NCBI GenBank assembly: GCA_018820395.1
Contig: JAHJOG010000219.1
Coordinates: 1 to 48,337 of the forward strand
DNA length: 48,337 nt
DNA from: Gammaproteobacteria bacterium
Lineage (GTDB): Bacteria; Pseudomonadota; Gammaproteobacteria; Burkholderiales; Burkholderiaceae_C
Reading direction: 5' to 3'
Of the stretch, positions 1 to 48,337 are shown one piece after another. A model generated the notes under the pieces. That model was not told the DNA's origin and did not search any database. It saw only the letters and a list, made by a program, of their open reading frames with translations. The position numbers and the translations under genes were made by a program. Numbering within the stretch: position 1 is the first letter of the stretch; every line of letters starts with the position of its first letter.

Positions 1-1
1 G

Positions 2-457
2 ATCATCGTGCTGTCGGCACGCAGCGACGAGTCCGACAAGATCGCCGCACTGGATGCGGGCGCGGACGATTACCTCACCAAGCCCTTCGGCGTGGGCGAG
101 CTGCTGGCCCGCGTGCGCGCGAGCCTCAGGCGCCAGCGCGCCGCCGGTGCGGACGACGCGCTGTTCTGCTTCGGCGACGTGGAGCTCGACCGCGCTGCGC
201 GCATCGTCCGCCGCGCGGGCGCCGAAGTGCACCTGACGCCCACCGAATACCGCTTGCTCTCGGTGCTGGTGCACAACGCAGGGCGCGTGCTCACCCACCG
301 CCAGTTGCTGCGCGAGGTGTGGGGGCCGGCGCATGCCGATCAGAGCCACTACCTGCGCGTGTACATGGGCCATCTGCGCCAGAAGTTGGAAGCCGACCCG
401 GCGCAGCCGCGCCATCTGCTGACCGAAACCGCGGTGGGCTATCGGCTGGTGCTCTGA
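2..457 (+). CDS. kdpE: Response regulator KdpE, C-terminal part (5' end outside window)
   Basis: OmpR/PhoB-type response regulator, cut by the window edge, so the phosphoacceptor Asp lies outside. The visible part begins at the receiver beta-4 strand (IIVLSAR), continues with the GADDYLTKPF stretch holding the conserved receiver Lys, and then a complete winged-helix DNA-binding domain (LTPTEYRLLSVL, then YLRVYMGHLRQKLE and GYRLVL at the end). The wording SARSDESDKIAALDAGADD is typical of KdpE, which acts with the sensor KdpD to control the Kdp potassium pump. kdpD and kdpFABC would be expected upstream, outside the window. Family membership is seen; the KdpE assignment is by similarity and fits the kup potassium transporter 5.4 kb away. 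Confidence 0.85.
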   Translation: MIVLSARSDESDKIAALDAGADDYLTKPFGVGELLARVRASLRRQRAAGADDALFCFGDVELDRAARIVRRAGAEVHLTPTEYRLLSVLVHNAGRVLTHRQLLREVWGPAHADQSHYLRVYMGHLRQKLEADPAQPRHLLTETAVGYRLVL

Positions 458-458
458 G

Positions 459-469
459 GAGCCGGGCTC
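459..469. terminator. Short hairpin between converging kdpE and aldehyde oxidoreductase operon
   Basis: Perfect inverted repeat GAGCC-G-GGCTC lying between the two stop codons of the converging genes. There is no T-run on either side, so intrinsic termination is not demonstrated. It belongs to a series of similar stem-loops at tail-to-tail junctions in this window. Confidence 0.3.
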
Positions 470-2552
470 ATTCCAACAGCTTGTCGGGTGTGAACGGAAG
501 GCCGCGCAGGCGCTTGCCGGTGGCGTTGAAGATGGCGTTGCCGATGGCCGCCGGCACGCCGACGATGCCGATCTCTCCGATGCCCTTGGCGCCGGTCGGC
601 CCGAAGTAGGGGTCGAACTCGTCGATCCACTCGGCCTGGATGTCGGGCACGTCCGCATGCGAGGCGATGTGATAGCCCGCCAGGTCGGCGTTGACCACGT
701 GGCCGAAGCGCGGGTCGATCACGCTTTCTTCGTGCAGCGCGGCGCCGAGGCCCATCGTCATGCCGCCGATGAATTGCGAGCGGGCGGTGAGCGGGTTGAT
801 GATGCGGCCGGCGGCGTACATGCCGAAGAGCCGCGCGACGTGCACCTCGCCCGTGACGGCGCTGACGCGCACTTGCGCGAAGTGCGCACCGAAGGCGTGG
901 CGCGAGCGCGACTTGAAGTCCTTCGGCAGGCGGCCGGCCGCCGTGGCGCGGGCGCCTTCGCGGGGTGCGTCGCCGTGCTTGGCGCGGAACCGGGCCGCGG
1001 CCTGCACGATGCTGTTGCCCCAGGTGTAGGTGCCCATGCTGCCGCCGGCGATCATTGCCCACGGCAGGCCGCTCCTTCCCAGCACCACGTCGACCTGGTC
1101 GAAGCGCACGCCGAGCGCGTCCGCGCCGATCTGCCCGAGGATGGTCAGCGCGCCCGTGCCGATGTCCGACGCCTGTAGCTCGACGCGATAACGCCCGTCC
1201 ACGTACCGGATGCCGGCGCGGGTGTTGAGCACATGCTGGTTGGGATAGAGGGCACTTGCCACGCCCAGGCCGATTCGCCATTCGCCGTCGCGGTGTTCGC
1301 CCGGTTGGGCGCTGCGCCGGTCCCAGCCGAAGAGGCGCGCGCCTTCGGTGAGGCAGCGCACGAGCTGCCGTGTGCTGAACGGGTGGCCGGTTTCGGGGTC
1401 GCGGTCGGGCTCGTTGGCGAGGCGCAGCGCGATCGGGTCGATGCCCATCTGCGCGGCGAGTTCGTCGATGGCGGTTTCCAGCGCGAACATGCCCGTGAAC
1501 TCGCCCGGCGCGCGCATGAACATGCCGGCCGGCAGGTCGAGCGGCACCAGCCGGTGCGTGGTGCGCAGGTTCGGGGTGGCGTACATCATGCGCACCGGCG
1601 TGGCCGTCTGTTCGGCGAATTCCTTGTGGCGCGCGGTCGGTGCGACAGCATGGTGTTCGATGGCCACGAAGCGACCGACCGCATCGGCGCCCAGCCGGAT
1701 GTGCTGGTGGCTTGCCGGCCGGTGGCCGGTGCCGACAAACATCTGCTGGCGCGTCAACGCGCACTTGACGGCGCGGCCGCGCAGCAGCTTGGCGGCCATG
1801 GCGGTCAGCACGATGTGCGGGTGCGGAATCGCCTTGCTGCCGAAGGAGCCACCGACGAAAGGCGAGATCACCTCGATCTGCGACGGCAGCAACCCGAGCA
1901 GCGGCCCGACGATCAGCGACACGGCGAGCGGACCCTGGTTGGCGTCGTACAGCGTCAGGCGCTTGCGGGTCGGCCAGAGCGATCGGCCGGCATGCCAGAG
2001 CGCGATGACCGCGTGCGGTTCGAGCGGGTTGTGGTGCTCGAAGGGCGTGGTGTAGACCTGGTCGAGCGTGAAGCGCGCCTGGGCGAAGCCCGCCTCCGGA
2101 TCGCCCCGCAGGCTGTCGGCGGGCTTGCCCGAATTCACCTTGCGCGGTGCGTAGAGGCCGGGATGGTCGGCGCGGAATCCGGCGTCGTGCGGCAGGGGCT
2201 CGTACTCGACCGCGACGAGGCTGGCCGCATGTCGCGCGGCCTCGGGCGTTTCGGCCACCACCGCGCCGATGAATTCGCCCTTGAAGCGGATGTCGGTCGA
2301 CTGCAGCAGCACGAGCTCTGGGTCGGTGCGCAGCCACAGGCGCGGCGCGTTGGCATGTGTCATCACCAGAAGCACGCCGGGCTGGGCCTGGGCGGCCGAA
2401 GCGTCGATGCGCCGGATGCGGCCGCGCGCGATGGCGGACACGATCGGATAGAGATAGGTCGGCCGGTCGACGGAGTGCTCGTACGCGTAGGGCGCGGTGC
2501 CGGTCACCTTGCGGACGCCGTCGATGCGGGTGAGCGGCTGGCCGACGCTCAT
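468..2552 (-). CDS. paoC: Aldehyde oxidoreductase, molybdenum-binding subunit (PaoC/YagR type)
   Basis: Large subunit of a xanthine dehydrogenase-family molybdenum hydroxylase, 694 aa. It would bind the molybdopterin cytosine dinucleotide cofactor and oxidise aldehydes or N-heterocycles. The N-terminal small domain carries FKGEFIGAVVAET; the cofactor domain shows FVGGSFGSKA and an APGEF(T) motif; the catalytic Glu is in GAKGIGEIG near residue 660. Its ATG overlaps the stop of the FAD-subunit gene by 4 bp (ATGA), so the three subunits are translationally coupled. The four-cysteine insertion in the partner FAD subunit points to the periplasmic PaoABC class rather than to xanthine dehydrogenase or CO dehydrogenase. 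The substrate is not known from sequence. Confidence 0.85.
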   Translation of the reverse strand: MSVGQPLTRIDGVRKVTGTAPYAYEHSVDRPTYLYPIVSAIARGRIRRIDASAAQAQPGVLLVMTHANAPRLWLRTDPELVLLQSTDIRFKGEFIGAVVAETPEAARHAASLVAVEYEPLPHDAGFRADHPGLYAPRKVNSGKPADSLRGDPEAGFAQARFTLDQVYTTPFEHHNPLEPHAVIALWHAGRSLWPTRKRLTLYDANQGPLAVSLIVGPLLGLLPSQIEVISPFVGGSFGSKAIPHPHIVLTAMAAKLLRGRAVKCALTRQQMFVGTGHRPASHQHIRLGADAVGRFVAIEHHAVAPTARHKEFAEQTATPVRMMYATPNLRTTHRLVPLDLPAGMFMRAPGEFTGMFALETAIDELAAQMGIDPIALRLANEPDRDPETGHPFSTRQLVRCLTEGARLFGWDRRSAQPGEHRDGEWRIGLGVASALYPNQHVLNTRAGIRYVDGRYRVELQASDIGTGALTILGQIGADALGVRFDQVDVVLGRSGLPWAMIAGGSMGTYTWGNSIVQAAARFRAKHGDAPREGARATAAGRLPKDFKSRSRHAFGAHFAQVRVSAVTGEVHVARLFGMYAAGRIINPLTARSQFIGGMTMGLGAALHEESVIDPRFGHVVNADLAGYHIASHADVPDIQAEWIDEFDPYFGPTGAKGIGEIGIVGVPAAIGNAIFNATGKRLRGLPFTPDKLLE

Positions 2553-3535
2553 GGCGCGCGGCCTCCGGCCAGCTCGCCGAGCACGGCGGCGAGGGTGTTG
2601 CGCAGCATCGGGAGCTTGAAGGCGTTGTCCGGGACGGGGCGGGCGAACTGCAGTTCGGCGTCGGCCGCGGCGACGAAGGCGGCGTGCGTGGCGGGGCCGT
2701 TTCGCAGGGCCTGCTCGGCGCGCGCGGCGCGGTGCGGCTTGTGGGAGGCGCCGCCGAGTGCGATCCGCACGTCGTGCACGATGCCGTCGCGCACGTCGAG
2801 CGCCGCGGCGACCGACACCAGGGCGAAGGCGTAGGAGGCGCGATCGCGCACCTTGCGGTAGGCGGAGTTCGCGGCCAGAGGGAGCGGCGCGATCTCGATG
2901 GCCGTGATCAGCTCGTCGGGCGCGAGGTGCGTGTCGCGCTCCGGCTCATCGCCCGGCAGCCGATGGAAGTCCGAGAAGCCGATGCGCCGCACGCCGTCCC
3001 GCCCGTGCACGACGACCGCCGCATCGAGCGCGGCCAGCGCCACGCACAGATCGGACGGATGCACCGCGACGCAGGCATCCGATGCGCCGAAGAGCGCGTT
3101 GTAGCGGCCGAAGCCTTCGTGCGCCGAACAGCCCGACCCGGGCTCGCGCTTGTTGCACGGCGTGCTGGTGTCCTGGAAGTACACGCAGCGCGTGCGCTGC
3201 ATCAGGTTGCCGCCGGCGGTGGCCATGTTGCGCAGCTGGCCCGATGCGCCGGCGAGCAGGGCCTGCGAGACGAAGGGCATCGACTGCCGGACGAGCGGGT
3301 GCGCAGCCATGTCGCTGTTGCGCGCCAGGGCGCCGATGCGCAGCCCGCCGTCGTCGGTGCGCTCGATCTCGTCGAGCCCCAGGCGGCCGATGTCGACCAC
3401 CCGGGCCGGCGCGCGCAGGCCCAGGCGCAGGTGGTCGATGAGGTTGGTGCCGCCGGCGAGGAAGGCGCCGTCGCCGCCGAGCTGTTCGACGGCGTCGGCG
3501 ACGCTCTCTGCCCGGTGGTAGTCGAAGGGGCTCAT
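2549..3535 (-). CDS. paoB: Aldehyde oxidoreductase, FAD-binding subunit with 4Fe-4S insertion (PaoB type)
   Basis: Middle subunit, 328 aa, passing electrons between the 2Fe-2S subunit and an acceptor. The FAD-binding motif is FLAGGTNLIDHLRLG (from residue 25) and a second flavin-binding stretch is ATAGGNLMQRTRC. A cysteine-bearing insertion follows, with Cys117, Cys127, Cys136 and Cys155; this is the extra 4Fe-4S site known in E. coli PaoB and in the beta subunit of 4-hydroxybenzoyl-CoA reductase. The start MSPFDYHRAE was chosen because it overlaps the upstream stop by 4 bp and matches family N-termini; the frame stays open further upstream but does not look coding there. Overlaps both neighbours by 4 bp. 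Confidence 0.87.
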   Translation of the reverse strand: MSPFDYHRAESVADAVEQLGGDGAFLAGGTNLIDHLRLGLRAPARVVDIGRLGLDEIERTDDGGLRIGALARNSDMAAHPLVRQSMPFVSQALLAGASGQLRNMATAGGNLMQRTRCVYFQDTSTPCNKREPGSGCSAHEGFGRYNALFGASDACVAVHPSDLCVALAALDAAVVVHGRDGVRRIGFSDFHRLPGDEPERDTHLAPDELITAIEIAPLPLAANSAYRKVRDRASYAFALVSVAAALDVRDGIVHDVRIALGGASHKPHRAARAEQALRNGPATHAAFVAAADAELQFARPVPDNAFKLPMLRNTLAAVLGELAGGRAP

Positions 3536-4035
3536 CGCGACACCTCGCGGATCGCCGCGACGATGCGCACGTAAGCGCCGCAGCGGCAGAGGTTGCCGCT
3601 CATGCGTTCGCGGATCTCTTCGTCCGTCAGCTCGAAGGGGGCGTTGACATCGCGAGTCGCGTGGCTGGGGTGCCCCGCACGGAACTCTTCGAGCATGCCG
3701 ATGGCCGAGCAGACCTGCCCGGGCGTGCAGTAGCCGCACTGCAGTCCGTCGTGTTCGATCAGGGCCTGCTGCAGCGGGTGCAGCGCAGCCCCGTCGGCCA
3801 GACCTTCGGCCGTGACGACCTCCGAGCCGTCGCGCGACACGGCGAGGCACAGGCACGACAGCACGCGTCGGCCGTCGAGCAGCACGGTGCAGGCGCCGCA
3901 CTGCCCGTGGTCGCAGCCTTTCTTGACGGAAGTGACGCCCAGATGGTCGCGCAGGGCGTCGAGCAGGCTCACGCGCGGATCGAGATGCAGCGTCTCGTCG
4001 CGGCCATTGACTTTCAGGGTCAGCGCCAGTTTCAT
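3532..4035 (-). CDS. paoA: Aldehyde oxidoreductase, 2Fe-2S subunit (PaoA type, no Tat signal)
   Basis: First gene of the operon, 167 aa. The N-terminal plant-ferredoxin-like domain has CDHGQCGACT plus Cys61 (ligands Cys41, 46, 49, 61). The C-terminal helical 2Fe-2S domain has CGYC (100, 103) and CRC (150, 152). PaoA of E. coli carries a long twin-arginine signal that exports the whole complex. Here the protein starts directly at the ferredoxin domain (MKLALTLKVN). An 18-residue upstream extension is open but contains no Tat or hydrophobic segment, so the complex is probably cytoplasmic. No XdhC/PaoD-type cofactor-insertion chaperone is adjacent. Confidence 0.86.
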   Translation of the reverse strand: MKLALTLKVNGRDETLHLDPRVSLLDALRDHLGVTSVKKGCDHGQCGACTVLLDGRRVLSCLCLAVSRDGSEVVTAEGLADGAALHPLQQALIEHDGLQCGYCTPGQVCSAIGMLEEFRAGHPSHATRDVNAPFELTDEEIRERMSGNLCRCGAYVRIVAAIREVSR

Positions 4036-4141
4036 GGAAGGTCCGATCGGTGGGCGCCAGTGTGGCACCGCTTCGGCCCGGCGCAAATCGTGCGCGCGAA
4101 TATCCCCGGCAGCCGCCAGAGCGCCGGCCGCCCTCCGCCCG

Positions 4142-5692
4142 TCAGCCGACGTTCATCGAAGGCCCTTGCGCCAACGACGTGTCGAAACGGCTCTGCAACA
4201 CGAAGGCGAAGTGGGTGCCCTTGCCGACTTCGGACTGCAGTTCGATCTGGCAACGCAGCAGCTGCGCCAGCCGGTTGACGATCGACAGGCCGAGGCCCAC
4301 GCCGTCTTCGGACAATGCTTCCTGGTGGTCCACGCGATAGAACTCGTCGAAGACTTTTTCCAGGTCGGCCGCGGGAATGCCCAGCCCCTGGTCGCTGACG
4401 CGGATGCGCACCGTGCCGTTGGTCGCCCGCGCCACGATGCGCACGCGCGTGTGCGCCGGGCTGTACTTGATGGCGTTGGAAACGACGTTGGCGATCATGC
4501 GGCGCAGCCGGACCGGGTCGGTTTCGATGACGGCGTCGGCGCTCTGCACGGTGAGTTCGATCGACTTGGCCTTTGCAGTGGCTTCGAACTGGTCGTGCAG
4601 CTCCTCGAGCAGCGCCTTGACGCGCACCGGCTCGATGCGCAGCTTGACGTTGCCGCTGTCCAGGTGCGCCAGGTCGAACAGCGAATCGAACAGGTGGCGC
4701 ACCGCCGTGCTGGCACGCGCGATGCGCGGCGCCAGCGCCAAATGCTCTTCAGGGCAGTCCACCAGCTGCTGGGCATAGAGCGACAGGGCCATGGTGGGCT
4801 GGCGCAGGTCGTGGGCCGCGGCACTCACGAAGCGGCACTTGGCGTCGGCCAGGTCGCGCGCCTGCTTCTCGCGCTGGGCCATGTCGTACTGCAGCTCGAA
4901 CTGCGCGCGCTGGACGACGTAGATGCGGCGGGCGAGGGAGCGCAGCAGCCACCAGTAGTAGAAGGGCACCAGCACGAAGACCCAGCCGCTCTGGTTCTTC
5001 AGATTGAGCCCGGCGTTCAGGCGCTCCACGGAGTTCGAATGGCCCCAGGTCACGGCGACGAGGCAGGCGATGAAGGTCGCGAACAGGCTGTGCATGAAGG
5101 TCCGCGCCAGGGCTGGCACGCTGGCCGACCCCATCAGCGGAAGTGCAGCCACGCAGGCCAGGATCAGGGCGCAGCTGAACAGGTTGACGCCGAGGGGCTG
5201 GCTGGCGTGGAGCAGCACCGACGAACCCCAAAGCGCGCCGGACAAGGTGTAGATCGGCCGCATTTCCTGGACGAAGCGCCGGCGCGCGGCCGGATCGTCG
5301 AAGGCGCCTTCATGCGCATGCCGGCGTTCGAAGCGCCATTTGAGCGTGATGAGCGCGATTCCGGCAAAGAACCAGGCCAGAAGGGCGCCGAGTTCGGCCA
5401 GGTCCCAGCACAGGGCGACCATCGCGACGGTGAGGACCGGCATGGCGATTCGCCGGTGTCCCGTCTCGCGCAAGAAGAACTTCAGCAGATCGCGTTCGAC
5501 GGCGTTGGTGCGGCGCGCGGACGGCGCTTGCCGCGAATCGGCCGACGCCGGGGCGCCATTGACCGCGCGAACGTAGGTCGGGGGTGTGCCTGTGGGCTTG
5601 TCGTCCGCCGATGCCGGTGCAGCGGGGTGCGGTCGTTGGACCCGCCGGCCCGGAAGGCGCAGCGCGGCATGGACGGTTTCGTGGCGGGGCAT
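4142..5692 (-). CDS. Sensor histidine kinase (orphan, membrane-bound)
   Basis: 516 aa. A disordered Pro/Ala-rich N-terminus of about 65 residues is followed by several hydrophobic segments (about 85-115, 150-215 and 235-255), then the kinase core. The H-box reads AAAHDLRQP with phosphoacceptor His294; the N-box is NVVSNAIKYSP, the G1 box DQGLGIP and the G2 box GVGLGLSIV. H-boxes of the HDLRQP kind occur in hybrid or quorum-type kinases. No receiver domain and no response-regulator gene is adjacent; the closest is kdpE at the window start. It has its own promoter region shared with the divergent kup. The signal sensed is unknown. The first ATG was taken, but a start some 60 residues further in is possible. 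Confidence 0.85.
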   Translation of the reverse strand: MPRHETVHAALRLPGRRVQRPHPAAPASADDKPTGTPPTYVRAVNGAPASADSRQAPSARRTNAVERDLLKFFLRETGHRRIAMPVLTVAMVALCWDLAELGALLAWFFAGIALITLKWRFERRHAHEGAFDDPAARRRFVQEMRPIYTLSGALWGSSVLLHASQPLGVNLFSCALILACVAALPLMGSASVPALARTFMHSLFATFIACLVAVTWGHSNSVERLNAGLNLKNQSGWVFVLVPFYYWWLLRSLARRIYVVQRAQFELQYDMAQREKQARDLADAKCRFVSAAAHDLRQPTMALSLYAQQLVDCPEEHLALAPRIARASTAVRHLFDSLFDLAHLDSGNVKLRIEPVRVKALLEELHDQFEATAKAKSIELTVQSADAVIETDPVRLRRMIANVVSNAIKYSPAHTRVRIVARATNGTVRIRVSDQGLGIPAADLEKVFDEFYRVDHQEALSEDGVGLGLSIVNRLAQLLRCQIELQSEVGKGTHFAFVLQSRFDTSLAQGPSMNVG

Positions 5693-5839
5693 CGGTCGTT
5701 TTTCTCGTCGTCGTGGGGCGGCCGTGCCCTCGCATTTTTGTTAAGCAAGCTCTCCACTCATTTTCGGTCGTCACCGCGCGCCCGAAACGCCGGCACGGTG
5801 ACTAACGCACACAATCTGGACGAAACTGGCGTCGCACTA

Positions 5840-5872
5840 CTTTGGTATTCGCGCAAATCACGAATACCAAAG
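5840..5872. promoter_or_regulatory. Perfect 12-bp-arm inverted repeat in the kup leader
   Basis: Arms CTTTGGTATTCG (5840-5851) and CGAATACCAAAG (5861-5872) are exact reverse complements separated by 9 bp. The repeat ends 28 bp before the kup ATG, in the 208-bp region between the divergent sensor kinase and kup. No T-run follows, so it is not a normal terminator, and no clear Shine-Dalgarno is seen before kup. It could be a dimeric repressor or activator operator, or an RNA hairpin controlling kup translation. Confidence 0.6.
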
Positions 5873-5900
5873 GGTTCTTCCCTCACTTGCAGCACTTTTC

Positions 5901-7814
5901 ATGTCCTCCGTCGCCCCCCTGAATTCGACTTCTCCCGAGCCTCCGTCTCGAACCGCCCGGGCCGCGATCGTGGTGGCTGCGCTCGGTGTGGTCTTCGGCG
6001 ACATCGGCACGTCGCCGCTCTATGCCTTCAAGGAGACCATGAACCCGAGCCACGGCGTGGCCTTCAGCCCGGAAGCGGTGCTGGGCGTGCTGTCGCTGAT
6101 CTTCTGGGGGCTGCTCTTCGTGGTGACGCTGAAGTACGTGGTGTTCGTGCTGCGCGCCGATCACGACGGCGAAGGCGGCATCCTGGCGTTGCAGGCGCTG
6201 GCCCGCAATGCGGTCGGCAAGTCGCCAGCGCATGGCTGGGTGCCTCGGGCGGTCACGGCGCTCGGTCTGGTCGGGGCCGGCATGTTCTTCGGCGACAGCC
6301 TCATCACGCCGGCGATTTCGGTGCTGTCGGCGGTCGAGGGGCTCGAGGTGCAGGCCCCCGGCCTGAAGCCCTACGTGGTGCCGATCGCGACGACGATTCT
6401 CGTCGCACTGTTTTCCGTGCAGCGCTGGGGCACGCACCGCGTGGGCCGGCTGTTCGGGCCGATCATGCTGCTGTGGTTCGGCATTCTGGCGGTGGCCGGT
6501 GTGCGGCAGATGCTGCAGCAACCGGCCGTCTTCGCGGCGCTCGATCCGCGCTACGCGGTGCAGTTCCTGGTCGGGCATTCGGCACAGGCGCTGGCGGTGC
6601 TGGGCGCCGTGTTTCTGGCCTTCACGGGCGGAGAGGCGCTGTATGCCGACATGGGGCATTTCGGCGCACGCCCGATCCGGCTGGCCTGGCTGTTCATCGC
6701 GCTGCCTTCGCTGGTGCTGAACTATTTCGGCCAGGGGGCGCTGGTGCTGTCGAACCCGACGGCGATCGACAGCCCGTTCTTCCGGCTGTTTCCGGACTGG
6801 GCGCTGCTGCCCATGGTGCTGCTCGCGTCGATGGCGACGGTGATCGCGTCGCAGGCCGTCATTTCGGGCGCGTTCTCTATCACGGCGCAGGCGATGCGCA
6901 TGGGCTACCTGCCGCGCATGCGCCTGGTGCAGACGTCCGACAGCGCGATCGGCGAGGTCTACGTCCCGCCGATCAACTGGATGCTGATGGTGGGCGTGGT
7001 GGCGCTGGTGTTCGGTTTCCGCAGTTCGGATGCGCTTTCGTCCGCCTACGGGATCGCGGTGTCGATCACCATGGTCACCACCACGCTGCTCGCCGGGGTG
7101 GTCGCGCTTCGGCTGTGGCGCTGGAACCGCGTGCTGGTGGTGGTGGCGGTGCTGCTCTTCGCGGCGGTCGATCTGATCTTCGTGGTCGCCAACAGCCTGA
7201 AGATCGCCGAGGGCGGCTGGTTCACGTTGGCCGTCGCGGGCGTGATGCTGCTGATCTTCACCACCTGGGCGCGCGGACGCGAACTGGGTTTGCGAAACGC
7301 CGCCGAAAGCAGCATTCCGCTGGACGATTTCGTGAAGTCGCTGGCGGTGCACATGCCGCACCGCGTGAGCGGCACGGCCGTTTTTCTCAACGCCGACGCC
7401 CGGACGGTGCCGCACGCGCTGCTGCACAACCTCAAGCACAACCAGGTGCTGCATCGGCACGTGATCGTGCTGCGGGTGCTGTCGTGCGACACGCCTCGCG
7501 TCGACGCGGCCCAGCGCATCGAGGCGCGCGACTTGGGCCACGGCCTGTGGGCGGCCACCGCGCGGCACGGCTTCATGGAACGGCCGGACGTGCCGGAGTT
7601 CGTCCGCATCCTGGCCTACCAGAAGGGGCTGCAGTGCGAGGCGATGTCCACGTCGTACTTCGTGTCGCGAGCGTCGCTCGCCACTCGCCGTGCGCCCGGT
7701 CTGGGCGTGCTGCGCAGCGCGCTCTTCGGCTGGCTGCAGCGCAATGCCGGCCGCGCGTCGGACTACTTCGGGCTGCCGCCCAACCGGCTGGTGGAAATCG
7801 GCCAGCGCACCTAG
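5901..7814 (+). CDS. kup: Kup-family low-affinity potassium transporter
   Basis: 637 aa, the usual length for Kup/HAK/KT proteins. It imports K+ with protons across the inner membrane. The family signature VFGDIGTSPLYAFKET lies at residues 31-46, followed by about twelve transmembrane helices; GDSLITPAISVLSAVEG is the second conserved stretch. The C-terminal soluble domain starts near residue 470 (VHMPHRVSGTAVF) and holds the VLSCDTPRV and YFVSR elements. The start MSSVAPLN was chosen as the only ATG ahead of the first helix; no good ribosome-binding site precedes it, and a strong inverted repeat sits just upstream. Transcribed away from the sensor kinase. Confidence 0.95.
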   Translation: MSSVAPLNSTSPEPPSRTARAAIVVAALGVVFGDIGTSPLYAFKETMNPSHGVAFSPEAVLGVLSLIFWGLLFVVTLKYVVFVLRADHDGEGGILALQALARNAVGKSPAHGWVPRAVTALGLVGAGMFFGDSLITPAISVLSAVEGLEVQAPGLKPYVVPIATTILVALFSVQRWGTHRVGRLFGPIMLLWFGILAVAGVRQMLQQPAVFAALDPRYAVQFLVGHSAQALAVLGAVFLAFTGGEALYADMGHFGARPIRLAWLFIALPSLVLNYFGQGALVLSNPTAIDSPFFRLFPDWALLPMVLLASMATVIASQAVISGAFSITAQAMRMGYLPRMRLVQTSDSAIGEVYVPPINWMLMVGVVALVFGFRSSDALSSAYGIAVSITMVTTTLLAGVVALRLWRWNRVLVVVAVLLFAAVDLIFVVANSLKIAEGGWFTLAVAGVMLLIFTTWARGRELGLRNAAESSIPLDDFVKSLAVHMPHRVSGTAVFLNADARTVPHALLHNLKHNQVLHRHVIVLRVLSCDTPRVDAAQRIEARDLGHGLWAATARHGFMERPDVPEFVRILAYQKGLQCEAMSTSYFVSRASLATRRAPGLGVLRSALFGWLQRNAGRASDYFGLPPNRLVEIGQRT

Positions 7815-7834
7815 GCGCCGACCCGGCGCCTAGG
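7810..7834. terminator. Hairpin at the kup/NnrU convergent junction
   Basis: Perfect 10-bp inverted repeat, CCTAGGCGCC and GGCGCCTAGG around a GACCC loop. The left arm contains the kup stop codon TAG. No T-tract follows, so termination or 3'-end protection by this stem is an inference from its position between converging genes. Confidence 0.6.
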
Positions 7835-7853
7835 CGATCGGCAGCGCGCCCGA

Positions 7854-8429
7854 TCAGCCCATCGGCGACACGCCGATCAGCCAGACGTGCGCGCGGAACA
7901 TGAACAGGAGGTACACGGCGATGCCGCCCACGAGCGCGATGACGTCGTTGAGAGCGCTCGGCGGTGCGGTCGGCGGACCGCCCGGCGTCGCGCGGCGCTT
8001 GACCGAGATGCGGTCGGCCACCGCCCACGCCAGGAAGGCGCCGAACAGGACCACGTCCGCCAGCGTGCCATTGGCCAGCAGGTGCGCCGTGGCCCAGAAC
8101 TTCACCGCGAGCAGCATCGGGTGCTTGGCAGCGCGCTGGATGCGCCCTGGCAGGTAGGCGGCGAACAGCAGCGGAAACACCGGCAGCATGAGGAGCAGTG
8201 CGACATGCCGGAGCCCGGCCGGCGGCGAATACAGCACCACGGGCTGCTGCCGCGCCAGGCCGTACCCGTACACCAGCAGCACGAAGCCGACCAACGACAC
8301 CAGCGCATAAACGGCCTTCCACGGGCCCAGCCCGAGCTTCGTCGCCTGCGCATTGCGCCAACCGGGCGCGACGATGGAGACGGAATGCACGCCGAGGAAA
8401 AGAATCAGTCCGAGGACGAGGAGCAGCAT
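7854..8429 (-). CDS. NnrU-family membrane protein
   Basis: 191 aa integral membrane protein with five or six hydrophobic helices: 1-20 (LLLVLGLILFLGVHS), about 38-57, 72-90, 105-135 and 160-185. The N-terminal FLGVHSVSIV, the KHPMLLAVKFWATAHLLANG centre and the C-terminal RAHVWLIGVSPMG are the NnrU family pattern. NnrU was named from nitrite/nitric oxide reductase regions, but most members stand outside such clusters, as here, and their biochemical role is unsettled. It converges on kup and diverges from the Fic gene. Confidence 0.85.
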   Translation of the reverse strand: MLLLVLGLILFLGVHSVSIVAPGWRNAQATKLGLGPWKAVYALVSLVGFVLLVYGYGLARQQPVVLYSPPAGLRHVALLLMLPVFPLLFAAYLPGRIQRAAKHPMLLAVKFWATAHLLANGTLADVVLFGAFLAWAVADRISVKRRATPGGPPTAPPSALNDVIALVGGIAVYLLFMFRAHVWLIGVSPMG

Positions 8430-8486
8430 GGGGTCACCTTTGTGGGCGGCCGATGCCGCTTATGCACGCATCATGCACGGGTGCCG

Positions 8487-8519
8487 TCTTGCAAGACATC
8501 TTTCATGGCCTTCTTGCAA
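8487..8519. repeat. Direct repeat TCTTGCAA upstream of the Fic gene
   Basis: TCTTGCAA occurs at 8487-8494 and 8512-8519; the first copy is part of a perfect 10-bp palindrome TCTTGCAAGA (8487-8496). They lie in the 142-bp region between the divergent NnrU and Fic genes, just upstream of the paired palindromes. Confidence 0.35.
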
Positions 8520-8521
8520 AT

Positions 8522-8535
8522 TAAAGAATGCTTTA
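8522..8535. promoter_or_regulatory. Palindromic candidate operator 1 of the Fic gene
   Basis: TAAAGAATGCTTTA, arms TAAAG/CTTTA around 4 bp. A -10-like TACTAT (8534-8539) overlaps its right edge. The same pattern recurs 31 bp downstream. Confidence 0.5.
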
Positions 8536-8552
8536 CTATGAGTGTCTCTTTC

Positions 8553-8566
8553 TAAAGCGGGCTTTC
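8553..8566. promoter_or_regulatory. Palindromic candidate operator 2 of the Fic gene
   Basis: TAAAGCGGGCTTTC, the same TAAAG-N4-CTTT pattern as the site at 8522, start-to-start distance 31 bp (about three helical turns, so same face). It ends 5 bp before the Fic ATG and would cover its ribosome-binding region. Confidence 0.5.
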
Positions 8567-8571
8567 ATTGA

Positions 8572-9723
8572 ATGCGCACGACCGGCACCTTCGTCACCAC
8601 CACCACGCTGGGCGAAGCGGTACGGGCATTCGTGCCGGACGCACTGCCGCCGCGCGACCCACCATTGGCGCACGACAGCTACGCCGAAGCCAACCACCGT
8701 GCCGAAATGGCGTTGGCCAGGCTGGCCGGTGTCGCTGGCCTGGTGCCCTCGGTCGACTGGTTGATCTACAGCGCCATTCGCAAGGAGGCGCTGCTGACCT
8801 CACAGATCGAGGGCACCCAGGCCACACTGGCCGATCTGTTCGACGACGAGGCCGGCCAAGTGCTGACGAACACCGCAGACGTCGAGGAAGTCACCAACTA
8901 TCTGCGCGCTTTCCGGCTCGTGCGAGACAACCTGCAAAGCGAAAGCGGTCTGCCGATTTCGGTCCGGCTCCTGTGTGACGCTCACCGTCTGTTGCTCGAC
9001 GGCGTACGGGGCGCGAGCAAACAGCCGGGCGAATTGCGGCGTTCGCAGAACTGGATCAGCGGCGCTCGGCCGGGGCGGGCCGTGTTCGTGCCGCCGCCGC
9101 CGGGTCAGGTGCAGGGGCTGCTGGCAGACCTGGAACGCTTCATTCATGATCCGGCGCCGGCTCTTCCGCCGCTTGTCCGCGTGGCGTTGGTGCATGTGCA
9201 GTTCGAAACCATCCACCCCTTCCTGGACGGCAACGGGCGCATCGGCCGTCTGCTCATCGCGGCACTGCTCGAGCAATGGGAGCTCCTGCCCGAGCCCCTG
9301 GTCTACCTGAGCGGCTATCTCAAGCAACATCAGGCCGAGTACTACCGGCGTCTCTCGGCCGTGCGCACCGACGGAGACTGGGAAGGCTGGGTCGGCTTCT
9401 TCCTCGATGGCGTCGAAACGGCGGCCATGGACGCCGAGCGCGGCATTGTCGCGATGGCGAGCCTGATCAACGCCGACCGCAAGCGACTGCTGGCTGCACC
9501 CCGCGTGGGGGCGGCCGCCTTGCGCCTGTTCGAAGTCATGCCACTGACGCCGCGCTTCACGATCGAGCAGGCGCGGCAGAAGCTCGATACCACCTTTCCC
9601 ACGGCCACCGCCGCGGTGAACCTGCTGCAGGAGTTGGGGCTGGTGGCCGAACTGACCGGGCAGAAGAAAAACAGGCTGTACAGCTACGCGGCTTACGTCG
9701 AACTGCTCGCCAGTGGGATCTGA
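8572..9723 (+). CDS. Fic-domain nucleotidyltransferase with N-terminal inhibitory motif and C-terminal winged helix
   Basis: 383 aa Fic protein, predicted to transfer AMP from ATP to hydroxyl groups of target proteins. The catalytic motif HPFLDGNGRIGR (residues 215-226) is complete, with catalytic His215. The class II (intramolecular) inhibitory helix motif T/S-x3-E-G is present as TSQIEG at 76-81, whose Glu80 is expected to block productive ATP binding until relieved. The C-terminal about 60 residues (RFTIEQARQKLD to NRLYSY) look like a winged helix-turn-helix, a common layout in stand-alone bacterial Fic proteins. There is no adjacent small antitoxin gene, which fits the self-contained inhibitor. 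Two matching palindromes precede it, suggesting control by itself or another DNA-binding protein. Target unknown. Confidence 0.92.
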   Translation: MRTTGTFVTTTTLGEAVRAFVPDALPPRDPPLAHDSYAEANHRAEMALARLAGVAGLVPSVDWLIYSAIRKEALLTSQIEGTQATLADLFDDEAGQVLTNTADVEEVTNYLRAFRLVRDNLQSESGLPISVRLLCDAHRLLLDGVRGASKQPGELRRSQNWISGARPGRAVFVPPPPGQVQGLLADLERFIHDPAPALPPLVRVALVHVQFETIHPFLDGNGRIGRLLIAALLEQWELLPEPLVYLSGYLKQHQAEYYRRLSAVRTDGDWEGWVGFFLDGVETAAMDAERGIVAMASLINADRKRLLAAPRVGAAALRLFEVMPLTPRFTIEQARQKLDTTFPTATAAVNLLQELGLVAELTGQKKNRLYSYAAYVELLASGI

Positions 9724-9724
9724 G

Positions 9725-9739
9725 GTGCGCGTCGCGCAC
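9725..9739. terminator. Hairpin at the Fic/membrane-protein convergent junction
   Basis: Perfect inverted repeat GTGCGCG-T-CGCGCAC filling the 18-bp gap between the two stop codons. No T-tract. Confidence 0.4.
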
Positions 9740-9741
9740 TC

Positions 9742-10269
9742 CTACCCCATCTTCTCGTCCTCCTGCTTCGCATCGGCCATCGCCTCCGGCTCGAGCTCTT
9801 CGGCCGCTCGGTTCAACCAGATGAAGGCGCCCCAGCCGATCATCACCAGGGCGACCGAACCCATCAGCGCCGCGGCATAAATCATCTGCGACGGGTCCTC
9901 GTGGGAGCGGAAAGTCGCCACCAGCCCTTCGACGGCGATGGCAACCACGATCACGACCATGAATCGCGACAGGAACCGGCGCACGCGCGTCGGGGCACTG
10001 ATGTGCGCTTCGCGTATGACCTCTTCCTCGATGACGGTCTGCGAGATCTGCAGCGCGACCACGGCGGCTGCCAGGAGCCCGATGGCTTCGATGATGGCTT
10101 CTGCCGTTTCGCGGCCAAAGCCTTCGGAGACGGCCAGCCAGCCCTGGTACGACGCGATGCCCACGAGCACCAGCGCCGCGCATGCGAAGAGCAGGGCCAT
10201 CAACCCATGAACGACCGCGAAGAGGGGCGAGAGCTTCTTCATCGGCGATTCGCCTGCGTTGGATTTCAT
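9742..10269 (-). CDS. Conserved four-helix membrane protein, unknown function
   Basis: 175 aa from MKSNAGES; an alternative start MKKLSP at 10242 gives 166 aa and would remove a short charged lead. Four hydrophobic segments are visible: LFAVVHGLMALLFACAAL, AIIEAIGLLAAAVVALQI, FMVVIVVAIAVEGLVATF and AALMGSVALVMIGWGAF. Between helices 2 and 3 is a charged cytoplasmic-type loop (EEEVIREAHISAPTRVRRFL); the C-terminus is acidic (EELEPEAMADAKQEDEKMG). I do not recognise the family. It converges on the Fic gene and diverges from glgX. Confidence 0.7.
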   Translation of the reverse strand: MKSNAGESPMKKLSPLFAVVHGLMALLFACAALVLVGIASYQGWLAVSEGFGRETAEAIIEAIGLLAAAVVALQISQTVIEEEVIREAHISAPTRVRRFLSRFMVVIVVAIAVEGLVATFRSHEDPSQMIYAAALMGSVALVMIGWGAFIWLNRAAEELEPEAMADAKQEDEKMG

Positions 10270-10619
10270 GAGCGGTCTTTCGTGCGGTATGCGGATGGAA
10301 TTCGCGACCGAGGGGGTGGAGGTTTGTCGGCGTGCGGCGCAGAGGCCGCGGTGACGGCCGCCGCGGCGTGGCGCTTGATTGGATGCCCCGAACCCGGCCG
10401 GACAGGACAGCCGGAGGCTCGTTCGTCTGTCGGCCGCACGCGAAACATCGGCATTCGGTGAGGAGACCCAGCTGCACTGGATCGTGGGTTCACGTCGATC
10501 TTCCAGCCCGCTTCGATTCGTCATCCTTCAAGCCTTCATCGTTCGGCGAAGTCGCCCGACACGGCGGCCGTCGGGCCCGGCGACGATCGGTCTCCAATTT
10601 TTCTCCGACGTCGCTCACC
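10270..10619. other. Intergenic region between the membrane protein and glgX
   Basis: 350 bp between divergent starts. It has one GC-rich inverted repeat, GCCGCGG (10345-10351) and CCGCGGC (10361-10367). I see no convincing promoter boxes, small gene or RNA. The glgX frame stays open through most of it, but composition and family alignment place the start at 10620. Confidence 0.4.
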
Positions 10620-12748
<2,129 letters not shown>

Positions 12749-12752
<4 letters not shown>

Positions 12753-12766
12753 GCGCAGAGGCTCAG
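12749..12766. terminator. Hairpin embedding both stop codons of glgX and the VOC gene
   Basis: CTGAGC-N6-GCTCAG. The left arm contains the glgX TGA and the right arm the TGA of the opposing VOC gene. No T-tract. Confidence 0.4.
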
Positions 12767-13185
12767 TGCGCGAAGACCTGGCCCAGGTCGTCGAAGGCCT
12801 TGATTTCCAGCGCGTTGCCGGACGGGTCCATGAAGAACATGGTCGCCTGTTCGCCGACCTGGCCTTCGAAGCGCACGTGCGGCTCGATCACGAAAGACGT
12901 GCCGGCCGCACGGAGGCGTTCGGCCAGTACGCGCCAATCGGCCATCGACAGAATGACGCCGAAGTGCGGCACCGGGACGTCGTCGCCGTCGACCGGGTTG
13001 TGCGCCGCGGGTGCCGACTTGCCGTGGGCCAGGTGCGCCACGATCTGGTGGCCGAAGAAGTCGAAGTCGATCCAGCTGTCGGCGCTGCGGCCCTCGGGGC
13101 AACCCAGGAGTTCGCCGTAGAAGTTGCGGGCCGCAGCCAGGTCGTGCACCGGAAACGCGAGGTGGAAGAGCGGTGTAGTGTTCAT
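12763..13185 (-). CDS. VOC-family (glyoxalase/bleomycin resistance) protein
   Basis: 140 aa, two beta-alpha-beta-beta-beta modules. Start [15 protein letters not shown] fits the family; an upstream in-frame extension has no counterpart. Candidate metal ligands are His8 (FHLAFPVHD), a His in VPHFGVIL, and the Glu of GNALEIKAF, so a metal-dependent enzyme is plausible. The pattern [25 protein letters not shown] is shared by a widespread subgroup of unassigned VOC proteins. It is divergent from a second, unrelated VOC gene with 76 bp between. Confidence 0.85.
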
Positions 13186-13261
13186 GCCCTCGACTGTAAG
13201 TCCGTCCGGACGCCGAGTGGCGCACGGGACGTCCCAAGCTCCGAATCGAAAAGGAAAAAGC

Positions 13262-13636
13262 ATGCTGCAGAAATCCCCGATGCACGCCTACATTCCCGCC
13301 AAGGACATGGCGCGTGCGCGCCAGTTCTATGAACAGAAACTCGGCTTCGAAGCCGTCGTCGAGCAGGAGGCCGGCGTGGTCTACGAATGCGGCAACGGAA
13401 CTCGCTGCTTCTTGTATCCGACGCCGAATGCGGGCACCTCGATGGCGAGCCAGGCGTTCTGGGAAGTCGAGGACATCGACGCGGAGGTGGCCGACCTGGA
13501 AAGCCGCGGCGTGCGCATCGAAAAATACGACATGCCCGGGAGCACGGCAAGCGGCATCGTGACGGCCGGCGGCGCGAGGGCCGCATGGTTCAAGGACACC
13601 GAGGGCAACATCATGGCGGTGATCCAGAGCCTCTGA
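13262..13636 (+). CDS. VOC-family protein
   Basis: 124 aa, preceded by a good purine-rich ribosome-binding site (AAAAGGAAAAAGC). The N-terminal module is [23 protein letters not shown]; the end reads [14 protein letters not shown], where the usual metal-binding Glu is not present, so it may be non-catalytic or metal-free. Short single-domain VOC proteins of this kind are often annotated as glyoxalase family without a tested reaction. Confidence 0.85.
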
Positions 13637-13654
13637 GGCGCCGATATCGGCGCC
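13637..13654. terminator. 18-bp perfect palindrome between VOC and ketosynthase genes
   Basis: GGCGCCGATATCGGCGCC, fully self-complementary, starting one base after the VOC stop codon and ending 7 bp before the opposing ketosynthase stop. Shares the GGCGCCGA...GGCGCC core with the kup hairpin. No T-tract. Confidence 0.5.
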
Positions 13655-13661
13655 GAACCTC

Positions 13662-14882
13662 TCAAGCCTGCGTGAACAGCAGGGCCGAGTTGGTCCCGCC
13701 GAACGCGAAGGAATTGCTGAGGGCAGCTTGGAGCGTGGGTGCCGCGGCATCGCCTTCCGTGACGAGGTTCAGCGCACAGGCCGGGTCCATGTCGTGGCAG
13801 TTCGCATTCGGCGGCAGCTGGCGCCGTTGAAGCGCCAACACGGTGATCACCGCTTCGATGGCGCCAGCGGCGCCGAGCAGGTGACCGTGCAAGGCCTTGG
13901 TGGAGCTGACGCGCAATCGGTCGAGATCGTCGCCCCAGACCGCCGCCAGCGCATTGCGTTCGACGACGTCGCCGATCAGGGTGGCGGTGCCATGTGCATT
14001 GCAATAGCCCACGTCGGTGGGCGCGAGCCCAGCTTGCCGGAGCGCGGCGCGGATCGCGCGCGCCTGGCCTTCCGCATCGGGCTTGGTGAGATGGGTGGCG
14101 TCGCAGCTCATGCCCCATCCTGCGAGGCGGGCGTAGACGCGCGCTTGGCGCTGCCGCGCCCGCTCGGCCGATTCGAGGATCAGGAAAGCCGCGCCTTCGC
14201 CGAGCGCAAAGCCTGTGCGGTCGCGGGCAAAGGGGCGAACGGCGCGCCCCTCTTCGCCGGGAACGAAGGTGGCGAGCGTCTGCATGGCCTGCCACGCCAG
14301 CAATACGCGGGGGACGATCAGCGCCTCGCTGCCGCCGGCAATGGCCACGTCGACTTCGCCGCGCTGCACGGCCTTGGCCGCCTCCGCGATCGCCAGCGAC
14401 GACGAGGCGCAGGCCACCGAATAGGTGAGCACCGGTCCGAGGATCTTCTGGCGGAGCGCCACGTGGGAAGCGGGCGCGTTGGGCATGAAGGCCGGAATCG
14501 TCAGCGGCGGCACGCGGCCGCTGGTGCTCCCGTAGGCGAGGTCGAGCGCCGATGCGCCGCCCATGCCGCAGCCGAGATAGATGCCGACGCGTTCCGGATC
14601 GGCATCGGCCAGCGGCGAACCGGCGTCGCGCAGCGCCAGGTCGGACGCAGCGACTGCAATCTGGCTGACCCGGTCGACACCGGCGAGCTGCAGCTTGGTG
14701 AACCAGCGTGATTCGTCGAATGCGACCCGGGCGGCAGCCGCGGGCTTGGGCAGGTCGGCCAGGACCGGGACGACGGCCGATCGTCCTTGCATGACCGCCT
14801 CGAAAGACGCGACCGGGTCATCGCCATGCGGGGAGATGGCACCCAGGCCCGTGACGACGACTTCGGTCACCTGGCCCGTCAC
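13662..14882 (-). CDS. Beta-ketoacyl-ACP synthase, FabF-like
   Basis: 406 aa thiolase-fold condensing enzyme. The Cys-His-His set is complete: Cys158 (SVACASSS), His297 (NAHGTAT) and His334 (TKALHGHLLGAAG), with Lys329. Note HGH where FabF usually has TGH. It would elongate an acyl chain carried by an ACP by decarboxylative condensation with a malonyl unit. It starts with GTG, whose first bases overlap the ACP stop (GTGA). As the third gene of a coupled PAP2-ACP-KAS cassette it is unlikely to be the housekeeping FabF, which normally sits with fabD/fabG/acpP. Substrate unknown. Confidence 0.88.
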   Translation of the reverse strand: MTGQVTEVVVTGLGAISPHGDDPVASFEAVMQGRSAVVPVLADLPKPAAAARVAFDESRWFTKLQLAGVDRVSQIAVAASDLALRDAGSPLADADPERVGIYLGCGMGGASALDLAYGSTSGRVPPLTIPAFMPNAPASHVALRQKILGPVLTYSVACASSSLAIAEAAKAVQRGEVDVAIAGGSEALIVPRVLLAWQAMQTLATFVPGEEGRAVRPFARDRTGFALGEGAAFLILESAERARQRQARVYARLAGWGMSCDATHLTKPDAEGQARAIRAALRQAGLAPTDVGYCNAHGTATLIGDVVERNALAAVWGDDLDRLRVSSTKALHGHLLGAAGAIEAVITVLALQRRQLPPNANCHDMDPACALNLVTEGDAAAPTLQAALSNSFAFGGTNSALLFTQA

Positions 14883-15121
14883 TTGGCTTGTTCTGCCCGG
14901 ACCCGGTCCACCACCTCGGCCAACTCGGCCAGGGTGTCGACGTTGGACTCCTGGTCAGGCATGGAGATCGAATACTTGTCTTCGATGGCGAAGATGAACT
15001 CGACGAGCGCCAGCGAATCGAATCCTCCCTTTTCGCGGATGGACTCGTGCGGGTCGAGTGCGGATGGTTCGATCCCGTATTTTTCGTGGATCAGCGTCTG
15101 TAATTCTGCGAGCGAACTCAT
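14879..15121 (-). CDS. Acyl carrier protein (specialised)
   Basis: 80 aa, acidic, four-helix ACP. The phosphopantetheine site is Ser36 in GGFDSLALVEF. Compared with housekeeping AcpP (LGADSLDTVEL) the motif differs: FDSLALVEFIFAIEDKYSISMP, typical of ACPs serving dedicated lipid or secondary pathways. ATG overlaps the PAP2 stop (ATGA) and its own stop overlaps the ketosynthase GTG, so one mRNA makes all three proteins in coupled fashion. Confidence 0.9.
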   Translation of the reverse strand: MSSLAELQTLIHEKYGIEPSALDPHESIREKGGFDSLALVEFIFAIEDKYSISMPDQESNVDTLAELAEVVDRVRAEQAK

Positions 15122-15861
15122 TGGGGAGCATCCGTCGTTACACCGACCTTTCGGGCGTCGGTGGAAGGAATGATATCTGCATCGTGTCGCAGCCTCAGCT
15201 TCGGACGCGCTCCCGGCCGCCAGTGAAGCGAGGGGAGTGCGAAGGCCAGACCGAGCAAGGCGCCGGCCGCGGCGTCGAGCGCCACATGCTGTTTGACCGC
15301 CAGAGTCGACCAGGCGATGGCTGCGAACCACAGGCCGTTCAGCGCGCGGAACACGGAAGGCGTGCGCGCCTCGCGCAGCACGGCTTCGAGCCGAATCGCC
15401 GTGAAGATGGCAACCGCCACGTGCATCGAGGGGCAGGCATTGCCCGCCGCATCGACGCCTTTCAGCAAAGCGAAGCCCGCATGTCCTGTGACATCAGGCG
15501 CCAGCGGCGGTATCTGCGTGGGCCAGAAATAGAAGATGCACAGGCCGGCCAGACACAGGGCGCCGACCCACAGGCCATAAACGAAAAGCTCCGCGAAGTT
15601 CTTCTGTAACCCCGGCGCCACGCCGACGTACAGCCAGAGCGACAGATAGAAGCCGAGCGCGCCTGGCTGAAAGGGAACCATGCTGTCCAGCCAGGTGAGC
15701 GGCATCACGGTGATCGGAAAGGCCGGATGGCGCAGCAGGTAGAAATACCCGATGAAGAAGATCCAGGTGAAGGCGGTGACGCCCACCAGCTTGAGGATCA
15801 GGAGAGTGCGCATGCGCTGCCCGATGTCGGCAGTCCAGGTCGGCTGGGAAGGAGGGGGCAT
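15118..15861 (-). CDS. PAP2-superfamily membrane phosphatase/phosphotransferase
   Basis: 247 aa from MPPPSQPTW, five or six transmembrane helices. The PAP2 motifs are CPSMHVAVA (Ser145, His147) and [11 protein letters not shown] (His192, Asp196). The second has KQH where lipid phosphatases read SR-x5-H, a pattern closer to the PAP2_3/inositol phosphorylceramide synthase-like branch, which transfers phospho-head groups between lipids. First gene of the PAP2-ACP-KAS cassette. A longer in-frame N-terminus is open up to 15987 but is not hydrophobic and not family-like. Promoter region upstream contains two inverted repeats. The reaction is not predictable from sequence. Confidence 0.82.
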
Positions 15862-15931
15862 GGGAAGCGGAAAAGGGCGGAGCGATCGAGGGCTGCCATC
15901 TTGCCCGACCGGCCTTGCTCGCTGGTGGCAG

Positions 15932-15986
15932 GCGGACTTTTTCGGTCCGCGAAAAATTGAGAAGAAAGTTATGCAGGCGGCCTGCA
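15932..15986. promoter_or_regulatory. Two inverted repeats upstream of the PAP2-ACP-KAS cassette
   Basis: GCGGAC-N7-GTCCGC (15932-15950) and TGCAGGC-G-GCCTGCA (15972-15986), both perfect, in the region between the divergent PAP2 gene and a small unknown gene. The second is a 15-bp near-contiguous palindrome suited to a dimeric regulator. Function inferred only from position. Confidence 0.4.
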
Positions 15987-16029
15987 ATTTCCGCGAAACC
16001 TCTTGTTACCCAAGAAATGCATAGGCACA

Positions 16030-16356
16030 ATGTACTACATGCAACGCACATTCTCTTCTCTCTCCATGGGGTCCGTACGTGGTGCCGGCGAGCACCAGAC
16101 GGGCGAGCGCACGGCCGTGTCTCGGAAGAGCGATCTGCAGGCGGTGTGGGCGACCTGGATGCCTTTGCCGCGCATGAATGCCCAGCAGTTTCTCGATCTG
16201 GCCGATCAGTGGCGCAAGCGCGCGGAGTGGGGCGATCCAGGTGCCGAGTCGGTGGCCGAAGCGCTCGAACTGGTTGCTCAGCGCCGCACGACGGCCACGC
16301 ATTCACGAATCCACGCTGTCGGACAGCGCATCACCGACTTCATGCAGCTGTCCTGA
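16030..16356 (+). CDS. Small unknown protein
   Basis: Up to 108 aa from the ATG at 16030; other in-frame starts at 16039, 16159 and 16174 are possible, and none has a clear ribosome-binding site. The C-terminal 60 residues look genuinely protein-like (NAQQFLDLADQWRKRAEWG, then ESVAEALELVAQRR), predicted amphipathic helices. The N-terminal half is low-quality Ser/Gly/Arg sequence and may not be translated. No recognised family. Confidence 0.5.
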   Translation: MYYMQRTFSSLSMGSVRGAGEHQTGERTAVSRKSDLQAVWATWMPLPRMNAQQFLDLADQWRKRAEWGDPGAESVAEALELVAQRRTTATHSRIHAVGQRITDFMQLS

Positions 16357-16376
16357 TCGGACAACGCGGATCGCGA

Positions 16377-16577
16377 TCAGAACCCGCTCATGCGGGTGGT
16401 GCGATAGCGGCTCGAGGGCCCGTTGCGCTCGGCTTCGTCGGGGCGCGGTGCGCCGGTGGAAAAAAGGAAAGTGGCCAGTGCCAGGCCAAGCAGGACGACC
16501 AGCGCCCACGGTCCGAGCAGCATGAAAAGGCCCACGGGGACCAGTCCCGCCAGGATGAAGAACAGGACGCGAATCAT
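16377..16577 (-). CDS. Small membrane protein, unknown function
   Basis: 66 aa. Two closely spaced hydrophobic stretches (IRVLFFILAGLVPVGLFML and WALVVLLGLALATFLF) form a helical hairpin, followed by a polar tail ending GPSSRYRTTRMSGF. Converges on the preceding small gene with a 20-bp gap. No family recognised. Confidence 0.6.
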   Translation of the reverse strand: MIRVLFFILAGLVPVGLFMLLGPWALVVLLGLALATFLFSTGAPRPDEAERNGPSSRYRTTRMSGF

Positions 16578-16771
16578 GGTCCCAGTTTAGGGACAACACG
16601 CGTTTTTCCGCAGTGATCGATTGCACGCTGCCCTTTTGAAGTCGCACACCGAGGCCCGCGATGGCGATCCGGAGTGGTGTGCAAGGAAAAGCGCCTTGTG
16701 TGATCATGGTTCGCACATGTCTCTTTCAGGAACCACACGACTCGTTTCGGTCGCACGACGCAGGAGTGCGC

Positions 16772-17260
16772 ATGGCCAGAACATTGACTGAACAGGAAAA
16801 CTTCGCCAAGGTGCTCGCGGGGCTCGTATCGCAGCGATGCACCGAATCACGACGGCCGAAGACTTCACGAACCGGGTTGCAATCGCTGGTGCCCGTGCAA
16901 GAGCGCCCTTATGTCCGTCGCGGACTGGACGCTCTGATCGAGCATGGTGTGCTCGCCACGGCGGGCGAGGACATCGGCTTGGCACCAAAGGGCGTCGCGT
17001 TCATGGCCTTCGTCGCAGGCGTGGAGCAGCAGTCGCCCACCGTCGAAGCGGATGTCAAGGGCCATGGTGTGCTCCAGCCCCTGCTGGCAGCCATCGCGCA
17101 GGACGAACGCCTCGCGCCCCCCAAGCCCGTCGACGAGATTCGCACCTTGCCCGCCCGGCTCGAGCCCTTCAAGCCGGCCCGAAAATCGGGGGTGATCAAC
17201 AAGTGGACGATGGCGCTCGGCGCCACGGCTGCGGTGGGCGTGCTGATACTGTTTAGATAA
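16772..17260 (+). CDS. Unknown protein with winged-helix-like N-terminus and C-terminal membrane anchor
   Basis: 162 aa; start chosen for a good ribosome-binding site (CAGGAG, 6 bp before ATG). Residues about 5-85 resemble a winged helix (LTEQENFAKVLAGLV, then YVRRGLDALIEHGVLATAGEDIGLAPKG with the strand-turn-strand of a wing). A Pro-rich linker (LAPPKPVDEIRTLPARLEP) leads to a single C-terminal hydrophobic segment, WTMALGATAAVGVLILF, one residue from the end, i.e. a tail anchor. I do not recognise the family. A membrane-tethered regulator is possible but not shown. Confidence 0.65.
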   Translation: MARTLTEQENFAKVLAGLVSQRCTESRRPKTSRTGLQSLVPVQERPYVRRGLDALIEHGVLATAGEDIGLAPKGVAFMAFVAGVEQQSPTVEADVKGHGVLQPLLAAIAQDERLAPPKPVDEIRTLPARLEPFKPARKSGVINKWTMALGATAAVGVLILFR

Positions 17261-17332
17261 GCTGCGCCGCGAACTTGCGGTATCGGTATCAGCGTCAATG
17301 ACTGCGCCCGTGCGAGCGGTTAATCTGCGCCG

Positions 17333-19402
17333 GTGAACCGCACCCCCTCTCCCGCATCGCCGCCGCCTCAGATCCCGCAGATCCGCCTTTACCAGCAATG
17401 GTTGAGGGACGAGCGTGGGCTGACTTTCGATACATACGACGCGCTCTGGCGTTGGTCCGTGACGGATCTGGACGCCTTTTGGCAAAGCATCTGGGATTAC
17501 AGCGGCCTGCATTCGCCGACGCCCCACACCGCCGTGCTGGCGGACGCGAGCATGCCGGGAGCCAAGTGGTTTCCGGGTGCCCAGGTCAACTACGCGCGCG
17601 AGGTGATGCGCCACGCCGAAGCGGCGCACGCGGCCGGCATGCCGGCCATCGTGAGCGACGACGAACTGGGCCGCGTTCGCGAGCTGTCATGGCCAGATCT
17701 GAAGCGCCAGGTGGCTTCTTTTGCATTGACGCTGCGCGAACTCGGCGTGCGGCGCGGCGACAGGGTGGCGGCGTACATGCCCAATGTGCCCGAAACCATG
17801 ATCGCGTTCCTGGGCTGCAGCAGCATCGGCGCGATCTGGAGTGTGTGCGCACCGGACATGGGCACGGCAGCGGTCGTCGACCGGTTCCGGCAGATCGAAC
17901 CCAAGGTGCTGATCGCCGCCGACGGCGTGCACTACGGCGGCAAGGCGCTGGACCGCGCGGCGACCGTGCGAGAGCTGCGTCTGGCACTGCCCAGCGTCGA
18001 GCAGCTGGTCGTGCTGAGATCTTCTTTCGCGGCCCAGCATCTCGACGCCGACAGGGAGTGGGCCGACGCGGTCGCACGCGACGACGCGACGACGTCGTCC
18101 TTCGAACCCGAAGACCTTCCTTTCGATCATCCGATCTGGATCCTTTATTCGAGCGGCACCACCGGCTTGCCCAAGCCGATCGTGCACGGGCAGGGTGGCG
18201 TCATCGTCAATACCTGCGCCTGCGGCCTGCACAACGATGTGGGCGCCAGCTACTCGGCCAACAACTTCGGAGAGCGGTACCACTGGTACAGCTCGACCGG
18301 CTGGGTGATGTGGAATTCGCAGCTCTCGGGCCTCTTCTTCGGCGCCACGATCTGCATCTACGACGGCAATCCCGCGGGCAGCAAGGACAAGCTCGACTGG
18401 GGCGTGCTGTGGCGTTTCGCCGCGCGTCACCGGGTCACCTTCTTCGGGGCGGGCGCCGCCTATTTCGCCAACTGCATGAAGGCCGGGCTGGTCGTCGAGG
18501 ACTGCGGCGACCTGTCGCGCGTGCGCGCGCTCGGCAGCACGGGCTCTCCGCTTTCAGAAGAGGTGCAGCGCTGGGGCACGAGCCAGCTGGCTCAGGCGAA
18601 AGCGGCAGCCGCCCCATCGACCGGCGCGGCACCGGACGCGGCGTCGGTTGCGCCGGTCTGGTGGTGCAACATTTCGGGCGGCACCGACTTTTGCGGAGCG
18701 TTCGTCGGCGGCAACCGTGAGTTGCCCGAGGTGCCGGGCCGGATGCAATGCCGTCAGCTCGGGGCTTCGGTCGAGGCCTGGAACGAAGAGGGCAGGCCGG
18801 TCATCGGCGAAGTCGGCGAACTGGTCTGCACCCGGCCCATTCCGTCGATGCCGATCTGCTTCTGGGGCGATCACGACCAGGCGCGTTATCTCTCGAGCTA
18901 TTTCGACACCTACCCGGGCGTATGGCGCCACGGCGACTGGATCCTGATCGCCGAAGACGGCAGCTGTGTCATCTACGGACGCAGCGACGCCACCATCAAC
19001 CGCCAAGGGTTGCGCATGGGAACGAGCGAGATCTACAGCGCCGTGGAAGGGCTGCCCGAGGTTCTCGATTCGATGGTGGTCGATCTCGAATACCTGGGCC
19101 GCGAGAGCTACATGCCCTTGTTCGTGGTGCTGCGTCCCGGCCTCGGCCTCGACGATGCGGTGCGCAGCGCCATCCACGACGCGATCAAGATCTCGCTTTC
19201 TCCGCGCTTCGTGCCGAACGACATCTTTCAGGTCGACGAGATCCCGCGCACCTTGTCCGGCAAGAAGCAGGAACTTCCGATCAAGAAGCTGCTGCTCGGA
19301 CAACCTCTCGAAAAGGTGCTGAACCGCGAGGCGATGGCCAATCCGGGCTGCCTGGACTGGTACGTGGCGTTCGCCCGGCAACGCGAGAACCCGGGCGGCT
19401 GA
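17333..19402 (+). CDS. aacS: Acetoacetyl-CoA synthetase
   Basis: 689 aa adenylate-forming enzyme joining acetoacetate to CoA with ATP, used in ketone-body and polyhydroxybutyrate turnover. The N-terminal ACAS_N region (YQQWLRDERGLTFDTYDALWRWSV) and PGAKWFPGAQVNYA are typical. The ATP-binding loop is YSSGTTGLPKPIVHG; the hinge motif is YGRSDATINRQGLRMG; the catalytic Lys lies in RTLSGKKQELPIKK. STGWVMWN and ISGGTDFCGAF distinguish AacS from acetyl-CoA synthetase. GTG start, with no other start ahead of the conserved N-terminus. An Ala-rich insertion (about 425-440) is specific to this protein or its relatives. It appears to be a single-gene unit. Confidence 0.93.
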   Translation: MNRTPSPASPPPQIPQIRLYQQWLRDERGLTFDTYDALWRWSVTDLDAFWQSIWDYSGLHSPTPHTAVLADASMPGAKWFPGAQVNYAREVMRHAEAAHAAGMPAIVSDDELGRVRELSWPDLKRQVASFALTLRELGVRRGDRVAAYMPNVPETMIAFLGCSSIGAIWSVCAPDMGTAAVVDRFRQIEPKVLIAADGVHYGGKALDRAATVRELRLALPSVEQLVVLRSSFAAQHLDADREWADAVARDDATTSSFEPEDLPFDHPIWILYSSGTTGLPKPIVHGQGGVIVNTCACGLHNDVGASYSANNFGERYHWYSSTGWVMWNSQLSGLFFGATICIYDGNPAGSKDKLDWGVLWRFAARHRVTFFGAGAAYFANCMKAGLVVEDCGDLSRVRALGSTGSPLSEEVQRWGTSQLAQAKAAAAPSTGAAPDAASVAPVWWCNISGGTDFCGAFVGGNRELPEVPGRMQCRQLGASVEAWNEEGRPVIGEVGELVCTRPIPSMPICFWGDHDQARYLSSYFDTYPGVWRHGDWILIAEDGSCVIYGRSDATINRQGLRMGTSEIYSAVEGLPEVLDSMVVDLEYLGRESYMPLFVVLRPGLGLDDAVRSAIHDAIKISLSPRFVPNDIFQVDEIPRTLSGKKQELPIKKLLLGQPLEKVLNREAMANPGCLDWYVAFARQRENPGG

Positions 19403-19626
19403 GCGCTTCGCGCCAGTGGCGCACCCGTCGGCCCTGCTGCGGCGCCACGAGCGAAGGCGTCTGTGTGCATTTGTGCATCGATGAGGCCGTGCGTGTGAGT
19501 CCATGCTGCGCAAGCGCGCCTTCATCGTGTACTGTTGCCGCGCCGATGCGCATGCGACCTTCATCGAGGCGATCGGCGTCAAAAAAAAGCATTCCCGATC
19601 CCCTATCTCCGTGAGCAGATGCCAGC

Positions 19627-21075
19627 ATGAAGATGTTGATGTTCGTCCTGGCCGTGATTGTTCTGTCGACCGCCGTCGTCTTCGCGGTCTGGCGCCTTCG
19701 CCCAGGCATTCCCGGCCTCTTGCCATCGAAAGAGACCGACCGTGTCCAGACGAACTGGGGTCTCTGGATCTGCTTTCTCCTCAGCGGCCTGGCCTTCAGC
19801 TCCGCCATTGCGGTGATCGCCGGCGATGCGCGCGAAAGCACCATGGGCTACCTGCGCATCGTGCTCTCCGACTATGCGGGCGAAGACTCCTGGCTGCCGA
19901 TGCGCCGCGCCTCGCAGCAACTGCAGGCGCACACCGGAGACCTGCTGTATCAGGTGGTCTTCTTCGCCCAGCATGTGAAGTTCCAGTACCCATTGACGGC
20001 GCTGGTGCCGATGGACCTTCCACACCGACTCTTCGATGTGAGCACCGAGTCCGTCATCACGGCCTTCAAGATTCTTTCGAGGCTGTGCCTGCCGGTGATT
20101 GCGTGGGTCTTCCTGAAACTGTTCATGGGTGCAACGCAAGAAGGCACCGGCGGCGCGATGCCGCTCCCCAAGAAGGCGACCGCAGCGCTCTTCGGACTGA
20201 GCCTGCTCTGCGTCGCGCTTTTCTATCCGCTCGTGCGCTCCGAATACCACGGGCAGATCCAGACGGCGATGACCCTGGCCGCGGCCGTGGCGCTGCTGGC
20301 CTGGCAGCGCGGGCAGCCCAAACTCTCCGGGGCGATGATCGCCGTGTGCTGCATCATCAAGCCGCAGTGGGCCGTGGTGATTGTGTGGGCGCTGCTCAGG
20401 CGACAGTGGGCGTTCGCCGTCACGGCCGCCGTGTTGTCGTTGGCGTGCCTTCTCGTGGCGGTCGCGATGTACGGCCTTGCCAACGTGCTGGACTACCTGC
20501 CGGTCATCAGTTTTCTGGGGCGGCACGGGGAGAGCTACTTCATCAATCAATCGATCAACGGGCTCATGCATCGCGCGCTGTTCAACGGCGTCAATCTGCA
20601 GGGTGCCGGACTGATCTGGTCGGGCACGGATTTTCCGCCGTACAACGCCGTGGTGTATGCGGTGACGACGGTGACGTCCGCACTGATCCTGTTGGCATCG
20701 ATCGTCTGGCGCATCACGCGCAAGCCCACGACGCTCGATCTCGCGATCGTCCTGCTGAGCCTGACGATCGCTTCGCCCATTGCGTGGGACCACCACTACG
20801 CAGTGCTCCTTCCCATCTTCGCTGTGGCGTTTCCGGCGGCGCTGCGCTTGCAGCCCTGGGGCCGTTGGACCTTGCCTCTGCTGTGGGTCGTCGTCGCGCT
20901 GTCGGCTCAATCGTTCGTGCAGGTGACCAATCTGCTGGCAGCGACCCACTTCAACTTCTTGCAGTCTTACCAGCTCGCCGGGGCCCTGCTGGCCCTGGCC
21001 TTGCTCTATCGCCTGACCTGGCAGGATGAGGGCGCTGCTTCTCGGTTGCCAGGCGCTTCCGCTTCGGCGGCGTAG
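19627..21075 (+). CDS. GT87/DUF2029-like polytopic membrane glycosyltransferase
   Basis: 482 aa with about ten transmembrane helices. A loop after helix 2 and the FYPLVRSEYHGQIQTAM region resemble GT87 mannosyltransferase-like proteins that use polyprenyl-linked sugars. KPQWAVVIVWALLRRQW and IASPIAWDHHYAVLLPIFA are also family-like stretches (the latter with a conserved W-D-H-H-Y). A signal-anchor helix begins the protein. The 224 bp upstream contain no recognisable gene; an A8 tract lies at about 19580-19588. Substrate and acceptor are unknown, and no other cell-surface glycan gene is adjacent. Confidence 0.72.
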   Translation: MKMLMFVLAVIVLSTAVVFAVWRLRPGIPGLLPSKETDRVQTNWGLWICFLLSGLAFSSAIAVIAGDARESTMGYLRIVLSDYAGEDSWLPMRRASQQLQAHTGDLLYQVVFFAQHVKFQYPLTALVPMDLPHRLFDVSTESVITAFKILSRLCLPVIAWVFLKLFMGATQEGTGGAMPLPKKATAALFGLSLLCVALFYPLVRSEYHGQIQTAMTLAAAVALLAWQRGQPKLSGAMIAVCCIIKPQWAVVIVWALLRRQWAFAVTAAVLSLACLLVAVAMYGLANVLDYLPVISFLGRHGESYFINQSINGLMHRALFNGVNLQGAGLIWSGTDFPPYNAVVYAVTTVTSALILLASIVWRITRKPTTLDLAIVLLSLTIASPIAWDHHYAVLLPIFAVAFPAALRLQPWGRWTLPLLWVVVALSAQSFVQVTNLLAATHFNFLQSYQLAGALLALALLYRLTWQDEGAASRLPGASASAA

Positions 21076-21114
21076 TGAGCCCGTCGCTGCAGCTCCGCAG
21101 CTGGGGGTGCGAGC

Positions 21115-21516
21115 CTAGAGCCAGGTTCCGCTGGACGGCATCTGGATGGTGGTCGCCGGGTCGCTGCCGCCGACCAAGGTGCCGATCACCACACTCAGAA
21201 GCGAGATGAAGACGCTCGCGAACAGAGCGGTCCAGAAGCCCGACACCCGAAAGCCTTTGACCAGAGCGGCCACCAGAAGAATCATCAGCGCGTTGATGAC
21301 GAGCAGGAAGAGCCCGAAGGTCAGAAGCGTCAGCGGCAACGTGAGCACGATCAGCACCGGCTTGACGATGGCATTCGCAAAGCCGAGCAGCAACGCAGAC
21401 ACGATCAGCGACGACGTGTTCTCGAACTTGAGGCCGCGAAAGATGTGGCTGGCCACCCAGAGCGAGACGGCGATCACGGCCCACTGCACGAGAAAGGGGA
21501 TGAGGTAGTCGATCAT
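21115..21516 (-). CDS. Phage holin 4 superfamily (four-helix) membrane protein
   Basis: 133 aa from MIDYLIPFLVQW, four hydrophobic helices, matching the PF04020-type family found on many bacterial chromosomes and named after a mycobacteriophage holin. Conserved pieces: FANAIVKPVLIVLTLPLTLLTFGLFLLVINALMI. Nothing phage-like surrounds it, so a lytic role is not implied. The start is uncertain: an 8-residue longer form from 21540 is open, and neither has a clear ribosome-binding site. Confidence 0.78.
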   Translation of the reverse strand: MIDYLIPFLVQWAVIAVSLWVASHIFRGLKFENTSSLIVSALLLGFANAIVKPVLIVLTLPLTLLTFGLFLLVINALMILLVAALVKGFRVSGFWTALFASVFISLLSVVIGTLVGGSDPATTIQMPSSGTWL

Positions 21517-21583
21517 CTGGCGATGGAGTCGGGACGGCACCGAGGCGCCGAGTGATGGGCTGGCTGGCTCGAAGCGATGGCGA

Positions 21584-22162
21584 TCAACTCGCCTGCCGAC
21601 GCGGGCGCGGCAACAGGCGACGCGTCCATGAGCCCAGGCGCGACGGGACGCTTCGGGGCATGCTGGCGAACCCCGCGCACAGTTCGCGCTCTACGCGCAG
21701 GACTTCTGCCAGCGCGGCGACGCTCGCCGGGTTGTATTCCCAGATGCCTGTCACCACGAAGTGGCCTTCTTGTGCGGCGTCGGGCTTGGGTGCCGAAAGC
21801 ACGTGGCTGGCGCCCATCCGTTGGAGCAGCGCCGAGCGGGTGCTGGCGCGCTGGGTCCGGTCGTTGGTACTGGTGTCGCCGATGTCCCTGCCCAGCGTGA
21901 AGCTGATGGCCTGCACCTGGGTGAAGTTCTCGACGATGAAGCTCACGACTTCGGCCAGCATGAGCCGGCCGATCTGCCGCTTTCGATAGTCCGCCGCATG
22001 GGTCGGAACGAAATGCTCGAGGTGCACCTCGGAGCCGCCGCGTTGCACCGGAACAGGGTCGATGACCCCCACGCGGAGCGGGCCTTCGTGGATGTGCATG
22101 GGCATCCCGAGCCGGTAGGGGACCCGATCCGGTCCGGTGATTCGAAATCGTGCGGGCTTCAT
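21584..22162 (-). CDS. Unknown protein, possibly acetyltransferase-fold
   Basis: 192 aa from MKPARFRITGPDRVPYRLG. The centre (YRKRQIGRLMLAEVVSFIV, then AISFTLGRDIG) has the helix-strand arrangement and a weak Arg/Gln-x-x-Gly-x-x pattern reminiscent of the GNAT acetyl-CoA binding motif, but this is too weak to assign. HFVVTGIWEYNPASVAALAEVL looks like a buried strand followed by a helix. The C-terminus is basic (RLGSWTRRLLPRPRRQAS). No recognised family; nothing in the neighbourhood suggests a role. Confidence 0.65.
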   Translation of the reverse strand: MKPARFRITGPDRVPYRLGMPMHIHEGPLRVGVIDPVPVQRGGSEVHLEHFVPTHAADYRKRQIGRLMLAEVVSFIVENFTQVQAISFTLGRDIGDTSTNDRTQRASTRSALLQRMGASHVLSAPKPDAAQEGHFVVTGIWEYNPASVAALAEVLRVERELCAGFASMPRSVPSRLGSWTRRLLPRPRRQAS

Positions 22163-22497
22163 GATGATTCGATGGACGCCCATTCTCGGGCGGCAATCTT
22201 GGCCGCGCCGCACATGGGTGTTGCTTGTCCCGTAAAGCGCGCCATTCGGCGCACAACGTTGGTTTTTGTCGGAGCCTCGCTACCCCTTCCTGAGGATGGA
22301 AAGTGAGTCGCGGACGCGGCTGGCGCGAGCGGAGACTATATCGGATCACGCCGTCTGTCGCGTTGGCGAATCGCGATTTACCGTGTCGCGCAGCCGGCCG
22401 CCAGGCCCATTGTCGAACTGCTCCGCCGAGACCCTCGCGGATGATCCGACAATGTCGGAACTCGCATCCGCGTCCTCACCCTGATTCCATACATCGC
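22163..22497. promoter_or_regulatory. 335-bp intergenic region upstream of the rhomboid gene
   Basis: Lies between divergent starts. Contains GCGCC-ATTC-GGCGC (22239-22252) and a perfect 13-bp palindrome CCGACA-A-TGTCGG (22446-22458), whose half also matches CATTGTCG at 22408-22415. The palindrome ends 39 bp before the rhomboid ATG and may be an operator. No gene seen. Confidence 0.4.
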
Positions 22498-23076
22498 ATG
22501 CCGCCCTTCACCCAAGCCATGATCGTTGCCAACGTGATCGTCTTCCTGCTCGAACAGGTGCTGGGCGGCAGCATCTTCGGCTGGTTCGCGCTGTGGCCCT
22601 GGGATTCGGGCCTGTTCATGCCCTGGCAGTTGGTGAGCTATGCGTTTTTGCATGGCGGCCTGACCCATCTCGCCTTCAACATGTTCGGCCTGTGGATGTT
22701 CGGCAGCGAACTCGAACGGGTCTGGGGATCGCGTCGCATGGGCATCTTCTATGGCGTGAGCGTGCTGACCGCGGCGGCGGTCCAACTGGCCGTCACCTCG
22801 CTCATGGGCAGCACCGCGCCGACCGTCGGCGCATCGGGCGGACTGTTCGGCTTGCTGGTCGGATTCGCGATGGTGTTTCCGCATCGCAAGGTCACGCCGC
22901 TGCTGCCACCGATTCCCATGCCCGCGTGGCTTTTCGTCACGCTCTACGGCCTGATCGAGCTGACGCTCGGCGTCACCGGCAGCGCGAGCGGCATCGCGCA
23001 CTTTGCGCACCTGGGCGGGCTGCTGGGCGGCTGGCTGGTGATCAGATACTGGCGCGGGCAGGCGCCGTTTGGTTGA
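22498..23076 (+). CDS. Rhomboid-family intramembrane serine protease
   Basis: 192 aa, six-helix core rhomboid without extra domains. It cleaves transmembrane segments within the membrane. Catalytic Ser113 is in VGASGGLFGLL and the His is most likely His171 in HFAHLGGLLGGW (pattern H-x-x-G-x-x-x-G). HGGLTHLAFNMFGLWMFG gives the oxyanion/loop-1 region and WGSRR the helix 2 end. The start MPPFTQAMIVANVIVF is the standard beginning for this bacterial subgroup. Substrates cannot be inferred. Confidence 0.94.
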   Translation: MPPFTQAMIVANVIVFLLEQVLGGSIFGWFALWPWDSGLFMPWQLVSYAFLHGGLTHLAFNMFGLWMFGSELERVWGSRRMGIFYGVSVLTAAAVQLAVTSLMGSTAPTVGASGGLFGLLVGFAMVFPHRKVTPLLPPIPMPAWLFVTLYGLIELTLGVTGSASGIAHFAHLGGLLGGWLVIRYWRGQAPFG

Positions 23077-23083
23077 TCGGCGT

Positions 23084-23986
23084 CTAGCTGCCGGCGCACG
23101 TCGCTACCAGCCAATCGCGGAAAGAAGAGACGGCCGGCCGCTCGTCCTGCGCGGCGGGCGTCACGAGGAAATAGGCGCGTTCGCCGCGCAGCGGCTTGTC
23201 GCAGGCGACGATCAGTTCGCCCCGCGCCAGTTCGGCTTCGATCAGCATGCGCGGCATCAGCGCGGCCCCGAGTCCGTGCGCAGCGGCGGTTGCCAGCATC
23301 GAGAAGAGTTCGTAGCGCGGGCCGCTGTAGGCACGCGGAGCGTCCACGCGCTGCGCGTCGAACCATTGGCGCCAGCCGTCAGGGCGAGTGCTCTGCTGCA
23401 GCAGCGGCAAACGCGCCACTGCGCTGGGAGCAATGTGAGAGTGCGGCGCGATCAGCGCAGGACTGCACACGGGCACGACTTCTTCACTGAGTAGCGCCGT
23501 CGCTCGCGTGCCCGCCCAGCTCGAAACCTGCGCGCGCGTGCCTGCATAGAGCGCCGCATCGAACGACGTGTCGGCAAACAGAAAGGGGCGGGTGCGCGTC
23601 TCGATGTGCACGGTGATGTCCGGATGGCGTGCAGCGAGCTCGGGCAGGCGTGGCACCAGCCAGCGCGTCGCGAAGGTCGGGACCGCCGCGAGTTGAAGCG
23701 AGCCGCCGACGCCTTGCCGCGACATCGCGTCCAGCGTGTCGCGCTCCATGACTTCGAGTTGCCGGCCGATCTGCCGGGCATAGTCCGCCCCCGCGGGTGT
23801 GAGCGCGACACCATGGCGCGTGCGCCTGAAGAGCGGCATGCCAAGAAAGGTTTCGAGCGCCGTGATCTGGCGAGACACCGCGCTCTGCGTCAGCGCGAGC
23901 TCTTGCGCGGCCCGCGTGTAGCTTTCGTGGCGCGCTGCGGCCTCGAAGCAGATCAAGGCCTGAGTCGACGGGATCTTTCTTCGCAT
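23084..23986 (-). CDS. gcdR: LysR-family regulator of glutarate catabolism (GcdR-like)
   Basis: 300 aa LysR-type transcriptional regulator. The N-terminal helix-turn-helix is [24 protein letters not shown], then the linker helix and a periplasmic-binding-protein-like effector domain (from about residue 90, [20 protein letters not shown]). It is divergently transcribed from gcdH with 172 bp between, the arrangement of GcdR/gcdH in many beta- and gammaproteobacteria, where glutarate or glutaryl-CoA is the likely inducer. The family is certain; the regulatory target is inferred from position. Confidence 0.88.
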
Positions 23987-24058
23987 GGTATGCCCAGGTC
24001 ACATAGTTGGCGGCGGACTTCGAGAAGAGCGTGCCGTCCGACATCGTCGGATGATGTG

Positions 24059-24120
24059 CGAATTCTGCATAACTGGGTGTCGAATTCTCGTTTGCGCGCG
24101 AGCGGTGGGCGGCTTACGAT
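24059..24120 (+). promoter_or_regulatory. Candidate gcdH promoter with two LysR-type half-site repeats
   Basis: The 8-mer CGAATTCT occurs at 24059-24066 and 24081-24088, exactly 22 bp apart (two helical turns). Just downstream are TTGCGC (24092-24097) and, after 17 bp, TACGAT (24115-24120), a plausible weak sigma-70 promoter. The repeats sit where a LysR-type activator would bind. Confidence 0.45.
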
Positions 24121-24158
24121 CGTTGGCAGTTCCAAGCACTCAACCGGAGACCGCATTC

Positions 24159-25355
24159 ATGGCCCACGCCGCATTTCATTGGGAAGACCCGCTGTTGCTC
24201 GACCAGCAACTCACCGACGACGAACGCATGGTGCGCGACGCCGCGCATGCCTACTGCCAGGAAAGGCTGGCGCCGCGCGTGCTCGAAGGCTTTCGCAGCG
24301 GCGAGACCGATCCTGCCATCTTCCGTGAGATGGGCGAGCTGGGCCTTCTGGGCCCGACCATTCCGGAGCAGTACGGCGGCCCGGGCCTCAACTACGTGTG
24401 CTACGGCCTCATTGCGCGCGAGGTCGAACGGGTGGATTCGGGCTATCGCTCGATGGCCAGCGTGCAGAGCTCGCTGGTGATGGTGCCGATCAACGAATTC
24501 GGCACCGAAGCGCAAAAGCAGAAGTACCTGCCCAAGCTGGCAACCGGCGAGTGGATCGGCTGCTTCGGCCTGACCGAGCCCGACCATGGATCGGACCCCG
24601 GCAGCATGGTCACGCGCGCCAAGAAGGTGCCGGGCGGCTACGCGCTGACCGGCGCGAAGATGTGGATCAGCAACAGCCCGATCGCCGACGTGTTCGTGGT
24701 GTGGGCCAAGGAAGTCAGCGAGAGCGGCGCGGTCGGACCGATCCGCGGCTTCGTGCTCAACAAGGGCGCCAAGGGCCTGAGCGCACCCGCGATCCACGGC
24801 AAGGTCGGGCTGCGTGCCTCGATCACCGGCGAGATCGTCATGGACAACGTGTTCTGTCCCGAAGAAGACGCCTTCCCCGACGTGCAGGGCCTGAAAGGGC
24901 CTTTCACCTGCCTCAATAGCGCGCGTTACGGCATCTCGTGGGGAGCGCTCGGCGCTGCCGAAGATTGCTGGCACCGTGCGCGGCAATACACGCTCGACCG
25001 CAAACAGTTCGGCCGTCCGTTGGCCGCCAACCAGCTGATCCAGAAGAAGCTGGCCGACATGCAGACCGAGATCACGCTGGGTCTGCAGGGTTGCCTGCGT
25101 CTGGGCCGCATGAAGGACGAAGGCACGGCTTCGGTCGAGGTCACGTCGCTGCTCAAGCGCAACTCCTGCGGCAAGGCGCTCGACATCGCCCGCCTGGCAC
25201 GCGACATGATGGGCGGCAACGGCATCAGCGACGAATTCGGCGTGGCGCGCCATCTGGTGAACCTCGAAGTGGTCAACACCTACGAAGGCACCCACGACAT
25301 CCACGCGCTGATTCTCGGCCGGGCGCAGACCGGCATTGCTGCCTTCGCCAACTGA
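24159..25355 (+). CDS. gcdH: Glutaryl-CoA dehydrogenase
   Basis: 398 aa FAD-dependent acyl-CoA dehydrogenase converting glutaryl-CoA to crotonyl-CoA plus CO2, the central step of lysine, tryptophan and benzoate-type catabolism. The catalytic base is Glu376 ([16 protein letters not shown]). [13 protein letters not shown] carries the Arg and Ser that hold the glutaryl carboxylate in human GCDH and separates it from other acyl-CoA dehydrogenases. [12 protein letters not shown] and [17 protein letters not shown] are flavin/substrate regions. It is followed after 1 bp by the CoA transferase gene and lies opposite a LysR regulator, a standard glutarate module. Confidence 0.96.
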
Positions 25356-25356
25356 C

Positions 25357-26601
25357 ATGGGCGCTTCATCGCCGGAAGGCGCCCTCGCGGGCATCAAGGT
25401 GCTGGATCTGTCGCGCGTTCTGGCCGGGCCGTGGTGCACGCAGATCCTTGCCGATCTCGGCGCGGACGTGGTGAAGATCGAGCGCCCCGGCGTGGGCGAC
25501 GACACGCGAGGCTGGGGCCCACCGTTCCTGAAGGACGCGCAAGGCAACGACACCGACCAGGCCACCTACTTCACCTCGTGCAATCGCAACAAGCGGTCGG
25601 TGACCATCGACATGGCAACGGCCGACGGCCAGGCCTTGCTCAAGCAGATGGCGCAGCAAAGCGACATCGTGGTGGAGAACTTCAAGACCGGCGGGCTCAT
25701 GCAGTACGGGCTGGATCACGAGAGCCTGCGTGCACAAAACCCGCGGCTCATCTATTGCAGCGTGACCGGCTTCGGTCATGACGGGCCGCACGCCTCGCGC
25801 GCCGGCTACGACCTGATGATCCAGGCCACCAGCGGCATGATGAGCATCACCGGCCGGCCCGATGACGAGCCCGGCGGCGGCCCGCTGCGCGTCGGGGTGG
25901 CGCTGACCGATCTCTTCACCGGCGTGTACGCCAGCACGGCGATCCTGGCGGCGCTCGAGGTGCGGCACCGCACCGGCGAAGGTCAGCACATCGACATGGC
26001 GCTGCTCGATGTCGGTATGGCGATCCTGGCCAATCAGGCCAGCGCCTGGCTGAACACGGGCGTGGCCCCGCAACGACAGGGCAACAGCCACCCGAGCCTC
26101 GCGCCCTACCAGGACTTTCACACCCGCGACGGCGCGATGCTGCTGGCCATCGGCAACAACGGACAGTTCGTGCGCTTCTGCGAAGCCGCCGGCCACCCTG
26201 AATGGGGCAGCGACCCGCGATTTGCCACCAATACGCTGCGTGTGCGCCATCGCGAGGTGCTGATCCCGATGATGGAAGCCGTCACCCGCACGCGCAGCAC
26301 GGCCGAATGGATTGCGCTGCTGGAGGACAAGGCGGTGCCGTGCGGGCCCATCAACGACATCGGGCAGGCGTTCCAGGACGATCAGGTGAAGGCGCGGGGG
26401 CTGGCCGTGTCGATGCCTCGCGATGCCGGCGACGGCATCGAGGCCATCGTGGGCGTGGCGAGTCCGCTGCGTCTGCAGGCCACACCGCCGGTGCTGCGCC
26501 GCGCACCGCCGGCCCTCGGTCAGCACACCGACGAAGTCTTGGCCGAAATGGGCGTCGACCCGGAACGACTCGCTGCGTTGCGCGCCGCCGGCGTGGTGTG
26601 A
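25357..26601 (+). CDS. CaiB/BaiF (class III) CoA transferase, likely glutarate CoA-transferase
   Basis: 414 aa. Family III CoA transferases form interlocked dimers and use an Asp to carry CoA; here Asp152 in AGYDLMIQATSGMMSITG. The N-terminal GIKVLDLSRVLAGPWCTQILADLGADVVKIE and C-terminal EVLAEMGVD motifs are standard. Its start lies one base after the gcdH stop codon, so the two are co-transcribed. From this context it probably moves CoA from succinyl-CoA or a similar donor to glutarate to supply GcdH. The start MGASSPEG was chosen for spacing. Confidence 0.92.
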   Translation: MGASSPEGALAGIKVLDLSRVLAGPWCTQILADLGADVVKIERPGVGDDTRGWGPPFLKDAQGNDTDQATYFTSCNRNKRSVTIDMATADGQALLKQMAQQSDIVVENFKTGGLMQYGLDHESLRAQNPRLIYCSVTGFGHDGPHASRAGYDLMIQATSGMMSITGRPDDEPGGGPLRVGVALTDLFTGVYASTAILAALEVRHRTGEGQHIDMALLDVGMAILANQASAWLNTGVAPQRQGNSHPSLAPYQDFHTRDGAMLLAIGNNGQFVRFCEAAGHPEWGSDPRFATNTLRVRHREVLIPMMEAVTRTRSTAEWIALLEDKAVPCGPINDIGQAFQDDQVKARGLAVSMPRDAGDGIEAIVGVASPLRLQATPPVLRRAPPALGQHTDEVLAEMGVDPERLAALRAAGVV

Positions 26602-26611
26602 CCATGCGACT

Positions 26612-26719
26612 CTCCCCCAGACTTCGCGCACTTCGTGTCGCTTCGCCAACCCCCTCACCGCGGGCAACACCAGCGGCCCGGCAGAGCCGGCTCCGCGGTG
26701 TTTCTGGAACGAGTCCGGT
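26612..26719. repeat. Nested GC-rich stem-loop element between converging genes
   Basis: In the 135-bp gap between the CoA transferase and the CopD-like gene. Outer arms CACCGCGG (26656-26663) and CCGCGGTG (26693-26700); inner stem CCGGC-AGA-GCCGG (26678-26690). The surroundings are unlike coding sequence. It may act as a bidirectional terminator and looks like the intergenic repeats I associate with Comamonadaceae chromosomes, but only one copy is in this window. Confidence 0.5.
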
Positions 26720-26736
26720 TGAGTGCTGTGGCGTGC

Positions 26737-27201
26737 CTACAAGGCCCGGCCGATCACCGCCAGCGCGAACACGCCGACGCCCAGGCCGAGGTTGATCGCC
26801 ACCAGCTGGCGGATCGTGCCTAACTGCGCGCCAGCGGCAGGCCAGTCGCGCGCATCCACGGCGCGCCGCAAGCGCGGATAAGGCGCGAAGCGGACGTGCA
26901 AAAACAGCGCCATCATCACCAGGCCCACGGCCAGCATGGCATGCACGCTCCAGTGGACGCGGGCGAATCCTCCACGAAGCGCGATCATCCAGAAGCCGCT
27001 CACGAGCAACACGGCCACGGCCACCGAAACACCCGCGAAGAATCGCTGCAGCACTTGCGCCATCAAAGGCAGCCGCGACGGCGGTTCGAGCGTGCTCACG
27101 GCGGCGGGGCGCACGGCGTAGTGCATCACCGCCATGCCGCCGACCCAGAAAGCGGCGGCGACGAGGTGGAGGAAAAGAAGGAGCAAAGGCAGCATGGACA
27201 T
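26737..27201 (-). CDS. CopD-family membrane protein
   Basis: 154 aa from MSMLPLLLLFLHL; four transmembrane helices. The opening LLLLFLHLVAAAFWVGGMAVMHYAVRPAA with its H...G motif is typical of the CopD/YkvN-like family of small membrane proteins. The middle helix (VAVAVLLVSGFWMIALRGG) and the HAMLAVGLVMMALFLHVRFAPYPRL segment follow the same pattern. A role in copper handling is only implied by the name; no copper gene is nearby. Divergent from the DUF427 gene with 42 bp between starts. Confidence 0.8.
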   Translation of the reverse strand: MSMLPLLLLFLHLVAAAFWVGGMAVMHYAVRPAAVSTLEPPSRLPLMAQVLQRFFAGVSVAVAVLLVSGFWMIALRGGFARVHWSVHAMLAVGLVMMALFLHVRFAPYPRLRRAVDARDWPAAGAQLGTIRQLVAINLGLGVGVFALAVIGRAL

Positions 27202-27243
27202 GCCCGAGCGTAGACCAGATCGTCGGTTAAGGTCCGGCGGATC

Positions 27244-27798
27244 ATGTCGAACGATGCCGAACGAATCGCCCGGGCCCGCGCGCAGTGGCGCTATGTCGGG
27301 CAGGAGCGTCCGCCCTTTGCGGTCGAGCCGCGGGCGGGGCAGGAGTCGGTCTGGGACTACCCCAGGCCTCCGCGCATCGAGCGGGACGCGCGCGAAATCG
27401 TGATCTGCCTCGGCGTGACCGAGATCGCTCGCACGCGGCGCGCGTTGCGCGTGCTCGAGACGGCCAGCCCGCCGACTTTCTATCTGCCGATCGACGACAT
27501 CCGGTCGAACGTGCTCGAAAGCGCCAGCGGGTCGTCGTTCTGCGAATGGAAGGGCGACGCGCGCTATCTGTCGGTGGTGGTCGGCCGCGAGCGGCTCGAG
27601 TCGGCGGCCTGGTCCTATCCCGACCCGCTCTCGGGCTTCGAGCCGCTGCAGGACCACGTGGCCTTCTATCCGCACCGCCTGGACTGCCGGGTGGACGGCG
27701 AGCGCGCGCTCCCGCAGCCCGGCAGGTTCTATGCGGGCTGGATCACACCGGAACTGGTGGGGCCGTTCAAGGGAGAGCCCGGCTCGTCGGGTTGGTAG
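27244..27798 (+). CDS. DUF427-domain protein
   Basis: 184 aa. The DUF427 core is about residues 40-150: DYPRPPRIERDAREIVICLGVTEIA, then TFYLPIDDIR, CEWKGDARYLSVVVG and the C-terminal WSYPDP-FEPLQDHVAFYPHRLDC. The family is a small beta-rich fold with unknown reaction, common in proteobacteria and actinobacteria. The last 32 bp overlap the 3' end of the opposing EamA gene. Confidence 0.88.
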   Translation: MSNDAERIARARAQWRYVGQERPPFAVEPRAGQESVWDYPRPPRIERDAREIVICLGVTEIARTRRALRVLETASPPTFYLPIDDIRSNVLESASGSSFCEWKGDARYLSVVVGRERLESAAWSYPDPLSGFEPLQDHVAFYPHRLDCRVDGERALPQPGRFYAGWITPELVGPFKGEPGSSGW

Positions 27799-28705
27799 TC
27801 GCGGTCTCGTCGGGCGCCGGTCGCCGATTGACGAGCACGATGCCCAGCGCGACACCGGCCAGCGCCAGCACCAGTTGGACGGTCAGCGCTTCGGACAGCA
27901 GCAATACGCCGAACAGCAACGCGAACAACGGGGTTAGGAAAGTGAACGACGAGATGCGCGTGGCCGGGTAGTGGCGCAGCAACCACATCCAGGCGAGGTA
28001 GCTGGCGAAGGCACCGACCGCGGTCTGCAGCCCGATCGAGAACCAGGCTTGGCCCGAATACGACAGGCTCCACGTCTCGCCCAGGGCCAGCGAAAGCAGA
28101 GGCGACACCACGACCGTCACGGCCAATTGATAGAAGAGCGTTTTTTCTGCGCTCGCCGTGGCGAGCCGCGATGCGCGAATCGTGAGCGTCGTCAGCCCCC
28201 ACAGAATGCCGCCGGCCAGCGCCAGTGCGTCGCCGCCCAGGCGGCCCGACGCGTCGTGCATGAAGCTCTCGCTGAAGGCCACGATCACGCCCAGGAACGC
28301 GATGCCGAGCCCCAGCCACTGCACGCCGCGCAGGCGCTCCGCCTTGACCAGCCGCGGAAGCAGAAGCGCCACGACGAAGGGTGAGGTGTAGAGAAAGATC
28401 GTGAGCCGCGAAGCGGTGGTGAGCTGCAGGCCGATGTAGATGCAGGCGAACTCGCCTGCAAAGAGCAGCCCGGCGAGCAAGCCCGCCGCCAAGGTGCCGT
28501 CGCGCCCGAAGAGCGGAATGCGCCGCACGATGCACCAGACCCACAGCAAGGCGAGGGCGCCCGTCATGCGCAGCGACGCCTGCCACAGCGGAGGGACTTC
28601 CGCGACAGTGGTCTTGATCAGCACCTGCTGGAAGCCCCAGAAGGCGCAGCAGGCGATCAGCAGGGAAACGGCCAGGCCGTCGAGATGGTTCTTGCGCTCG
28701 GTCAT
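27767..28705 (-). CDS. EamA/DMT-family transporter
   Basis: 312 aa with ten transmembrane helices in two EamA repeats (about 15-145 and 160-300). Typical stretches: ACCAFWGFQQVLIK in helix 1, LTTASRLTIFLYTSPFVVALLLP at the end of the first repeat, and LRHYPATRISSFTFLTPLFALLFG in the second. Members export amino acids, metabolites or drugs; the cargo cannot be told from the sequence. Its coding end overlaps the DUF427 gene tail-to-tail by 32 bp. Confidence 0.9.
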   Translation of the reverse strand: MTERKNHLDGLAVSLLIACCAFWGFQQVLIKTTVAEVPPLWQASLRMTGALALLWVWCIVRRIPLFGRDGTLAAGLLAGLLFAGEFACIYIGLQLTTASRLTIFLYTSPFVVALLLPRLVKAERLRGVQWLGLGIAFLGVIVAFSESFMHDASGRLGGDALALAGGILWGLTTLTIRASRLATASAEKTLFYQLAVTVVVSPLLSLALGETWSLSYSGQAWFSIGLQTAVGAFASYLAWMWLLRHYPATRISSFTFLTPLFALLFGVLLLSEALTVQLVLALAGVALGIVLVNRRPAPDETATTNPTSRALP

Positions 28706-28774
28706 CTTGTTGTTGTCTTTCTGGCTTGTCTCGGTGTCGCTCTCGGCAGGCGTCCGCCACGGCGGGCTGTTCGG

Positions 28775-29284
28775 CTAGAGCGGATGTTCGGTGTAGAAGC
28801 GCCCGCCGTGAAAGAGAAGCGGCGACGCGCCGGGATGGTAGGCGCAGCGCTCCACTTCGCCGACGAAGATCACGTGGTCACCCTCGTCGTAGCGGCTTCG
28901 GTTGAAACATTCGAAGGTGGCGGCCGCGCCCGCCAGCACGGGTGCGCCGCCTTGGCCTTCGGTGAAGCCGACATCGATCCAGCGATCCACGTCCTTGGCG
29001 GCAAAGCGTTCGGCCAGGGCTTTCTGGTTGGTGGCCAGCACGTTCACCGTGTAGTGGGAACCGGTGCTGAGCGCCGCCATCGACGCGGCTCCGCGCGACA
29101 GGCTCCACAGAACCAGCGGCGGGTCGAGCGACACGGAGTTGAAGGAGTTCGCCGTGAGACCGACCAGGGTCCCGTCCGTCGCGCGCGCCGTGACGATGGT
29201 GACGCCGGTCGCGAACATGCCGAGCGCTTCGCGAAACTCGTCGGGCGTGAAGGAAGGTGGCTTGGCCTGGAGTGGAGTGATCAC
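28775..29284 (-). CDS. Flavin reductase-family protein
   Basis: 169 aa FMN-binding split-barrel. FATGVTIVTARATDGTLVGLTANSFNSVSLDPPLVLWSL is the family hallmark, and GDHVIFVGEVERC near the end is also conserved. Such proteins use NAD(P)H to reduce FMN/FAD for a partner monooxygenase, but no monooxygenase is adjacent. A GTG start at 29284 (MITPLQAKPPSFTPDEFREALG) was chosen because the first ATG would cut into the conserved N-terminus. Confidence 0.85.
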   Translation of the reverse strand: MITPLQAKPPSFTPDEFREALGMFATGVTIVTARATDGTLVGLTANSFNSVSLDPPLVLWSLSRGAASMAALSTGSHYTVNVLATNQKALAERFAAKDVDRWIDVGFTEGQGGAPVLAGAAATFECFNRSRYDEGDHVIFVGEVERCAYHPGASPLLFHGGRFYTEHPL

Positions 29285-29361
29285 GAGGAAGAAAGCTGCA
29301 GCGGGAACGACCGTCCATTCTGGCCCGTCGCCCGCCAGCCCGCAGGGCGGCGCCCGCGCGC

Positions 29362-30591
29362 CTAGCCGAAGAACCAGTAGCCCACGCCGATCGCCGCGAC
29401 GACGCCTGCGAGTTCGGCAAGCAGCGCGCAACCCACCGCATGCCGTGCGCGTTGGATACCGACGGCCCCGAAGTAGACCGCCAGCACATAGAAGGTGGTC
29501 TCGGTGCTGCCCTGGACCGTGGCCGCGACCAGCGCCGGAAAGCTGTCCACGCCCTGGCTCTGCATGGTCTCGATCAGCATGGCGCGCGCGGCGCTGCCCG
29601 AGAAGGGCTTGACCAGCGCAGTGGGCAGCGCATCCACGAAACGCGTGTCCCACCCGGTGAGGGACACGGCCCAGCGGATGCCGTCGAGCAGCAGATCCAG
29701 GGCACCCGACGCGCGGAGCACACCGACGGCACACAGCATGGCCACCAGGTAGGGCAGCAGACTCTTCGCCACGTCGAAGCCCTCCCGCGCGCCTTCGACG
29801 AAGCATTCGTACACCTTCACTCGGCGCGCCATACCGAAGAGCAGAAAGGCAATGATCAGCCCGAAGAGCGTCAGGTTGCCCAGCAACGACGACAGAGACG
29901 ACAGCGCGCTCGCCGAGAGGTGGGCCAGCAAGGCCATGAACCCGGCCAGCACGAGCGCACCGGGGATCAGATAGGCCAGCACCACGGGGTCCCACAGCTT
30001 CAGTCGCTGGACCAGTGCCACCGACAACAAGCCGACCAGGGTCGACGCGCTGGTCGCGAGCAGGATCGGCAGAAACACCAGCGTCGGGTCGGCCGCCCCC
30101 TGCTGCGCCCGGTACATGAAGATCGTGACGGGCAGCAGCGTCAACGACGATGCATTGAGCACCAGGAACAGGATCTGCGCGTTGCTTGCCGTGGTGGCGC
30201 TCGGATTGAGCGTCTGCAGCTCGCGCATCGCCTTCAGGCCGATCGGCGTGGCCGCGTTGTCCAGCCCGAGCGCGTTGGCCGCGAAGTTGAGCGTGATGAG
30301 GCCGAGCGCCGGATGGCCCGCCGGCACCTCGGGCATCAAGCGTCGGAACAGCGGGCCGAGCAGCCGCGCGAGCAGCGCCACCAGTCCGGCGGCTTCCGCG
30401 ATGCGCAGAAAGCCGAGCCACAGCGTCAATGTGCCGAACAGCAGCACCATCACTTCGACCGACAGCCGGGCCATGGCGAACAGGCTTTCAACCAGCGAGG
30501 CGAACACGCTGGCGTCGCCGCCCAGGAGCCAGCGGCCCATCGCGGTCAGTGCCGCAGCCAGAAAGAAACCGAGCCAGAGCGCGTTGAGCAC
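29362..30591 (-). CDS. SpmA-SpmB-type fusion (nucleoside recognition/Gate domain membrane protein)
   Basis: 409 aa with about ten transmembrane helices and two Gate (nucleoside recognition) domains. The N-terminal half (LTLWLGFLRIAEAAGLVALLARLLGPLFRRLMPEVP, then NFAANALGLDNAATPIGLKAM) resembles SpmA; the C-terminal half (GAREGFDVAKSLLPYLVAMLCAVGVLRASG, then QGSTETTFYVLAVYFGAVG) resembles SpmB. In Bacillus these are separate spore-maturation proteins; here they are one chain in a non-sporulating lineage. A GTG start at 30591 lies 5 bp after the alanine racemase stop, so it is co-transcribed with alr. Function outside spores is unknown. Confidence 0.86.
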   Translation of the reverse strand: MLNALWLGFFLAAALTAMGRWLLGGDASVFASLVESLFAMARLSVEVMVLLFGTLTLWLGFLRIAEAAGLVALLARLLGPLFRRLMPEVPAGHPALGLITLNFAANALGLDNAATPIGLKAMRELQTLNPSATTASNAQILFLVLNASSLTLLPVTIFMYRAQQGAADPTLVFLPILLATSASTLVGLLSVALVQRLKLWDPVVLAYLIPGALVLAGFMALLAHLSASALSSLSSLLGNLTLFGLIIAFLLFGMARRVKVYECFVEGAREGFDVAKSLLPYLVAMLCAVGVLRASGALDLLLDGIRWAVSLTGWDTRFVDALPTALVKPFSGSAARAMLIETMQSQGVDSFPALVAATVQGSTETTFYVLAVYFGAVGIQRARHAVGCALLAELAGVVAAIGVGYWFFG

Positions 30592-30596
30592 GCGAC

Positions 30597-31685
30597 TCAA
30601 TCGACCGCGAAGGGAACCCGTGGCGCCACGGCGCACATGAGTTCGTAGCCGACCGTGCCCGCCGCTTGCGCCACATCGTCGATCGACAGCAGCGCGCCGC
30701 CGGACGCGCGGCCCCACAGCGTGACCTCGCTGCCGATGCGGCCACTTGGCACGCCGGTCAGGTCGACCGTGATCATGTCCATGCTGACCCGCCCGACCAT
30801 GCGCGTGCGCACGCCGTCGACCAGCACCGGGGTGCCGGTCGAGCAGTGACGGGGGTAACCGTCGGCATAGCCGACCGCGGCGATGCCGATGGTGATCGGG
30901 CCGTCCGCGCTGAAGCTGGAACCGTAACCGACCGTGTCGCCTGCAGCCAGGGTCTGCACCCCGATGAGTCGGGTCGACAGTGTCATGGCGGGCTGCAATT
31001 GCCAATGCTCGGCATCGTGCGCCGGGAAGTCGGGGGCGCTGCCATACAACATGATGCCCGGCCGAACCCAATCACCGCGCGCTTCGTCGGCATGGCGCAA
31101 GGTGGCTGCGCTGTTTGCCAACGAGCGGTCACCGGGCAGATCGCGCGCCGCCTGCTCGAAGGTCTGCATCTGGTGACGGATCCCGCGCGGCCCGTCCGCG
31201 TCGCTGAAGTGGGTCATCAGCGAAATCTCGTCGACCTGCGGCAGCGCGCTCAGGCGGGTCCAGGCGGCCCGAAAGCGTTCGGGGGCGAAGCCGAGCCGGT
31301 TCATGCCCGAGTTCATCTTGAGGAACACGCGATGCGCAGAGTGCGTCTTGTGGGCCGCCAGCATGTCGATCTGCGCGTCGCAGTGCACCGTATGCCAGAG
31401 ATCGAGACGCGAGCACAGCTCGAGGTCACGCGCCTCGAACACACCCTCGAGCAACAGGATCGGGCCGCGCCAGCCCAAAGCGCGGATGCGCTCGGCTTCG
31501 GCCAGATCGAGCAGGGCGAACCCGTCAGCAGCGCGAAAGCTTTCGAAGACGCGCTCGATGCCGTGACCATAGGCATTGGCCTTGACGACCGCCCAGACCT
31601 TGGCATCGCGCGCCGAAAGCCGCGCTCGTTCGAGGTTGTGGCGCAGACCCTGTGAGTGAGCAGTGGCGAGAATGGGGCGTGGCAT
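30597..31685 (-). CDS. alr: Alanine racemase
   Basis: 362 aa PLP enzyme making D-alanine for peptidoglycan. The PLP Lys35 is in VWAVVKANAYGHG; the opposing catalytic Tyr is in DTVGYGSSFSADGP; further family stretches are MNSGMNRLGF, IMLYGS, AAVGYADGYPRH and VGRVSMDMITVDL. MPRPILATAHSQGLRHNLERAR is the usual proteobacterial start. First gene of a two-gene unit with the SpmA-SpmB fusion; divergent from lplT with 168 bp between, in which TATAAC (31777-31782) is a possible -10. Confidence 0.96.
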   Translation of the reverse strand: MPRPILATAHSQGLRHNLERARLSARDAKVWAVVKANAYGHGIERVFESFRAADGFALLDLAEAERIRALGWRGPILLLEGVFEARDLELCSRLDLWHTVHCDAQIDMLAAHKTHSAHRVFLKMNSGMNRLGFAPERFRAAWTRLSALPQVDEISLMTHFSDADGPRGIRHQMQTFEQAARDLPGDRSLANSAATLRHADEARGDWVRPGIMLYGSAPDFPAHDAEHWQLQPAMTLSTRLIGVQTLAAGDTVGYGSSFSADGPITIGIAAVGYADGYPRHCSTGTPVLVDGVRTRMVGRVSMDMITVDLTGVPSGRIGSEVTLWGRASGGALLSIDDVAQAAGTVGYELMCAVAPRVPFAVD

Positions 31686-31853
31686 GGACAGACTTGTGGA
31701 AGGCCCGGGAAAGTGACGCCATCCCGGCGCGTCGCTCAAAGAGGCAGAGCGACATTTTGGCATTGCACCCCCATGCTATAACCGCGCATCCCGCTCGCAC
31801 CGCGGCCCTTTTTCACCATCGCCAGCCCCGCCCCACTGGCCACCAGCCCATCG

Positions 31854-33158
31854 ATGAAGCGCGGTTTTTACACCATCATGTCGGCCCAGTTCTTCTCGTC
31901 GCTGGCCGACAACGCGCTTTTCGTCGCCGCCGTGGAACTGATGCGCAACGACGGTGCACCCGAATGGCAGCGCGCGGCGCTGGTGCCGATCTTCACCATC
32001 TTCTACGTCGCGCTGGCACCGCTGGTCGGCGCCTTTGCCGACGCCCTGCCCAAGGGCAAGGTGATGTTCGTCAGCAATGCGATCAAGGTCGTGGGCTGCC
32101 TGATCATGTTGTTCGGTGCCCATCCCCTGCTCGCCTACGCGGTGGTGGGTCTCGGTGCTGCAGCGTATTCGCCGGCCAAGTACGGAATCCTCACGGAGCT
32201 CTTGCCTTCGTCGCAATTGGTCAAGGCCAATGGCTGGATCGAGGGCCTGACCATCGCGTCCATCATTCTCGGCATCGTGCTCGGTGGACAGCTGGTCGGG
32301 CATGTGGTGTCCAGCCGACTTTTGGCCCTGGACTTTCCGATCATCGATACCGGCGTCGACACGCCGCCCGAAGCGGCGATCGCCGCGTTGATCCTGGTCT
32401 ACATGCTGGCCGCCTGGTTCAACACGCGGATCCCGCTCACCGGCGTTGAAATGCGTCCGTTGCGCGCCAATCCGCATCATGGCGTGGTCCGCAACATGGT
32501 CGCGCTGGTGCCCGACTTCTGGCACTGCAATGCACGGCTCTGGCGCGATCGGCTCGGGCAGATCTCGTTGGCGACCACCACCCTCTTCTGGGGCGCGGGC
32601 GGAAACCTCAAATACATCGTACTGGCATGGGCCTCGCTTGCGCTCGGCTACAGCACGGCGCAGGCTTCCGCGCTGACCGGCGTTGTCGCGATCGGCACGG
32701 CCATCGGCGCGATCGTCGCGTCCATGCGCATGCGCCTGGATCTGGCCACGCGCGTCATCCCGCTCGGAATTGCGATGGGGCTGCTGCTGATCGGAATGAA
32801 CTACATCACCAACCTGTGGGTGGCGGTGCCGTTCCTGATCCTGCTCGGAGGCCTCGGCGGCTTCCTGGTCGTTCCGATGAACGCGCTGCTGCAGCACCGC
32901 GGTCACAACCTGATGGGCGCGGGCCGGTCGATCGCGGTTCAGAACTTCAACGAGAACGCCAGCATCCTGATCCTCGGCGCGTTCTACAGTGCCTGCACGG
33001 GCTTCGGTTTGTCGGCCTATTCGGCGATCACTGCCTTCGGCATCGTGGTCGCGGGCTTCATGTGGCTCGTTCGGCGCTGGCACCAGAGCAATTGCCGTAA
33101 ATACCCTGAAGAGATCGCGCATCTGCTGGCCATTGCGCGCAGCGACAAGCATCATTGA
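31854..33158 (+). CDS. lplT: Lysophospholipid transporter LplT
   Basis: 434 aa major facilitator with twelve helices that flips lysophospholipids to the inner leaflet for re-acylation. The opening [44 protein letters not shown] [27 protein letters not shown] and [21 protein letters not shown] with [11 protein letters not shown] are LplT hallmarks. In Enterobacteria lplT is paired with aas (acyltransferase); here no acyltransferase is adjacent, and the neighbour is alr on the opposite strand. Confidence 0.95.
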
Positions 33159-33192
33159 GTTCGGCCGGCCACTTCGATCAAAGGATCCGCCA

Positions 33193-33678
33193 ATGACCAG
33201 TGTCTACGACTTCGAAGCCCAGCAGATCGACGGCAAACCGGTCTCCTTGAGCCGGTTCAAGGGCCAGGTTCTGCTGATCGTCAACACGGCGAGCAAATGC
33301 GGCTTCACGCCGCAGTTCGAAGGCCTCGAAGCCTTGTACGGAAAGTACAAGGACAGGGGGTTGGTCGTGCTCGGCTTTCCTTCGAATCAATTCGGTCACC
33401 AGGACCCTGGCACGAACGAGGAAATCGGTGCGTTCTGTGTGCAGAACTACGGGGTGAGCTTCCCGATGATGGAAAAGATCGAGGTGAACGGCGCCGGCGC
33501 GTCGCCCCTCTACAAGTGGCTGACCAAGGAAGCTCCAGGCCTTCTGGGCAGCACCGCCATCAAATGGAACTTCACGAAATTTCTGATCGCTAAAGACGGC
33601 CGCGTCATCAAGCGGTATGCACCGCTCGAGACGCCGGCTTCAATGACTCGCGACATCGAAGCCGCGCTCGCGGCCTGA
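33193..33678 (+). CDS. Glutathione peroxidase (thiol peroxidase, GPx family)
   Basis: 161 aa, cysteine-type GPx that reduces hydroperoxides with thioredoxin or glutathione. The catalytic tetrad parts are visible: peroxidatic Cys36 ([11 protein letters not shown]), Gln66 ([13 protein letters not shown]) and Trp125 ([10 protein letters not shown]). A second Cys (Cys82, [10 protein letters not shown]) lies in the position used as resolving Cys by thioredoxin-dependent members. 34 bp after lplT, so possibly co-transcribed. Converges on the OmpA-type lipoprotein gene. Confidence 0.95.
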
Positions 33679-33692
33679 GCGGCGCACCGGAG

Positions 33693-34562
33693 TTATCGGG
33701 CGACGATCTCCACACGCCGGTTGGGTGCGAGGCAGGCGATCAGCGCTTGCCGATTCACCTGATCGCAGTAGACCTTGGGCTCCGCCTTGCCGCGGCCGAG
33801 CACGCCCACATTCTGAGGCGGCACGCCGCTCTGGACGAGGTAGTCGCGCACCGTGGTGGCTCGACCGAGCGAAAGTCGATCGTTGGTGGCATCGGACCCG
33901 AGCCGGTCGGTGTGCCCGACGACCTGCAGCCGCGCGCCTGCGAAGGTAGCGCGCAGGCTCTCGGCCAGCTTGTCCAGCTCGCGCAGGCCGCCCGCCTGCA
34001 GATCGGTCAGGCCGGAACGTCCGAATTCGAACAGCGCGTCCGCCGAGATTTCGACGCGACGTGGAGCGGTCGAGGCGGGGGTCGAAGCCTGAGAGCTCTC
34101 GCGGGCTCCAAGCGGCTCTTTCGGCGTGGGCTCCGCCTGCTGCGCGATTGGCACCGGTTTCTGAACTCGGTCGGCACACGCTGCCGGCGCCCAGTGAAAC
34201 GACTGTGCCACCATCTTCGTGTCGAAGAGCACCTTGTATTGGCAAGTCGTCACGCCAGAGTCGGTGCGGAAGTTGAGGATGTAGTCCCATTCGCGGACTC
34301 CCACCAGGCTCTCGCGAAAGTGGGGCCGGCCCAGCAGGTCGTACAACTGGTCCTTGGTCGCACCCGGCGCGATGCGGCGCAAGCTGTCGATGTTGGGAAA
34401 GGTTCCTTCTCGCTGCCAAGCGTGATTCCGGATGTCGGGGAACACGACTTCGGCTGAGCGGCCGTCATCGGAAACGTTCTTGCTGACGGTCGAAGTGCCG
34501 CAACCCGTGAGGGACAGCAATGCAGCGGCGACCAGCCCGAGGCTGGGACGATGGACGTTCAT
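33693..34562 (-). CDS. OmpA-domain outer-membrane lipoprotein with SmpA/BamE-like N-terminal part
   Basis: 289 aa. Signal peptide with lipobox LTGC (Cys21). Residues about 40-130 (FPNIDSLRRIAPGATKDQLYDLLGRPHFRE, then VREWDYILNF) look like the SmpA/BamE fold; the C-terminal 110 residues are an OmpA-type peptidoglycan-binding domain (DALFEFGRSGLTDLQAGGLRELDKLA, VVGHTDRLGS, GRGKAEP, NRRVEI). Peptidoglycan ligands of the OmpA fold (Asp and Arg in HTDRLGS and PNRRVEI) are present. It lies 54 bp downstream of the large adhesin gene on the same strand and is probably co-transcribed, suggesting help in anchoring or assembling the trimer. Confidence 0.9.
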   Translation of the reverse strand: MNVHRPSLGLVAAALLSLTGCGTSTVSKNVSDDGRSAEVVFPDIRNHAWQREGTFPNIDSLRRIAPGATKDQLYDLLGRPHFRESLVGVREWDYILNFRTDSGVTTCQYKVLFDTKMVAQSFHWAPAACADRVQKPVPIAQQAEPTPKEPLGARESSQASTPASTAPRRVEISADALFEFGRSGLTDLQAGGLRELDKLAESLRATFAGARLQVVGHTDRLGSDATNDRLSLGRATTVRDYLVQSGVPPQNVGVLGRGKAEPKVYCDQVNRQALIACLAPNRRVEIVAR

Positions 34563-34616
34563 ATGAAAACTCTTGTGATTTCTTGATTGAAGGATTGGCG
34601 ACGCGGTACCGATGCG

Positions 34617-37600
34617 TTACCAATGAAAGCCCACGCCTGCGGAAACGCCGACCTTGCCGCGCGAGTTGGCGGTTCCGCCGAGCTTGACGACCCAGCGGCC
34701 GTTGTCGGAAAGCTTGGACACACCGACCGCGATCGCGGCCTGTCCGTCGAAAGCCGCAACGCCTGCGGACACCATGCCTTTGCCCGGTAGGGTCGACTGC
34801 GGAAGGCCGGCCATCGCCATCGCCCCGGCGGTGCCGGCGCTGGCATCCTTGGCCGCGTTGCCGATCTCGCTGCGAAGCTGACCCAACTTGGAGTCGGTGT
34901 ACTGATTGGCGTTGGCCAGGCCTTGGTTCAGTTGGTTCACGTTGACGGCGTCGGTGCCCTCGACGCCCGGCGCGACGTTGGAAACCGTCGTGCCATTCGG
35001 CGCCTCGCCGTTGCCCAGCGTGATGTTGCGGTAGTTGACGCTGCCGTCCGCATTGGTTTCGTAGCGCACAGTGCCCGCCTGCGAAGCCTGCAATTGCCGC
35101 AGGTTGACCGCGTCGGTCGCTTGCGTGCCGCCTGCAACGTTGGTGATCTGACGCTCGTTGCCCGAGGTGCCGACCGACACCGCGCCTTGCGCAGAACTGA
35201 TGGCGACGCCCGACACCGCCTCGCGCTCGCCGCTGAGGCCCGCGCGCTCCGCCACCGCTCCCGCACCCAGCGCGACCCCGCCGGCGCTCGTGACGACGGC
35301 CCCGTTGCCCAATGCCGTTCCCTTGCTCGTGTTGATGGCGATCGCGCCATCGCCGAAGGCCGCGCCCCCGCCGCCCGCCTGTGCGCCCGCGCCGACGGCC
35401 ACGGAGTTTGTGGCGACGGCGCCGGTTCCGATCGCGATCGTGTTGACGCCTGTCGATTGCGAATTCAGACCGATCGCCACCGAACCGGTGTTGGTGGCCT
35501 GGGCGCCCTGACCCACGGCGACCGACGATGGGCCCGATGCCACACTTTGCTGGCCCACTGCGACGCTGCCCGCACCGCTGGCAGTGGCTCGATCGCCCGC
35601 CGCCACGGCGCTGTTTCCTGAAGCCGACGACGTCGGGCCCATGGCGGTGCTTTCGGCGCCGCTGGCCACGGAGTCCGAAGCGGTCGAGTTCGCGTGGAAG
35701 TACTTGATGCCTGCGCCTTGGTTGATGTTGTGAACGGCGTCGTTCAGATTGACCACTGAATTGCTCAGTCCACCCAGTGCGTCGCCCACGTTGTTGTAGG
35801 AATTATTGGTGGTGTTGCCGGCGGAATCGACATTGGTGATGGTGTAGCTCGGCCCGGTGATGCTGCCGTTCGCATTGATGGTCGTGCCGCCTCCGAGCGC
35901 ATCGGCGAAGGGACGCAATTGATTCACGTTGACCGCATCGGTACCCGCTGTACCGGCGGCAACGTTCGTGATCTGACGTTCAGACCCGCTCGCCCCCACC
36001 GAGACCACGTTCGCACGCCCGCCATCGCTGGAATTCGTGCCGAGGGCAACCGAATTGGTGCCCGTGCTGGTGGCCCCAGAACCGACGGCCGTGCTGTTGG
36101 TCGCACCCGCAGTCGGCGCCGCGTAGGCGGTCGGGTTGCCGGTGATCCACTTGTTGGCAGTGGTGATGGTTGCCGCGGTCAACTGATTCAGATTGACCGC
36201 ATCCGTTCCGGCCACGCCGGGTGCGACGTTGTGAATGATCGTGCCGCCGGCGCCGCCCAGGGTAACGGCGTTGTAGTTGATCGTTCCATCCGTGTTGAGC
36301 TCATACCGGATGCTTTCGTCGTGCAGGCGGCGAAGCTGCGCGATATTGGCTGCGTCCCCGTCTCCGGAGCCGGCCGCAACGCCGGTGATCCGGCGGTTGC
36401 CCACGTTGACTTCTCCAGCCGCGGCGCCGCCGACGAGGTAGGCCCCGTTGCCCAGGGTCGAGCCGTCTGCCACGGACCCGGCGCCCAGGGCGACGCTCCC
36501 CGCGCTGCTCGACACCGCGCCCTGGCCGATCGCCACGCTGTCTGCTCCGGTCGCCTGGCTATCTGCCCCGGTGGAGTTGGCGTGGAAGTACTTGGTGCCG
36601 GTGTCGTAGATGTTGCTGACGCGTCCATCGACATTGGCGACGAACGTCCCCAGGTTGGCGACGTTGGTATTGGTCGCGAACAGCTGGCTGCCGTTGACCG
36701 CGTCGGTGCTGGAGGCGCTGATCGACCCGGGCGCGAGGTTGGTGATGGTGGTTGATGCACCTCCCGCATTCAACGTGACAGTGGTATGGGTCGAGTTGTC
36801 GTACTTCACCGAATCGGCCGTTGCGCCGGCAGTGACCGCCCGCAGTTGGCTTACGTTCACTGCGTCCGTGTCCGTGGCGCCTGCAGCCAGGTTGGTGATC
36901 CGGCGCTCCTGCCCTGCGCTGCCCAGGCTGAGCTCGCCGACCGGCGCCGTCCCTGCGATGGGCGCCCCGGCAGTCGGTGTGTAGGCCGTGCTGCCGAGCG
37001 TCGCGCCGCTGGCGTTTGATCCCGCACCCAATGCCACGCTACCTGCATGGCTCGACACCGCACCTTGACCGATCGCCACGCTGTTGACACCAATCGCCTG
37101 GCTGTCGGCGCCGGTGGAATTGGCATGGAAATACTTGGTGCCGGTGTTGAAGATGTTAGTGACCCGGCCGTCCAGTGTGTTGACATCGCCGGCTACCCCT
37201 TCGATGGCCTGCTGGGCGGCAAACAGTTGGCTGCCGTTCACGCCGTCCGTGCTGGTCTGGGTGACTTGGCCCGCCGCCACCTGAGTCAACTGCCTTTCCG
37301 CGCCAACGCTTCCGAAGCTGACGGTACCCACCGGCGCGGCGCCAGCAAAGGAGTATGCGGTCCCGTTGATCGTCGCGCCTGACACGGCCACCTGAGATGC
37401 GAGGGCTCTGGAATTTGCGCCGATCGCCACAGAGTTGGCATTGGCCACCCGCGTTGCATTGCCAAGGGCCGTGCCATCGGCGACTTCGATGATCGAGTCG
37501 GTTCCGATGACGATGGCATTGGCACCCAGCGCGCGCGAGTTGTTGCCCATGACGATGGCGTTCGGGGCATTCACCGCCGTCGCTGCAATGCCGAGCACGA

Positions 37601-38198
37601 TGGCGTTCGACGACGCTACGTCGGCTTCGGAGTAGTTTCCGCCCATGACCATGGACCGGAACCCCCGGGCGCTTGTCTGCCCACCGATCGATATCGAGTC
37701 TGCTCCAAAGGCCACGCTTTCGTTGCCAATGGCGATCTGATCGCCTCCTTGGGTGCCGTCTCCGGTTGCTGAGGCGCTTCCGCCGATGGCGATGTTGCTT
37801 CCTCTGAGAGGCGTTAAAAATACTCCCAAAACCGGGGGCGCTTTGGCGTTGATACCGATGGCGATGTTCGAGTAGGGAATCGCAGTGCCCGGAGGCGAGA
37901 GGCCTTCCGAAGCAGCGGCGCCGCAGCCGATTGCGACAGCCGTCGCGTCGGCATTCGCCGCAGAGAACCCGGAGACCGCGCAGTTCGTGTCGGAAATTGC
38001 GGTGCCAGTGTCACCTGCGATACCGGATCCAATCGATTGAGCGCCGGCACTACCGATAAAGCCTGCCGCAAAGATGACCGCCAATGCGATCGAGGCCAAG
38101 TTTTGGGCGCTTGCTTTGCCGCGTGACTTGCTGTTCTCTGATGCTGCAATCCAGGTGCCGCGCGCTTCGCTCCAGACGGTGCGATATGTCTTGTTCAT
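34617..38198 (-). CDS. Trimeric autotransporter adhesin (YadA-like)
   Basis: 1193 aa type Vc secreted adhesin. The N-terminus is an extended signal peptide region (MNKTYRTVWSEARGTWIAA) followed by the hydrophobic core, cleavage predicted after Ala53 (GSAGA). The passenger has many YadA-head repeats of the form S/T-V-A-I/L-G (e.g. NSVAIGQGA, GSVALGAGS) alternating with neck/stalk motifs DAVN-x-NQL. A final coiled coil (ANQYTDSKLGQLRSEIG) and C-terminal YadA anchor (AMAGLPQSTLPGKGMVSAG to the terminal GVGFHW with aromatic end) complete it. ATG 38198 was chosen because ESPRs start MNK-x-YR and GGAAAG-type ribosome-binding bases precede it; a 17-codon upstream extension is unlikely. Confidence 0.94.
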   Translation of the reverse strand: MNKTYRTVWSEARGTWIAASENSKSRGKASAQNLASIALAVIFAAGFIGSAGAQSIGSGIAGDTGTAISDTNCAVSGFSAANADATAVAIGCGAAASEGLSPPGTAIPYSNIAIGINAKAPPVLGVFLTPLRGSNIAIGGSASATGDGTQGGDQIAIGNESVAFGADSISIGGQTSARGFRSMVMGGNYSEADVASSNAIVLGIAATAVNAPNAIVMGNNSRALGANAIVIGTDSIIEVADGTALGNATRVANANSVAIGANSRALASQVAVSGATINGTAYSFAGAAPVGTVSFGSVGAERQLTQVAAGQVTQTSTDGVNGSQLFAAQQAIEGVAGDVNTLDGRVTNIFNTGTKYFHANSTGADSQAIGVNSVAIGQGAVSSHAGSVALGAGSNASGATLGSTAYTPTAGAPIAGTAPVGELSLGSAGQERRITNLAAGATDTDAVNVSQLRAVTAGATADSVKYDNSTHTTVTLNAGGASTTITNLAPGSISASSTDAVNGSQLFATNTNVANLGTFVANVDGRVSNIYDTGTKYFHANSTGADSQATGADSVAIGQGAVSSSAGSVALGAGSVADGSTLGNGAYLVGGAAAGEVNVGNRRITGVAAGSGDGDAANIAQLRRLHDESIRYELNTDGTINYNAVTLGGAGGTIIHNVAPGVAGTDAVNLNQLTAATITTANKWITGNPTAYAAPTAGATNSTAVGSGATSTGTNSVALGTNSSDGGRANVVSVGASGSERQITNVAAGTAGTDAVNVNQLRPFADALGGGTTINANGSITGPSYTITNVDSAGNTTNNSYNNVGDALGGLSNSVVNLNDAVHNINQGAGIKYFHANSTASDSVASGAESTAMGPTSSASGNSAVAAGDRATASGAGSVAVGQQSVASGPSSVAVGQGAQATNTGSVAIGLNSQSTGVNTIAIGTGAVATNSVAVGAGAQAGGGGAAFGDGAIAINTSKGTALGNGAVVTSAGGVALGAGAVAERAGLSGEREAVSGVAISSAQGAVSVGTSGNERQITNVAGGTQATDAVNLRQLQASQAGTVRYETNADGSVNYRNITLGNGEAPNGTTVSNVAPGVEGTDAVNVNQLNQGLANANQYTDSKLGQLRSEIGNAAKDASAGTAGAMAMAGLPQSTLPGKGMVSAGVAAFDGQAAIAVGVSKLSDNGRWVVKLGGTANSRGKVGVSAGVGFHW
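36481..37142 (-). repeat. Duplicated YadA head-neck module inside the adhesin gene
   Basis: The stretch from GTKYFHANSTGADSQA to SVALGAGS occurs nearly identically twice, at about 37021-37142 and 36481-36599 on the minus strand, with a more diverged third copy starting near 35711 (GIKYFHANSTASDSVA). The DNA is also similar, indicating recent internal duplication and a site prone to length change by recombination. Confidence 0.7.
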
Positions 38199-38758
38199 GC
38201 TCTTTCCAAGCGTTTCAATGAGGGGGATTGCCGAGGGGTGAATACTCACTAGCCAGCGGCGGGACTAAGACTTAAGGCTGCGAATGGTGCCGAGCGCGCG
38301 CAGCGAAGCCGACCAGGCGCGACACTTGGTCAGAAATGGACGGGGGGCAGAATGAAAACTTGCGGCTTATTTCACGGCTGGTGCGGATGCCATCCGGAAA
38401 ACCAAAGGATGCAAGAGACGACGACGCGCAGTGCGCTGGACTGCGGCTGCATCAATTCATCAGAATCGTTTTCGCGAGCGGCCTCAGAATTGCCTGCGTT
38501 GTCACACATCAGGGGCGCACACACGCGCCCCGCCTCAGGCGAGAGCCGAAGGTGAATCAGGGAGAGCGACGCACGTGACCACCTCCGGACATTCGGCCGG
38601 AAGACGTTCTCGTCGCACACAAGCAGGCACGGCGTCGTTCCCATGACGGGGACGACGCCAGCAGCCTTCAAGCACACCTCAGCGTACTGCTGCCACCGGG
38701 TGTTTCATACCATCAAGAAATTTGCGGCGGTCACTCGGCCCACCTGCCGCGGCACAAG
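38199..38758. other. 560-bp intergenic region upstream of the adhesin gene
   Basis: Promoter region of the adhesin, followed by the 3' end of a small gene on the same strand. It holds a perfect hairpin GGGGCGC-N6-GCGCCCC (38512-38531) without T-tract. Open frames here are short and not protein-like. I see no RNA gene I can name. Confidence 0.4.
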
Positions 38759-39172
38759 CTAGAACCTGAAGTCCGCCGTCTTGGGGCCGCCACCGACTTT
38801 CACGGTCTGGCTCTTGGTGACCCCTTCTGCCATCGCCTCGACCGTGTACTGACCGTCGGGCAAGTCGATCAAACACACCGGCCCGGAAGCGCGCAGAGTC
38901 ATCGCAGAGGCGCCCTGCGCATTCTTGATCGTCACACTGACGTCCGACAGGTACGCGCCGCCCGAGCGCGCGAACAGCAGCGACAGGGGATGGTCCTTCA
39001 TGGCGGCGCGCATGGCAGTCGATTCGTCCGAGCCGATGCCACCGCAGACATACTGCCCCGATCCCTGGCTTTTCATGGCGGGCATGGCGCCTTGCGCCTG
39101 CGCGAACCACGGGGCGCCAGCGAGCAGACAGGCGGCGGAAACTCGAAGAATGGAATCGATCGGTCGGTGCAT
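38759..39172 (-). CDS. Small exported protein with carboxypeptidase-regulatory-like fold, unknown function
   Basis: 137 aa. Signal peptide MHRPIDSILRVSAACLLAGAPWFAQAQ, predicted cleavage after AQA. The mature part begins GAMPAMKSQGSGQYVCGGIGSDESTAMRAAMKDHPLSLLF and ends with a beta-sandwich pattern (VSVTIKNAQGASAMTL, then LPDGQYTVEAMAEGVTKSQTVKVG) like PEGA or CarboxypepD_reg domains. Two Cys (YVCGG and PVCLI) may form a disulphide. Downstream of glcF on the same strand but 84 bp away and functionally unrelated. Probably periplasmic. Confidence 0.75.
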   Translation of the reverse strand: MHRPIDSILRVSAACLLAGAPWFAQAQGAMPAMKSQGSGQYVCGGIGSDESTAMRAAMKDHPLSLLFARSGGAYLSDVSVTIKNAQGASAMTLRASGPVCLIDLPDGQYTVEAMAEGVTKSQTVKVGGGPKTADFRF

Positions 39173-39256
39173 GGCTTTCCCCCAAGAATGAAAGGCAAGA
39201 TGATCGCGGCGCCGGCGCAGAGGCCGGGTCGGACCAAAGCGCTTCAGCGTGTGCGA

Positions 39257-40486
39257 TCAGGCCGGGCGAAGCGCCTCGTCCAGCAATTCGACCCAATGGC
39301 GCACCGGAATCACGCTCCCGCTCTGAAGGTGCGTGATGCATCCGATGTTGGCCGACACGATGACATTGGGCTGGAGTTGGTTCAGATGGCCGAGCTTGCG
39401 GTCGCGCAGCGGCATCGCGAGCTCGGGTTGCAAGACCGAATACGTGCCCGCGGAACCGCAGCACAGGTGCGATTCGCTCATCGCCACGCGCACATCGAAT
39501 CCCAGTGCGCGCAGGTGTTTTTCCACGCCCCCGCGCAACTGCTGTCCGTGCTGCAGCGTGCAGGGCGGGTGATAGGCCACCGTGCCGGAGTGCGGTGAAA
39601 GCCGACCTTCGAATGCCTCGACGAATTGCGGCAACAGTTCGCTCAGGTCCCGCGTCATCGCGCTGATCCGCTGCGCCTTGTCGGCATAGGCCGCGTCGTC
39701 CTTCAACAGGTGGCCATACTCACGCACCGTCACGCCGCACCCGGAGGCATTCATCACGATCGCCTCGACGTCGCCACGCTCGACGTAGGGCCACCATGCA
39801 TCGATATTGGCTCGCATCTGGGCGCGCCCGCCGCTCTGGTCGTTCAGATGAAACCTGACTGCGCCGCAGCATCCGGCCGAGGGCGCGATGACGGTCTCGA
39901 TGCCAGCGGCATCGAGCACGCGCGCGGTGGCGCTGTTGATGTTGGGCGCCATCGACGGCTGCACGCATCCGGCCAGCATCAGCATCTTGCGCGCGTGCTT
40001 TCGCATGGGCCAGGTGCCGGGCGCGCGCGGAGCCGGCACCTTCGTCCGCAGCGCCGCTGGCAGCAAACCGCGAACCGCCTGACCCAGCTTCATGGCCGGC
40101 CCGAACACGGGCGACGGTAGCCCTTCCTTCAGCGTCCAGCGCAGGGCCTTCTCGGCCACGGGGCGGGGTACTTTGTCGTCGACGATCTTTCGGCCGATGT
40201 CCACGAGATGTCCGTACTGCACGCCGCTCGGGCAAGTGGTCTCGCAGTTGCGGCAGGTCAGGCATCGGTCGAGATGCAGCTGCGTGGCGCGCGTGGGCGT
40301 GTGGCCTTCGAGCACCTGCTTGATGAGATAGATGCGTCCGCGCGGGCCGTCGAGCTCGTCGCCGAGCAGCTGGTAGGTGGGACAGGTCGCCGTGCAGAAG
40401 CCGCAATGCACGCACTTGCGGAGGATGGCTTCGGCTTCACGCCCCTCGATCGTGTCCTTGAATTCGGCTGCCAGTTCGGTTTGCAT
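39257..40486 (-). CDS. glcF: Glycolate oxidase, iron-sulfur subunit GlcF
   Basis: 409 aa. Two N-terminal 4Fe-4S ferredoxin motifs, CVHCGFCTATCP and CLTCRNCETTCP, are followed by two CCG-type domains (AGCCGAVRFHLND and HLCCGSAGTYSVLQ). It passes electrons from the flavin subunits of glycolate oxidase to the respiratory chain. Start MQTELAAEFKDT matches the family; upstream in-frame sequence lies within glcE. Third gene of glcDEF, 8 bp after glcE. Membrane-associated complex. Confidence 0.95.
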   Translation of the reverse strand: MQTELAAEFKDTIEGREAEAILRKCVHCGFCTATCPTYQLLGDELDGPRGRIYLIKQVLEGHTPTRATQLHLDRCLTCRNCETTCPSGVQYGHLVDIGRKIVDDKVPRPVAEKALRWTLKEGLPSPVFGPAMKLGQAVRGLLPAALRTKVPAPRAPGTWPMRKHARKMLMLAGCVQPSMAPNINSATARVLDAAGIETVIAPSAGCCGAVRFHLNDQSGGRAQMRANIDAWWPYVERGDVEAIVMNASGCGVTVREYGHLLKDDAAYADKAQRISAMTRDLSELLPQFVEAFEGRLSPHSGTVAYHPPCTLQHGQQLRGGVEKHLRALGFDVRVAMSESHLCCGSAGTYSVLQPELAMPLRDRKLGHLNQLQPNVIVSANIGCITHLQSGSVIPVRHWVELLDEALRPA

Positions 40487-40494
40487 CGTGGGCG

Positions 40495-41682
40495 TCAGAG
40501 GTCGGGGTAGAGGCGGGCGCGATCGAACACGCCGTCGGGGTCGAATTCGCGCACCAGCGCACGGTGGATGGTCATCGATGCCGGGTCGGGCTTCTCGAAG
40601 CGCCGGTCGCCGCCGGGCGCGGCCGCCCTGAAGAGGGTCGCGTGGCCGCCCACCTGGCGCGCCGCCGTGCGTAGGCACTCTCCTTCGCCCGGCGAGGCCA
40701 GATACCAGCGCTGCGCGCCATGCCAATCGATCATCAGCAGACCGTCGAGCGCGAGCACCGGCGCAGTCTGCGGCACGGACAGCCGCCACAGGTCATGCCC
40801 GTCGAGGTGCACGAAAGGCGCGAGCCGAAGGTCGCGCGCCATGTCCCATTCGCCGCGTGCCTGTGCGTCGTCGCAGCGTTCGCCGCCGAGATGGCTGCCC
40901 GCCGCTGCCACGGCGGCCGCGGCGCCGCGCAAGCGCAGCCACAGGGAGCCGGCGCGATCGTCGCTGTTGCCGGCAACGCGCCCGCCGTCGGCGGGCATCC
41001 ATCGACTGGCGTTGAGCGGCAGTGGTTGTCCACCCCAACCGTTGAGGAGGCGCAGCGCATCGGCCTGCGTGCAATCGAATCGGAGCGTGGCCTCGGCCGG
41101 CGCCTGCGGCAGGACCTTGAGGCTGACTTCGGCGATCACGCCGAGCACCCCGAGCGAGCCGACCAGGACGCGCGACACGTCGTAGCCGGCAACGTTCTTC
41201 ATCACCTGTCCGCCGAAGGTCAGCACCTCGCCGCGGCCGTTCACGAGGGTGGTGCCCAGCACGTAGTCGCGCACGGCGCCCACGCTGGCTCGCGCGGGCC
41301 CGCTGAGCCCGGCAGCGACCATGCCGCCCACGGTGCCGGCCGCCGCCCGCGCGGCGCCGGCTGGCTCAGTGGAACTCCCTGAAGCCGAAGCATCCGAGCG
41401 ACCGAAACGCGGCGGCTCGAAAGGCAGGCACTGGCCGCGCTCCGCGAGCGTGGTTTCGAGTTCGGCGAGCGAGGTCCCGGCGCGCGCGGTGACGACCAAC
41501 TCGCTGGGCTCGTAACTCGTGATCCCGTGGGCCTCTGCAGTGTCGAGTGGTTCGCCGGAAGGCGCTTCACCGTAGAAGTCCTTGGTGCCGTGGCCGCGGA
41601 TGCGCAGCGTGGCGCCCTCGGCGCGCGCGGCCCGTATGCGCTCGACGATCCTGTGAATGGCTGGATAGGTGGCCGTGCTCAT
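40495..41682 (-). CDS. glcE: Glycolate oxidase, FAD-binding subunit GlcE
   Basis: 395 aa. FAD-binding PCMH-type domain with RIRGHGTKDFYG, VVTARAGTSLAELE, AGTVGGMVAAGLSGPARAS and MKNVAGYDVSRVLVGSLGVLG, as in E. coli GlcE. It pairs with GlcD and GlcF to oxidise glycolate to glyoxylate. A Ser/Ala-rich insertion (SDASASGSSTEPAGAARAAA) precedes the GGMVA motif and is not typical. 25 bp after glcD and 8 bp before glcF. Start MSTATYPAIHRI chosen by alignment. Confidence 0.94.
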   Translation of the reverse strand: MSTATYPAIHRIVERIRAARAEGATLRIRGHGTKDFYGEAPSGEPLDTAEAHGITSYEPSELVVTARAGTSLAELETTLAERGQCLPFEPPRFGRSDASASGSSTEPAGAARAAAGTVGGMVAAGLSGPARASVGAVRDYVLGTTLVNGRGEVLTFGGQVMKNVAGYDVSRVLVGSLGVLGVIAEVSLKVLPQAPAEATLRFDCTQADALRLLNGWGGQPLPLNASRWMPADGGRVAGNSDDRAGSLWLRLRGAAAAVAAAGSHLGGERCDDAQARGEWDMARDLRLAPFVHLDGHDLWRLSVPQTAPVLALDGLLMIDWHGAQRWYLASPGEGECLRTAARQVGGHATLFRAAAPGGDRRFEKPDPASMTIHRALVREFDPDGVFDRARLYPDL

Positions 41683-41707
41683 ATCGATCGTGGAATGGCG
41701 CCGAGCC

Positions 41708-43219
41708 TCAGAAACGCGGCAGGTCGGGATGCGGCAGCTGCCCACCTCGCACCACCTGCTTGCCGTACTCCGCACAGCGCTGCAGCGTTGGAATCACTTT
41801 GCCCGGGTTGAGCAGGCCCGCCGGATCGAACGCGCGCTTGACGCCGAACATCTGCTCGTTCTCGGCAGCGTCGAATTGCACGCACATGCTGTTGAGCTTC
41901 TCGACGCCCACGCCGTGTTCGCCCGACACCGTGCCGCCCATGGCCACGCTGGTCTCGAGAATGTCCGCGCCGAAGAGCTCGCAGCGATGCAGCTCGTCCG
42001 CATCGTTGGCGTCGAACAGCACCAGCGGATGCAGGTTGCCATCTCCCGCATGAAACACGTTGCAGCAGCGCAGGCCGTATTTCTTCTCCATCTGCTGGAT
42101 GGCCAGGAGGATGTCGGCCAGGCGCTTGCGCGGGATGGTGGAGTCGAGGCACATGTAGTCGGGGCTGATGCGGCCCGAGGCCGGAAAGGCGTTCTTGCGT
42201 CCGCTCCAGAACCGCAGTCGCTCGTCTTCGTTCGTGCTGATCGAAATCGCCGTGGCCCCGCACTCGCGCAAGACCTGCGTCATACGGCCGATTTCTTCCT
42301 CGACCTCTTCGGGCGTTCCGTCGGATTCGCACAGCAGGATGGCTTCGGCGTCGAGGTCGTAGCCCGCCTTGACGAACCCTTCCACGGCGGCGGTCATGGG
42401 CTTGTCCATCATCTCCAGACCGGCCGGGATGATGCCGGCCGCGATCACCGCGGCGACGGCATCACCGGCCTTTCGCACGTCGTCGAAGCTCGCCATGATG
42501 CAGCGCGCCAATTGTGGCTTGGGGACCAGCTTGACCGTGACCTCCGTGGTCACGGCCAGCATGCCTTCGCTGCCGATGACGAGCGCCAGCAGGTCGAGTC
42601 CCGGCGCGTCGACCGCATGGCTGCCGAATTCGATCACCTCGCCCTCGGCCGTGAAGCCGCGCACGCGCAACACGTTGTGCAGCGTGAGCCCGTACTTCAG
42701 GCAATGGACGCCGCCGGAGTTCTCGGCCACGTTGCCACCGATCGTGCAGGCGATCTGGCTCGAAGGATCGGGCGCGTAGTAGAGCCCGAAGGGCGCGGCC
42801 GCTTCGCTGATGGCGAGATTGCGCACGCCGCATTGCACGTCGGCCGTGCGGCTCACCGGGTCGATCTTCAGGATGCGATTGAACTTGGCCAGCGATAGCG
42901 TTACGCCCAGCTCGTGCGGCATCGCGCCGCCCGACAGGCCGGTGCCCGCACCACGCGCGACCACCGGCACCTTCATCGCATGGCAGGTCTTGAGAACCGC
43001 TTGCACCTGCGCCTCGGTTTCGGGCAGCGCCACGGCCAGCGGCCTTTGCCGATAGGCGGTGAGGCCGTCGCATTCGTAGGGCGCGACATCTTCCTCGTGC
43101 CAGAGCAGGGCATGCGACGGAAGAACGGCGCCGAGCGCCGAAGCCAGGGCGCGCCGGCGGGCCGCGCGATCGGAGCGACCGGCGGCATGCGATGAAGAAG
43201 CTTCGGTGGCGACAAGCAT
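41708..43219 (-). CDS. glcD: Glycolate oxidase, catalytic FAD subunit GlcD
   Basis: 503 aa FAD-linked oxidase that oxidises glycolate (and D-lactate in some members). The FAD motif is VVARGAGTGLSGGAMP; IGGNVAENSGGVHCLKYG and LALVIGSEGMLAV are conserved; the C-terminal domain has HAGDGNLHP and GEHGVGVEK with the metal/substrate histidines. Starts at ATG 43219; a TTG three codons earlier is possible. First gene of glcDEF. A perfect 8-bp inverted repeat lies 24 bp upstream. No glcG or malate synthase follows in this window. Confidence 0.95.
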   Translation of the reverse strand: MLVATEASSSHAAGRSDRAARRRALASALGAVLPSHALLWHEEDVAPYECDGLTAYRQRPLAVALPETEAQVQAVLKTCHAMKVPVVARGAGTGLSGGAMPHELGVTLSLAKFNRILKIDPVSRTADVQCGVRNLAISEAAAPFGLYYAPDPSSQIACTIGGNVAENSGGVHCLKYGLTLHNVLRVRGFTAEGEVIEFGSHAVDAPGLDLLALVIGSEGMLAVTTEVTVKLVPKPQLARCIMASFDDVRKAGDAVAAVIAAGIIPAGLEMMDKPMTAAVEGFVKAGYDLDAEAILLCESDGTPEEVEEEIGRMTQVLRECGATAISISTNEDERLRFWSGRKNAFPASGRISPDYMCLDSTIPRKRLADILLAIQQMEKKYGLRCCNVFHAGDGNLHPLVLFDANDADELHRCELFGADILETSVAMGGTVSGEHGVGVEKLNSMCVQFDAAENEQMFGVKRAFDPAGLLNPGKVIPTLQRCAEYGKQVVRGGQLPHPDLPRF

Positions 43220-43242
43220 GAATGACAAGGTTCGTTCGCGGA

Positions 43243-43261
43243 GTCGGCTAGGTTAGCCGAC
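43243..43261. promoter_or_regulatory. Perfect inverted repeat upstream of glcD
   Basis: GTCGGCTAGGTTAGCCGAC, arms of 8 bp around GGT, 24 bp before the glcD start. Either an operator for glcDEF or a stem in its 5' leader. Unrelated in sequence to the palindrome near gntR. Confidence 0.55.
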
Positions 43262-43290
43262 AACGCCCGCACGGCAGGGAAGGCCGCCAA

Positions 43291-43319
43291 TTGACCGTGT
43301 GCGATCTTACTTGTACTAT
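43291..43319 (+). promoter_or_regulatory. Sigma-70-type promoter of gntR-acnX operon
   Basis: TTGACC (43291-43296), 17-bp spacer, TACTAT (43314-43319). The best promoter match in the window. It overlaps a direct repeat TGTACTA (43312-43318 and 43322-43328) and abuts the palindrome at 43320-43335. Confidence 0.6.
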
Positions 43320-43335
43320 GATGTACTAATACATC
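43320..43335. promoter_or_regulatory. Candidate GntR/HutC-type operator
   Basis: GATGTACTAATACATC, perfect 6-bp arms around CTAA, directly downstream of the -10 box. Its inner GT-N6-AC with central TA fits HutC-subfamily sites, so autorepression by the adjacent GntR/UTRA regulator is likely. It is also upstream of glcD and could affect that operon. Confidence 0.6.
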
Positions 43336-43396
43336 TGAAAGAGAGTTCTGTTTGTGCGTTCGCTGTGGCTGCCGCAGCACATGATAGGAAAGTGAA

Positions 43397-44245
43397 ATGG
43401 CGGCTGCGAATCCTTCCAAGCTCAACCGCCACCACAGCGTGGCGCTCTACGTGCAGATCGCCGACCGCCTTGCCAAGGAAATTGCCGAGAAGCGCTACAA
43501 GGTCTTCGAGCGCCTGCCGACCGAACACGAGCTCATGGCCCGCCTGGGCGTCTCGCGCATCACCGTCCGGCAGGCGATCGCGCGGCTCGTGAGCCAGGGT
43601 CTGGTGGTGTCCAAGCAGGGCAAGGGCACTTTCGTGGCGGGCCCGGTGGTGCACCACGAGCTCGAGGAGCTCAAGGGCTTCTACGACACCCTGGTCGGTC
43701 AGGGCCACACGCCGCAAACGCAACTGCTCGCGTTCGGCCCCTTGCCGGCGCCGCCGGACATCGAGCAACTGCTCGGCGCTCCGCAGCCCAGCGCGATGTT
43801 CCTCAAGAGGCTCTATTCGCTCGAAGGGCGGCCCTTCGCGATGGTCCGCGCCTGGCTTCCCAGTGCGGCGCAGAGCGTCTCGTGGGACGACGCGGTTCGT
43901 CACCCGCTCTACGCGATCCTGCGCGACCTGCTGGGCTTGCCCGTGGCACGTGCCGAAGTGGGCATCGTCGCGCGCCAGGCCGACGACGAAGAGGCACGGC
44001 TGCTCGAACTCGAGCCGTCGAGCCCCGTGCTGGTGATGGAGCGCATGTCGCTTTCGAAAGACGGCCGCGCGCTGGAAATCTCGCGCTTCAGCATCCGGCC
44101 GGAGAACTATCGCTTCCGGCTGAGCGTGCAGGGGCCCCTGGCCATCACCAGCCAGATCCAGGAAACGACGGCCTCGCCACGCCGTGCAGCGCCCCCGGCT
44201 GCATCGGCCCCACGCCAACGCAAACCCAAGGAGAACAGCCAATGA
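43397..44245 (+). CDS. GntR-family (HutC/UTRA) transcriptional regulator
   Basis: 282 aa. The N-terminal winged helix (ALYVQIADRLAKEIAEKRYKVFERLPTE, recognition part SRITVRQAIARLVSQG, residues about 15-80) is followed by a UTRA effector domain (about 100-240, LEELKGFYDTLVGQG, then ISRFSIRPENYRFRL) and a disordered basic tail. UTRA domains bind small organic acids or sugar phosphates. Its stop overlaps the ATG of the aconitase X large subunit (ATGA), so regulator and enzyme are translationally coupled, and the effector is probably that enzyme's substrate or product. Confidence 0.93.
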   Translation: MAAANPSKLNRHHSVALYVQIADRLAKEIAEKRYKVFERLPTEHELMARLGVSRITVRQAIARLVSQGLVVSKQGKGTFVAGPVVHHELEELKGFYDTLVGQGHTPQTQLLAFGPLPAPPDIEQLLGAPQPSAMFLKRLYSLEGRPFAMVRAWLPSAAQSVSWDDAVRHPLYAILRDLLGLPVARAEVGIVARQADDEEARLLELEPSSPVLVMERMSLSKDGRALEISRFSIRPENYRFRLSVQGPLAITSQIQETTASPRRAAPPAASAPRQRKPKENSQ

Positions 44246-45483
44246 ACCTGACGACCGAAGAGCAAGCCATGCTCCGAGGCGACCGCGGGCCGGCCGTCAA
44301 GGACGCCCTCGAATACCTCATCAAAGTCGGCGAATTCTGGGGCGCCGAGCGACTCGTCGAAGTGACCAACGTGCACATGATGGGCGACATCGAGGTCATG
44401 GGCGACGGCGGCCTCAAGTGGCTCGAATGCACCGCCGACAAGCGCGCCAGTTGCGCAGTCAACGTGAGCACGAACGCGCGCTCCTTCGACTTTCCGCTCG
44501 TGGCACAACTGCATCAGGATCCCGCGGAGGCGACCAAGGAGCGCGCGTTGATCGGCCATCTGCAGAAGATGAACGTGACCACCACCGACACCTGCATCAA
44601 CTACCAGACGCTCTACCAGCCGCACCTGGGCGAGCGGGTGGCCTGGGGCGACACCGGCACCGTGATCTATGCCAACTCGGTGTTTGGCGCGCGCAGCAAT
44701 TTCGAAAGCGGCCCGGCTGCCTTTGCCGCCGGGCTGACGGGTCGCGTGCCGGAATATGGCTTTCATCTGGACCGGCATCGCAAGGGCACCTTCGTGGTTC
44801 AGGTCGATGCCGATCTCGACGACCTGGCGGACTGGGGCGCGGTTTCGAAGCTGGTCGGCGAGCCCAACCAGAGCTACTACCAGGTGCCCGTCTTCACGGG
44901 CATGAAGCGCAAGCCGAGCTCCGACGAACTCAAGCACCTCGGCGCGGGCCTGGCGAGCTATGGCTCGATGGGCATGTTCCACATGGTCGGCGTCACGCCG
45001 GAGGCGCCGACGCTGGAGGCCGCACTCGGCGGCAATACGCCGCACACCACGATGACCATCACCAATGCGGACCTCGAAAAGGTGTACGGCGGCTACGACT
45101 TGAAGGACGGCCGTTGCGACCTGATCGTGTTCTCGGGGCCGCAACTGTCGCTGTGGGAGCTCAAGGACCTTTCGGCCCTCTTCAAGGGCAAGAAGGTGTG
45201 CGAGGGCACGCAGGTCTTCGTCACCAGCAGCAACGGCGTGCATTCGGCCGCGCGAAAGGAAGGCTTCGTGCAGACGCTCGAAGCCGCGGGGGTCACGATC
45301 ATGGAAGGCGTCTGCTTCTACATCCTGCAGAACCTGTCGCAGATGCGGCAGCGCAACGGCTGGACCAACATGATTTCCAACTCGGCCAAGATCGTGAACA
45401 TCATCGGCGCGCACCGCTTCAACACCATCCTGCGGCGCACTGCCGAGTGTGTCGAGATCGCAACCACCGGGAGCCTGCGATGA
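44242..45483 (+). CDS. Aconitase X-like dehydratase, large subunit (DUF521), divergent
   Basis: 413 aa, aconitase X catalytic domain family. Known members dehydrate cis-3-hydroxy-L-proline or phosphomevalonate and form a complex with a small DUF126 protein. Family marks: LTTEEQAMLRGDRG start, VTTTDTCINYQTLYQPHLGER, VAWGDTGTVIYANSVFGARSNFESGP. Cluster-type cysteines seen are Cys118 and Cys358 (MEGVCFY). Where relatives usually read G-C-P-H this protein reads SGPQ (298-301), so one expected cysteine is missing. Strong ribosome-binding site AAGGAGA. Overlaps gntR and the small subunit by 4 bp each. Substrate unknown; a hydro-lyase on a hydroxy acid is the likely class. Confidence 0.85.
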   Translation: MNLTTEEQAMLRGDRGPAVKDALEYLIKVGEFWGAERLVEVTNVHMMGDIEVMGDGGLKWLECTADKRASCAVNVSTNARSFDFPLVAQLHQDPAEATKERALIGHLQKMNVTTTDTCINYQTLYQPHLGERVAWGDTGTVIYANSVFGARSNFESGPAAFAAGLTGRVPEYGFHLDRHRKGTFVVQVDADLDDLADWGAVSKLVGEPNQSYYQVPVFTGMKRKPSSDELKHLGAGLASYGSMGMFHMVGVTPEAPTLEAALGGNTPHTTMTITNADLEKVYGGYDLKDGRCDLIVFSGPQLSLWELKDLSALFKGKKVCEGTQVFVTSSNGVHSAARKEGFVQTLEAAGVTIMEGVCFYILQNLSQMRQRNGWTNMISNSAKIVNIIGAHRFNTILRRTAECVEIATTGSLR

Positions 45484-45902
45484 GCAAGGTGCTGCATACC
45501 GTCAAGGTCGACCGGGCCTTCGGCGACGTGGTCGAAGGCGAAGCCGTGGTGTCCGAAGAGGGCTTCAGTCCGCGCTATGACCTCGACCGCTGGAGCGGAC
45601 TCATTTCCAAGCCCGGCCACAAGCTCGAAGGCACGCAGATCAGGGACAAGATCTGCTTCTTCCCGACGGCCAAGGGCGGCATTGCCGCGGGATGGGCGTA
45701 CTACGACATCAAATGCAAGGGCATCGCGCCGAAGGCACTGATCTTCGGCGTCACCAACCCCGTGATGGTGCAGGGGGCGATCTTCGCGAACATGACCATC
45801 ACCGAAGGCTGGTCGCGCGAGCCACGCGAGTTCGTCAAAACGGGCGATTGGGTGCGCGTCGACCCCGCGCGTGGCGTCATCGAGGTGCTCGAGCGTCCCT
45901 GA
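45480..45902 (+). CDS. Aconitase X-like dehydratase, small subunit (DUF126), divergent
   Basis: 140 aa, swivelling-domain partner of the large subunit. The segment SGLISKPGHKLEG-(x)-KICFFPTAKGGIAAGW aligns with the family's P-x-x-R-G-S loop that donates the catalytic Ser; here it reads KGG (65-67), so the Ser is replaced by Gly. The rest (APKALIFGVTNPVMVQGAIFANMTITEG) is normal for DUF126. The ATG overlaps the large-subunit stop. Either the chemistry differs from characterised enzymes or another residue takes over. Confidence 0.85.
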   Translation: MSKVLHTVKVDRAFGDVVEGEAVVSEEGFSPRYDLDRWSGLISKPGHKLEGTQIRDKICFFPTAKGGIAAGWAYYDIKCKGIAPKALIFGVTNPVMVQGAIFANMTITEGWSREPREFVKTGDWVRVDPARGVIEVLERP

Positions 45903-45965
45903 ATCCGAACCCGGAAGATGCGTTGCAGTGAAGCGAGAGTTCTGGCTAGCGTGAGTGCGAGCGGG

Positions 45966-45981
45966 AGCGGCTTTTGCCGCT
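45966..45981. terminator. Hairpin between the aconitase X and SMP-30 genes
   Basis: AGCGGC-TTTT-GCCGCT, perfect 6-bp arms in the 116-bp gap between converging genes. No T-tract after the stem on either strand. Confidence 0.4.
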
Positions 45982-46018
45982 GCCGCCGGGGCGCGCGACA
46001 AGGCGCAGGAGCGCGGCC

Positions 46019-46942
46019 TCAATCGTCGAAGAAGTCGACCGGCAGGCCCCGCGCGTCGACCTTCATCGCGACCACCTGGCCCGAGGCGGGCCGGGCTTCG
46101 AGTTCGGTGGCGGGGCGATTCTCTCTGGACGTGGTCACGAACAGGATGTTCAGGTCGTCGCCGCCGAAGCACGGCATGGTCGGGCATTGCGCGGGCACTG
46201 CGAGCGCCGCGGTCTGCTCGCCCGAGGGCGAGAACCGCAGCACCTGGCCGCCTTCGAACATGGCGGACCAGTAGTTGCCCTCCGCATCCACCGTGGCGCC
46301 GTCCGGCCGGCCTGCGTAGCCCCGGGGCGTCTCGGGGTCCCAGCCCTTCGGCTTGCCCGCGAAGTCCTTGAACACGCGCGGCCTGGACAGTGCGTTGGCT
46401 TCGACGTCCCAGTCCCAGGCGCGAATGCGATGGGCCGGCGTGTCGGACCAGTACATCTGCGTGGCATCGGGCGAGAAGGCGAGGCCGTTGGCGGTGGTTG
46501 CCTCGTTGGCCATCGGCACGAGCGCAGGCGTCCGCCCTTGGCGCGCGTCGAGGCAATAGAGCGTGGCGCTCGGCCGGTCTTTGGCTTCGTTGATGGTGCC
46601 GGCCCAGAAGCGACCGAGGGGGTCGCACTTGCCGTCGTTGAAGCGCATCGTCTTCGTGTCGAAATCGGCCGCGGCCATCAGCGACAGTGCGCCGCCCCAT
46701 TCTTTCGCGCGGTAGACGCCGTCGCGCAGCGCGATCACCCATCCACCGCGGCGCGCTGGCGCGATGCAGCCCGGCTCGCTCGGCATGCGCCAGCGCTCGA
46801 CGCGTGCACCTTTTTCGATGTCGCCGCGCGTCCTGAGAATGGTGCGGCCCGGGATGTCGACCCAGTAGAGCGAGCGCTCCTGTGGATGCCAGAACGGCGA
46901 TTCGCCGAGTTCGCAAAGACTGTCCGCAAGCGTGATCCACAT
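46019..46942 (-). CDS. SMP-30/gluconolactonase-family protein
   Basis: 307 aa six-bladed beta-propeller lactonase. Metal ligands of the family are visible: Glu14 (CELGESPFWHP), an Asn in TTANGLAFSPD, and Asp in WSDTPAHRI; FNDGKCDPLGRFWAGTIN carries the second conserved Asn-Asp. It hydrolyses sugar lactones, often L-arabinono-, gluconolactone or similar. It stands alone, converging on the aconitase X operon; a joint pathway is possible but not shown. The protein starts MWITLADSLCELGE. Confidence 0.92.
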   Translation of the reverse strand: MWITLADSLCELGESPFWHPQERSLYWVDIPGRTILRTRGDIEKGARVERWRMPSEPGCIAPARRGGWVIALRDGVYRAKEWGGALSLMAAADFDTKTMRFNDGKCDPLGRFWAGTINEAKDRPSATLYCLDARQGRTPALVPMANEATTANGLAFSPDATQMYWSDTPAHRIRAWDWDVEANALSRPRVFKDFAGKPKGWDPETPRGYAGRPDGATVDAEGNYWSAMFEGGQVLRFSPSGEQTAALAVPAQCPTMPCFGGDDLNILFVTTSRENRPATELEARPASGQVVAMKVDARGLPVDFFDD

Positions 46943-46958
46943 GCTTTCGATTGTGCAC

Positions 46959-46992
46959 AAAAAAGCCCGCGGCACCGGGGCGCCGCGGGCTT
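46959..46992 (-). terminator. Rho-independent terminator of amtB
   Basis: Read on the minus strand: stem AAGCCCGCGGC / GCCGCGGGCTT with an 8-nt loop, followed by six T. The only textbook intrinsic terminator found in the window. It lies 46 bp after the amtB stop codon. Confidence 0.85.
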
Positions 46993-47037
46993 GTCCTTGG
47001 GCGCCGCAGGACGCGACGCCAGAGGTGAAGCGATCGC

Positions 47038-48337
47038 TTACCTGTTGTAGGCCGTCTCGCCGTGGGACGAGATGTCGAGGCCTTCGCGCTCTTCTTCTTC
47101 CGTCACCCGCAGGCCGATGGTCAGGTCGGCGATCTTGTACGAAACGTAGGCCACCACGCCCGACCACACCACCGTGAGCGCCACACTCTTGATCTGGATC
47201 CAGACCTGCCCGCCCATCGAGAAGGTGTCCGGCGTCAGACCGCCGGTGCCACCCAGGCTTTGCGACGCGAACACGCCCGTCAGGATGGCACCCAGGATGC
47301 CGCCGACGCCGTGCACGCCGAACACGTCGAACGCATCGTCCGCGCCCAGCATGCTCTTGAGACCGCTGACGCCCCAGAGGCACACCACCCCGGCGAGGAG
47401 GCCGAGCACGATCGAGCCCATCGGCCCGACGAAGCCCGCTGCAGGCGTCACCGCCACCAGTCCGGCCACGGCACCCGAAGCGGCACCCAGCATCGATGCC
47501 TTGCCCTTGTGCAGCGCCTCGCCCATGATCCACGACAGGGCCGCAGCTGCGGTCGCGAGCACGGTGTTGACGAACGCCAGGCCGGCCACGGCATTGGCCG
47601 CACCCGCCGAGCCGGCGTTGAAGCCGAACCAGCCCACCCACAGCAGCGAGGCACCCACCATCGTCAGCGTGAGCGAATGCGGCGTGAAGGCTTCCTTGCC
47701 GAAGCCGATGCGCTTGCCCAGCACGTAGGCGCCGACCAGTCCGGCCACGCCGGCGTTGATGTGCACCACCGTGCCGCCCGCGAAGTCGAGTGCGCCGTCC
47801 TTGCCCAGGAGGCCGCCGCCCCAGACGATGTGCGCGATCGGCACATAGCTGAAGGTGAACCACAGCACCGAGAAGAGCAGCACCGCCGAGAACTTGGCGC
47901 GTTCGGCGAACGACCCCACGATCAGTGCCACGGTGATGGCCGCGAAGGTGCCCTGGAAGGCCACGAACACGTACTCGGGAATCGTCGTCAAGGCGCCGAA
48001 GGTTTCCTGCGTCACGCCTTTCAAGAAGATCTTGTCGAAGCTGCCGAAGAAGTTGCCCTCGCCGACGAACGCCAGGCTGTACCCGTAGATCGCCCAGAGC
48101 AGGGTGATCAGCGAGAAGATCACGAACACCTGCATCAGCACCGACAGCATGTTCTTCGAACGACCGAGGCCGCCGTAGAACAGGGCCAGGCCGGGGATCG
48201 TCATCATGATGACCAGCAGCGTGGAAGTCAGCATCCACGCCGTGTCGCCGGAGTCGATCTTGGGAGCGGGTGCGGCCGCGGCGGGCGCTGCGGCCGGTGC
48301 CGCAGCCGCAGGTGCCGTGGCCGCGGGCGCTTCGGCC
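47038..48337 (-). CDS. amtB: Ammonium transporter AmtB (5' end outside window)
   Basis: Over 430 aa visible, running off the window edge. Amt/Mep/Rh channel with eleven helices: MTIPGLALFYGGLGRSKNML, WAIYGYSLAF, DFAGGTVVHINAGVAGLVGAYVLGKR (with the pore His) and GVHGVGGILGAILTGVFA (second pore His). The C-terminal LRVTEEEEREGLDISSHGETAY is the PII (GlnK) contact region. Ahead of the first helix is an Ala/Pro-rich segment ending APKIDSGDTAWM, longer than in E. coli AmtB and probably an exported N-terminal extension after a signal peptide. glnK is expected upstream, outside the window. Confidence 0.95.
   Translation of the reverse strand, partial: AEAPAATAPAAAAPAAAPAAAAPAPKIDSGDTAWMLTSTLLVIMMTIPGLALFYGGLGRSKNMLSVLMQVFVIFSLITLLWAIYGYSLAFVGEGNFFGSFDKIFLKGVTQETFGALTTIPEYVFVAFQGTFAAITVALIVGSFAERAKFSAVLLFSVLWFTFSYVPIAHIVWGGGLLGKDGALDFAGGTVVHINAGVAGLVGAYVLGKRIGFGKEAFTPHSLTLTMVGASLLWVGWFGFNAGSAGAANAVAGLAFVNTVLATAAAALSWIMGEALHKGKASMLGAASGAVAGLVAVTPAAGFVGPMGSIVLGLLAGVVCLWGVSGLKSMLGADDAFDVFGVHGVGGILGAILTGVFASQSLGGTGGLTPDTFSMGGQVWIQIKSVALTVVWSGVVAYVSYKIADLTIGLRVTEEEEREGLDISSHGETAYNR

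Follow-up and report, generated by a model that had tools for sequence, protein, structure and literature searches.

The GntR-linked aconitase X (AcnX) pair described here belongs to a clade in which the base serine of the characterised enzymes is replaced by glycine. Judged from the alignments, the lost serine is real and clade-wide. The pair lies in the window, by which we mean the whole 48,337-nucleotide stretch of DNA that was analysed. We consider it about 60% probable that the locus is a self-regulated catabolic module, in which an iron-sulfur heterodimer with the AcnX fold would act on an imported carboxylic acid.

The earlier note had described three genes, a UTRA regulator and the two AcnX subunits, overlapping by 4 bp each. 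The open reading frames and Pfam agree with this, and both junctions (GntR/large and large/small) are ATGA overlaps:

43397..44245, plus strand: GntR/UTRA regulator, 282 amino acids (Pfam; related regulators adjoin other clade members)
44242..45483, plus strand: AcnX large subunit, 413 amino acids (Pfam, alignment to solved chains, structure prediction)
45480..45902, plus strand: AcnX small (swivel) subunit, 140 amino acids (Pfam, alignment, structure prediction)

Pfam recognised GntR (E-value 3.6e-21; 75 bits, cut-off 27) and UTRA (3.5e-29; 101.9 bits, cut-off 23.8) in the regulator, which has the domains of the GntR family with UTRA (HutC-type) and reached no NCBIfam cut-off among 25 of the 28 families listed. 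The subunits matched AcnX (4.8e-112; 375 bits, cut-off 31.5) and AcnX swivel (2e-20; 72.9 bits, cut-off 27). By domain content and alignment, the locus is a type II AcnX with both subunits. Its own genome assembly holds one AcnX above the family cut-off, and a second match falls below it. The predicted fold of both subunits, modelled from 18 and 15 sequences, is the AcnX tertiary structure; model confidence is lowest in the segments around Asp137 (block pLDDT 64-75) and around Gly67 (pLDDT 69).

Residue equivalences were taken from an alignment with solved AcnX chains (At, AtAcnX; Tk, TkAcnX), and the residue roles in these two enzymes are those given in the available text of PMC8184944. The codons concerned are the following:

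44593..44595, plus strand: large-subunit Cys118, at the cluster ligand site of At Cys273 and Tk Cys110 (Cys in 105/105 clade sequences)
44650..44658, plus strand: Asp137-Thr138-Gly139, replacing AtAcnX Glu292-Ser293-Asn294 (105/105 in the clade; Glu-Ser in 44/44 others)
45133..45144, plus strand: SGPQ, codons 298-301, with Gly299 at the site of Tk Cys283 and At Ser449 (alignment and clade census)
45313..45315, plus strand: Cys358, at the cluster ligand site of At Cys508 and Tk Cys342 (Cys in 105/105 clade sequences)
45388..45390, plus strand: Lys383, at the site of the catalytic At Lys530 (Lys in 104/105, one gap)
45573..45575, plus strand: small-subunit Arg32, at the substrate-pocket site of At Trp35 (Arg in 100/100)
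45663..45680, plus strand: PTAKGG, codons 62-67 of the small subunit, with Gly67 at the site of the base serine At Ser70 and Tk Ser62 (Gly in 100/100 clade sequences; Ser in 28/28 others)

Both motifs, SGPQ in the large and PTAKGG in the small subunit, lie at the positions claimed for them. The two cluster cysteines (At 273 and 508) and the catalytic Lys530 have their counterparts in Cys118, Cys358 and Lys383. Tyr360 of the large subunit aligns with At Cys510 and Ile387 with At Tyr534, and small-subunit Arg32, at the site of At Trp35, aligns with Tk Leu27. The glutamate at At 292 is absent and its place is taken by Asp137, and the base serine of the type I and IIb mechanism is likewise absent, with Gly67 in its place. 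The sites Cys275, Glu294 and Cys516 are termed completely conserved in AcnX in the available text of PMC5144071, and the clade departs from this at the glutamate. Alignment of the large-subunit loop 47-51, which carries a one-residue insert, is uncertain.

The proposal of a separate enzyme class had been built on both a missing G-C-P-H cysteine and the missing active-site serine; the serine-less clade stood and the cysteine argument did not. In archaeal type IIb enzymes the cysteine at the SGPQ site binds the cluster, but the characterised type I AtAcnX has Ser449 there and uses Cys510 instead (available text of PMC8184944). According to the same available text, the type IIa enzymes, which have been characterised as dehydratases of C3LHyp, potentially have two cluster cysteines only. 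Since the third ligand is not the same in all characterised types and IIa has neither cysteine, a missing third cysteine is not diagnostic. We therefore rejected cysteine loss as a special feature of the clade on the grounds of Ser449 of AtAcnX and of the 11 among 44 non-clade AcnX that are without both third cysteines.

The loss of the serine, in contrast, holds throughout the clade. The alignment offered no conserved neighbouring residue that supplies the cysteine or the serine, and the AKGG loop of the clade is without a conserved Ser or Thr, which led us to reject a serine donated from nearby. In four lineage-B rows (of 20 small subunits) a Thr or Ser stands two places past the Ala69 site, a position occupied by Ala or Gly in lineage A. 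Ser30 of the small subunit is common to the clade and other AcnX.

Related-locus, genome and plasmid searches gave 200 matches, which were merged to 149 distinct AcnX large subunits, the window included; spans of fewer than 370 residues (L075, L076, L077, L080 and L104, for example) were dropped. Small subunits were paired for 128 of the 149, the remainder being single-chain type I enzymes and contig ends. Asp-Thr-Gly was found in 105 large subunits and Glu-Ser-x in the other 44, and since the sequences were collected chiefly for their similarity to the window, the size of the clade and the 105:44 ratio are uninformative on abundance. The third-cysteine site of the clade holds Gly (72) or Ala (33) within S[GA]PQ, whose Ser is kept in 98% and Gln in 100% of the sequences. 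The At 510 site is Tyr in 105/105, and the At 534 site is Ile in 83 and Thr in 20, with two gaps, against Tyr in 43/44 sequences outside the clade. Arg32, Gly67 and Ala69 occur in all 100 clade small subunits found; in the non-clade small subunits position 67 is Ser (28/28) and position 32 is Trp (25), Asn (2) or Val (1).

These sequences form one side of a single tree branch (SH-aLRT 99). The tree was built from 90 of 152 rows, 44 of them from the clade, with 12 trait columns left out, and the program flags some long branches, clade row L206 among them. The earlier note had named a clade with consistent SGP and KGG as support for a new subfamily, and one was found in the form of S[GA]PQ with AKGG on this one branch. 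Within it, 83 window-like sequences with at least 59% identity make up lineage A. The remaining 22, at 41-44%, are lineage B (Cupriavidus, NT-26, Sulfitobacter and others) together with the deep row L206. The motif changes are common to the whole clade and are therefore not a sequencing accident.

The gene neighbourhoods suggest an imported carboxylate as the substrate. Within 1.3 kb and on the same strand, a gene for a TctC receptor of the tripartite tricarboxylate transporter (TTT) is present downstream at 50/97 loci and upstream at 21/91, and in either place at 64/105; distal bins of equal size, with both strands counted, gave 5/71 and 4/72. TctC was found beside other AcnX types of the same order at 4/17 loci. 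Clade loci supplied the profiles used for the neighbours, which may favour finding such genes there, 21/105 loci have short flanks on one side, the counts are not independent since many loci are close kin, and some of these bacteria carry a great many TTT receptor genes. Counting TctC, TctA, SulP, MFS, TRAP and NMT1-type genes together, a transporter gene lies within 2.5 kb at 78/105 loci. The window copy had no TctC or TRAP gene among its neighbour matches within 6 kb, nor TctA, SulP, MFS or NMT1-type matches. Its closest GntR-linked relatives, L189 and L190 (80 and 79% identical), have a TRAP operon in the order DctQ-DctM-GntR-AcnX(large, small)-DctP. The other partners vary and include amidohydrolase with cupin, sulfatase, an AstE/AspA-type deacylase, GMC oxidoreductase with aldehyde dehydrogenase, acyl-CoA dehydrogenase and carboxyltransferase. 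Since they differ so widely between members, they speak against one common substrate.

The divergent neighbours of the GntR-AcnX genes in the window are the glycolate oxidase subunits GlcD, GlcE and GlcF, and it is conceivable, though unlikely, that the enzyme is tied to glycolate metabolism, with an AcnX product oxidised by GlcDEF and the GntR protein controlling both divergent units. The enzyme could then be, for example, a carbon-oxygen lyase that frees glycolate from a carboxymethyl ether of malate, or a 3-hydroxyaspartate-type dehydratase. The first of these activities is that of carboxymethyloxysuccinate lyase, for which we know of no sequence, and the literature search gave incidental mentions of carboxymethyloxysuccinate only. 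GlcE was found within 6 kb of AcnX at 4/105 loci (the window, L184, L176 and L142) and GlcD-type genes at 7/105. On plasmid NT26_p1 the AcnX pair lies inside a glc-type operon with malate synthase G, and at L144 a GlcD-like gene is directly upstream, with fumarase and succinate dehydrogenase-type genes near, all of which favours a glycolate link. Against it, 98/105 loci, some with short flanks, have no GlcD-type gene within 6 kb. Moreover, GlcD occurs once each in 19/21 genomes (E 1e-100), the window's own included, and in 2/8 same-genus regions a LysR-type gene, with no GntR-AcnX, lies between glcD and the SMP-30 gene. Of the eight regions fetched, these two were syntenic on both sides and in the other six only glcD matched. 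The GntR-AcnX module is an insertion or replacement at the glcD/SMP-30 site. Because glcDEF is common in the genus and the same site carries LysR in two regions, the glc link of the window may be accidental; we treat it as weak evidence and rejected it as proof of function.

A regulator of the same type recurs beside clade members of both lineages. At 14/105 loci a window-type GntR/UTRA gene precedes AcnX on the same strand by at most 1.3 kb, and in 6/14 it is directly adjacent; since it is upstream at only these 14 loci, most clade members do without it. The six lineage-B cases leave a gap of about 1 kb to AcnX, usually with a TctC gene between. GntR orthology was judged by identity alone, which to the regulator of the window is 65% in L189 and L190 and 40-48% in 12 others from both lineages. 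The full-length neighbouring regulators at L019 and L020 are only 34-35% identical to it, and control loci gave few UTRA-type matches, spanning 54-65 residues only. Upstream of the regulator gene we noted one candidate site:

43320..43335, no strand assigned: 16-bp palindrome, candidate GntR operator (for its core, 0.02 occurrences are expected in the window)

The exact palindrome was present in 3/243 loci, all of them copies of the window, and allowing one mismatch brought up no match in L189 or L190. A crude search for palindromes ahead of 14 related GntR genes gave no common site. Since it is not conserved in near relatives, the palindrome was rejected as a conserved operator. The GntR/UTRA protein may repress the operon until substrate or product is bound, in which case it would be a sensor of one of the two, much as the earlier note had suggested for the substrate.

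The changes could also mean that the pair is a catalytically dead or purely binding AcnX relative, serving as a sensor, scavenger or scaffold. The equivalents of the base serine, Tyr534 and Glu292 are all replaced, and these residues matter for catalysis in types I and IIb according to the available text of PMC8184944. However, every clade sequence has both cluster cysteines, 104/105 keep the lysine (one gap), and new polar residues have become fixed clade-wide. Those invariant or near-invariant in the clade only are Arg32, Tyr33, Asp34, Arg37, Asn93 and Gln98 of the small subunit and Asp49, Glu51, Glu100, Tyr212, Gln301 and Asn386 of the large one. The two subunit genes stay side by side across the clade, which is under purifying selection, and they sit in catabolic-type operons. 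Low dN/dS together with the clade-wide uniformity rules out random decay, and a dead enzyme appears quite unlikely. We infer instead that the AcnX pair is active, with another base and another substrate.

The top structural match was TkAcnX (7cnr/7cns), the type IIb phosphomevalonate dehydratase, which is a heterodimer as well. Two of its three cluster cysteines are kept (Cys118, Gly299 and Cys358 against Cys110, Cys283 and Cys342), whereas Cys283, Glu129, Ser62 and Thr63 are not conserved. TkAcnX belongs to an archaeal isoprenoid pathway (available text of PMC8184944 and PMC10040528), while the clade occurs in bacterial catabolic-type operons. The clade resembles type IIa, as far as this is described in the available text of PMC8184944, in its split subunits, its two cluster cysteines only and its catalytic lysine. 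The IIa-like rows, whose label was read from their residues, have Tyr, Val or Ile at At Cys510 and keep Glu292, Ser293, Tyr534, the base serine, Trp35 and the amine-binding Asp203. At these sites the clade has, in the same order, Asp, Thr, Ile or Thr, Gly, Arg and Met, and the C3LHyp dehydratase positions of the window hold Arg32, Ala69, Met47, Thr138 and Ile387. The large subunits of isopropylmalate isomerase and homoaconitase (4kp1, 4kp2) are 12-14% identical by structural alignment, and their cluster ligands differ from those of AcnX (available text of PMC8184944).

That the pair dehydrates cis-3-hydroxy-L-proline or mevalonate 5-phosphate like the characterised AcnX is very improbable: family and fold are the same and type IIa likewise has two cluster cysteines (available text of PMC8184944), but the base, amine, ring and carboxylate residues differ in the clade, the NCBIfam equivalog, a single-chain model that disadvantages a split enzyme, gave 210.2 bits where 700 are required, and the annotated neighbour families, limited to the commonest ones, included no recognisable genes of hydroxyproline or isoprenoid metabolism. 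Since the defining residues of both activities were looked for and are absent, the clade is, by its residues and predicted fold, a member of the AcnX fold family that is neither a C3LHyp nor a phosphomevalonate dehydratase. The literature search, with most subscription papers outside its reach, found no characterised clade member. Types IIc-IIf, named in PMC8184944 and PMC10040528, are described in the available text as bacterial, so far without function and without landmark residues. Like them, the clade is bacterial, has two subunits and lacks the landmark residues of both known activities and, compared by description only, probably represents one or more of these types; the available text of PMC8184944 makes no mention of a loss of the base serine in IIc-IIf.

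Four changes co-occur in the clade: Asp replaces Glu, Thr replaces Ser, Gly replaces the base Ser and Arg replaces the pocket Trp. Returning to the active enzyme of a catabolic module, the pair would remove water or another oxygen leaving group from the imported acid. Cys118 and Cys358 would bind the cluster, and Asp137 would stand at the open iron in the way that Glu292 does in AtAcnX. Thr138 and Lys383 would bind the reacting carboxylate, and the lysine would help the beta-oxygen group to leave. A second negative group may be held by small-subunit Arg32 and Arg37, and the alpha-proton could be taken by the clade-specific Tyr33/Asp34 (small) or Asp49/Glu51 (large). With an arginine at the formerly hydrophobic pocket and the TTT and TRAP receptors nearby, the substrate is probably a hydroxy-di- or tricarboxylate. 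We propose tentatively, at somewhat less than even odds, a serine-free branch in which aspartate completes the two-cysteine cluster. Its base would have moved to one of two loops, Arg-Tyr-Asp-Leu-x-Arg in the small subunit or Asp49/Glu51 in the large subunit, and under GntR induction it would act on a di- or tricarboxylate that is imported and novel for the family.

In the aconitase superfamily mechanism, as hitherto described, the cluster iron is the Lewis acid and a serine the base. A serine-less clade that keeps the cluster site and the lysine would, if confirmed, show that this base is replaceable, and it would point to an unrecorded acid-degradation route in soil, groundwater and freshwater bacteria. 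The substrate can be approached directly through the linked GntR proteins and solute receptors. Among the 399 sampled genomes of the order, 36 matched at E 1e-80 or better, and the record titles of the carriers are largely from soil, groundwater and freshwater.

In two genomes of the same genus (L236 and L239), the site between glcD and the gene of SMP-30 type is occupied by a LysR-type gene in place of the window's GntR-AcnX genes, with the LysR-type call backed by Pfam for L236 only. Synteny with the window was observed on both flanks of this site in both genomes. The stretches compared are:
43116-46132, window
8899-10433, L236
8699-10126, L239

The SMP-30 gene of the window is convergent with the AcnX operon. 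Other genes in the window are:
34617-38249, minus strand, trimeric autotransporter adhesin; its YadA domains include head, stalk and anchor
46019-48234, minus strand, SMP-30/gluconolactonase-type gene, then an ammonium transporter gene

On plasmid NT26_p1 (L142), the AcnX pair lies inside a glc-type gene row:
5677-17224, SulP, AcnX large and small subunits, malate synthase G, heme-binding protein, GlcD-like, GlcE-like, GlcF and acs, in this order

The large-subunit frame is broken in two relatives from the clade lacking the base Ser. One in-frame TGA was reported for L104, and the L075 large subunit is split into two ORFs. These are either decaying copies or assembly errors.

In the tree, 14 bacterial two-subunit AcnX (L090, L093, L095-L096, L100, L106-L109, L135, L137, L138, L140 and L187) form a separate group. 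They combine two features: a type IIb-like cysteine, present at the site in 14/14 with the GCPH motif read in 13, and a substrate-pocket Trp resembling that of type I. Two further AcnX, L146 from a Cupriavidus necator plasmid and L207, share about 36% identity with that of the window and are placed apart in the tree. Both retain the base Ser, but the Trp35 site is occupied by Asn.

Finally, MAGs titled Bordetella parapertussis (L034, L054, L060, L063, L071 and L078) resemble environmental betaproteobacterial loci by gene order or sequence, and their labels look doubtful.
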